From: an uncultured Mediterraneibacter sp.
GTDB lineage: Bacteria > Bacillota > Clostridia > Lachnospirales > Lachnospiraceae
Direction: 5' to 3'
DNA: 39,065 bases
Assembly (NCBI GenBank): GCA_944376695.1
Contig: CALWDM010000025.1
Span: 1-39,065, forward strand
Shown here: piece after piece, positions 1 to 39,065 of the stretch
Layout of the letters: each line of letters begins with the position of its first letter
Position numbering within the stretch: position 1 is the stretch's first letter
Translations under genes and position numbers: made by a program
Notes under the pieces: model-generated
The model's input: the letters and a program-made list of their open reading frames with translations, nothing else
Databases searched by the model: none
What the model was told of the DNA's origin: nothing

Positions 1-372
1 ACAGGCGGCGGCGTAGTATTCGCTCCGGTTCCGAGAGACTACTCCTTCAAGATGAATAAGAAAGAGAAGAGAGCAGCCCTGAAATCCGCTCTTACTTCCA
101 GAGTAGAAGAGAACAAGTTCATCGTTGTTGACGAGCTGAAGTTCGACGAGATCAAGACAAAGAACTTCCAGAACGTCCTGAACAACCTGAACGTAAACAA
201 AGCGCTGGTTGTGCTTGAGGATGGAAACGCAAACGCAGAGATCTCTGCAAAGAACATTCCGGACGTGAAGACAGCCCGCACAAACACGATCAACGTATAT
301 GACATCCTGAAATACAACACAGTGATCGCAACGAAAGCTGCTGTTGCTGCAATCGAGGAGGTGTACGCATAA
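1..372 (+). CDS. rplD: 50S ribosomal protein L4 (uL4), 5' end missing
   Basis: The frame is open from base 1 and the first residues are [20 protein letters not shown], the G-rich loop and conserved R-D-Y segment of L4, so the start lies before the window. L4 binds 23S rRNA and reaches into the exit tunnel wall. The C-terminal part seen here (about 123 residues) runs to the stop at 370-372, which shares one base with the rplW start, so the two are translationally coupled. An internal ATG at 52 is not a real start. Identity is supported by sequence and by position directly before rplW. Confidence 0.95.
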
Positions 373-671
373 TGGCAAACATTCAGTATTATGATGTGAT
401 CCTTAAACCGGTCATCACAGAGAAGAGCATGGATCTGATGGCTGACAAGAAATATACATTCCTTGTACACACAGAGGCTACAAAGAATCAGATCAGAGAA
501 GCTGTTGAGAAAATGTTCGAGGGAACAAAAGTAAAGAGCGTCAACACCATGAATCTTGACGGAAAGAAAAAGAGACGCGGTATGACATTCGGAAAGACAG
601 CTAAGACAAAGAAAGCGATCGTACAGCTTACAGAAGACAGCAAGGATATTGAACTGTTCGAAGGACTGTAA
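372..671 (+). CDS. rplW: 50S ribosomal protein L23 (uL23)
   Basis: A 99-residue protein of typical L23 length. It opens with [18 protein letters not shown], matching the L23 'P-hitEKs' signature, and has the basic loop GKKKRRG. L23 sits at the mouth of the exit tunnel and is the docking site for trigger factor and SRP. Its ATG overlaps the rplD stop by one base. It is followed by a 158-bp gap carrying two inverted-repeat modules before rplB. Confidence 0.97.
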
Positions 672-690
672 AACAAGGAAACACCACGGT

Positions 691-766
691 CACTAAGCTC
701 GAAAAAACCTCGCTAAGTGAGCCGGGTGTAGTTTCGCACTAAGCTCGGGAAATACCTCGCTAAGTG
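691..766 (-). repeat. Two hairpin-repeat modules in inverted orientation (rplW-rplB gap)
   Basis: Two tandem copies, at 691-719 and 737-766 and 46 bp apart, read CACTAAGCTCG ... CTCGCTAAGTG. Their reverse complement is CACTTAGCGAGG ... CGAGCTTAGTG, the same core found on the + strand in the gaps at about 3760-3785, 5630-5660, 6182-6208, 10976-11001 and 11340-11366. These two are therefore the antisense-oriented members of the family. Each folds as CACTAAGC/GCTAAGTG with one A.A mismatch. Confidence 0.75.
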
Positions 767-829
767 CTCAATCTAAACGGTGCAATTCCGTGAAACGAAT
801 AATTAGAGCAGACGAAAGGAGAGACAGTA

Positions 830-1672
830 ATGGGAATCAAAACCTATAACCCATATACACCTTCCAGAAGACAGATGACAGGGTCTGATTTCTCTGAGAT
901 CACAAAGACAACTCCTGAGAAATCCCTCCTGGATTCAAAGAAAAGAAACGCAGGCCGCAACGCACAGGGTAAGATCACTGTAAGACACCGCGGCGGCGGA
1001 GCTAAGAAGAAATATAGAATCGTAGACTTCAAGAGAAAGAAAGACGGAATTCCGGCTAAGGTCATCGGTATCGAGTACGATCCGAACAGAAGCGCGAACA
1101 TCGCTCTGATCTGCTACGCAGACGGCGAGAAAGCTTACATCCTTGCTCCGGAAGGACTGAAAGACGGCATGACTGTCATGAACGGCGCAGAGGCAGAGGT
1201 AAGAGTAGGAAACTGCCTTCCGCTTTCTGAGATCCCGGTTGGTACTCAGGTACACAACATTGAGCTTTACCCGGGAAGAGGCGGACAGCTCGTACGTTCC
1301 GCAGGAAACAGCGCACAGCTCATGGCGAAAGAAGGAAAATATGCAACACTGAGACTTCCGTCAGGTGAGATGAGAATGGTTCCGATCATCTGCCGCGCAT
1401 CTGTAGGTGTGGTAGGAAACGGAGAGCACAACCTGATCAACATTGGTAAAGCAGGACGTAAACGTCACATGGGTATCCGCCCGACAGTGCGCGGTTCTGT
1501 TATGAACCCGAACGACCATCCGCATGGTGGTGGTGAAGGTAAGACTGGTATCGGCCGCCCGGGTCCGTGTACTCCGTGGGGTAAACCGGCACTTGGTCTT
1601 AAGACCCGCAAGAAGAAAAAAGCTTCCAACAAGCTGATCGTAAGAAGAAGAGACGGAAAAGCGATTAAATAA
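830..1672 (+). CDS. rplB: 50S ribosomal protein L2 (uL2)
   Basis: A 280-residue protein of normal L2 length. It starts [17 protein letters not shown] and carries the conserved C-terminal block [18 protein letters not shown], which includes the histidine near the peptidyl-transferase centre. L2 is an essential 23S-binding protein needed for subunit association. The start is set by GAAAGGAGAG at 813-822. It leads directly to rpsS 26 bp downstream. Confidence 0.98.
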
Positions 1673-1698
1673 TCAGATTCACAAGGAGGTTAGAACCT

Positions 1699-1980
1699 AT
1701 GGCTCGCTCACTTAAAAAAGGACCATTTGCAGACGCTCACTTACTGAAAAAAGTTGACGCTATGAATGCATCTGGCGATAAATCAGTTATTAAGACATGG
1801 TCACGCCGTTCTACGATCTTCCCGTCATTCGTCGGCCACACATTCGCCGTACATGACGGAAGAAGACATGTGCCGGTATATGTTACAGAGGACATGGTAG
1901 GACACAAACTCGGTGAGTTCGTTGCGACAAGAACTTACAGAGGCCACGGCAAAGACGAGAAGAAGTCAAAAGTAAGATAA
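1699..1980 (+). CDS. rpsS: 30S ribosomal protein S19 (uS19)
   Basis: A 93-residue protein beginning [19 protein letters not shown] with the S19 core [22 protein letters not shown]19 forms a complex with S13 in the 30S head near the A site. A strong AAGGAGGT site at 1683-1690 fixes the ATG. It lies in standard order between rplB and rplV. Confidence 0.98.
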
Positions 1981-2011
1981 GATTCATATATTTCGAAAGG
2001 AGGGTTCATCC

Positions 2012-2398
2012 ATGGCAAAAGGACATAGATCCCAGATCAAGAGAGAGAGAAACGAGCAGAGAGATACAAGACCTTCAGCCAAGATCTCTTACGCAAGAGT
2101 ATCTGTTCAGAAGGCCTGCTACGTTCTTGATGCCATCAGAGGTAAGGATGTAACAACAGCACTCGGAATCCTGGCATACAATCCGAGATATGCTTCAACA
2201 GTGATAGAGAAACTTCTTAAGTCAGCGATCGCAAACGCTGAGAACAACAACGGTATGAGCGCAGACAACCTGTACATCGAGGAGTGCTACGCAAACAAAG
2301 GACCGACAATGAAGAGAATCAGACCGAGGGCACAGGGCAGGGCTTACAGGATCGAGAAGAGAATGAGCCACATCACAATCGTGCTGAATGAAAGATAG
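2012..2398 (+). CDS. rplV: 50S ribosomal protein L22 (uL22)
   Basis: A 128-residue protein. The N-terminus is basic (MAKGHRSQIKRERNEQ) and about 18 residues longer than the E. coli form. The body has the L22 pattern ARVSVQKACYVLDAIRGK, and the tunnel beta-hairpin ends in GPTMKRIRPRAQGRAYRI. L22 lines the exit tunnel with L4. Start is fixed by GAAAGGAGGG at 1995-2004. rpsC follows 9 bp after the stop. Confidence 0.97.
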   Translation: MAKGHRSQIKRERNEQRDTRPSAKISYARVSVQKACYVLDAIRGKDVTTALGILAYNPRYASTVIEKLLKSAIANAENNNGMSADNLYIEECYANKGPTMKRIRPRAQGRAYRIEKRMSHITIVLNER

Positions 2399-2407
2399 GA
2401 GGGCATT

Positions 2408-3064
2408 ATGGGACAGAAAGTTAATCCTCATGGCTTGAGAGTCGGCGTTATCAAAGACTGGGATTCCAAGTGGTACGCAGAGAAAGATTTCGCTGACAAC
2501 CTTGTTGAAGACCACGAGATCAGAACATTTTTAAAGAAGAGATTATACAGCGCAGGAATCTCCAGGATCGAGATCGAGAGAGCTTCCGACCGCGTGAAGA
2601 TCGTTGTATATACAGCTAAGCCGGGTGTTGTGATCGGCAAGGGCGGTTCCGAGATCGAGAAGGTGAAAAAAGAGCTTGCGAAGTACACAGACAAGAAGCT
2701 CATCGTTGACATCAAAGAGATCAAGAGACCGGACAAGGACGCGCAGCTCGTAGCTGAGAACATTGCCCAGCAGCTTGAGAACCGTATCTCTTTCAGACGT
2801 GCCATGAAGTCCTGCATGTCAAGGACAATGAAGGCAGGCGCTCTTGGAGTGAAGACATCCGTATCCGGACGTCTCGGCGGCGCTGATATGGCCCGCACAG
2901 AGTTCTACAGCGAGGGAACGATCCCGCTGCAGACACTCAGAGCTGACATTGATTATGGATTCGCAGAAGCTGACACAACTTACGGAAAAGTCGGTGTAAA
3001 GGTTTGGATTTACAAAGGCGAGGTTCTTCCGACTAAAGCAGATAAGGAAGGGAGCGATAAATAA
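2408..3064 (+). CDS. rpsC: 30S ribosomal protein S3 (uS3)
   Basis: A 218-residue protein. It begins [22 protein letters not shown] and has the type II KH motif [17 protein letters not shown] near residues 75-90, then the C-terminal domain with [21 protein letters not shown]3 lies at the mRNA entry channel. AGGAGGGC at 2398-2405 precedes the ATG. The stop shares one base with the rplP start. Confidence 0.98.
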
Positions 3065-3501
3065 TGTTAATGCCAAAAAGAGTAAAACGTCGTAAACAGT
3101 TCCGTGGTACCATGAAGGGAAAAGCTCTCAGAGGTAACACGATCTCATATGGTGAGTACGGTATCGTTGCAACAGAGCCGTGCTGGATCCGTTCCAACCA
3201 GATCGAGGCAGCCCGTGTTGCCATGACACGTTACATCAAGCGTGGCGGTAAGGTTTGGATCAAGATCTTCCCGGATAAGCCGATCACAGCTAAGCCGGCT
3301 GAGACCCGTATGGGTAGCGGTAAAGGTACGGTTGAATACTGGGCAGCAGTAGTAAAACCGGGCCGTGTAATGTTTGAGATTGCAGGAGTACCAGAGGAAA
3401 TCGCTAGAGAGGCACTTCGACTTGCAATGCATAAGTTACCTTGCAAATGCAAAATTGTTTCTCGCGCAGACTTAGAAGGCGGTGATAACAGTGAAAACTA
3501 A
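3064..3501 (+). CDS. rplP: 50S ribosomal protein L16 (uL16)
   Basis: A 145-residue protein starting [15 protein letters not shown] with the L16 block [20 protein letters not shown], here preceded by A-E-T instead of G. L16 shapes the A-site tRNA pocket. The ATG at 3064 overlaps the rpsC stop; an ATG at 3070 is possible and would drop two residues. The 3' end overlaps the start of rpmC by 11 bp, a usual tight coupling. Confidence 0.97.
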
Positions 3502-3691
3502 TACATTTGTAAAAGATTTAAGAGGAAAATCCGTAGAGGAATTAAACCAGGAATTAGTAGCTGCTAAGAAGGAACTCTTCAACTTAAGGTTCCAGAATGC
3601 CACAAACCAGTTGGACAACACAAGCAGGATCAAGGAAGTAAGAAAGAATATCGCTCGTATTCAGACTCTGATCACAGAGGCCGGGCGATAA
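3491..3691 (+). CDS. rpmC: 50S ribosomal protein L29 (uL29), GTG start
   Basis: A 66-residue protein beginning [20 protein letters not shown], with the L29 helical hairpin and the motif [15 protein letters not shown]29 packs beside L23 at the tunnel exit. An in-frame GTG at 3482 would add three residues, but GTG 3491 is preferred because AAGGCGGTG at 3476-3484 is then correctly spaced. It lies within the rplP 3' end. A 142-bp gap with a repeat element follows. Confidence 0.95.
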
Positions 3692-3800
3692 GCCGAAAGC
3701 GACTTAATGAATCCAAGCCGAAGGCGCAGGATGAGTTTAGTGCGAGGCTGTTCTTTGAGATTGGCGAGGTATTTTCGAGCCTAGCGAAAAGAACTTCCTT
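3691..3800 (+). repeat. Two-hairpin repeat element (rpmC-rpsQ gap)
   Basis: The outer pair AGCC/GGCT (3691-3694, 3746-3749) encloses module 1, ACTTAATGAATCC (3702-3714) against GGATGAGTTTAGT (3729-3741), capped by a GCC-GAA-GGC mini-hairpin. Module 2 is closed by GTTCTTT (3750-3756) and AAAGAAC (3788-3794) with GATTGGC/GCCTAGC inside. Both modules keep one T.T mismatch and a tandem G.A/A.G mismatch. Confidence 0.8.
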
Positions 3801-3833
3801 AACTTCCATAAAATGATTGAAAGGAGAAGAAAA

Positions 3834-4091
3834 GTGGAAGAGAGAAATCTTAGAAAAACCCGTGTGGGCAAGGTTGTCAGCGACAAGATGGACAAAACGA
3901 TCGTTGTTGCAGTTGAGGACCATGTAAAGCACCCGCTTTATAAGAAGATCGTAAAGAGAACTTACAAGCTGAAAGCTCATGACGAGCAGAACGAGTGTAA
4001 GATCGGAGATACAGTAAAAGTTATGGAAACAAGGCCGCTGTCCAGGGACAAGAGATGGAGACTTGTGGAAATCATGGAGAAAGCGAAATAA
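3834..4091 (+). CDS. rpsQ: 30S ribosomal protein S17 (uS17), GTG start
   Basis: An 85-residue protein: [22 protein letters not shown] then [21 protein letters not shown], the S17 OB-fold signature. S17 is a primary 16S-binding protein. An upstream in-frame ATG at 3813 would place the Shine-Dalgarno sequence inside the gene. AAGGAGA at 3821-3827 instead points to GTG 3834. The usual S17 N-terminus agrees with this choice. Confidence 0.95.
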
Positions 4092-4113
4092 TTTTTGAAG
4101 GAGGTTTACCTGC

Positions 4114-4482
4114 ATGATACAGCAAGAAAGCAGACTGAAAGTAGCAGACAATACAGGCGCGAAAGAGCTGCTGTGCATCCGTGTGCTTGGCGGTTCTACA
4201 AGAAGATATGCGAGCATCGGCGACGTGATCGTTGCGACTGTTAAAGATGCAACACCAGGCGGCGTTGTGAAAAAGGGAGATGTCGTGAAAGCCGTAGTTG
4301 TCCGTTCTGTAAAAGGTGCACGCCGTAAAGACGGTTCCTATATCAGATTCGATGAAAATGCTGCTGTTATTATAAAAGACGATTTAAACCCGCGTGGAAC
4401 ACGTATTTTTGGACCAGTAGCCCGTGAGCTCAGAGAGAAACATTTCATGAAGATCGTTTCCCTCGCTCCGGAAGTACTCTAG
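4114..4482 (+). CDS. rplN: 50S ribosomal protein L14 (uL14)
   Basis: A 122-residue protein of exact family length. It begins [28 protein letters not shown] and ends [12 protein letters not shown], both typical of L14. L14 forms an intersubunit bridge and is the target of the silencing factor RsfS. AAGGAGGT at 4098-4105 sets the start. The stop overlaps the ribosome binding site of rplX. Confidence 0.98.
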
Positions 4483-4494
4483 GAGGTGCCGAAG

Positions 4495-4806
4495 ATGTCA
4501 ACAATGAAAATTAAAAGAGGCGATACTGTAAAGGTCATCGCCGGCAAAGATAAAGACAAAGAGGGCAAGGTAATTGCCGTAAACAAAAAAGACGGTAAAG
4601 TCCTGGTTGAAGGCGTCAATATGCTGACAAAGCACACAAAGCCCAGCGCTGCGAACCAGAATGGCGGTATCATCCATCAGGAAGGCTACATCGATGCGTC
4701 CAACGTAATGTATGTACACAAAGGACAGCCGACAAGAGTGGGATTTAAGATGGACGGCGACAAGAAAGTTCGTTTCGCTAAGAAGACAGGCGAAGTGATC
4801 GATTAA
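4495..4806 (+). CDS. rplX: 50S ribosomal protein L24 (uL24)
   Basis: A 103-residue protein. A KOW motif lies at the N-terminus ([20 protein letters not shown]), followed by [15 protein letters not shown]24 initiates 50S assembly. AGGAGGTG at 4481-4488 overlaps the rplN stop and fits the ATG at 4495 with 6-nt spacing. The GTG at 4486 lies within that site and is rejected as a start. Confidence 0.96.
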
Positions 4807-4828
4807 TCAAGGAAGGAGGTCCAGGACT

Positions 4829-5368
4829 TTGAGTAGACTGAAAGAACAGTACCAGAATGAGATCGTTGACGCAATGATCAAAAAATTTGGATATAAAAAC
4901 ATTATGGAAGTGCCGAAGCTCGACAAGGTTGTGATCAACATGGGCGTCGGCGAGGCAAAGGAAAACGCAAAGCTTTTAGAGTCTGCGATCGCTGATATGG
5001 AGAAGATCGCCGGACAGAAAGCCGTTGTGACAAGGGCAAAGAATTCCGTGGCTAACTTCAAGATCAGAGAAGGTATGCCGATCGGATGCAAGGTTACTTT
5101 AAGAGGCGAGAAAATGTACGAGTTCGTTGACCGCCTGATCAACCTTGCGCTCCCGCGTGTGCGTGACTTCAGAGGCGTGAACCCGAACGCATTCGACGGA
5201 AGAGGAAACTATGCGCTTGGTATCAAGGAGCAGCTGATCTTCCCTGAGATCGAGTACGACAAGATCGACAAAGTCAGAGGTATGGATGTAATCTTTGTTA
5301 CAACAGCCAGGACTGACGAGGAAGCACGTGAATTATTGGCACAGTTCAATATGCCGTTTGCTAAGTAA
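4829..5368 (+). CDS. rplE: 50S ribosomal protein L5 (uL5), TTG start
   Basis: A 179-residue protein: [20 protein letters not shown], then [16 protein letters not shown] and [20 protein letters not shown], all hallmark L5 segments. L5 binds 5S rRNA and contacts P-site tRNA. The start codon is TTG, set by GGAAGGAGGT at 4811-4820 with 8-nt spacing; no in-frame ATG lies nearby. This rare start codon is the only unusual feature. Confidence 0.96.
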
Positions 5369-5381
5369 AGGAGGGAAAGAC

Positions 5382-5567
5382 ATGGCAAAGACATCGATGA
5401 AGATCAAACAGCAGCGCAAACCGAAATTCTCCACAAGAGAGTACAGCCGCTGCAGAATCTGCGGACGTCCGCACGCGTATCTGAGAAAATATGGAATCTG
5501 CCGTATCTGCTTCCGTGAACTGGCATACAAAGGACAGATCCCGGGTGTTAAGAAGGCAAGTTGGTGA
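5382..5567 (+). CDS. rpsN: 30S ribosomal protein S14, zinc-binding type (uS14)
   Basis: A 61-residue short-form S14. Its zinc ribbon cysteines are at 24, 27, 40 and 43 (CRIC ... CRIC), so this is the Zn-dependent type usual in Firmicutes. The stop and length (ending GVKKASW) match the family. AAAGGAGGG at 5368-5376 fixes ATG 5382; an upstream frame extension into rplE is not real. S14 sits in the 30S head next to S3 and S10. Confidence 0.97.
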
Positions 5568-5672
5568 CCGGAAGCACTTAATGAGTGCAAGCTGAAGGCG
5601 CCGCACGAATTTAGTGAGAGGTCGTTCTTTGAGCTTAGCGAGGTGTTTTCGAGCTTAGCGAAAAGAACTTCC
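5566..5672 (+). repeat. Two-hairpin repeat element (rpsN-rpsH gap)
   Basis: The outer pair GACC (5566-5569, overlapping the rpsN stop) and GGTC (5620-5623) encloses module 1, ACTTAATGAGTGC (5576-5588) with GCACGAATTTAGT (5603-5615). Module 2 is GTTCTTT (5624-5630) with AAAGAAC (5662-5668) and GCTTAGC on both inner arms. Layout and mismatches match the element at 3691-3800, with compensating arm changes. Confidence 0.82.
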
Positions 5673-5700
5673 GTAATCAATTATAGGAGGAATTTTATCA

Positions 5701-6102
5701 ATGACTATGAGCGATCCGATTGCAGATATGCTTACAAGAATCCGTAACGCAAATACTGCAAAACATGATACAGTAGATGTACCGGCATCCAAGATGAAAA
5801 TTGCTATCGCAAACATCCTGCTTGATGAAGGATATATCGCAAAATATGACCTTGTAGAAGACGGACACTTCCAGACGATCCACATCACACTGAAATACGG
5901 AGTGGATAAGAATGAGAAAGTTATCTCCGGCCTGAAGAGGATCTCCAAACCGGGTCTTCGTGTTTACGCAAGCACAGAGAATATTCCGAAGGTTCTCGGT
6001 GGACTGGGAACAGCGATCCTTTCTACAAACAAAGGTGTCGTAACAGACAAAGAAGCAAGAAAACTCGGCGTAGGCGGAGAGGTTCTCTGCTTTATCTGGT
6101 AA
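5701..6102 (+). CDS. rpsH: 30S ribosomal protein S8 (uS8)
   Basis: A 133-residue protein starting [25 protein letters not shown] and ending [11 protein letters not shown]. The block [23 protein letters not shown] is the S8 RNA-binding signature. S8 binds helix 21 of 16S rRNA and is often an autogenous regulator of the spc genes. AGGAGGAAT at 5685-5693 precedes the ATG. It is flanked on both sides by hairpin repeat elements. Confidence 0.98.
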
Positions 6103-6345
6103 GCACTGAACACTGGCATTGAACACTTAATGAGTGCAAGCGGTACGCGCAGCACGAATTTAGTGAGAAAGCCCATCCGGAAACTTAGCGAGGTACTTTC
6201 AAGCTTAGTTGACGGATGTTACCGCATGTTTTTGTGCGCAGCTTGAGCTTAGGCGCACGGACGTGTACTGGGGAGTGCAAACTCCCGTAACGAGACTGAA
6301 AACAGAGCGAACTAGAGCATTCGCTCCGAAAATCTAAGTTAAGGA
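6103..6345 (+). repeat. Extended hairpin-repeat element (rpsH-rplF gap)
   Basis: This 253-bp gap holds no gene. Module 1 is ACTTAATGAGTGC (6125-6137) with GCACGAATTTAGT (6152-6164), capped by GCG-GTA-CGC. Module 2 is CATCCG (6174-6179) with CGGATG (6213-6218) around CTTAGCGAGG. Three further perfect hairpins follow: GTGCGC/GCGCAC (6234-6239, 6253-6258), GGGAGT-GCAA-ACTCCC (6271-6286) and GAGCGAA/TTCGCTC (6305-6311, 6320-6326). It shares long stretches with the rpmJ-rpsM element. Confidence 0.8.
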
Positions 6346-6355
6346 GGAAACAGGT

Positions 6356-6898
6356 ATGTCACGTATCGGAAGACTGCCGGTTGCGATCCCCGCAGGAGTG
6401 ACTGTGGAAATCGCAGAAAACAATGTAGTGACTGTAAAAGGTCCGAAGGGAACTCTCACAAGAGAGCTTCCGGTTGAAATGGAAATCAAAATTGAAGGCG
6501 AAGAAGTAACTGTAACAAGACCAAACGACCTCAAGAGGATGAAATCTCTCCACGGTCTGACAAGAACACTGATCAACAATATGGTCGTAGGCGTTACTCA
6601 GGGGTATGAAAAAATCCTGGAAGTAAACGGTGTGGGTTACAGAGCAGCCAAATCAGGAAATAAACTGACACTGAACCTTGGATACTCTCATCCAGTCGAG
6701 ATGATCGATCCGGAAGGCGTTGAGACTGTTGTGGAAGGTCAGAACAAGATCACAGTAAAGGGGATCGACAAAGAAAAAGTCGGACAGTATGCAGCCGAGA
6801 TCAGAGACAAGAGAAGACCGGAGCCGTACAAGGGCAAAGGTATCAAGTACTCTGACGAGATCATCAGACGTAAAGTTGGTAAGACTGGTAAGAAATAA
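6356..6898 (+). CDS. rplF: 50S ribosomal protein L6 (uL6)
   Basis: A 180-residue protein with [19 protein letters not shown] at the start and the C-terminal L6 signature [20 protein letters not shown]6 lies near the GTPase centre of the 50S subunit. AAGGAGGAAA at 6341-6350 sets the start after the long repeat-filled gap. rplR follows within 18 bp. Confidence 0.98.
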
Positions 6899-6915
6899 AT
6901 AAGGAGAGTGTGAAA

Positions 6916-7284
6916 ATGGTTAGTAAGAAATCAAGAAGCGAAGTTCGTAGAAAAAAACACATGAAATTACGCAACCGTTTCAGCGGAACAGCAGAGAGAC
7001 CGCGTCTCGCTGTATTCCGGAGCAACAATCATATGTATGCTCAGATCATTGACGACACGGTTGGAAATACACTGGTTGCAGCCTCCACTCTTCAGAAAGA
7101 CGTGAAGGCGGAGATGGAGAAGACAAACAATGTCGAGGCAGCAGCATACCTTGGAAAAGTGATCGCTGAGAAAGCGAAAGAAAAAGGCATCACAGACGTC
7201 GTATTCGACAGAGGCGGATTTATTTACCAGGGTAAAATCAAAGCACTGGCAGACGCGGCGAGAGAAGCCGGGCTGAATTTCTAG
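6916..7284 (+). CDS. rplR: 50S ribosomal protein L18 (uL18)
   Basis: A 122-residue protein: [21 protein letters not shown], then [20 protein letters not shown] and [23 protein letters not shown], the L18 signature. It binds 5S rRNA with L5. A GTG at 6910 is in frame, but AAGGAGAG at 6901-6908 leaves proper spacing only to ATG 6916. It is directly upstream of rpsE. Confidence 0.96.
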
Positions 7285-7300
7285 GGAAGGGAGAACACAG

Positions 7301-7810
7301 ATGAGACAGGAACGTATTGATGCTAGTCAGATGGAATTATTAGAAAAAGTAGTATCGATCAAACGTGTTACCAAGGTTGTTAAAGGTGGTCGTAACTTCC
7401 GTTTTACAGCTTTAGTTGTTGTCGGAGACGGCAACGGCCATGTTGGTGCAGGTTTGGGAAAGGCTACTGAGATCCCGGAAGCCATCCGCAAGGGAAAAGA
7501 AGACGCGATGAAAAAGATGATCACAGTATCGCTTGATGACAACGCAAGTGTGATCCACGACGTGATCGGTAAATTCGGAAGCGCGTCCGTACTTCTCAAA
7601 AACGCTCCGGACGGTACCGGTGTGATCGCCGGGGGCCCGGCTCGTGCCGTGATCGAGATGGCGGGGATCAAGAACATCCGTACAAAGTCTCTTGGATCAA
7701 ACAATAAGCAGAATGTCGTGCTTGCGACGATCGAGGGACTGAAAGATGTGAAGTCACCCGAGGATGTCGCAAGACTGCGCGGGAGATCAATCGAGGAGAT
7801 CATGGGCTAA
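7301..7810 (+). CDS. rpsE: 30S ribosomal protein S5 (uS5)
   Basis: A 169-residue protein with a dsRBD-like N-terminal part ([30 protein letters not shown]) and the C-terminal fold [21 protein letters not shown]5 contributes to decoding accuracy and mRNA unwinding. GGAAGGGAG at 7285-7293 precedes ATG 7301. Length and order are standard. Confidence 0.98.
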
Positions 7811-7862
7811 CTGACAGGCTTGTATGAAAGCATGTTCTGTCACACAAGGAGGTAAGATTGAA

Positions 7863-8045
7863 ATGGCAAACTTAAAAGTTACGTTAGTAAAGTCTGCAAT
7901 CGGCTCCATACCGAAGCATAAAAAGACAGTTGAGGCTCTTGGTCTCAGGAAGACAGGCAAGACAGTCGTGCTGCCGGACAATGCGGCTACAAGAGGTATG
8001 GTACAGCAGGTCAGACATTTGGTTAAGGTTGAAGAAGAGGCATAA
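7863..8045 (+). CDS. rpmD: 50S ribosomal protein L30 (uL30)
   Basis: A 60-residue protein beginning MANLKVTLVKSAIGSIPKHK, with the L30 motif TVEALGLRKTGKTVVLPD. L30 is a small peripheral 50S protein. AAGGAGGT at 7848-7855 fits ATG 7863; an in-frame ATG at 7824 has no ribosome binding site and would add a non-homologous leader. Confidence 0.96.
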   Translation: MANLKVTLVKSAIGSIPKHKKTVEALGLRKTGKTVVLPDNAATRGMVQQVRHLVKVEEEA

Positions 8046-8066
8046 AAAAGATAAGGAGGTAACGTC

Positions 8067-8507
8067 ATGGACTTATCAAACTTAAGACCGGCGGACGGTT
8101 CTAAACAGAGTGATAATTTCAGAAGAGGCCGTGGACACGGGTCAGGAAACGGTAAGACAGCCGGCAAAGGCCACAAAGGGCAGAAGGCGCGTTCAGGCGC
8201 TACAAGACCGGGCTTCGAAGGTGGCCAGATGCCTTTATACAGAAGAATCCCGAAGAGAGGATTCACAAACAGGAACTCTAAGACGATCGTGGGTATCAAC
8301 CTGGGGGCTCTTGAGAGATTCGAGGACGGCGCGACAGTGTCCGTTGAAACACTGATCGAGAGCGGGATCGTTAAGAACCCGAGAGATGGAGTTAAAATTC
8401 TTGGAAATGGAGAGTTAACTAAGAAGCTTACAGTTCAGGCCAATGCTTTCAGTGCAAAAGCCGCTGAGAAGATTGAAGCACTTGGTGGAAAAGCAGAGGT
8501 GATCTAA
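8067..8507 (+). CDS. rplO: 50S ribosomal protein L15 (uL15)
   Basis: A 146-residue protein: [14 protein letters not shown], then the glycine-rich stretch [20 protein letters not shown] and [18 protein letters not shown], diagnostic for L15. L15 is a late-binding 23S assembly protein. The stop shares one base with the secY start, so SecY translation is coupled to it. Confidence 0.98.
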
Positions 8508-9859
8508 TGCTTAAGACAGTACGCAGAGCATTTCAGATAGAAGATATCAGAAAGAGAATTTTCTATACATTAATAATGCTCGTTGTTGTGAGGCTCGGAT
8601 CAGAACTGCCTACACCGGGAGTCGATCCGACCTTTATTCAGGAATTTTTTGCACAGCATACCGGTGACGCTTTCAACTTTTTCGAGGCGTTCACCGGAGG
8701 CTCCTTTACAAATTTCTCGATCTTTGCCCTGAGTATTACACCGTACATTACGTCTTCCATCATTATGCAGCTCCTTACCATTGCGATTGAGAAGCTGGAG
8801 GACATGCAGAAAGAGGGGGAAGAGGGAAGAAAGAAGATCGCGGCTATCACAAGATATGTGACAGTGGCGCTGGCGCTGATCGAGTCAACTGCGCTTGCAG
8901 TAGGTCTTGGACGCCAGGGGCTCCTTGTGGAGTATAATTTTGTAAACTGTGCGATCGTTGTATGTACACTGACAGCCGGAAGCGCATTCCTTATGTGGAT
9001 CGGTGAGCGTATTACAGAAAATGGCGTAGGAAACGGTATTTCTATCGTGCTTCTGATCAACATTATTTCCCGTGTTCCGAGCGACTTCGTGACACTTTAT
9101 ACGCAGTTCATGAGCGGGAAGAAACTGGCGATGGCAGCTCTTGCGGGTGCAATCATCGTGGCAGTGATCCTCGTTGTGGTGATCTTTGTCGTAATACTTC
9201 AGAGTGGCGAGAGAAGGATCGCGGTACAGTATTCCAAGAAGGTACAGGGAAGAAAGTCTTACGGCGGACAGTCTACACATATCCCGCTGAGAGTGAATAC
9301 CGCAGGCGTTATCCCTGTCATCTTCGCGTCGTCGCTGATGCAGACTCCGATCGTGATCGCCGGATTCCTCGGGAAAGGGAACGGCACAGGGATCGGAAGC
9401 CAGATCCTGGCCGGAATGAACTCCAGCAACTGGTGCGATCCTGACAGACCGATCTATTCGATTGGACTTGTGGTATATGTGGTGCTCACTATATTCTTTG
9501 CGTATTTCTATACATCGATCACTTTTAATCCGTTAGAGATCGCAAACAATATGAAGAAGAGCGGAGGCTTTATCCCGGGCATCCGTCCCGGAAAGCCGAC
9601 AGTTGAGTATCTGCAGAAGATCCTCAATTACATCATTTTCATAGGCGCGTGCGGTCTGATTATCGTTCAGGTCATCCCGTTTTTCTTCAATGGTGTGTTC
9701 GGAGCCCAGGTATCTTTCGGCGGAACCTCCATTATCATTATTGTGGGAGTCGTGCTTGATACGATCAAGAAGATCGAGTCACAGATGCTTGTGAGAAATT
9801 ATACAGGATTTTTAAATAACAAAGGAAGTAACATGTCCAACAGCTTCCTCGGATATTAA
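8507..9859 (+). CDS. secY: Protein translocase channel subunit SecY
   Basis: A 450-residue polytopic membrane protein with about ten hydrophobic segments. It begins [21 protein letters not shown] and carries the plug and helix-2 block [21 protein letters not shown]. Further matches are [17 protein letters not shown] (TM4 region), [11 protein letters not shown], and [23 protein letters not shown] in the cytosolic loop that contacts SecA or the ribosome. SecY forms the protein-conducting channel with SecE and SecG. ATG 8507 overlaps the rplO stop by one base. The following 94-bp gap contains a stable hairpin. Confidence 0.98.
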
Positions 9860-9917
9860 GCCAGATAAAGCTCGCGCAGTTTGCTCGCTGAAGAGGAAAC
9901 TGCCGCGGGCTCATGGC
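9860..9917 (+). other. Hairpin between secY and adk
   Basis: AGCTCGCGCAGTTT (9869-9882) pairs with AAACTGCCGCGGGCT (9897-9911), with one bulged C and one G.U pair. An outer GCCA/TGGC pair (9860-9863, 9914-9917) extends it. No U-run follows, so an RNA processing or stability element is more likely than a terminator. Confidence 0.6.
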
Positions 9918-9953
9918 TTATTTGAATATAAAAAGGAACGGAGGTATGAGTTA

Positions 9954-10598
9954 ATGAAGATCATCATGCTGGGCGCACCGGGCGCAGGGAAGGGAACACA
10001 GGCGAAAAAGATCGCGGAGAAGTACGGGATTCCGCACATTTCTACAGGAGACATTTTCCGCGCGAATATCAAGAACGGCACAGAGCTTGGCAGGAAGGCG
10101 AAGACTTATATGGATCAGGGTCTTCTTGTGCCGGATGAGCTGGTCGTTGATCTTGTTGTAGACAGAGTAAATCAGGAGGACTGCGCGAATGGATATGTTC
10201 TCGACGGCTTCCCGCGTACGATCCCGCAGGCGGAGGCGCTGGACAAAGCGCTCTCAGAGATGGGACAGAAGATGGATTACGCGATCAACGTGGAAGTGCC
10301 GGATGACAATATCGTAAACCGTATGTCAGGGAGAAGAGCATGTGTGGACTGCGGCGCCACTTACCACATCGTATATGCTCCGACAGAGGAAGAGGGCGTC
10401 TGTGACAAGTGCGGCGGAAGTCTGATCCTGAGAGATGATGACAAGCCGGAGACCGTGCTTAAGAGACTTGGCGTGTACCATGAGCAGACTCAGCCTCTGA
10501 TCGACTATTATACCCAGTCGGGTATCCTGAAAGAGGTTGACGGAACGATCGATATCAACGATGTCTTCGCGGAAATAGTGAAGATTCTGGGAGCGTGA
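9954..10598 (+). CDS. adk: Adenylate kinase, zinc-LID type
   Basis: A 214-residue enzyme catalysing ATP + AMP = 2 ADP in the cytoplasm. The P-loop GAPGAGKGT is at residues 7-15 and the AMP site includes [10 protein letters not shown] and [10 protein letters not shown]. The LID carries CVDC ... CDKC, the four-cysteine zinc site of Gram-positive long-form enzymes. GGAGG at 9940-9944 sets the start. Next comes infA rather than map, which is the usual neighbour. Confidence 0.98.
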
Positions 10599-10690
10599 TC
10601 CGTAAGCGAAGCGGGAGATAACTAAAACTTGCCCCGAGGGGGGAAGGCGTAAACCCGAATGGGGCGCGCCGTGATCAGGAGGATTAATAT

Positions 10691-10909
10691 ATGTCAAAAG
10701 CTGACGTAATCGAGATTGAGGGAGTTGTAGTAGAGAAACTCCCGAATGCAATGTTCAGAGTGGAGCTTGAAAACGGGCACATTGTTCTGGCCCACATCAG
10801 CGGTAAGCTGAGAATGAATTTTATCAAGATCCTGCCGGGAGATAAGGTGACGCTGGAGATGTCGCCATATGATCTGAGCAAAGGAAGAATCATCTGGAGA
10901 GATAAATGA
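10691..10909 (+). CDS. infA: Translation initiation factor IF-1
   Basis: A 72-residue single OB-fold protein: [30 protein letters not shown], ending GRIIWRDK. It blocks the A site during initiation. Length and sequence are exactly those of the family. CAGGAGG at 10677-10683 precedes the ATG. The preceding 92-bp gap has a GCCCC/GGGGC hairpin (from about 10632 to 10667). The stop overlaps the first arm of the next repeat element. Confidence 0.98.
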
Positions 10910-11014
10910 CCGAAAGCAACTTAGTGAAAGCGAGGCAAAGCCGAAGCTTGAACTTAGTGCGAGGTCGTTCCGTGAGATTGGCGAGGTGTTTTCGAGCCTA
11001 GCGAACGGAACTTC
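10908..11014 (+). repeat. Two-hairpin repeat element (infA-rpmJ gap)
   Basis: The outer pair GACC (10908-10911) and GGTC encloses module 1, ACTTAGTGAAAGC (10919-10931) with GCTTGAACTTAGT (10946-10958), capped by GGC-AAA-GCC. Module 2 is GTTCCGT (10967-10973) with ACGGAAC (11005-11011) around GATTGGC/GCCTAGC. Compared with 5566-5672, both arms of each stem change together: A-T to G-C in module 1, and TT/AA to CG/CG in module 2. Confidence 0.82.
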
Positions 11015-11041
11015 CTTGAAAGAAATTCAGTGAAATAGTAG

Positions 11042-11071
11042 TTGACGTTAATATGCATTTGATGCTATACT
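11042..11071 (+). promoter_or_regulatory. Internal sigma-A-type promoter before rpmJ
   Basis: TTGACG (11042-11047), an 18-bp spacer, then TATACT (11066-11071). It lies within the cluster just after a repeat element and 80 bp before rpmJ. It is followed by a hairpin in the leader (GGTC/GACC outer, TTGGG/CCCAA inner, about 11079-11110). Confidence 0.65.
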
Positions 11072-11151
11072 GTCAGATGGTCACCATTGGGGAGGTGTGC
11101 CCAATCGACCGGAAAATGTAGGCAGAGCAAAGAAGGGAAGGAGGATTTGAC

Positions 11152-11265
11152 GTGAAGGTTAGATCATCAGTAAAACCAATTTGTGAAAAATGCAAAATCA
11201 TTAAAAGAAAAGGAAGCATCAGAGTAATCTGCGAGAATCCGAAGCACAAACAGCGCCAGGGCTAA
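11152..11265 (+). CDS. rpmJ: 50S ribosomal protein L36, zinc-binding type, GTG start
   Basis: A 37-residue protein reading [20 protein letters not shown] and on to NPKHKQRQG. Cys11, Cys14, Cys27 and His32 form the zinc site of the C+ type. AAGGGAAGGAGG at 11133-11144 precedes the GTG. The family is always this short, so it is easily missed. It has its own likely promoter at 11042-11071 and is separated from rpsM by an unusually long 580-bp gap. Confidence 0.96.
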
Positions 11266-11400
11266 AACACTGGCATTGAACACTTAATGAGAGCGAGCTG
11301 AAAGCGAAGCTCAAATTTAGTGAGAAAGCCCATCCGGAAACTTAGCGAGGCATTATCGAGCTTAGTTGAGGGATGTTTCATTATCCAGTGTTAGGCGCAC
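11266..11400 (+). repeat. Extended hairpin-repeat element (rpmJ-rpsM gap)
   Basis: The outer stem AACACTGG (11266-11273) with CCAGTGTT (11385-11392) encloses the whole element. Module 1 is ACTTAATGAGAGC (11282-11294) with GCTCAAATTTAGT (11309-11321), capped by GCT-GAA-AGC. Module 2 is CATCC (11331-11335) with GGATG (11371-11375). Near-identical stretches are shared with 6107-6262, including CACTGGCATTGAACACTTAA and TTAGGCGCACGGA. Confidence 0.8.
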
Positions 11401-11845
11401 GGATGTGCAGTGGATTGATGCACGTTTACCAGTGAATATAAATGGAAAGCGTGCGGCATGATTTAAGCGGCTGACAGCGCGGCACACAAGGCGTGTGCAG
11501 AGCTGTTTCATATACAAGTAAGGATACACCGCACCTGTACACAGGTACCGCAGGGCGCGTGTTCTGGCATTTTCACGGCAGCATGTCCAGACGGATAAGC
11601 GAAAATGCGATTGTATATTGCTTCTAATACCCGGCATTTGCATTGACGGATTTTTGAAAAGAGGATCCGCGCCGGGAAAGGGCGTGGAAGAGAAACACGC
11701 CTGGGCTGGGATATCGGGTAAACGAAAGTCTTAATTATGAAAAAAGCCCGGTAGGGTGCGGCACCAGGAGGCAGAGGATGCACTGGATGGCACTCGCAGC
11801 CTCAGTTAAAGACAGTATCAGACAAAGAAAATGGAGGAAAGACAC
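11401..11845 (+). other. Long non-coding leader before rpsM
   Basis: About 445 bp without a convincing gene. Perfect short hairpins are visible: ACCTGT-AC-ACAGGT (about 11532), GCATTTTC ... GAAAATGC (about 11568-11610) and GGCGTG/CACGCC (about 11682-11703). No clear promoter and no match to a riboswitch class I know. A long regulatory leader for the rpsM-rplQ part is possible. Confidence 0.4.
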
Positions 11846-12214
11846 ATGGCTCGTATTGCAGGTGTAGACTTACCAAGAGACAAACGTGTAGAAATCGGTC
11901 TGACTTATATCTATGGAATCGGTAGAACAAGCTCAAACCGTATCTTAGCAGAGGCAGGAGTAGATCCTAATACTCGCGTAAGAGATCTTACAAGTGAAGA
12001 AGTAAAGAAGATCAGTGCAGTGATCGATGAGACTCAGGTCGTAGAAGGTGATCTCAGAAGAGAGATCCAGCTCAATATCAAGAGACTGAAAGAAATCGGT
12101 TGCTACCGTGGGATCCGCCACAGAAAAGGACTTCCGGTACGTGGTCAGAAGACAAAGACCAATGCAAGAACATGCAAAGGTCCAAAGAGAACAGTTGCAA
12201 ACAAGAAGAAATAG
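11846..12214 (+). CDS. rpsM: 30S ribosomal protein S13 (uS13)
   Basis: A 122-residue protein: [30 protein letters not shown], then [31 protein letters not shown], the S13 signature. It contacts the P-site tRNA and L5 across the interface. ATGGAGGAAA at 11831-11840 supplies the ribosome binding site for ATG 11846; reading from 11831 would put that site inside the gene. First gene of the alpha-type group here. Confidence 0.97.
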
Positions 12215-12335
12215 GCCGAAAGCAACTTAATGAGAACGAGCTGAAAGCGAAGTTCGAATTTAGTGCGAGGCCGTTCGCGAATCTTAGTGAATGCAAGCGG
12301 CAAAGCGCAGCATGAGCTTAGCTGAGCGAACTACC
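12212..12335 (+). repeat. Composite hairpin-repeat element (rpsM-rpsK gap)
   Basis: Module 1 is ACTTAATGAGAAC (12225-12237) with GTTCGAATTTAGT (12252-12264), capped by GCT-GAA-AGC. Module 2 is closed by GTTCGC (12273-12278) and GCGAAC (12326-12331). Inside it, instead of the usual short loop, lies another full module-1-type hairpin, CTTAGTGAATGC (12283-12294) with GCATGAGCTTAG (12310-12321), with the same T.T and tandem G.A mismatches. Confidence 0.8.
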
Positions 12336-12369
12336 TTTTGAAGAGATTAAAGAAAGTAGGTTAGTTTAA

Positions 12370-12765
12370 ATGGCAAAGAAGGTTGCAAAAAAAGTAACAA
12401 AAAAACGTGTCAAGAAAAACGTTGAACGGGGACAGGCACATATCCAGTCGTCTTTTAATAATACGATCGTAACATTAACGGATACACAGGGGAATGCTCT
12501 TTCATGGGCAAGCGCCGGCGGCCTGGGATTCAGAGGTTCAAGGAAATCTACTCCATATGCAGCACAGATGGCAGCTGAGACAGCAGCAAAGGCAGCTCTT
12601 GTGCATGGACTTAAATCCGTAGATGTATTCGTAAAAGGACCGGGATCAGGAAGAGAAGCAGCAATCCGCGCGCTTCAGGCATGCGGTATCGATGTGGTGA
12701 GCATCAAGGACGTAACACCGGTTCCGCACAACGGATGCCGTCCGCCGAAACGCAGAAGAGTGTAA
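12370..12765 (+). CDS. rpsK: 30S ribosomal protein S11 (uS11)
   Basis: A 131-residue protein with a lysine-rich start and the core [40 protein letters not shown] and [18 protein letters not shown]11 forms the 30S platform beside the mRNA exit. The ribosome binding site is weak (GAAAGTAGG at 12352-12360), unlike its neighbours. A perfect AGCGGCG-TGA-CGCCGCT hairpin (12806-12822) lies between it and rpsD. Confidence 0.97.
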
Positions 12766-12845
12766 TTGCGTATCTGATCACTGACGTACAACGGAAATTA
12801 AGAAAAGCGGCGTGACGCCGCTGCGATAAAATTAGGAGGATAGAC

Positions 12846-13439
12846 ATGGCAGTAAACAGAGTTCCTGTTCTTAAAAGATGCCGTTCATTAGGCATGGATC
12901 CGATTTATCTCGGAATCAATAAGAAATCTAACAGACAGCTGAAGAGATCAAACAGAAAAATGAGCGAGTATGGTCTTCAGCTCCGTGAGAAACAGAAAGC
13001 AAAATTCATCTACGGCGTTCTCGAGAAACCGTTCAGAAACTACTTTGAGAAGGCAAAACAGATGGAAGGAATGACAGGCGACAACCTGATGAGACTTCTT
13101 GAGTCCAGGCTGGACAATGTAATGTTCCGCATGGGATTTGCAAGAACAAGAAAAGAAGCGAGACAGATCGTTGACCACAAGCATGTACTCGTAAACGGCA
13201 AGCAGGTGAACATTCCGTCTTACCTTGTAAAAGCCGGAGACACGATCGAAATCAAAGAGAATAAGAAAGGCTCACAGAGATACAAAGAGATTCTCGAAGT
13301 GACAGGCGGAAACATGATTCCGGACTGGCTTGAGGCTGACTCGGAGAATCTGAAAGGAACAGTGAAAGAGCTTCCGGCAAGAGAAGCTATCGATGTTCCG
13401 GTAGATGAAATGTTGATCGTCGAGTTATATTCTAAGTAA
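12846..13439 (+). CDS. rpsD: 30S ribosomal protein S4 (uS4)
   Basis: A 197-residue protein: [20 protein letters not shown], then an S4 RNA-binding domain with [37 protein letters not shown]4 is a primary 16S assembly protein and, in many bacteria, an autogenous repressor. This is the form without the N-terminal zinc cysteines. TAGGAGGA at 12833-12840 sets the start. Confidence 0.97.
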
Positions 13440-13498
13440 TATCGGCTGCAACAGCGTATCCCCTCAACATTTTAAAACCCATAAGGAGGGTCTGTGTA

Positions 13499-14458
13499 GT
13501 GTTTGATTTTAATAAACCTAATATTGAAATTACGGATGTTTCAGATGATAAAAAGTATGGAAGGTTTGTCGTAGAACCGCTGGAGAGAGGCTACGGGACA
13601 ACGCTTGGAAACTCCCTGAGAAGGATCATGCTTTCTTCTCTTCCGGGAGCTGCGATCAGTTCTGTTAAGATCGACGGCGTGCTCCACGAGTTCAGCTCCA
13701 TCCCGGGTGTGAAGGAAGATGTCACGGAGATCATCATGAACCTGAAATCTCTTGCCATCAGGAACACATCTGAATCAGATGAAGTGAGGACCGCGTATAT
13801 CCAGTTCGAGGGAGAGGGCGTTGTAACAGGCGCTGACATCCAGGCGGATTCTGATATTGAGATCATCAACCCGGAGCAGGTCATCGCTACGCTGAGCGGC
13901 GGAAAAGACAGCAGACTGTATATGGAACTGACCATTTCAAAGGGCAGAGGATATGTAAGTGCAGATAAGAATAAGACCGAGGACATGCCGATCAGCGTGA
14001 TCCCGATCGATTCCATCTACACACCGGTCGAGCGTGTCAATCTCACTGTGGAAAATACCCGTGTGGGTCAGATCACAGACTATGACAAGCTTACGCTTGA
14101 CGTATGGACAAAAGGCACGATGCTCCCGGACGAGGCAGTCAGTCTCGCTGCAAAAGTGTTGAGCGAGCATCTGAAACTCTTTGTGGATCTGTCTGAGGTT
14201 GCCCAGTCAGCAGAGGTCATGATCGAGAAAGAGGATGACGAGAAAGAGAAAGTTCTTGAGATGAGCATCGATGAGCTTGAGCTTTCTGTTCGTTCATACA
14301 ATTGTCTGAAGAGAGCCGGAATCAATACAGTGGAAGAGCTTACAAACAAAACTCCGGAGGATATGATGAAAGTCCGCAATCTTGGACGTAAATCTCTGGA
14401 AGAGGTGCTTACGAAGCTGAAAGAGCTCAATCTGGAGCTCAACCAGGGCGACGAATAA
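13499..14458 (+). CDS. rpoA: RNA polymerase alpha subunit, GTG start
   Basis: A 319-residue protein. The N-terminal dimerisation domain has [30 protein letters not shown] linker follows, then the C-terminal domain with [20 protein letters not shown] and [14 protein letters not shown] that binds UP elements and activators. GTG 13499 lies about ten bases after AAGGAGGG (13482-13489). A long 285-bp gap separates it from rplQ. Confidence 0.98.
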
Positions 14459-14743
14459 GAGAGAGCCCGCGGCGATAATTGGATAAATACTCTGCCGGTA
14501 AGACCGAAGCGCGCGGCGGGGGCATTTGATTAATAAGCCCGAAGATGCATAACCAAATGTGAGATTCTAGTTCAGCCATGTATTGACCGGGCACAGAAAC
14601 CATGCTCGCATGGTTTTGGGGGCGGGCATATACATGGGATGAGCGCCTGTTCATGAGCAAAGAGCGGCGGCAGCCGCAGTAAGCACGAAAGTGCGGCTTT
14701 GCGATTGGCGCGGCTGAACGGAAATTTAGGAGGAAATAATAAA
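14459..14743 (+). other. Hairpin-rich gap between rpoA and rplQ
   Basis: No gene is visible. AAACCATG-CTCG-CATGGTTT (14597-14616) is a perfect 8-bp hairpin followed by one more T and then G-rich sequence. Further on come GCGGC/GCCGC and GCAC-GAAA-GTGC, a GNRA-capped stem, around 14666-14697. The spacing is unusually long for this gene pair. The first hairpin resembles an attenuator, but its U-run is short. Confidence 0.5.
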
Positions 14744-15280
14744 ATGGCAAAGTATAGAAAACTCGGCAGAACATCAGGCCAGAGAAAGGCCCTGATCAGA
14801 AATCAGGTAACAGCTCTGTTAAATAACGGAAAGATTATTACAACAGAGGCAAAGGCAAAAGAGATCCGCAAGGTCGCTGAAGGTCTGATCGCCCTGGCTG
14901 TAAAAGAGAAAGACAACTACGATGAAGTTACCGTAAAAGCGAAAGTTGCCCGCAAGGACAAAGACGGCAAGAGGGTAAAAGAAGTAGTTGACGGAAAAAA
15001 AGTAACTGTTTACGATGAAGTGGACAAGACGATCAGGAAGGATCAGCCGAGCAGACTTCACGCAAGACGCGAGATGCTCAGAGTTCTCTGCCCGGTCAGG
15101 GAGGTTCCTGCGAAGGCAGCCGGAAAGAAAGCCAACACAAAGAAGATAGATGTGGCTGAGAAGCTTTTCACAGAGATCGCTCCGAAGTACACAGGCCGCA
15201 GCGGCGGATATACAAGGATCGTTAAGATCGGACAGCGTAAAGGCGACGCGGCTATGGAAGTTCTGATCGAGCTTGTGTAA
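14744..15280 (+). CDS. rplQ: 50S ribosomal protein L17 (bL17), extended form
   Basis: A 178-residue protein: MAKYRKLGRTSGQRKALIRNQ, then a lysine- and valine-rich insert (KVARKDKDGKRVKEVVDGKK region, residues about 70-105) and the C-terminal block YTRIVKIGQRKGDAAMEVLIELV. L17 in many bacteria is near 120-130 residues, so this one is about 50 longer. ATG 14744 follows TTTAGGAGGAAA; an upstream in-frame ATG at 14699 lacks a ribosome binding site. Last gene of the ribosomal cluster here. Confidence 0.95.
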   Translation: MAKYRKLGRTSGQRKALIRNQVTALLNNGKIITTEAKAKEIRKVAEGLIALAVKEKDNYDEVTVKAKVARKDKDGKRVKEVVDGKKVTVYDEVDKTIRKDQPSRLHARREMLRVLCPVREVPAKAAGKKANTKKIDVAEKLFTEIAPKYTGRSGGYTRIVKIGQRKGDAAMEVLIELV

Positions 15281-15433
15281 TTACATGCTGATATCAGTCA
15301 GAAAAAATTTTAAATAAGAAAAAGAAATTTGCCACCGGGTAAATGCAGCGTTGAAACTGTGTCGTCAGGTCTTAGAAGATACAGGGTCAGCGCTTTTCTT
15401 TTGCGCCTGCCGGGACATGGGAGGAGGCGGCAG

Positions 15434-15493
15434 CCCGCCGGCCGGACGGGGACCATGCAGGAGCCCGCCGGCCGGGCAGGGATTATGCAGGAG
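15434..15493 (+). repeat. 30-bp GC-rich tandem repeat, two units
   Basis: Units at 15434-15463 and 15464-15493 both begin CCCGCCGGCCGG and end ATGCAGGAG, differing at four of thirty positions. They lie in the leader of the SMR gene. The bases just before look like a third, degraded unit. Confidence 0.8.
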
Positions 15494-15534
15494 AGAGCAG
15501 TCCGGGGCAGACAGAAAAAGGAGAGTACATATAA

Positions 15535-15855
15535 ATGGAATGGTTATTTTTAGTCGTTGCAGGAGGACTGGAGGTGTTCTGGTCCACATGCATGAAATAT
15601 TCGGAAGGTTTTACTGATTTGAAGTTCTCTATACTGACAGTCGTGGGGATGATCTTCAGTTTTCTGTTTTTGTCCCAGGCGACGAAGAGCCTGCCCCTGG
15701 GGACCGCATATGCGGTCTGGACAGGGATCGGAGCTCTGGGCGCTGTGATCGTAGGCATCGTACTGTTTAAAGAGCCGGTCACAGCGGCAAGAATTTTTTT
15801 TGTATCGATGCTTCTAATCGGGATCGTTGGGCTGAAAGTGACTTCAGGTCACTAA
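15535..15855 (+). CDS. gdx: SMR-family exporter, Gdx/SugE type (probable guanidinium exporter)
   Basis: A 106-residue, four-helix membrane protein of the small multidrug resistance family. Glu13 in LVVAGGLEVFW is the conserved substrate- and proton-coupling carboxylate. The segment TKSLPLGTAYAVWTGIGALGAVIVGIVLFKE is characteristic of the Gdx/SugE branch, whose studied members export guanidinium as dual-topology dimers. AAAAAGGAGAG at 15517-15527 precedes the ATG. It stands alone, after rplQ and convergent with the fucosidase unit. I see no canonical guanidine riboswitch upstream. The branch assignment is from sequence; the substrate is inferred from the family. Confidence 0.85.
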   Translation: MEWLFLVVAGGLEVFWSTCMKYSEGFTDLKFSILTVVGMIFSFLFLSQATKSLPLGTAYAVWTGIGALGAVIVGIVLFKEPVTAARIFFVSMLLIGIVGLKVTSGH

Positions 15856-15879
15856 AACAGGTTCCCTTTTCTTCTTATT

Positions 15880-17241
15880 TTACGCTCTGTGGAGGATAAA
15901 ACAATCCGCGTAGAAAGCGTCCGTGAGGTCAATATGAGAGGCGTCCGCAATTATGCGTGTCCCTTCTGCGGCAAAGGAGATCTCCTCTCCTGTGCGCATC
16001 AGTGTAACACGGCGGATCGTCTCATCTGTGTCGATATGCAGGCGCCCCGGGAGCCGGGGGTTTTTTTCGTAGAGATAAAAGGCATAGATCCTGTCTCCCC
16101 GGCTGGTGTACCTGAATCTGCGGACAGAATATGGAGCGGCGCATACCGTTCCGTAGATCCCCTCCCCATGGATGCTCAGCCATCTGCCAAGCTCTTTCAT
16201 GGAGACGACTGCAGGCGCAGGCAGCTCTCCGTCGGGCTGAGGAGCGACATTGAGAGCGAGGTTTCCGCCGCGGCATACGACGTCCAGGAGAAGATGCACC
16301 AGTTCGCGGCCTGTCTTGAACTCATCCGTATAGTGGAATGAAAAACGTCTGCCAATGGTAGTGCATGTCTCCCACGGGATAAGGAGTGGCTCTTCTGGGA
16401 TTTGTTTTTCCGGGGTGACGATGTTTTCGTATTCACCGCCTACTGTCCGGTCGCAGACGATCAGGTGCGGCTGGGCGGACGCGCGCAGTTTTTTTACGAT
16501 TTCGCCCAGGCGGATGTCCTGGTCCAGGTTTTCCTCCCTGACCCAGCCGCCATCCAGCCACAGGCAGTCGATCTTACCGTATTTCGTACAGAGCTCTTCG
16601 ATCTGGCGGTGGGTAAATTTTACAAACTTTTCCCATAAGCCGGGATGCTCGCTGATCGTATAATTTACATTGCGGGAAGGCGCAGTACCGAACGCTCTGT
16701 GCCAGTAGCAGTCGCTGTGCCAGTCCGGTTTGGAAAAATATGCGGATATGGCCAGACCGCGCCGGCGGAACTCATCAAAGAGAGAACCCGTGATATCCGC
16801 GTAAGGACTCGTGTGGAAAGGACATGAGGGATCGGTTATCTTATAGTCTGTGGTCTCTGTGTCAAACATGCAGAAACCGTCATGGTGTTTGGTGGTAAAG
16901 AGCAGATACTTAAAACCGCATTCCTCCGCGAGCTGCGCCCATTTGTCCGGACGGAATCTGACCGGGTTAAATGTCCTGTTTGCGTTGATATACTGCTCCT
17001 TGAAGGTCTCGATGTCTGTCCAGTCCACATCCTCCTGCGACCATTCTGCATCGCCGTCCGACAGAGGCCAGGACTCATAAGTGCCGAGCTGGCACCCGGG
17101 AGCCCAGTGCATCATCAGGCCCAGCTTGAGCCCTGTGAACCATTTGATATGTTCCCGGACAGCGGCGTTGTCTGTGAGCCTGTAATCCTCAGTGCGGGTA
17201 TAGGTGTGAATCCCATTGTTAACGATCGTCTGTTTCGCCAT
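15880..17241 (-). CDS. GH29 alpha-L-fucosidase, cytoplasmic
   Basis: A 453-residue glycoside hydrolase with a TIM barrel typical of GH29: KLGLMMHWAPGCQLGTYESWP, then YLLFTTKHHDGFCMFDT and IDCLWLDGGW, where Asp230 matches the family nucleophile. It removes alpha-linked L-fucose from glycans. No signal peptide is present, so it acts inside the cell on imported oligosaccharides. The ATG at 17241 follows AAAAAGGAGAATACT; an earlier in-frame start lies deep in the upstream kinase gene and is not used. The start overlaps the 3' end of the kinase gene by 23 bp, making it the third gene of the regulator-kinase-fucosidase operon. Confidence 0.92.
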   Translation of the reverse strand: MAKQTIVNNGIHTYTRTEDYRLTDNAAVREHIKWFTGLKLGLMMHWAPGCQLGTYESWPLSDGDAEWSQEDVDWTDIETFKEQYINANRTFNPVRFRPDKWAQLAEECGFKYLLFTTKHHDGFCMFDTETTDYKITDPSCPFHTSPYADITGSLFDEFRRRGLAISAYFSKPDWHSDCYWHRAFGTAPSRNVNYTISEHPGLWEKFVKFTHRQIEELCTKYGKIDCLWLDGGWVREENLDQDIRLGEIVKKLRASAQPHLIVCDRTVGGEYENIVTPEKQIPEEPLLIPWETCTTIGRRFSFHYTDEFKTGRELVHLLLDVVCRGGNLALNVAPQPDGELPAPAVVSMKELGRWLSIHGEGIYGTVCAAPYSVRRFRYTSRGDRIYAFYLYEKNPRLPGRLHIDTDETIRRVTLMRTGEEISFAAEGTRIIADASHIDLTDAFYADCFILHRA

Positions 17242-19096
17242 AGTATTCTCCTTTTTCTGAAATATTCTGTTTGTCAGTTCTTTGATCTGTTTCTCCTGCA
17301 AGAGAGTCAGAGCTCTCAGCGCCGGCAGGCGTCCACGGGAGGAGGATGCGGGCCGTGAGACCTCCGTCCTCCCGGTTCAGGTAGGTCAGCCCGGATGAGT
17401 TTTTAAAGTGAAGACGCAGACGCTCATCCACATTGCGTATGCCAAATCCGCTGGATACCTTCAGGGTGTTTGGCTTGTGGGCGAGATGCAGGTTGAGCTG
17501 TTCCGCATCACCATTCACACCGTTGTCGCTGACAGTGATCGTGCACTGGAAGCGGTCATGGTACGCCCGGATGACAATCTTCAGATTCTCTCCGGGGGGC
17601 GGGGAGGCATGCCTGACCGAATTCTCTACGAGAGGCTGGAGTGTGAATTTTGGGATCATGATCCGCGTGCCTTCCTCCACCTGGCATATAAGTTCCGGAC
17701 TGCTGCGGTGCCGGAGCTGGTATATGGAGACAAAATCCTGTATATTTTTTAATTCCTGAGAGATATCTACCATATTATCTGCATCGGTAATGCTGTACCG
17801 CATAAGCCGGGCGATGGAATCTACAATGCCGGCGATATCGTCACAGCTGCGCGACAGAGCGAGCCAGTTGACCATGTCCATGGCATTGAAGATGAAATGG
17901 GGATTGATCTGTGCCTGAAGCGCTTTTAACTGGGAACGGCGTTCATTTTCGTTCTGTATCTGTATATCCCTGATCAGCCGGTTCGTCTTGACAATGAGCT
18001 GTTCAAAACTTCGTTCGAGAGTCGCGATCTCTTTTTCCCGGGAAGCGGGCAGGGTCGCCGGATCAAAGGTTCTCGTGTCGTCGACCTTTCCGATCGCCTG
18101 TGCGAGCCGGATGAGTGGGCGGCTGATCTCATTTGTGACAAAAAAGATCACGATCAGCACCACGATGGTGATCCCGAAGAAGATCAGGGAATAGGTATGC
18201 ATGATCGGCATGATCCCTGCGATGATATCGCTCTCTGGCGTCAGGAAGAGAAACGAAAGCCCGTACTGGATATCCCGGTGGCTGATCAGGTATTTCCCGC
18301 TTCCGGAGGTACTCGGGAGGAGGTCAGCGCTCTCCCCGGAAAATTGTGATACAGCCGAGATGTATGTTTCCCGGGGGATATCCTTGTTGCTGCAGTACAG
18401 GAGCTGTTCGCCCTTGTACAAAAGTGCATAGCCGCTGTTGTCCGTGACAGAGACGTTTCCAAATACCTGATCGAGCTGGTCCAGAGAGACGCTCACGACC
18501 ATTACTGCAGTGCCCTCGGGAAGATTGGGGCCGAGATAGTAGGTGTTGTTGAGCCTTCTGGAAAAGCAGAACTCATCTGTCCCCTCATTGATAAACGCAC
18601 ATGTGATATTCTGTACAGTGTCGTTGAACCAGTCCTCCTCCTTTACATTCGTATTGGAAAAGACCATATTGGATGCGGCGTAAGGGTTCGTGTCCAGCGT
18701 ATAGGGCTCGAAAAGGGTTGAGATAGGGATGTTGTCCGAGAGGAACAGCGTGTTCTTATAATAGTAGCTGCTGTCTATGGCCTGGTGCACTGCGTAGTGG
18801 GAGAACTGGCTCCTGATATTTTCCCTGCTCTGGAGTAAATCCAGCGTATCTTCTCCATCTGTGCTCAGATTTTCCCCGAGCGTCTGGTCGCTGACGAACT
18901 GCACCGCAGTGCGGTAGATAGACGTCAGGAAATTATCCGCCATCTCTTCATTCAGGGTAATGGTGGCCTGCTGTCTGGTCAGCGTCTCCTGATAGGTCGA
19001 ATGGTAGAGATAATAATAGATGCTGGCGTATGACAGAATAAGGATCGCCAGCATGGCGGAGGCGAGCAGAAGAAAGATTTTTTTTCTATACCCCAT
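17219..19096 (-). CDS. YesM-type sensor histidine kinase
   Basis: A 625-residue membrane kinase. An N-terminal TM helix (about residues 7-29) is followed by a 260-residue extracellular sensor, a second TM helix near residues 300-320 and a HAMP-like region. The His_kinase (LytS/YesM) segment has QAQINPHFIFNAMD with His400 as likely phosphoacceptor. The ATPase domain has QPLVENSVRHA, SDNGVNGD and GFGIRNVDERLRLHF. Kinases of this class sense carbohydrate binding at the surface and signal to an AraC-type regulator. Its start overlaps the regulator stop by 11 bp. ATG 19096 follows CCAGGGAGGTGT on the minus strand. Confidence 0.93.
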   Translation of the reverse strand: MGYRKKIFLLLASAMLAILILSYASIYYYLYHSTYQETLTRQQATITLNEEMADNFLTSIYRTAVQFVSDQTLGENLSTDGEDTLDLLQSRENIRSQFSHYAVHQAIDSSYYYKNTLFLSDNIPISTLFEPYTLDTNPYAASNMVFSNTNVKEEDWFNDTVQNITCAFINEGTDEFCFSRRLNNTYYLGPNLPEGTAVMVVSVSLDQLDQVFGNVSVTDNSGYALLYKGEQLLYCSNKDIPRETYISAVSQFSGESADLLPSTSGSGKYLISHRDIQYGLSFLFLTPESDIIAGIMPIMHTYSLIFFGITIVVLIVIFFVTNEISRPLIRLAQAIGKVDDTRTFDPATLPASREKEIATLERSFEQLIVKTNRLIRDIQIQNENERRSQLKALQAQINPHFIFNAMDMVNWLALSRSCDDIAGIVDSIARLMRYSITDADNMVDISQELKNIQDFVSIYQLRHRSSPELICQVEEGTRIMIPKFTLQPLVENSVRHASPPPGENLKIVIRAYHDRFQCTITVSDNGVNGDAEQLNLHLAHKPNTLKVSSGFGIRNVDERLRLHFKNSSGLTYLNREDGGLTARILLPWTPAGAESSDSLAGETDQRTDKQNISEKGEYYGETDDR

Positions 19097-20156
19097 GTAC
19101 ACCTCCCTGGATCGCCAGATTCCGGTATTCGCCCGGAGTCCTTCCCGTCCGTTTTTTAAAGAGTCTGGAAAAATATTTTGCGTCGTTGTAGCCTGACATC
19201 TGCGCAATTTCAGTGATCGAATACTGCAGGTCTGAAAGCAGCGCTTTCGCCCGTTCCATCCTCAGCTCTGTCACGTAGGTGCTCAGGTTGTTGCCGGTGG
19301 CATGTTTGAAAACCGTGCTCAGGTGGGAGAGGGATACATTCATAGAATAAGCCAGACCGGAAAGGTTGAATTCCGGATCCATATAGTGTTTCCTGATATA
19401 ATTGAGAGCAAAGGCGGTGATCGCATCCGCATGGGACGGAGGGGCTTCTGATCTGCTGGTAAGCAGATCATAGTATTTGGTTATGATAAAATCCATTTTG
19501 TGCTGGCGTCCGTCCGTATCCAGAAAAGCATTGATCGTCTCATTGCGCGAGTAGTCCAGCGCTTTGGGACTTACATTGATCTCGGACAGATACTGATAAA
19601 GGTAGTCGATCAGCTGGACGCCGATGGTGTTGCATTCCTCCCCGGACATCAGTTCCTCAAAGAGTGGAGACTGAAAAAACTGATCGATAAAATCGCAGCT
19701 CTCGTTTCTCAGCGCATTTAAGAGGTCGCCCTTCAGACTGCTGTCCCAGGCGAACAGATAAGAATTGCGGTGCTGTTCCTTCTGGGCGTTGAGCTGCACA
19801 AGAAGTTCTGTCAGATGTTCGATCTTATCCCGCGTGATTGGTTTGAGTATGTAATCAATGACTCCGTACTGCAAAGCCTTTCTTGCGTATTCAAATTCTC
19901 CGTGAGCGGTGAGAAGTATCAGACGCATGGATTCCTTTTTGCGGTGGATGATACCGGCCAGATCGATGCCGGTCATGCCGTCCATCTTAATATCGGAAAT
20001 GATCACATCGGGGAGCAGTTTATCTGTGAGTCTGACAGCTTCTTCTCCGGAGGCGGCCGTCCCTACCAGTCTTCCGTCAAAACGGTCCCAGTCAAGCGTG
20101 GAAATCAGGCCTTCAGTAGTGAACTGCTCATCATCGACAAGTAAGATCTTCAGCAT
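19086..20156 (-). CDS. YesN-type response regulator, receiver plus AraC HTH
   Basis: A 356-residue regulator. The receiver domain (1-120) has Asp8/Asp9, phosphoacceptor Asp55 in ISDIKMDG, Thr83 and Lys105 (LKP). A central region of no clear fold follows. The C-terminal AraC-type double HTH (about 255-350) contains LAYSMNVSLSHLSTVFKHAT and ITEIAQMSGYNDAKYFSRLF. It likely activates the divergent transporter operon when phosphorylated by the downstream kinase. ATG 20156 follows CAGGGAGGGATATC; the upstream in-frame extension has no homology. Confidence 0.94.
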   Translation of the reverse strand: MLKILLVDDEQFTTEGLISTLDWDRFDGRLVGTAASGEEAVRLTDKLLPDVIISDIKMDGMTGIDLAGIIHRKKESMRLILLTAHGEFEYARKALQYGVIDYILKPITRDKIEHLTELLVQLNAQKEQHRNSYLFAWDSSLKGDLLNALRNESCDFIDQFFQSPLFEELMSGEECNTIGVQLIDYLYQYLSEINVSPKALDYSRNETINAFLDTDGRQHKMDFIITKYYDLLTSRSEAPPSHADAITAFALNYIRKHYMDPEFNLSGLAYSMNVSLSHLSTVFKHATGNNLSTYVTELRMERAKALLSDLQYSITEIAQMSGYNDAKYFSRLFKKRTGRTPGEYRNLAIQGGVHGV

Positions 20157-20212
20157 TGATATCCCTCCCTGATTTTGACATTCGTAATTTCCTGTGTTCA
20201 GGTATGTCTTAA

Positions 20213-20241
20213 AGTATACTATATTTCTTCTGCCCATACAA
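20213..20241 (-). promoter_or_regulatory. Promoter of the regulator-kinase-fucosidase operon
   Basis: On the minus strand TTGTAT (20236-20241), a 17-bp spacer, then TATACT (20213-20218). It lies 57 bp upstream of the regulator start and divergent from the permease promoter. Confidence 0.6.
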
Positions 20242-20334
20242 ATGTGCCGAAAAAGAAAACACTGAATCTAAAAAATCTCCCCTTCTGACAGAAAACATAC
20301 CGAAATATTTCCACCTCAGTGAAAAAAAATCGCG

Positions 20335-20364
20335 TTGCCGGGAGGCGTTTCCTCTCGCTACAAT
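20335..20364 (+). promoter_or_regulatory. Promoter of the sugar ABC transporter operon
   Basis: TTGCCG (20335-20340), an 18-bp spacer, then TACAAT (20359-20364), 35 bp before the first permease. The divergent interval 20242-20334 is A-rich with CCGAAA words but no operator I can name. Confidence 0.6.
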
Positions 20365-20398
20365 AAATGTGAGAACAATGTCGGGAAGGAGAGGGAAA

Positions 20399-21340
20399 AT
20401 GAAAACAGGCTCAAAAACACCCACTGCCGGAGCCAGGAAAAAGACCCGGTGGTTTTACTTCAGGAAAAATCTCCCGCTGACTGTTATGGCGCTCCCCGCG
20501 CTGATTCTGATGGTATTATTTAAATATCTGCCGTTGTCGGGGATTATACTGGCGTTCAAGCGTTATAACATCCGCGACGGTATCTTCGGAAGCGCGTGGA
20601 ACGGTTTTAAAAACTTTGAATACCTGTTCCGGACAAAGGATGCATGGATCATAACCCGCAACACGATACTTTACAATTTTGCGTTTATCGTTCTGGACCT
20701 GATATTCGCGGTGACGCTGGCAATCATTCTCAATGAGCTCCGGCAGAAGAGGGCGGCGAAGGTGTTCCAGACAATTTTCATGGCGCCGTACTTTATGTCG
20801 TGGGTCGTCGTATCGTTTATCGCATATTCGCTTCTGAGCGTTGACGACGGATTCATTAACAGGGCGCTCGGACTGGAGGTTACATGGTATTCGCAACAGG
20901 CGGCGTGGCCTTTTATCCTGATCATATTCCAGATATGGAAGACGATCGGCTACTCCACAGTCATGTATCTGGGAGCCATCGTCGGGATTTCAGACGACTA
21001 CTATGAGGCTGCGCTGATGGACGGGGCGACAAAGTGGCAGCAGATCAGATACATCACTCTGCCTGCTCTGAGAGGGATGATGATTATTCTGACGATCCTG
21101 GCCATCGGGAGAATATTTTACGCGGATTTCGGGCTGTTCTATCAGCTCCCGAGGAACTCGGGGCCGCTCTTCCCTGTGACTAATGTGATCGATACTTATG
21201 TATTCCGGGCTCTGAAAGAAAACGGAAATATCGGCATGGCGGCGGCGGCGAACTTATATCAGTCGCTGGTAGGTTTTATCCTCGTGGTGACTTCGAATTT
21301 CGCTGTCAGGAAGATTGATAAAGACAGCGCGCTTTTCTGA
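20399..21340 (+). CDS. ABC transporter permease, LplB type
   Basis: A 313-residue inner-membrane permease with six hydrophobic segments. The binding-protein-dependent transport signature (EAA loop) appears as YEAALMDGATKWQQIRYITLPAL. The N-terminal FKYLPLSGIILAFKRYNIRDG and the loop IDTYVFRALKENGNIGMAAAA are typical of the LplB group of oligosaccharide importers. ATG 20399 follows GGGAAGGAGAGGG at 20383-20395. It pairs with the next permease. No ATPase gene is present, as usual for this group, which shares an MsmX-like ATPase encoded elsewhere. Confidence 0.93.
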   Translation: MKTGSKTPTAGARKKTRWFYFRKNLPLTVMALPALILMVLFKYLPLSGIILAFKRYNIRDGIFGSAWNGFKNFEYLFRTKDAWIITRNTILYNFAFIVLDLIFAVTLAIILNELRQKRAAKVFQTIFMAPYFMSWVVVSFIAYSLLSVDDGFINRALGLEVTWYSQQAAWPFILIIFQIWKTIGYSTVMYLGAIVGISDDYYEAALMDGATKWQQIRYITLPALRGMMIILTILAIGRIFYADFGLFYQLPRNSGPLFPVTNVIDTYVFRALKENGNIGMAAAANLYQSLVGFILVVTSNFAVRKIDKDSALF

Positions 21341-21389
21341 GAGTTTTCTGAGAGGAAAAGCAGGATATCGTCACAGGAGGAGACATAAC

Positions 21390-22310
21390 GTGAAAATAAA
21401 AAGAAAAGCGGAAAAAAAACTGGAAAAAAATTTAATCAGCGTCAGGGCGAACACGGTCCTTCTGATCATATTGGGACTCCTTGCACTTGTGTGCGTGCTG
21501 CCAATGATACTTGTAGTCATCGTATCCTTCAGCAGCGAACAGAGCATTTTTGAGAATGGGTACTCGTTCTTTCCCTCGGAGTTCAGCCTTGCGGCGTATG
21601 AGTATTTCCTAAAACTGGGAGATCAGATCTTCCGGTCTTACGGGATCTCTCTGTTTGTCACTGTATTCGGCAGTCTGTTCAGCCTGACGGTGACCGCAAT
21701 GTTTGCCTATGTGTTATCAAGGCCGGACTATCGGTATGGACGCCTTTTTACCCTGCTGCTTTTGTTCACTATGCTGTTCAACGGGGGGCTGGTTCCGGGG
21801 TATATGGTAAACACGCAGCTCCTGGGCCTCAGGGATTCGGTATGGGCGCTGATTTTCCCCATGTCGCTGAACGCGTTTTATGTGGTGGTGCTCAGGACAT
21901 TCTTCAAAAGCATCCCGCTGGAGATCATCGAGGCCGCGCGCATCGATGGAGCGGGTGAGTTCAGGACTTTTGCGAAAGTTGTGCTGCCGCTCTCAAAGCC
22001 GGGGCTCGCTACGATCGGACTGTTTACGGTCATCGCATACTGGAACGACTGGTTTCTTGGTATGCTCTATATGTTTGAGACAAAGAACTATCCGATCCAG
22101 ACGCTCCTCCAGAGTATGCAGAACAGTATGGAGGCACTGTCCCAGTCTTCGTCCAACGCACTGGAGTACGCAGAGATGGCAAAGAATGCCCCCACAGACA
22201 GCGGACGGATGGCTCTGACAGTCATGGTCGTACTGCCGGTCATGCTGGCGTATCCGTTCTTCCAGAAGTATTTTGTGAAAGGTCTGACCGTGGGCGGAGT
22301 AAAAGGCTAG
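21390..22310 (+). CDS. ABC transporter permease, YtcP type, GTG start
   Basis: A 306-residue permease of the CUT1 family. Six hydrophobic segments are visible. The EAA loop reads IIEAARIDGAGEFRTFAKVVLPLSKPG, followed by WNDWFLGMLYMFE, and it ends QKYFVKGLTVGGVKG, the usual YtcP tail. GTG 21390 has AGGAGG at 21375-21380; the open frame upstream overlaps the first permease and is not used. A small hairpin TAAAGC/GCTTTA (about 22335-22350) lies between it and the binding-protein gene. Confidence 0.93.
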   Translation: MKIKRKAEKKLEKNLISVRANTVLLIILGLLALVCVLPMILVVIVSFSSEQSIFENGYSFFPSEFSLAAYEYFLKLGDQIFRSYGISLFVTVFGSLFSLTVTAMFAYVLSRPDYRYGRLFTLLLLFTMLFNGGLVPGYMVNTQLLGLRDSVWALIFPMSLNAFYVVVLRTFFKSIPLEIIEAARIDGAGEFRTFAKVVLPLSKPGLATIGLFTVIAYWNDWFLGMLYMFETKNYPIQTLLQSMQNSMEALSQSSSNALEYAEMAKNAPTDSGRMALTVMVVLPVMLAYPFFQKYFVKGLTVGGVKG

Positions 22311-22386
22311 GGACAGCCGGAAATAATGAGACTGTAAAGCATAAGGCTTTATAGATAGAAATAATTAAACAAAGGAGGATAAGTGA

Positions 22387-23901
22387 ATGAAGAAGAGACT
22401 TGCAGGAATGATGCTGGCAGCGGCAATGTCGGTATCTCTTCTCGCAGGCTGCGGCGGCGGAGGGAATGACACGCCAGCTAACAGCGGAGAGGACGGAGAT
22501 ATCGTCACACTGAAATGGTATATGTCTATCAACCCGGTATATCCTGACACAGAGAAAGTGATCGAAGCGCTGAATGAGTATACAAGGGAAAAAATCGGAG
22601 TGGAAATCGATTATACTGTGATCGCGAATCCGGACTACAAAGAGAAGATGCCGACAATGATCAACTCAGGAGACTATTTTGACATTTGTTTCACAGCAGA
22701 CTGGACGACAAATTACCTTCAGTTTGCGGCAAAGGATGCGTTTTTGGACCTGTCGGAGCTTCTTCCGGAATATGCGGGAGAGACATATGATTTCATCCCG
22801 GAGGAACTCTGGAAGGCTGCCACAGTCGATGGAAAGATTTATGGCGTGCCGTCTTATAAGGAGATGGGCTGGCAGTCCGGTATCTTTGTGAACAGCGATA
22901 TGGCGCAGGAATACGGGATCGACCTGAGTACAGTAAAAACTCTGGAGGACTATACCGCGGTTCTTGCGGCGGTGAAAGAGAAATCTCAGGCAGCAGGCAA
23001 AGAAGTGATCGGTATCAGCGGCCTCGACTTTAATCTGGCAGTGCCTTATGAGAGCCTCACAGGACAGCCGACGCTTCCCGGGGCTTACGCGGTGAGCGAT
23101 TATGGCTATTTCGAAGATCAGGACGGGGTGTTCAACCAGTATGATACTCAGGAGTATATGGATTATTGCACACTTGTACATGACTGGTACAATAACGGCT
23201 ATCTTTCCAGGGATCCTGTGAATTATGACAGTGACACGGCCAACCGGGATAATGACTTTAAGAACGGAAATCTGTTCTCCTACGTGATCTCCTATGCCCC
23301 CGGTGCAGCGGAAGCGGAAGTGGCAAAGACAGGGCATGGAGTGGAGTTCATTCCCCTGATGTCCCCATTATTTGAGACGAAAAACGCTATGGGCGGTCTC
23401 CTGGCTGTATCCGCGGCCTCCGAATATCCGGAGAAAGCGCTGGAGTTCATCAATCTTTTAAATACAGATGAGTATGTCGGTACACTGATCCGCCACGGCA
23501 TCGAAGGAGAGCACTATACGGCAGTGGGAGAAGACAGGGTAGACCGCACGATGGGAGGTACGCTTGACCCTGCGGACAATGGCTATGACTATACATATGG
23601 ATGGCAGTTCGGAACCCCCTTCAACCAGAAATGGGATATCTCTTATCCGGAAAATATCGAGGAACTCTTTACAGAATATAACGACTCTGCAATCACTGCA
23701 CCGCACATTGGATTTACGCTTGACAATATCCCGGTAGAGACTGAGATTGCGGCGATCACCAGTACAGTAGAGGAATACGGGCCGGCGCTTGAATCCGGCA
23801 TGGTAGACCCGAACGAATATATCCCGAAATTCCTCCAGGCGCTCAGTGACAGCGGCGTGGATACTCTGCTCGACGAGGTCAGCGCACAGCTTGGTGAGTG
23901 A
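22387..23901 (+). CDS. Extracellular solute-binding lipoprotein (LplA/YtcQ type)
   Basis: A 504-residue lipoprotein. The signal MKKRLAGMMLAAAMSVSLLAGC has lipobox LLAGC with Cys22 as the lipid anchor, followed by a glycine/serine-rich linker. The body, with LKWYMSINPVYPDTEKVIEA and the C-terminal FLQALSDSGVDTLLDEVSAQ, fits the large oligosaccharide-binding proteins that work with LplB/YtcP permeases. It delivers glycan fragments to the permease pair upstream. AAAGGAGGA at 22371-22379 sets the start. The stop is one base from the sulfatase ATG. Confidence 0.92.
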   Translation: MKKRLAGMMLAAAMSVSLLAGCGGGGNDTPANSGEDGDIVTLKWYMSINPVYPDTEKVIEALNEYTREKIGVEIDYTVIANPDYKEKMPTMINSGDYFDICFTADWTTNYLQFAAKDAFLDLSELLPEYAGETYDFIPEELWKAATVDGKIYGVPSYKEMGWQSGIFVNSDMAQEYGIDLSTVKTLEDYTAVLAAVKEKSQAAGKEVIGISGLDFNLAVPYESLTGQPTLPGAYAVSDYGYFEDQDGVFNQYDTQEYMDYCTLVHDWYNNGYLSRDPVNYDSDTANRDNDFKNGNLFSYVISYAPGAAEAEVAKTGHGVEFIPLMSPLFETKNAMGGLLAVSAASEYPEKALEFINLLNTDEYVGTLIRHGIEGEHYTAVGEDRVDRTMGGTLDPADNGYDYTYGWQFGTPFNQKWDISYPENIEELFTEYNDSAITAPHIGFTLDNIPVETEIAAITSTVEEYGPALESGMVDPNEYIPKFLQALSDSGVDTLLDEVSAQLGE

Positions 23902-23902
23902 C

Positions 23903-25354
23903 ATGAATGGGAAGAAGCCAAATATCCTGTTCGTTCTGACAGATGACCAGGGGCCGTGGGCGATGCGCTGCGCCGGGAATATGGATATCCATACCCCGGT
24001 GCTGGACGCACTGGCACAGAGGGGGGTGCGGTTTGAAAATTTCTTCTGCGCTTCCCCGGTGTGCTCGCCGGCCAGGGCAAGCATCCTGACCGGGCGGATC
24101 CCATCCGCCCACGGGGTGCACGACTGGATAAGGTCGGGAAATCTCGACAGGGAACGCCTGAAAGAGATGGGAAATGATCCTTATTATACAGCGGAGGATA
24201 AACCGATCGGATATCTGGATGGGATGCTTACATATACCGATGTGCTCAGTCAGAACGGATATCGATGTGCTCTGGCAGGGAAATGGCATCTGGGGGACAG
24301 CGTCCGTCCCCAGCACGGGTTTGAAAAATGGTTTACCATAGGCCGCGGAGGCTGTTATTACCGCAGGGCAGATGTCGTGGAAAACGGCAGCGTCTCTTTT
24401 GAGGACAGATATATTACTGATGTGATAACAGAAAAAGCGCTGGAATATCTGGACGACCTGGCTCAGGGAGAAGAGCCGTTCTATTTAAGCGTCCATTACA
24501 CGGCCCCTCATGACCCATGGGATGAGGATCAGCATCCAAAAGAGTATGTAGATTTGTACAGGGACTGCGATTTTACGGCCACGCCTGATCTGCCGGTCCA
24601 CCCATGGCAGATCATGACAGCTCCAAGTGGGACAGGAGAGAGGAGAAAGGATCTCTTAAGAGGATACTACGCTGCGGTTACCGCTATGGACGCCGCTTTT
24701 GGAAGGATTCTGGAAAGGCTGGAAGAGAAGGGGCTGGCGGAGGAGACGATCGTGATCTTCATGGCGGACAACGGAATGAATATGGGGCATCATGGCATCT
24801 GGGGAAAAGGAAACGGAACCTTTCCCTTCAATTTTTATGACACAGCGGTGAAAGTCCCGATGATCGTATCATGGAAGGGGCATTACCCGGAGGGAAAAGT
24901 GACGGACCGGCTTTGCAGCCAGTACGACATTTTCCAGACGCTGATGGATATGACAGGGATTGAGGCAGAATTGCCTGCTGATCTTCCGGGAAAGAGTTTT
25001 GCCGGCGTGTTCCGTGGAGAGGAAGACGGGGACGGCGAGGTTGTCGTATATGATGAATACGGGCCGGCAAGGATGATACGGACAAAAGAATGGAAGTATA
25101 TCCACAGGATTCCCTATGGACCGGATGAGTTGTATCACCTTACAGAGGACGCAGACGAAGAGGTGAATCTGGCGGGGTGCGAAGGATACGGGGAGATCGC
25201 GGCAGAGCTGAAAAAAAGGCTGACGAGCTGGTTCTGGAAATACGCGGATCCTGCCGTGGACGCCGCCCGTGAGGGAGTGACGGGCTTTGGGCAGATGTGC
25301 CGGCCGGGAATTTACTCAGACCGGGAGCACACCTTCTGCGCGATGCCAAAATGA
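23903..25354 (+). CDS. Sulfatase, Cys-type, without signal peptide
   Basis: A 483-residue alkaline-phosphatase-superfamily sulfatase. Asp14/Asp15 (LTDDQG) and the later ADNGMNMGHHG supply the metal ligands. CSPARASILTG carries Cys54, the residue converted to formylglycine; this needs an anaerobic maturase (anSME) that is not in this window. No signal peptide or TM segment is present, so desulfation is expected in the cytoplasm after import. ATG 23903 lies one base after the binding-protein stop with only a weak ribosome binding site, implying translational coupling. The substrate is not readable from sequence; a sulfated fucosylated glycan is inferred from the neighbours. Confidence 0.92.
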   Translation: MNGKKPNILFVLTDDQGPWAMRCAGNMDIHTPVLDALAQRGVRFENFFCASPVCSPARASILTGRIPSAHGVHDWIRSGNLDRERLKEMGNDPYYTAEDKPIGYLDGMLTYTDVLSQNGYRCALAGKWHLGDSVRPQHGFEKWFTIGRGGCYYRRADVVENGSVSFEDRYITDVITEKALEYLDDLAQGEEPFYLSVHYTAPHDPWDEDQHPKEYVDLYRDCDFTATPDLPVHPWQIMTAPSGTGERRKDLLRGYYAAVTAMDAAFGRILERLEEKGLAEETIVIFMADNGMNMGHHGIWGKGNGTFPFNFYDTAVKVPMIVSWKGHYPEGKVTDRLCSQYDIFQTLMDMTGIEAELPADLPGKSFAGVFRGEEDGDGEVVVYDEYGPARMIRTKEWKYIHRIPYGPDELYHLTEDADEEVNLAGCEGYGEIAAELKKRLTSWFWKYADPAVDAAREGVTGFGQMCRPGIYSDREHTFCAMPK

Positions 25355-25413
25355 GAGAGAAACAAAGTTGAATAAAGACGATCAGGGAAAGATGCGGGGA
25401 GGGACATACGAGA

Positions 25414-28400
25414 ATGGAAAAATACATCAGCGTGCTCCTTTACAGGTCAGGAAAGCGGAAGAGGATACTGGGCAGCGCAGTGGGAGTTATATGCCTGTGC
25501 GCGATGCTTGCAGGAAGTATTCTTCCGCTTATGCCTGCGCTGGAGACAAAAGCGGCAGAGACTTCGCTTCTGGAGGACCTTGTCATTGATAAGGTGTATA
25601 GTCTGGAGGCTGTAGGAGGATACGGGGACCATGAGCCTGATGATACGGGATTCGCGCCCGGGGTGACCGAGTATACGGGGACAGCATACAGTTCGGTTGA
25701 CGAGGTAAAGGTCTATCCGTTTGCCGGGACAGAGACTGCCGAGGTGACGGTCAACGGAGAAAAGCCGGGCAGCGAAGGATATGTGACGGTTGAAATGGAC
25801 AGCCCGGGCACGTATGAGATCGGGATCCTGGTGGAAGACAGCGGTGTGAGTGAGGAATACCATGTGAATGTGGAAAAGACGGACACCGATTACAGAGGAA
25901 GACGCCCTGTGGCTAAAAATGAGACGATCATGCAAGAACTCAGTGTTTCGACACCGTTTTCCAATGAAGAGACATTGATGGAGGTCATCGGGAAAGACTA
26001 CAATGTCATACTGCCGGAGAGCAAGAAGGCGGATGGCTCTTATGTCGACACAGCGGAGAGCTACTGGAGCGTCCCGGGAGCGGAACTCCCGGATGCCGGG
26101 GGAACGGAAGCGCCTGTGGAACTGTTTACCATTGATCTGGGCGGCACTTACAGTGTCAGCAGGATTCGGGCGGCTTTCGGACCGTCCAATCTGAACCTGT
26201 CGAAGAACCGTGCCAGGATTTCTGTGAGTACGGATGGGGAAAACTGGCAGACGCCGGTCACTAAGGGAAATATGAATACAGGGACTCAGTACCATCAGAA
26301 TGTAACCCGGTATGAGTTAGGCGTTTCCTATGAGGCAAGGTATATCCGGTTTGAGGTGACGAACTGGGAGTATGGAAGCGCGAAGGACCTGCGAATCTAT
26401 CAGTTCATGGTTTTTTATGACGCAGGGGAAGTTCCGGAGAAACAGGAGGCGCCCGACGGGGCTTCCGTTCCTCATCAGCATGAGGAGAGGCATCAGTATC
26501 TTTCAGGAGGCCAGGCGACAGTCGTGGAGAGAGGGCTGACGATGTCCGGCTGGACGCCCAGCAGCGGATACGGCAGAGGGATTCCGACCTCTGAGGAGTC
26601 TGAGCAGTTTGGCTATGACGGGCCTCTGTTCTATGACCCGGATTTTGAAAACCCGGATTATATGCTGTATAATCCCGACGCCCTCTGGGGGATATCGAAA
26701 GCTCCGTTTGGCGGGAACAACATGTCCTCCGCAGGCGAACCAACAGACTTTGTGCCGGAATCTATGAAACCTTATATTGGAAATGCCATTAGTTTCTGTT
26801 TCGGCGACGAAGGAGGCTACAGCACGCAGGAAGCGGAAGCATTCGGGAAATGGTTTGAATGGACAAGAGAGCATTATCCGGGTGTGATCCTCCATACGAA
26901 CCAGTTTCCCAACCAGTGGAGCCGTGCGAACCTGCTGGAATATTTCCGGATAGCGGAGCCGGATATGATTTGCTGGGACGACTATTACGGGGATTCGGCG
27001 TGGGCGAACCCGTCCAGTATCAATCTTTCAAATGCCGCTGTGCAGAAAGACGCAGCGCGTAAGCTGATGAACCTGAATACATGGAAGACATACAGGGAGC
27101 TTGCGTACGGAGGCATTGACGGTACGGCCTCTAAGCCGATCCTGTTTGGACAGTATCTGGATGCGTTTGCTTTCAACCACTCGCAGTCCAATAAAAACCT
27201 GATTGTGAATCTGTCTGTCTTATCTGGCGCGAAGTGGCTCAATTTCTTCCGGCTGGAATATCAGTTTGACCGTTCCTATCTGTGGGATGAGGACGGCACG
27301 CCCACGCGCGGACTTCTGGAATGGGGACAGATCATTGACCGCGTACACGCAGTGGATGATCAGCTGACACGTCTGAATAACGACTGGATCATGTTTAAGA
27401 TTGGTTCCATCGGAAACGAAACGAACGCTGCGGCAGACGGTTTCCGCATGGGGAACTTTGACGATGAGGAGAGCCAGGAGAAAAATCAGGAATACGGCAT
27501 TGCAGGGCTTGAAGTAAAGAGTCTTTCAGATGCGCACGGCGGCGGAAGCGGCGATGTTGTGCTGGGCTATTATAAGACGCTGCCAGGGCTGTATGAGAGC
27601 GAGATCGGAGAATATTTTGAAGGGGCGACAGCTCCGAAGGCGTTTCTGGTAATGAATGGCCTCACAGCCGGGCAGGCTGAGCGGTATAACGAATTCCATA
27701 TTCCGGAGCGGGCTGCGGGCTCGTCGAAAAATACCCGTCAGCAGATTACGGTCACGGTAGAACCTGAATTTGCGGAAAACTATACGCTGTATATGGTGGA
27801 TAAAGATGATACAAACGAAGATGGCAGCGGCAGGATCAAAGAAGTAGCGCTTGACGGCAACCAGTTTACAGTCATTTTGGGAGGCGGCGAGGCTGACCTG
27901 TATTTCTGGAATACGGATACATCCGCGTCTGCCAGCTCCGAGGGGGAAGGAACATATGCCTCTTTCGCGTTTGACTCCCACAGCGAGACTTACTGGCAGC
28001 CGTCCGGACAGGCGGAGACATATACGCTGACAAACACATTCGCACCGTGTACGATAGATCAGGTGACGCTTCTGGAAAAGGGAAATGCGGTCAGCGAATT
28101 CCATCTGGAATACCTGGATGTAAACGGAGAGTGGCAGCAGTTTGGCGAACCTGGGACAGAGATTGGCTCTGTGGTATCCGTTCCGTCGGGAGAGGCGGTG
28201 ACTGCGCAGGGCATCCGGCTGGTGATCACACAGTCCGAAGGAATCCCGGCTGTCTATGAAGTAGAATTAAGGGAGAAATCAGAGGAAGACCTGGATGAGG
28301 AGCATACGGTCCAGGTCAATGACAATACGATGGGGACCGGTCTGTTCCGGTTCTGGTATGACGGACTCTGGTCTTACCGTGAAACGGAATCAAACGGGGG

Positions 28401-30069
28401 ATCAATGAGCGGCTCCTATCCCATCGAGAACGACGGACATTTTTCAAATTGGGCAAATGCCAGCGCTTCCTTTAAATTTTATGGGACGGGAGTGGAGCTC
28501 CGGCTGAGATCAGATCAGTCGGCGAATATCCGGGCGGCGGTATTTGACAGCACTGGAGAGACGATGGTGCAGGATTGGAAGACGGGCTCACAGGGGAAGA
28601 TCACATTTGACAGTCTCGGGGCGGAAAACGATATCTATACCCTCAAGATAGAGAAGGTAAACGCGTCTCAGGCAGGGATCGACGGCGCTGTCGTCACATA
28701 CAGAGGGACTCTGGATGCGGCGGCAGTCGAAAATAACAGCTCCGGCACGGACGCTGTCTGGGAGTATGTGGATCAGCGAAAGACCGATGAGAGCGGGAAC
28801 TACTTCACTTATGAGCCTGAGGTCCTGTCAAAAGCGATGGGAACAAATAACAGTGGCTTTGACGAGGATACGGATGAGGCGCAAGGATGGGTGGAACACG
28901 TCCAGAATGCGCAGTACCACAATCTCGGCTTTACCCGTACCAACAGTGACGGGGCTTCGTATACCCTTCATTTCCGCGGTACCGGTGTGCAGCTTTACAG
29001 CGGGGTCACGCCTATGGGAGAAACGGCAGAAGGGAAGACCTATGGGGAACTCACCTTTGAGCTTGACGGAGAAGTAGTGGAGCCAGAAGCACTGGATACG
29101 TCACAGTTTGGCACAAACGGAAAAATCTCCGCCCGCATGTGGACAGTGGAAGTGCCGGATGCGGCGGAAAATCAGGAACATACACTCAAGGTGACAGTCA
29201 GCGGAGGCTACAGCAGAATCGATTACGCCGTGGTCAGCCGCTGCTGGGAAGCGGAAACAGACGCTCCGGGGGCACACGATATTACTGTGACCCACGGTGA
29301 AAACGGGGCGGCGCAGGTCGTGGGAAGCAGCAGGACTGCCGACGGCGGAAACGCGGTGATACAGGTCACACCGGATCCGGGGTATGAAATAGACAAAGTC
29401 GTCGTAAATAATGTCTCTGTTACAGTACCGGATGGCGGCCAGCTCATACTGACCGACGTCAGAGAGGACAAAGCTGTTCAGGTGACGTTTGCGCTCCGCG
29501 CATACAGTATCGTGCTCGGGCAGGCGGAAGGCGGGGCTGTCGTCCCGCCCGCTGTGAAAGCCAGGGCAGGTGAGACTGTTACGCTAACGGTGGATGCGTT
29601 TGCGGGATATGCTTACATTGACGGTACTCTGACCGTGAAAGCCGCAGACGGACAAAATGTTTCGCTTACATATGATGAAGCGGCGGGGACATATCAGTTT
29701 ACTATGCCGCAGGGAAATGTGACAGTGTCTGCGGAATTTCAGAGCACGGCGGCAGTTCCGGACCCGGCTCCTGAGCCCGATCCCGATCCGGCGCCTGACC
29801 CTGAGCCGACACCCGAACCGGAGCCAGTGCCGGATCCGGCGCCCGGCCAGGGAGGTACGTCAGGACAGGGCAGCGCGGCAGGACAGAACAGCGCGGCTGG
29901 TCAGAACAGCGCAACAGGACAGAGCAGCGCGGCTGGTCAGAATACAGCGGCCGGGGCAGACGCAGCGGTAGATACAGGCGATGATGCAGCTCTTATGCCA
30001 GCGGTATATATACTGGCAGGGAGCGCGGCTGTGGCCGCCATTGGTTTCAGAAAAAAGAAAAAAGGATAA
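25414..30069 (+). CDS. Large surface glycan-active protein with discoidin-like modules and wall anchor
   Basis: A 1551-residue exported protein. A signal peptide (cleavage near Ala48, TKAAE) is followed by a first F5/8-type discoidin module (about 185-335). The core (about 360-720) looks like a TIM-barrel hydrolase, with FCFGDEGGYS (Asp465/Glu466) and CWDDYYGD (521-527), but I cannot assign a GH family. A second discoidin-like module follows (about 832-956). Next come two related beta-rich modules sharing GTGVELRL and GTGVQLYS (about 964-1101 and 1116-1278), and two InlB-like repeats (1289-1444). A Pro/Asp/Glu spacer, five GQxSAA repeats, and VDTGDD plus a hydrophobic segment and RKKKKG form the tail, a sortase-like anchor. 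Last gene of the transporter operon. Confidence 0.85.
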   Translation: MEKYISVLLYRSGKRKRILGSAVGVICLCAMLAGSILPLMPALETKAAETSLLEDLVIDKVYSLEAVGGYGDHEPDDTGFAPGVTEYTGTAYSSVDEVKVYPFAGTETAEVTVNGEKPGSEGYVTVEMDSPGTYEIGILVEDSGVSEEYHVNVEKTDTDYRGRRPVAKNETIMQELSVSTPFSNEETLMEVIGKDYNVILPESKKADGSYVDTAESYWSVPGAELPDAGGTEAPVELFTIDLGGTYSVSRIRAAFGPSNLNLSKNRARISVSTDGENWQTPVTKGNMNTGTQYHQNVTRYELGVSYEARYIRFEVTNWEYGSAKDLRIYQFMVFYDAGEVPEKQEAPDGASVPHQHEERHQYLSGGQATVVERGLTMSGWTPSSGYGRGIPTSEESEQFGYDGPLFYDPDFENPDYMLYNPDALWGISKAPFGGNNMSSAGEPTDFVPESMKPYIGNAISFCFGDEGGYSTQEAEAFGKWFEWTREHYPGVILHTNQFPNQWSRANLLEYFRIAEPDMICWDDYYGDSAWANPSSINLSNAAVQKDAARKLMNLNTWKTYRELAYGGIDGTASKPILFGQYLDAFAFNHSQSNKNLIVNLSVLSGAKWLNFFRLEYQFDRSYLWDEDGTPTRGLLEWGQIIDRVHAVDDQLTRLNNDWIMFKIGSIGNETNAAADGFRMGNFDDEESQEKNQEYGIAGLEVKSLSDAHGGGSGDVVLGYYKTLPGLYESEIGEYFEGATAPKAFLVMNGLTAGQAERYNEFHIPERAAGSSKNTRQQITVTVEPEFAENYTLYMVDKDDTNEDGSGRIKEVALDGNQFTVILGGGEADLYFWNTDTSASASSEGEGTYASFAFDSHSETYWQPSGQAETYTLTNTFAPCTIDQVTLLEKGNAVSEFHLEYLDVNGEWQQFGEPGTEIGSVVSVPSGEAVTAQGIRLVITQSEGIPAVYEVELREKSEEDLDEEHTVQVNDNTMGTGLFRFWYDGLWSYRETESNGGSMSGSYPIENDGHFSNWANASASFKFYGTGVELRLRSDQSANIRAAVFDSTGETMVQDWKTGSQGKITFDSLGAENDIYTLKIEKVNASQAGIDGAVVTYRGTLDAAAVENNSSGTDAVWEYVDQRKTDESGNYFTYEPEVLSKAMGTNNSGFDEDTDEAQGWVEHVQNAQYHNLGFTRTNSDGASYTLHFRGTGVQLYSGVTPMGETAEGKTYGELTFELDGEVVEPEALDTSQFGTNGKISARMWTVEVPDAAENQEHTLKVTVSGGYSRIDYAVVSRCWEAETDAPGAHDITVTHGENGAAQVVGSSRTADGGNAVIQVTPDPGYEIDKVVVNNVSVTVPDGGQLILTDVREDKAVQVTFALRAYSIVLGQAEGGAVVPPAVKARAGETVTLTVDAFAGYAYIDGTLTVKAADGQNVSLTYDEAAGTYQFTMPQGNVTVSAEFQSTAAVPDPAPEPDPDPAPDPEPTPEPEPVPDPAPGQGGTSGQGSAAGQNSAAGQNSATGQSSAAGQNTAAGADAAVDTGDDAALMPAVYILAGSAAVAAIGFRKKKKG
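29863..29952 (+). repeat. Five 18-bp coding repeats (GQxSAA)
   Basis: Five in-frame 18-bp units encode GQGSAA, GQNSAA, GQNSAT, GQSSAA and GQNTAA. They form a flexible wall-spanning linker before the anchor of the large surface protein and are a likely site of copy-number change. Confidence 0.85.
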
Positions 30070-30083
30070 CAGGGGGATTACAG

Positions 30084-30122
30084 GAAGCTGCCGGCTGCTG
30101 AGGGCCGGCGGCTTCTTCTGCG
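30084..30122 (+). terminator. Intrinsic terminator of the glycan operon
   Basis: GAAGCTGCCGGC (30084-30095) pairs with GCCGGCGGCTTC (30104-30115) with one G.U pair and an 8-nt loop, followed by a T-rich tract. It lies 14 bp after the large surface-protein gene. Confidence 0.8.
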
Positions 30123-30229
30123 TCTTTCTTCTGAGACAGAGGGCATACCTGGAGGGCGCGTTTCAGAACTGTCTTGAGGAACAATATGACAGCGTTTAGT
30201 TAATGTGCACAAATAGTGTTAAAAAAATA

Positions 30230-30247
30230 ACGTTAAAATATTAACAA
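30230..30247 (+). promoter_or_regulatory. Rex-like operator 1 upstream of adhE
   Basis: ACGTTAA-AATA-TTAACAA resembles the Rex consensus TTGTTAA-N4-TTAACAA, differing only in the two outer bases of one half. It lies 8 bp upstream of the -35 box. Another weaker match sits just before it, around 30216-30233. Confidence 0.6.
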
Positions 30248-30255
30248 ATATCAGG

Positions 30256-30285
30256 TTGACAAATATTTAACGATTCGTTTATACT
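30256..30285 (+). promoter_or_regulatory. adhE promoter with overlapping Rex-like operator 2
   Basis: TTGACA (30256-30261), an 18-bp spacer, then TATACT (30280-30285). The -35 box is part of TTGACAA-ATAT-TTAACGA (30256-30273), a second Rex-like palindrome. Bound Rex would block polymerase directly. Confidence 0.7.
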
Positions 30286-30337
30286 TAGTCTTGTGAGAAC
30301 AAACCAGATTGATTCAATTACAGGAGGATTTATCAAA

Positions 30338-32956
30338 ATGGCAGAGAAAAAGAAAGCAGTCGTGCCTGAGATCATCGACAATGTAGAGGCTCTTGAGGCG
30401 AAGATGAAAGCGATGCGCGAGGCGCAGAAAATCTTCGCTTCATTCACACAGGAGCAGGTAGACAAGATCTTCTACGAGGCAGCTATGGCAGCCAACAAGC
30501 AGCGTATCCCGCTGGCTAAGATGGCAGTTGAAGAGACACAGAGAGGTGTCATGGAAGACAAGGTCATCAAGAACCACTACGCGGCAGAATATATCTACAA
30601 TGCGTACAAGGATACAAAGACATGCGGCGTGATCGAAGAGGATCCGGCTTACGGCATCAAGAAAGTAGCAGAGCCGATCGGACTTGTCGCAGCGGTCATC
30701 CCGACGACAAACCCGACTTCAACAGCGATCTTCAAGACTCTGATCTGTCTTAAGACAAGGAACGCGATCATCATCAGCCCCCATCCGGCTGCAAAGGAAT
30801 GTACGATCGCGGCCGCAAAGGTCGTTCTCGACGCGGCAGTAAAAGCAGGCGCACCGGAAGGAATCATCGGCTGGATCGACACTCCGTCACTGGAGCTGAC
30901 AAACACTGTAATGAGAGATGCTGATATCATTCTCGCAACAGGCGGGCCGGGAATGGTTAAGGCTGCTTACTCTTCAGGAAAACCGGCTCTCGGTGTTGGA
31001 GCGGGTAATACACCGGTTATCATCGACGATACAGCAGATATTAGAATGGCAGTAAACTCTATCATCCATTCCAAGACATTTGACAATGGTATGATCTGTG
31101 CTTCCGAGCAGTCTGTCACTGTTCTGGACAGCGTATATGACGCAGTGAAGAAAGAATTCGCATACAGAGGCTGCTATTTCCTGAAACCGGGCAAAGAGCT
31201 TGACGCCGTGCGCAAGACGATCATCATCAATGGCGCCCTGAACAGCAAGATCCCCGGAAAATCCGCATACGAGATCGCGAAGCTTGCGGGTATTGACGTA
31301 CCGGAGAATACAAAGATCCTGATCGGTGAAGTGGAGTCTGTTGATATCTCCGAAGAATTTGCTCACGAAAAATTATCTCCTGTACTTGCTATGTATAGAG
31401 CAAAGAGCTTTGACGAGGCTCTTGCGAAGGCAGCTCAGCTCGTTGCTGACGGCGGATACGGACATACGGCTTCCCTGTATGTACATCCGGCAGAGAAGGA
31501 AAAGATCCAGAAGCACTACGAGGCGATGAAGACATGCCGTGTCCTGATCAACACACCGTCCTCACAGGGTGGTATCGGCGATCTTTACAACTTCAAGCTC
31601 GCTCCGTCTCTGACACTCGGATGCGGTTCATGGGGCGGAAACTCTGTATCAGAGAACGTGGGAGTAAAACATCTTCTGAATGTGAAGACGGTTGCCGAGA
31701 GGAGAGAGAATATGCTGTGGTTCAGAACACCTGAGAAGGTATACTTTAAGAAAGGCTGTATGCCGGTAGCTCTGGACGAGCTTGGCACAGTGATGCATAA
31801 GAAGAAAGCGTTTATCGTAACTGATACATTCCTTTATAAGAACGGATATGCAAAACCGATCGAGGACAAACTTGACGAGATGGGAATCCAGCACACCTGC
31901 TTCTATGATGTGGCTCCGGACCCGACGCTCCAGTGCGCTGAAGAGGGCGTGAAGCAGATGAGATCCTTTGAGCCGGACACGATCATCGCTCTGGGCGGCG
32001 GTTCTGCGATGGATGCCGCCAAGATCATGTGGCTGATGTACGAGCATCCGGAAGCGAACTTCGAAGACATGGCTATGGACTTCATGGATATCCGCAAGAG
32101 AGTATTCACATTCCCGAAAATGGGTGAGAAGGCTTACTTTGTAGCGATTCCGACGTCTTCAGGTACAGGTTCCGAGGTGACTCCGTTCGCCATCATCACA
32201 GACGCGACAACAGGCGTTAAATGGCCGATCGCCGACTATGAGCTGCTTCCGAACATGGCGATCGTAGACGTGGACAATGCGATGACAGCTCCGAAGGGAC
32301 TGACAAGCGCATCTGGTATCGATGTTATGACACATGCGATCGAGGCGTATGTATCGATTATGGCGACAGACTACACAGACGGACTTGCTATGAAAGCGGT
32401 GAAGATGGTATTTGACAACCTTCCGTCTGCATACGAGAACGGCGCGAACGATCCGAAAGCCCGTGAAGAGATGCACAACGCTTCCTGTATGGCAGGTATG
32501 GCATTTGCAAACGCTTTCCTGGGCGTCAACCACTCTATGGCTCATAAGCTGGGCGCGTTCCACCATCTGCCGCACGGAGTTGCAAACGCCCTGCTTCTGA
32601 CAGAAGTCATGAGATACAATGCGGCAGAAGTTCCGACAAAGATGGGAACATTCTCGCAGTACCAGTATCCGCATGCACTGCAGAGATACGCAGAGCTTGG
32701 ACGCTTCGCAGGATGCACAGGAAATACAGATGAGGAAGTATTCGAGAACTTCATCGCAAGACTGGAAGAACTCAAAGAGAAGATCGGCATCAAGAAGACG
32801 ATCAAAGATTACGGCATCGACGAGAAATACTTCCTGGATACTCTGGATGACATGTGCGAGCAGGCATTCAACGACCAGTGTACAGGTGCGAACCCGAGAT
32901 ACCCGCTCATCAGGGAGATCAAAGACATCTATTTGAAATGCTACTACGGGAAATAA
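30338..32956 (+). CDS. adhE: Bifunctional acetaldehyde-CoA/alcohol dehydrogenase
   Basis: An 872-residue two-domain enzyme converting acetyl-CoA to acetaldehyde and then ethanol with NADH. The N-terminal aldehyde dehydrogenase (1-450) has the catalytic Cys254 in NGMICASEQS. The C-terminal iron-dependent alcohol dehydrogenase (about 460-872) has ALGGGSAMDAAK for NAD and HSMAHKLGAFHHLPHG for iron (His732 onward). Its length matches AdhE. AGGAGG at 30322-30327 sets ATG 30338; the in-frame ATG at 30293 lies at the transcription start region and is not used. It stands as a single gene with its own promoter, Rex-like operators and terminator, pointing to redox control of fermentation. Confidence 0.96.
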   Translation: MAEKKKAVVPEIIDNVEALEAKMKAMREAQKIFASFTQEQVDKIFYEAAMAANKQRIPLAKMAVEETQRGVMEDKVIKNHYAAEYIYNAYKDTKTCGVIEEDPAYGIKKVAEPIGLVAAVIPTTNPTSTAIFKTLICLKTRNAIIISPHPAAKECTIAAAKVVLDAAVKAGAPEGIIGWIDTPSLELTNTVMRDADIILATGGPGMVKAAYSSGKPALGVGAGNTPVIIDDTADIRMAVNSIIHSKTFDNGMICASEQSVTVLDSVYDAVKKEFAYRGCYFLKPGKELDAVRKTIIINGALNSKIPGKSAYEIAKLAGIDVPENTKILIGEVESVDISEEFAHEKLSPVLAMYRAKSFDEALAKAAQLVADGGYGHTASLYVHPAEKEKIQKHYEAMKTCRVLINTPSSQGGIGDLYNFKLAPSLTLGCGSWGGNSVSENVGVKHLLNVKTVAERRENMLWFRTPEKVYFKKGCMPVALDELGTVMHKKKAFIVTDTFLYKNGYAKPIEDKLDEMGIQHTCFYDVAPDPTLQCAEEGVKQMRSFEPDTIIALGGGSAMDAAKIMWLMYEHPEANFEDMAMDFMDIRKRVFTFPKMGEKAYFVAIPTSSGTGSEVTPFAIITDATTGVKWPIADYELLPNMAIVDVDNAMTAPKGLTSASGIDVMTHAIEAYVSIMATDYTDGLAMKAVKMVFDNLPSAYENGANDPKAREEMHNASCMAGMAFANAFLGVNHSMAHKLGAFHHLPHGVANALLLTEVMRYNAAEVPTKMGTFSQYQYPHALQRYAELGRFAGCTGNTDEEVFENFIARLEELKEKIGIKKTIKDYGIDEKYFLDTLDDMCEQAFNDQCTGANPRYPLIREIKDIYLKCYYGK

Positions 32957-33031
32957 TCCCGGAAGCAATTGCCAAAATATATAATACAGGGGCTACCGGG
33001 AGTACCGGCTTTGTCCCCTGACTGACAGGGA

Positions 33032-33099
33032 GGAGACGATCCTGCAGGATCCGGACTTTTTCAGGGACGGAGTTCTGCATGGGATTGTCTCCTTCTTTT
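33032..33099 (+). terminator. Long-stem terminator after adhE
   Basis: GGAGACGATCC (33032-33042) pairs with GGGATTGTCTCC (33081-33092), with inner TGCAG/CTGCA, then TTCTTTT. A smaller CAGGGG/CCCCTG hairpin (about 32986-33020) lies before it. Confidence 0.65.
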
Positions 33100-33195
33100 A
33101 TGTAAATCATTTTTCTTCGCAGGTTTGTCTTCTTTTACGTGGATTTTAGACTGTCTCCCGATTTTAGTGGCGTAAAGGAGTGAAGCGCCAATCGT

Positions 33196-33210
33196 CGGAA
33201 AAATATTCCG
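33196..33210 (+). promoter_or_regulatory. Palindromic site upstream of the ATPase gene
   Basis: CGGAA-AAATA-TTCCG is an inverted repeat 19 bp before the -35 box, and ATCGGAAAAAC recurs at about 33217-33227. It could be an operator; I do not recognise the binding protein. Confidence 0.35.
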
Positions 33211-33228
33211 CCAAACATCGGAAAAACG

Positions 33229-33256
33229 TTGTAAAATTTATCGTTTGGGGTATAAT
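33229..33256 (+). promoter_or_regulatory. Promoter of the AAA_14/DUF4143 ATPase gene
   Basis: TTGTAA (33229-33234), a 16-bp spacer, then a perfect TATAAT (33251-33256), 34 bp before the start. Confidence 0.65.
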
Positions 33257-33289
33257 ATAGACAACGCAAATGGAAATGAGGTGTTCCGA

Positions 33290-34564
33290 ATGAAAAACTA
33301 CAGAAAAAGAATTGCCGATGATATTCTGATACGGAAATTGGAAGGCAAAGGCGCGGTGCTGATCGAAGGACCGAAATGGTGTGGTAAAACGACGACTGCT
33401 GAACAGATTGCCGCCAGTATTCTGTATATGGATGACCCGGAAAAGAAGGAACAGAACATTGCCATGTCCGAACTGAGTCCCAAACGGCTGCTAAAGGGTG
33501 AAACACCGAGGCTTATCGATGAATGGCAGCTTGCTCCAAAACTCTGGGACGCGATCCGGTTCGAGGTTGACCACCGTGACCAGCTCGGGCAGTTTGTACT
33601 CACTGGATCTGCTGTACCCGCCGATACAAGAGAAATTACTCATTCCGGTACAGGACGCTTTACCTGGCTGACAATGAGGCCAATGAGCCTGTATGAATCG
33701 GGAGATTCTACGGGGCATGTCAGTTTGAAAGATCTGTTTTCCGGCGTGTCTGAAATTGACGGGGATTCTGACTTAAGTATCGACCGCCTGGCATTCCTTG
33801 TGTGTCGGGGCGGATGGCCTCAGGCGGTGGATATGCGTGATGAAATTGCCTTGGATCAGGCGATGGACTATTATGACGCTGTTGTCCATGCTGACATTAA
33901 CCGGGCTGATAACGTGCAGAAGAATCCGGAAAGAGTGAAACGGCTCATGCGTTCCTATGCAAGAAATCAGGGCGGACAGGTCCCTAATACCGTGCTTTCA
34001 CAGGATATTGCCGCAAACGATGAAACGCCGATCAGTGAAGAAACAGTTGCGGCGTATGTGAATGCCCTGCGGAAAATTTTTGTTGTAGAGGATATGCCTG
34101 CCTGGAATCCGAACCTTCGGTCTAAAACTGCGATCCGCTCCTCGGATACCCGTTATTATATCGACCCATCTATCGCGGCTGCGGCATTGGGTATCGGACC
34201 GAATGACCTCATAAACGACTTGAAGACTTTCGGATTTCTGTTTGAAACTCTTTGTGTCAGAGATCTCCGCGTTTTTGCAGATGCTCTGAACGGAGAAGTT
34301 TACCACTACCGGGACAAGGAAGGGCAGGAGTGTGATGCGGTCGTCCATTTAAGAAATGGCAGATACGGACTTATTGAAATCAAACTTGGAGGTGACAAAC
34401 TGATCGAGGAGGGAGCCAGAAGCCTGAAATCAATGGAAGCGAAAATCGATACTGATAAGATGAACGCTCCGTCTTTTCTTATGGTTTTGACGGGCATCGG
34501 GGATTATGCTTATCGCCGGAAGGATGGAGTGTATATAGTGCCTATCGGCTGTCTGAAGAACTGA
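33290..34564 (+). CDS. AAA_14/DUF4143-type ATPase of unknown role
   Basis: A 424-residue protein. The N-terminal ATPase has Walker A GPKWCGKTT (Lys33), Walker B-like RLIDEWQLAP and sensor VLTGSAVP. The C-terminal DUF4143 part ends in the pattern ECDAVVHLRNGRYGLIEIKLGG, which resembles a PD-(D/E)xK fold. Such proteins are common, often solitary and sometimes duplicated accessory genes in gut Firmicutes and Bacteroidetes; their function is not established. It has its own promoter and GAGGTG ribosome binding site (33278-33283). AT-rich DNA without genes follows to 34665. Defence or toxin-antitoxin links are possible but nothing adjacent supports them. Confidence 0.88.
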   Translation: MKNYRKRIADDILIRKLEGKGAVLIEGPKWCGKTTTAEQIAASILYMDDPEKKEQNIAMSELSPKRLLKGETPRLIDEWQLAPKLWDAIRFEVDHRDQLGQFVLTGSAVPADTREITHSGTGRFTWLTMRPMSLYESGDSTGHVSLKDLFSGVSEIDGDSDLSIDRLAFLVCRGGWPQAVDMRDEIALDQAMDYYDAVVHADINRADNVQKNPERVKRLMRSYARNQGGQVPNTVLSQDIAANDETPISEETVAAYVNALRKIFVVEDMPAWNPNLRSKTAIRSSDTRYYIDPSIAAAALGIGPNDLINDLKTFGFLFETLCVRDLRVFADALNGEVYHYRDKEGQECDAVVHLRNGRYGLIEIKLGGDKLIEEGARSLKSMEAKIDTDKMNAPSFLMVLTGIGDYAYRRKDGVYIVPIGCLKN

Positions 34565-34678
34565 TCCGGTAAAAAAATATGAAAATAATATAAATTAAAA
34601 GACTTATAGTTAAAAAATTAACAATAAAAAAGATTAAAAAAAGATAGTTAAAAATTGCACAAAATTTGCCCGGACGGG

Positions 34679-34707
34679 TTACATTTCTCTTTTTTCTGGT
34701 GTATAAT
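34679..34707 (+). promoter_or_regulatory. Promoter of the APH-fold kinase gene
   Basis: TTACAT (34679-34684), a 17-bp spacer, then a perfect TATAAT (34702-34707). The preceding bases 34565-34665 are very A/T-rich and may act as an UP element. Confidence 0.6.
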
Positions 34708-34761
34708 ATCTCCATCGAGAAAAAGAAATGCGCAAACGCAGATCAAGGAGGGCATGATTAT

Positions 34762-35517
34762 ATGAAGCTGGAAGAAAAAAATATTATCGTAAAACGTCCG
34801 TATAAGACAGTCTACAGATGCGATGACAGTATCGTCAAAGTATTCGCTGAGACACATCCGAAGTCAGATGTATTTAACGAGGCGCTGATCACATCCCAGA
34901 TCGAGGCGACGGGCCTGGATATTCCGAAGGTAAAAGGAGTGACTCAGATCGACGGGAAATGGGCGATCGAGATCGAGTATAAAGACGGCAAGACTCTGGA
35001 GGAGATGATGACTTCTGACAGGAAGAACATTGCCAGATACATGGAAGACTTTGTGAATCTTCAGATCGAGGTACAGAGCAAATCATTCCCGCTTCTGAAA
35101 GGAATGAAGGATAAGCTATCCCGACAGATCAACAGTCTGAAAGAGGTGGATGCAACGACAAGGTATGAGCTGCTGACCCGCCTTGAGAGTATGCCGAAGC
35201 ACAATAAAGTCTGCCACGGAGATTTTAATCCGAGCAATGTGATTGTAGGAAAGAACGGGAAGATGACGGTCGTTGACTGGGCGCATGCAACACAGGGAAA
35301 TGCCAGTGCGGATGCGGCTATGACCTATCTCCTCTTCGCGCTGAAAGACCAGGAGACAGCAGATCTCTATCTGAACATGTTCTGCAAGAAGAGCGATACA
35401 GCGAGACAGTATGTACAGCAGTGGCTTCCGATCGTTGCGGCGGCGCAGCTTACGAAAAACAATGAGTTTGAGAAAGACTTCCTGATGAAGTGGATCGATG
35501 TGATCGATTATCAGTAG
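34762..35517 (+). CDS. APH-family small-molecule kinase
   Basis: A 251-residue protein with the aminoglycoside phosphotransferase/choline kinase fold. The catalytic loop is CHGDFNPSN (Asp154, Asn159) and the metal-binding Asp172 is in VVDWAHA. Members phosphorylate antibiotics, choline, homoserine or sugars; the sequence does not tell which. It is a single gene with a strong promoter and a perfect terminator, and nothing nearby suggests a pathway. AAGGAGGG at 34745-34752 sets ATG 34762; the frame is open further upstream across the promoter, which is not coding. Confidence 0.85.
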   Translation: MKLEEKNIIVKRPYKTVYRCDDSIVKVFAETHPKSDVFNEALITSQIEATGLDIPKVKGVTQIDGKWAIEIEYKDGKTLEEMMTSDRKNIARYMEDFVNLQIEVQSKSFPLLKGMKDKLSRQINSLKEVDATTRYELLTRLESMPKHNKVCHGDFNPSNVIVGKNGKMTVVDWAHATQGNASADAAMTYLLFALKDQETADLYLNMFCKKSDTARQYVQQWLPIVAAAQLTKNNEFEKDFLMKWIDVIDYQ

Positions 35518-35537
35518 AACAGGAAGCAGGTAAATAA

Positions 35538-35583
35538 AAAGACCGGCGCCGTATGATTTGTTCCTCATACGGCGCCGGTCTTT
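35538..35583. terminator. Perfect bidirectional terminator
   Basis: A 19-bp perfect stem, AAAGACCGGCGCCGTATGA (35538-35556) with its exact complement (35565-35583), and an 8-nt loop. A-rich sequence precedes and TTT ends it, so it can serve both the kinase gene and the convergent SleB-type gene. Confidence 0.9.
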
Positions 35584-35614
35584 GCATACTGTGTTATCGA
35601 AACAAAATTTATAC

Positions 35615-36670
35615 TTACCAGCTTGGGAAGAAAAGATTTCCTCCGATGTTGACTCCGGGCCTGTTCGTTGACCCTGCGTACAGGAAGAAATAGCAGTCGG
35701 ACACTGCCGCCAGCCTTGCTCCGTTGATCGCATCCTGAGCGACCTGCATGGAGAGCGCTGTGGGACCTGAGTCGATTACATTCTGGAGACGGCCTGTCCA
35801 CACCGGCTCAAACTGTCCCTGCGCGTAGATGACTCCGCTGACAGAGTTTGGGAAGCGGGGATCCTCCACGCGATTCATGATGACAGTGGCAACAGCCAAA
35901 AGGGAGTTGTACTCCTGGTGTGCTTCGCATTGAATGATTGCGGCCAGGAGAGTGATGTCATCTGCGGTGGCGTTTATCGCGCCGCCGTTGATCACGGAGC
36001 TGTTATAACCGCCTCCGTAGGAGATCGTCTCCTGGGCTGCGATGCGGGCTGCTTCCTCAGCTTTTGCCTGCTCCAGCCGGGCCTGTACGTCTGCAAGGTT
36101 TGTGGAGGTCTCCTCAGCTTTTGCCTGAAGCTCATTCCGACGGGCAGTCAGGCTGTCCTGAATCTCTTTGAGAGAATCCTGCTGGATCTCCAGAGTCTCT
36201 TTCTGCTCCCCGATCTGCTCGTGGATTGTTTTCAGATTATCGAGGGCCGCCCTGTCGTATTCGCTCAGGTTTTCGATGAAATCCGCTTTATTAAGGAAAT
36301 CTGTCATATTTTCAGCAGAGAAAAGCATCTCAAGAAGTGTTGCATTCCCGTGCTCATACATATATTTAATACGGGCTTTCATGTCTTCATACTGCTGGTT
36401 TTCGTTCTCTTCCGCCTCGGCCAGCGCGTCAGATGTACGCTCGATTTCCCCGTTCATGATCTCGATCTGCATTTCCGCGGTGGAAATTTCTTCACTCAAT
36501 GCGAGGATTTCCTTATTGATGCCCTCCAGTTCGCTCTGAAGAGCTGTACTCTGTCCTTCCAGACTGGAAATATCCCCGTCCGCGAAAGAAGGAAAAACTG
36601 AAAGTACAATTGCGAGGGAACTGATCAGAATGATGCCTGACTTGCTCCAACGTTTTTTGTATATTTTCAT
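35615..36670 (-). CDS. Secreted coiled-coil protein with SleB-type cell-wall hydrolase domain
   Basis: A 351-residue exported protein. A signal peptide ends near PSFADG (about residue 31). Residues 33-215 form a long coiled coil like that of PcsB/CwlO-type proteins. Residues 240-351 match the SleB/CwlJ hydrolase domain, with Glu in IIQCEAHQEYNSLLAVATVIMNR as the expected catalytic acid. SleB enzymes are lytic transglycosylases of the spore cortex, but this coiled-coil pairing fits a cell-division or growth hydrolase controlled by FtsEX-like partners. That role is inference. Promoter at 36718-36746. Confidence 0.88.
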   Translation of the reverse strand: MKIYKKRWSKSGIILISSLAIVLSVFPSFADGDISSLEGQSTALQSELEGINKEILALSEEISTAEMQIEIMNGEIERTSDALAEAEENENQQYEDMKARIKYMYEHGNATLLEMLFSAENMTDFLNKADFIENLSEYDRAALDNLKTIHEQIGEQKETLEIQQDSLKEIQDSLTARRNELQAKAEETSTNLADVQARLEQAKAEEAARIAAQETISYGGGYNSSVINGGAINATADDITLLAAIIQCEAHQEYNSLLAVATVIMNRVEDPRFPNSVSGVIYAQGQFEPVWTGRLQNVIDSGPTALSMQVAQDAINGARLAAVSDCYFFLYAGSTNRPGVNIGGNLFFPSW

Positions 36671-36717
36671 ACCTAAAATTCCTTTCTCCGTGCGATTGAT
36701 TAAGCTGCCGGAAAACT

Positions 36718-36746
36718 ATTATACTATAAATTGCGCAATTTGGCAA
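36718..36746 (-). promoter_or_regulatory. Promoter of the SleB-domain gene
   Basis: On the minus strand TTGCCA (36741-36746), a 17-bp spacer, then perfect TATAAT (36718-36723), 47 bp from the start codon. Confidence 0.65.
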
Positions 36747-36759
36747 ACTCTGATAGAAT
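36731..36759 (+). promoter_or_regulatory. Promoter of the HAD phosphatase-uppP pair
   Basis: TTGCGC (36731-36736), a 17-bp spacer, then TAGAAT (36754-36759). It overlaps the divergent SleB-gene promoter, so the two likely compete for polymerase. Confidence 0.5.
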
Positions 36760-36797
36760 GGATTTACAATTTGGCGCAGCAGTTCAGCCATCAGGCT

Positions 36798-36831
36798 GTG
36801 CGGGCGGGAAAAGCATACCCGCACGCTTTTT
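36798..36831 (+). terminator. Attenuator-like hairpin in the HAD leader
   Basis: GTGCGGG (36798-36804) pairs with CCCGCAC (36818-36824), then GCTTTTT. It lies between the promoter and the HAD phosphatase start, so it may end part of the transcripts early. Confidence 0.5.
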
Positions 36832-36874
36832 CGACCGGCGAAGCTGAACTCCGGGCGCTCAGAAAGGACAGAGA

Positions 36875-37723
36875 ATGAAACACAGAATAAAAATGATAGG
36901 CCTGGATCTGGACGGCACTTTGCTTACGGACCGAAAAGAGATCACTCAGCGAACGAGGAAAGCAATCAGCAGGGCGATAGAAGAAGGCGTCGTTGTCCTT
37001 GCCGCCACAGGCAGGCCCTGGATGGGAGTCCCGGAAGAACTCAGAGAGTTCCCGGGCATGCGGTATGCGCTTACCTCCAACGGAGCCAGGATACTCGACG
37101 TGCAGGAGGGCATTGTCCTGGAAGAGCATCTGCTCCCGCAGGACTCTGCGAAAAAGGCGCTGAAAATCTGCGGGAAGTACGATACGCTGCAGGAGATTTA
37201 TTTTGACGGGCAGGGCTACGCCCCGGCGGATAAGATTGCAAGGGCCGAGCGCTATCACAAGAATCCGAATATGCGGGAATATATCAGGAAGACCCGCATC
37301 CCGGTCGATGACATCTTTGAACTTCTGGAGGGGGAGAGCAGAGAGCCTGACAAGGTGCAGGCGTTGTTTGCGGATATGGAAGAGCGGGCGGCAGCGTGGA
37401 GAGAACTGGAGATGGAGCCTGATCTGGAGCTGGTGGGCTCTCTGGGATATAATATAGAAATAAATGCACGGGGCGTCAATAAAGGGACCGGGCTTGTGAA
37501 CCTGGGCAGGCTGCTCGGCATTCAGCGCGAAGAGATCATGGCGTGCGGGGACGGAGACAATGACACCGTGATGCTCCGCGAAGCCGGATTTGGCGTTGCC
37601 ATGGGAAATGCAGAAGAACAGGTGAAAGAGGCGGCGGATTATATCACGCTGACGAATGAAGAGGAAGGCGTTGCAGAAGCAATTGAAAAATTTGTTCTCG
37701 GAGGAGGAAAAGGAGTATGTTAG
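36875..37723 (+). CDS. Cof-type HAD-IIB phosphatase
   Basis: A 282-residue hydrolase. DLDGT (Asp11, Asp13) is the nucleophile motif, LAATGR is motif II, a basic motif III region follows, and GDGDND near residue 227 is motif IV. A C2B cap lies between. Family members dephosphorylate sugar phosphates, FMN and similar metabolites; the substrate cannot be read. CAGAAAGGACAG at 36859-36870 is the ribosome binding region. Its stop overlaps the uppP start by 7 bp, so the two are translated together. Confidence 0.92.
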
Positions 37724-38544
37724 AAATATTAAAGACGATCATATTCGGTATTGTAGAAGGGATCACAGAATGGCTGCCCATCAGCAGCACGGGGCATCTG
37801 ATCCTGCTGAATGAATTCCTGAAGCTGGAACAGGGAGACGCGTTTTTTGAGATGTTCCAGGTGGTGATCCAGCTCGGCGCGATCCTGGCGGTGATCGTGA
37901 TCTATTTCCATAAACTGAACCCGTTCTCGCCGAAGAAAACCCAGAAACAGAAGATGATGACATGGCAGATCTGGATCAAAGTACTGATCGGATCGGTGCC
38001 GGCTGCTGTCGTAGGGCTGCTGTTCAACGACTGGATCGATGAAAAGCTGTACCACTGGTACGTGGTGGCGGCAATGCTCATTGTCTATGGTATCCTCTTT
38101 ATTATAGTAGAGAATTATCAGAAAGGGAGAGAACAGAAAGTGACAGGCATTTCCCAGCTGAGTATCAGGATGCTGCTTGTCATCGGTGTGTTCCAGATGC
38201 TGGCGATGATCCCCGGCACCTCCCGTTCGGGCGCTACGATCGTGGGAGCTCTCATGCTGGGCGTATCGAGAGGCGTGGCGGCAGAGTTTACGTTTTTCCT
38301 TGCTATCCCGGTCATGTTCGGAGCCAGCGCGCTGAAGCTGTATAACTTTGGGTTTGATTTTACGGGGATGCAGGCTGCGATCCTCGCCGTCGGAATGGCA
38401 GTGTCATTTCTCGTATCGGTCATAGCGATCAAATTCCTGCTGAAATATATCAAAAATCATGATTTCAAAGTATTTGGATATTACCGGATCGTTCTCGGTG
38501 TGATCGTATTCCTGTACTTTGGGATAAGCACGATGCTCTCATAA
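37717..38544 (+). CDS. uppP: Undecaprenyl-diphosphate phosphatase
   Basis: A 275-residue polytopic membrane enzyme of the BacA/UppP family. It shows the two signature motifs [17 protein letters not shown] (residues 11-27) and [12 protein letters not shown] (about 165-177). It regenerates undecaprenyl phosphate, the lipid carrier of peptidoglycan and teichoic acid synthesis, and gives bacitracin tolerance when abundant. Length is normal. GGAGGAGGAAAAGG before ATG 37717 lies in the end of the HAD gene. Confidence 0.96.
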
Positions 38545-38608
38545 TGCCGGATTACATATGAAATGCATATAATTGCATATTTTACCTGCATGAAAGGTTC
38601 AGATATAC

Positions 38609-38636
38609 TTGTTTTTTGTGAGAAATATGTTAAAAT
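38609..38636 (+). promoter_or_regulatory. Promoter of the amino-acid-type binding protein gene
   Basis: TTGTTT (38609-38614), a 16-bp spacer, then TAAAAT (38631-38636), 53 bp upstream of the start. Confidence 0.5.
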
Positions 38637-38688
38637 ATGAAATTAGTCTGTATGATTATGCAGAAAGAGAAATAAATGGAGGAATGAA

Positions 38689-39045
38689 ATGATGAAGAAG
38701 TTATTAGCAGCAGCTTTATGTGCGGTCCTCGCTGTGGGAGCGCTCGCGGGATGCGGGAGCAAAGACAGCGGCGGAGATAACAGCGGTGCAGACAGCAGCG
38801 CAAAGACAGCGAAGGTGATCGATGTGGACCTGACGAATGAGGAATATGCGTTCGGCGTCGACAAGACACAGCCGGAACTTCTGGAGCAGGTAAATGCATT
38901 TATCAGTAAGATCAAAGAAGACGGGACGCTTGATGAGATCTGCGATAAGTATTTCGGCGGCGGAGAACCCACGCCGGTGGAGTCTGCGGGGTTGAGTGAA
39001 AAAGTAAATTCCACATGTAAAAGTAAATTCCATACTGAAGACTAA
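38689..39045 (+). pseudogene. Amino-acid ABC transporter binding lipoprotein, disrupted after about 100 codons
   Basis: The signal MMKKLLAAALCAVLAVGALAGC has a lipobox (LAGC, Cys22). The following part, with VIDVDLTNEEYAFGVDKTQP and DGTLDEICDKYFGGGEPTPV, resembles the N-terminus of clostridial amino-acid-type binding proteins, which normally run to well over 250 residues. Here the frame continues only as SEKVNSTCKSKFHTED and stops at 39043-39045. The tail lies in DNA with 19-bp repeats that look like an insertion-sequence end. The rest of the gene may lie beyond the window. GGAGG at 38678-38682 sets the start; ATG 38692 is an equal alternative. Confidence 0.75.
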
Positions 39046-39065
39046 ATTCGATATTCTGGGGTTTG
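38997..39065. mobile_element. Probable insertion-sequence end (IS21-like repeats)
   Basis: AAAAGTAAATTCCA occurs at 39000-39013 and 39019-39032, and a third related word CTAAATTCGA at 39042-39051. The TAAATTC core repeats every 19 bp. Multiple terminal repeats of this spacing are known at ends of IS21-family elements. No transposase gene is inside the window, so the family is inferred. Confidence 0.5.

Follow-up and report, generated by a model that had tools for sequence, protein, structure and literature searches.

Imperfect hairpins that keep conserved mismatches, lie in gaps and sometimes form arrays are typical of the REP/BIME repeats, which are accompanied by RAYT transposases. De Gregorio et al. 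reportedly described, in 2005, the oriented insertion of ERIC sequences at or overlapping stop codons. ERIC has been described as a 127 bp, intergenic and cotranscribed repeat whose transcript folds and whose orientation affects the stability of upstream RNA; the same account reports that NEMIS RNA has been proposed as an RNase III substrate and that RUP has been linked to IS630 (PMC2229807). In Yersinia, ERIC copies inserted at gene 3' ends have been described to affect transcript levels by way of an RNase E site (PMC10969869). In Streptococcus pneumoniae, the BOX repeat is described as encoding a gene's stop codon in 36 cases (PMC3049150). Stable stem-loops near stop codons, mostly terminator-like, have also been described in low-GC Firmicutes, although the Firmicutes species list of that study, as shown, does not contain Lachnospiraceae (PMC1590033). 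Searches of open-licence papers showed no description of repeats of this kind in Lachnospiraceae.

The window analyzed here, a 39-kb stretch (39,065 nucleotides) of an uncultured Mediterraneibacter sp., carries in six gaps of its ribosomal cluster an element of approximately 110 nt that consists of two abutting hairpins, with zero nt between the hairpins in each of the six plus-strand copies as determined by minimum-energy folding. The original prediction placed a hairpin-module element in seven gaps, and all seven, as well as the listed arms, are in the sequence at the stated positions; the seventh, rplW-rplB, holds an inverted pair on the minus strand. The features are as follows (each plus-strand module is supported by folding; CM, covariance model).

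676 to 775, minus strand: inverted composite between rplW and rplB, with minus-strand cores at 693-717 and 739-764; the transcribed RNA also gives two abutting hairpins.
3689 to 3749, plus strand: module 1 after rpmC, beginning with stop codon TAA; outer stem AGCC/GGCT, arms ATCC/GGAT; CM hit 3690-3751, E 9.7e-20.
3750 to 3794, plus strand: module 2 of the rpmC-rpsQ copy; outer stem GTTCTTT/AAAGAAC, followed by the tail TTCCTT.
5565 to 5623, plus strand: module 1 after rpsN, with stop codon TGA as its first three bases; outer stem GACC/GGTC, arms GTGC/GCAC; CM hit 5565-5625.
5624 to 5668, plus strand: module 2 of the rpsN-rpsH copy; outer stem GTTCTTT/AAAGAAC.
6114 to 6173, plus strand: module 1 after rpsH, with the other type of 5' flank; arms GTGC/GCAC; CM hit 6114-6175.
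6174 to 6218, plus strand: module 2 of the rpsH-rplF copy; outer stem CATCCG/CGGATG.
10907 to 10966, plus strand: module 1 after infA, with stop codon TGA as its first three bases; outer stem GACC/GGTC, arms AAGC/GCTT; CM hit 10907-10968, E 3.9e-21.
10967 to 11011, plus strand: module 2 of the infA-rpmJ copy; outer stem GTTCCGT/ACGGAAC.
11271 to 11330, plus strand: module 1 after rpmJ; arms GAGC/GCTC, one GA changed to AA; CM hit 11271-11332.
11331 to 11375, plus strand: module 2 of the rpmJ-rpsM copy; outer stem CATCC/GGATG.
12212 to 12272, plus strand: module 1 after rpsM, with stop codon TAG as its first three bases; outer stem GGCC/GGCC, arms GAAC/GTTC; CM hit 12213-12274, E 6.2e-22.
12273 to 12331, plus strand: module 2, of module-1 type, of the rpsM-rpsK copy; outer stem GTTCGC/GCGAAC, inner arms ATGC/GCAT, followed by the tail TACCTT; CM hit 12283-12321.

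The module-1 arms thus differ between gaps while still pairing, with GTGC/GCAC found in both rpsN-rpsH and rpsH-rplF. The predicted T.T mismatch is retained in 6/6 module-1 copies and the tandem G.A/A.G mismatch in 5/6, the remaining copy, at 11283-11320, having AA where one GA is expected. Two further observations can be added to the earlier description, namely that the short module 2 has the U.U and tandem G.A core in common with module 1, and that the second module at 12273-12331 also belongs to the module-1 type. A core scanner, which passes over four cores deviating at one position (3760, 6184, 10977 and 11283), identified 12 sites in the window, all inside the seven gaps and two of them overlapping combinations of neighbouring modules; 20 shuffled windows, in which only two-base blocks were preserved, gave 0 or 1 site each.

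Selection on a folded form, as originally proposed, was supported by a Lachnospiraceae alignment of 64 of the 72 distinct module-1 copies (8 were left out). In this alignment 97.1% of cells were paired and the covariation score was 0.373, compared to 0.130 (sd 0.008) in shuffles, with 0/500 shuffles reaching the observed score; slid versions of the structure gave at most 36.1% paired cells. RNAalifold, unaided, gave a nearly identical structure. A K-turn-like form of the outer internal loop was considered by eye and set aside. For the outer stem of module 2, a full 6-bp partner was present in 72/83 distinct tails vs. 29.6 (sd 3.4) for crossed arm-tail combinations.

In sense copies, wobbles on the transcribed strand comprised 54 G-U vs. 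5 A-C, an excess that points to RNA as the folded form. A weaker bias than 54:5 was found in an independent 72-copy set (22 G-T and 9 A-C over all counted pairs), where five of the nine A-C were at arm positions 1 and 4 and four at the outer R:Y pair. Folding showed the sense RNA to be more stable than its complement in 72/72 copies; in the rpsN-rpsH copy, the z-score of the complement was lower than that of the transcribed strand (-3.0 vs. -2.2). In inverted copies (33 distinct sequences, four of L093 included), the wobbles on the GA strand were 2 G-T and 0 A-C and do not favour the transcribed strand; mean energies were -18.6 (GA strand) and -17.1 (complement). The transcript strand was set from flanking frames or recognizable gene ends for 33 further mRNA loci (six being ribosomal-cluster parts), by ARAGORN or Rfam for 13 stable-RNA loci and by likeness for L139, L175 and L143, the last of which gave no rRNA match in an Rfam search. 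For nineteen copies the transcript direction of the locus is unclear, and these were left unclassified; the four L093 copies, although counted among the inverted sequences, are not relied on because their stretch is without an anchor gene. Loci L130-L181 were selected by a pattern in which the core is constant, so that variation there is confined to arms and R/Y positions.

A sense-frame stop codon ends 0-2 nt upstream of the element in 82/117 testable copies (58/85 in the first part), compared to 53/4000 random positions; three locus-edge copies were dropped from each count (120 to 117 and 88 to 85). All 111 stretches were used for the 82/117 count, and the first 80 for the 72-copy wobble set, the module-2 tail test, the arm-identity test, the reading of ends and the survey of further genes; these stretches and the ribosomal-cluster stretches partly share genomes and are not fully independent. 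In the ribosomal cluster, covariance-model hits were found in 7/26 gaps, with 85 sense vs. 6 inverted, and the rplW-rplB copy was also inverted in four congeners (L060, L063, L065 and L067). The original prediction treated the element as a property of this cluster, which proved too narrow. In the window's genome, each of the 11 hits was located either at the end of an r-protein, infA, ssb or secA gene or in the gap following that gene. Copies also follow pgk, ssb, rpsL, rplK and groES, lie in the end of secA, or are inverted in tRNA/rRNA spacers, and the element behaves as a spreading repeat family. Sense copies predominate in the mRNA operons examined, whereas 23/23 copies in the tRNA/rRNA spacers examined were inverted, many at orthologous spacers and 19/23 at loci with tool-called tRNA or rRNA. 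Most of the Mediterraneibacter copies examined lie in operons that are commonly considered highly expressed; across the family, copies also follow genes that could not be placed as strongly expressed.

The element therefore shows the ERIC-like trait of a folded RNA that is oriented and positioned at gene 3' ends within operons, with cotranscription judged from gene order. It resembles ERIC in being intergenic and presumably cotranscribed, with a folding transcript, but belongs to another phylum and has two abutting hairpins with a different core. Like BOX, it is a modular structured repeat of Firmicutes associated with stop codons, but, judged by description, its modules are different, it directly adjoins the stop codon and, within mRNA operons, it is found mainly in the sense orientation. 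It has imperfect, mismatch-keeping hairpins in gaps, at times arrayed, in common with REP/BIME, and is a small folding repeat like Correia/NEMIS and RUP. Rfam 15 gave no score over the gathering cut-off on the element in the window or in nine further loci, in agreement with the view that it falls outside the families described there.

We regard the element as a new family of ~110-nt small interspersed structured repeats of Lachnospiraceae and, with moderate confidence, ascribe to it a putative ERIC- or BOX-like working in intercistronic mRNA processing or stability. The double hairpin, which sits on or just past the upstream gene's stop codon in presumably cotranscribed operons, would form behind the terminating ribosome. 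There it could set or protect the upstream cistron's 3' end, either as a block to 3'-to-5' exonucleases or by presenting a cleavage site; the stability of neighbouring cistrons would as a result be uncoupled. The element may thus control the lifetime of neighbouring parts of one message, and is possibly the recognition target of a protein or RNase, as had been suggested. The always-inverted copies in tRNA/rRNA spacers are left unexplained by a role in mRNA stability alone, and the wobbles of inverted copies and the z-scores of the rpsN-rpsH copy likewise count against the preferred reading.

The covariance-model search that had been suggested gave matches in the window's genome and in 44/100 Lachnospiraceae genera; the 56/100 genera without a match indicate that the element is dispensable. 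In a sample of 116 genomes of the order, a single genome outside Lachnospiraceae gave a match, and a marginal one. Orthologous gaps contain the element in some cases and lack it in others. Arm identity was 0.81 within an assembly (64 pairs, tandem copies included) vs. 0.52 between assemblies (3591 pairs), a difference reached in 0/1000 label shuffles; L262 carries tandem 112-nt units and G076 has 353 pattern hits in both orientations. Shared arms and tandem copies resemble those of a repeat that is copied or mobile, and the element is not static. These four observations would also fit a purely selfish miniature element, which would need the hairpin for its own mobilization as single-stranded DNA and for which gaps behind stop codons would be tolerated insertion places. 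The 24-31 covariance-model hits in some genomes, together with the copies behind genes not placed as strongly expressed, are likewise as expected of a selfish repeat and count against the preferred reading. However, the RNA-strand wobble excess in sense copies, the sense bias in mRNA operons, the exact abutment to the stop codon and the lack of a matching mobilizer among the RAYT-like and DDE_3 genes sought in the window's genome (G000, a 94% complete draft) all argue against a purely selfish element, making it possible but doubtful. With respect to mobilizers, the RAYT-like gene of this genome is flanked by GGGGTCTGACCCC-type repeats, different from the element and unlike the REP/BIME arrangement, and the element core was found in 0 of 12 Y1_Tnp loci examined among the 21 matches listed, so that RAYT is not supported as the mobilizer. 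An IS630-type transposase (DDE_3), the type linked to RUP, had no match in G000, G010, G013, G090 and G143, all of which carry copies. In 88 copies inspected by eye, the 5' end read GRCCGAAAGC and the 3' end often GAACWWCC, with a weak GGAAG/CTTCC match in some copies and no clear terminal inverted repeats. By-eye comparison of filled and empty gaps, among the gaps listed, with regard to the target duplication of ERIC and MITEs, usually TA, showed a 5' flank of T or TA of the stop codon and a 3' boundary that is not sharp.

Antitermination is in general use in r-protein, rRNA and tRNA operons. The presence of the element in such operons, its two-hairpin architecture and the stretch GTTCTTTGAG in some module-2 arms, which resembles boxA, could suggest a transcription-level device of heavily transcribed operons, be it an attenuator or a signal for antitermination or pausing. 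However, GTTCTTTGAG is not conserved but forms one stem arm, which is swapped for GTTCCG, CATCCC, GTTCGC, CTTCCC and others with matching partners, and a boxA-like site was set aside because of these compensated changes. No terminator-like site (hairpin and U-tract) was found on the transcribed plus strand within any window copy, and the element recurs at internal gaps and, in stable-RNA operons, is inverted, which makes such a device rather improbable.

The sense bias, the apparent preference for strongly expressed operons and the RNA-strand selection in sense copies are also what SINE-like spreading would produce, in which element RNA would be reverse transcribed and inserted sense into abundant transcripts. 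Reverse transcriptase (RVT_1) was, however, not matched in the same five copy-bearing drafts (G000, 94% complete, G010, G013, G090 and G143), was present in 11/17 genomes tested, some of them element-poor, and would not account for the inverted copies in stable-RNA operons; this route is thus quite improbable. A binding site for an r-protein that autoregulates its operon, although compatible with the seven occupied gaps of the r-protein cluster, is highly improbable given that the same element also follows pgk, groES and ssb and occurs in secA and in the vicinity of tRNA genes, that it lies behind stop codons instead of in leaders, and that no match was found between Rfam leaders and the element.

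A wider reading of the preferred explanation, which we consider unlikely, is that one mobile structured repeat serves throughout the family as an RNA punctuation mark whose orientation acts as a code, sense behind mRNA-operon stop codons and inverted in tRNA/rRNA spacers. Such a mark would be a common strand-specific processing signal for heavily transcribed Lachnospiraceae operons, recognized by a single RNase or RNA-binding protein that is dedicated to it and would also depend on the terminating ribosome. Lachnospiraceae are among the main gut bacteria, and the many naturally varied copies, with the same gaps filled in some genomes and empty in others, represent test material for how a stop-codon-placed intercistronic RNA fold sets relative gene output within an operon. 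The change of orientation from mRNA to stable-RNA operons poses a well-defined question that can be tested. As minor observations from the Rfam searches, the window gave three sub-threshold matches, all off the element, the stable-RNA loci gave rRNA, 5S and tRNA only, and one of the nine further loci, L115, carries a group II intron away from the element.

We regard the element as a new family of a known kind, the small structured interspersed repeats, anchored to stop codons with striking exactness. In the window sequence, all seven gaps for which the original prediction had claimed the element do carry it, and the ten flanking genes tested by Pfam encode L23, L2, L29, S17, S14, S8, L6, IF-1, S13 and S11. 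Unguided single-copy folding of the six + strand copies gave modules 1 and 2 as imperfect hairpins with 0 nt between them, with z-scores of -2.2 to -3.8 as transcribed and -0.4 to -3.0 for the complements; the rpsN-rpsH copy is the exception, its complement (-3.0) being lower than its transcribed strand (-2.2). The inverted pair in the rplW-rplB gap folds well on the transcribed strand (z -4.5; complement -4.1). The core common to the modules, CUUARYGA ... GARYUUAG, consists, in order, of C-G and U-A pairs, a kept U.U, three pairs and a tandem G.A/A.G; the pyrimidine that precedes the latter and the purine that follows it form a flank that we take to be the context of sheared tandem G.A.

An arms-free search pattern (CCGAAAGCAACTTARYGA, 8-34 free bases, GARYTTAGTGCGAGG) yielded 111 stretches from a collection in which 84,980 species are represented by a single genome each. 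Some are titled Lachnospiraceae or with genera including Mediterraneibacter, Blautia, Faecalicatena, Roseburia and Enterocloster; the other titles say only Clostridia, Clostridiales, Eubacteriales, Firmicutes, Eubacterium, Ruminococcus or Tyzzerella. The first 80 of the 111 stretches provided 72 distinct copies, 64 of which were aligned. The compensating changes noted for the arms were borne out in these 64 copies: in a 19-pair structure 97.1% of cells were paired versus 84.2% in shuffles, both-sided changes occurred at 11 of the 19 pairs, and the covariation score was 0.373 versus 0.130 (sd 0.008) for shuffled alignments, with 0 of 500 shuffles reaching it. The eight invariant pairs are uninformative either way because the search pattern fixed them. 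When the 3' partners were displaced by 1-3 columns, only 22.5-36.1% pairing was left, and RNAalifold, unaided, proposed 18 pairs in a nearly identical structure. In module 2, a full 6-bp partner to the copy's own 5' arm is present in 72 of the 83 distinct tails, with 14 different 5' arms represented; crossing arms with tails gave 29.6 (sd 3.4).

In 82 of the 117 testable copies (58/85 in the first part and 24/32 in the rest), a sense frame of 45 or more codons stops 0-2 nt before CCGAAAGC, compared with 53 of 4000 random positions; no opposite-strand frame ends within 2 nt of CCGAAAGC in these 117 copies. Frames ending within 30 nt of CCGAAAGC number 90 on the sense strand and 18 on the opposite strand. 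The anchoring stops are TAG (57), TGA (22) and TAA (3). The stop codon's G doubles as the first outer-stem base (TGACC, TAGRCC), and changes in this stem go along with the stop codon (GACC/GGTC, GGCC/GGCC, AACC/GGTT). In relatives that lack the element at rpsN, the stop there is TAA in many and TAG in a few. The secA copy of the window's genome lies inside the gene end, coding the final residues RKQLGVNKA and the stop.

Searches with R1, a covariance model built from the element, were run with stricter filters at both family and order level. Matches were found in 44 of 100 Lachnospiraceae genomes (one per genus) and in nine of an order-wide sample of 116 genomes for which the share outside the family is not given, namely the window's genome, seven other family members and a sole one from outside the family (E 0.0099). 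Restriction to the ribosomal cluster was not supported: the 11 R1 matches in the window's genome lie in the r-protein cluster, rplK-rplA, rpsL, ssb and secA, and congeners additionally carry the core in pgk-tpiA and groES-groEL. These operons are generally considered to be strongly expressed. The groES-groEL gap of the window's genome (G000:C37:18299-18473, L184) contains three core hairpins spaced 75 bp apart. Across 41 ribosomal-cluster stretches, R1 matched in 7 of 26 gaps, identical to the window's seven (85 sense versus 6 inverted matches), with no match in secY-adk, rpsK-rpsD and rpoA-rplQ, which are gaps of fair length.

Length differences of element-bearing gaps in ribosomal-cluster stretches (median filled minus empty gap)
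rplW-rplB: 113 nt
rpmC-rpsQ: 103 nt
rpsN-rpsH: 185 nt
rpsH-rplF: 125 nt
infA-rpmJ: 76 nt
rpmJ-rpsM: 204 nt
rpsM-rpsK: 112 nt

Among 163 distinct sequences of sense copies, assessed at three pairs each, wobbles on the transcribed strand were G-U in 54 cases versus A-C in 5, an excess that could partly reflect strand bias of mutation; an independent set of 72 copies, assessed at all pairs, gave a weaker ratio (22:9). In all 72 copies, sense RNA folds more stably than the complement (mean -21.9 versus -15.5 kcal/mol). This points to RNA rather than DNA as the selected folded form of sense copies, the inverted copies being undecided by the wobble test.

Main cluster stretches contain 122 sense and 16 inverted copies, the latter in rplW-rplB, rpsH-rplF and rpmJ-rpsM (four further copies in L093, a stretch without an anchor gene, were left out), and at 33 further mRNA loci all 58 classified copies are sense. 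By contrast in orientation, all 23 copies in stable-RNA spacers (tRNA spacers, upstream of 16S, or from 16S to 5S) are inverted; 19 of these have tool-called tRNA or rRNA at their locus, and many represent the same spacer in several species, hence are non-independent. Possibly the tighter sense hairpin would impede the trimming of tRNA and rRNA precursors at their 3' ends, leaving the inverted form as the only one to persist in these spacers. The inverted copies in tRNA spacers of eight loci (L137, L144, L147, L150, L151, L158, L164 and L166) mostly precede the next tRNA by about 60 nt, and a second hairpin, e.g., GCACGTAAGCGTCT...AGACGCTAAGTGC, comes after them. In the rRNA operons of genome G028 (L138, L140), the 5S rRNA lies between 16S and 23S.

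Arms vary from assembly to assembly with pairing kept; their identity is 0.81 within one assembly (64 pairs) versus 0.52 between assemblies (3591 pairs), and 0 of 1000 label shuffles reached the within-assembly likeness. Orthologous gaps are in some cases filled and in others empty, some apparently with remnants, and locus L262 has tandem copies in 112-nt units. No mobiliser was found: the core is absent from the 12 Y1_Tnp loci covered (of 21 listed), and DDE_3 and RVT_1 profiles had no match in the window's genome or in G010, G013, G090 and G143, which carry copies. The window's genome has a RAYT-like gene (L128:1456-2247) flanked on each side by GGGGTCTGACCCC-type repeats, a repeat absent from the window. 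Genome G076 has 353 pattern matches; in the 20 stretches examined (L098-L117), the core sits inside a fold of about 150 nt that also has a small side hairpin. The long outer stems of this fold vary in sequence per copy with pairing kept, and the fold occurs in both orientations, in some cases as inverted pairs.

Examples of the core in genome G076
L117:5968-6008
L117:6404-6444
L102:6278-6318

In behaviour, the element is nearest to ERIC and BOX. ERIC RNA alters the stability of the upstream transcript in an orientation-dependent manner (PMC2229807, PMC10969869), and there are 36 cases in which BOX supplies a gene's stop codon (PMC3049150). Only likeness of behaviour is meant; membership is not claimed because inverted ends, target duplication and a mobiliser are not established. 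We give a role of the element in mRNA processing about an even chance.

Several neighbouring features were also observed in the window. Behind the element in the infA-rpmJ gap (11042-11071) is a promoter-like TTGACG-18-TATACT whose second hexamer is preceded by TG; the region as a whole has no more such sites than chance would give (9 found versus 12.6 expected). In the rpmJ-rpsM gap, 11676-11810 matches the S4-Clostridia ribosomal leader below threshold (31.7 bits against a gathering cut-off of 37.5; E 0.00012). Before rplF (6294-6350), ACTGAAAACAGAG-hairpin-CTCCGAAAATCTAAGTTAAGGAGG, a possible further leader, is conserved across many congeners, where changes in its stem apparently pair. Before rplB (775-806), ACGGTGCAATTCCGTGAAACGAATAATTAG is kept in many congeners with or without the element. 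Short tandem repeats in 12-18 bp steps (29746-29954) lie towards the 3' end of a frame of 1551 codons (25414-30069).
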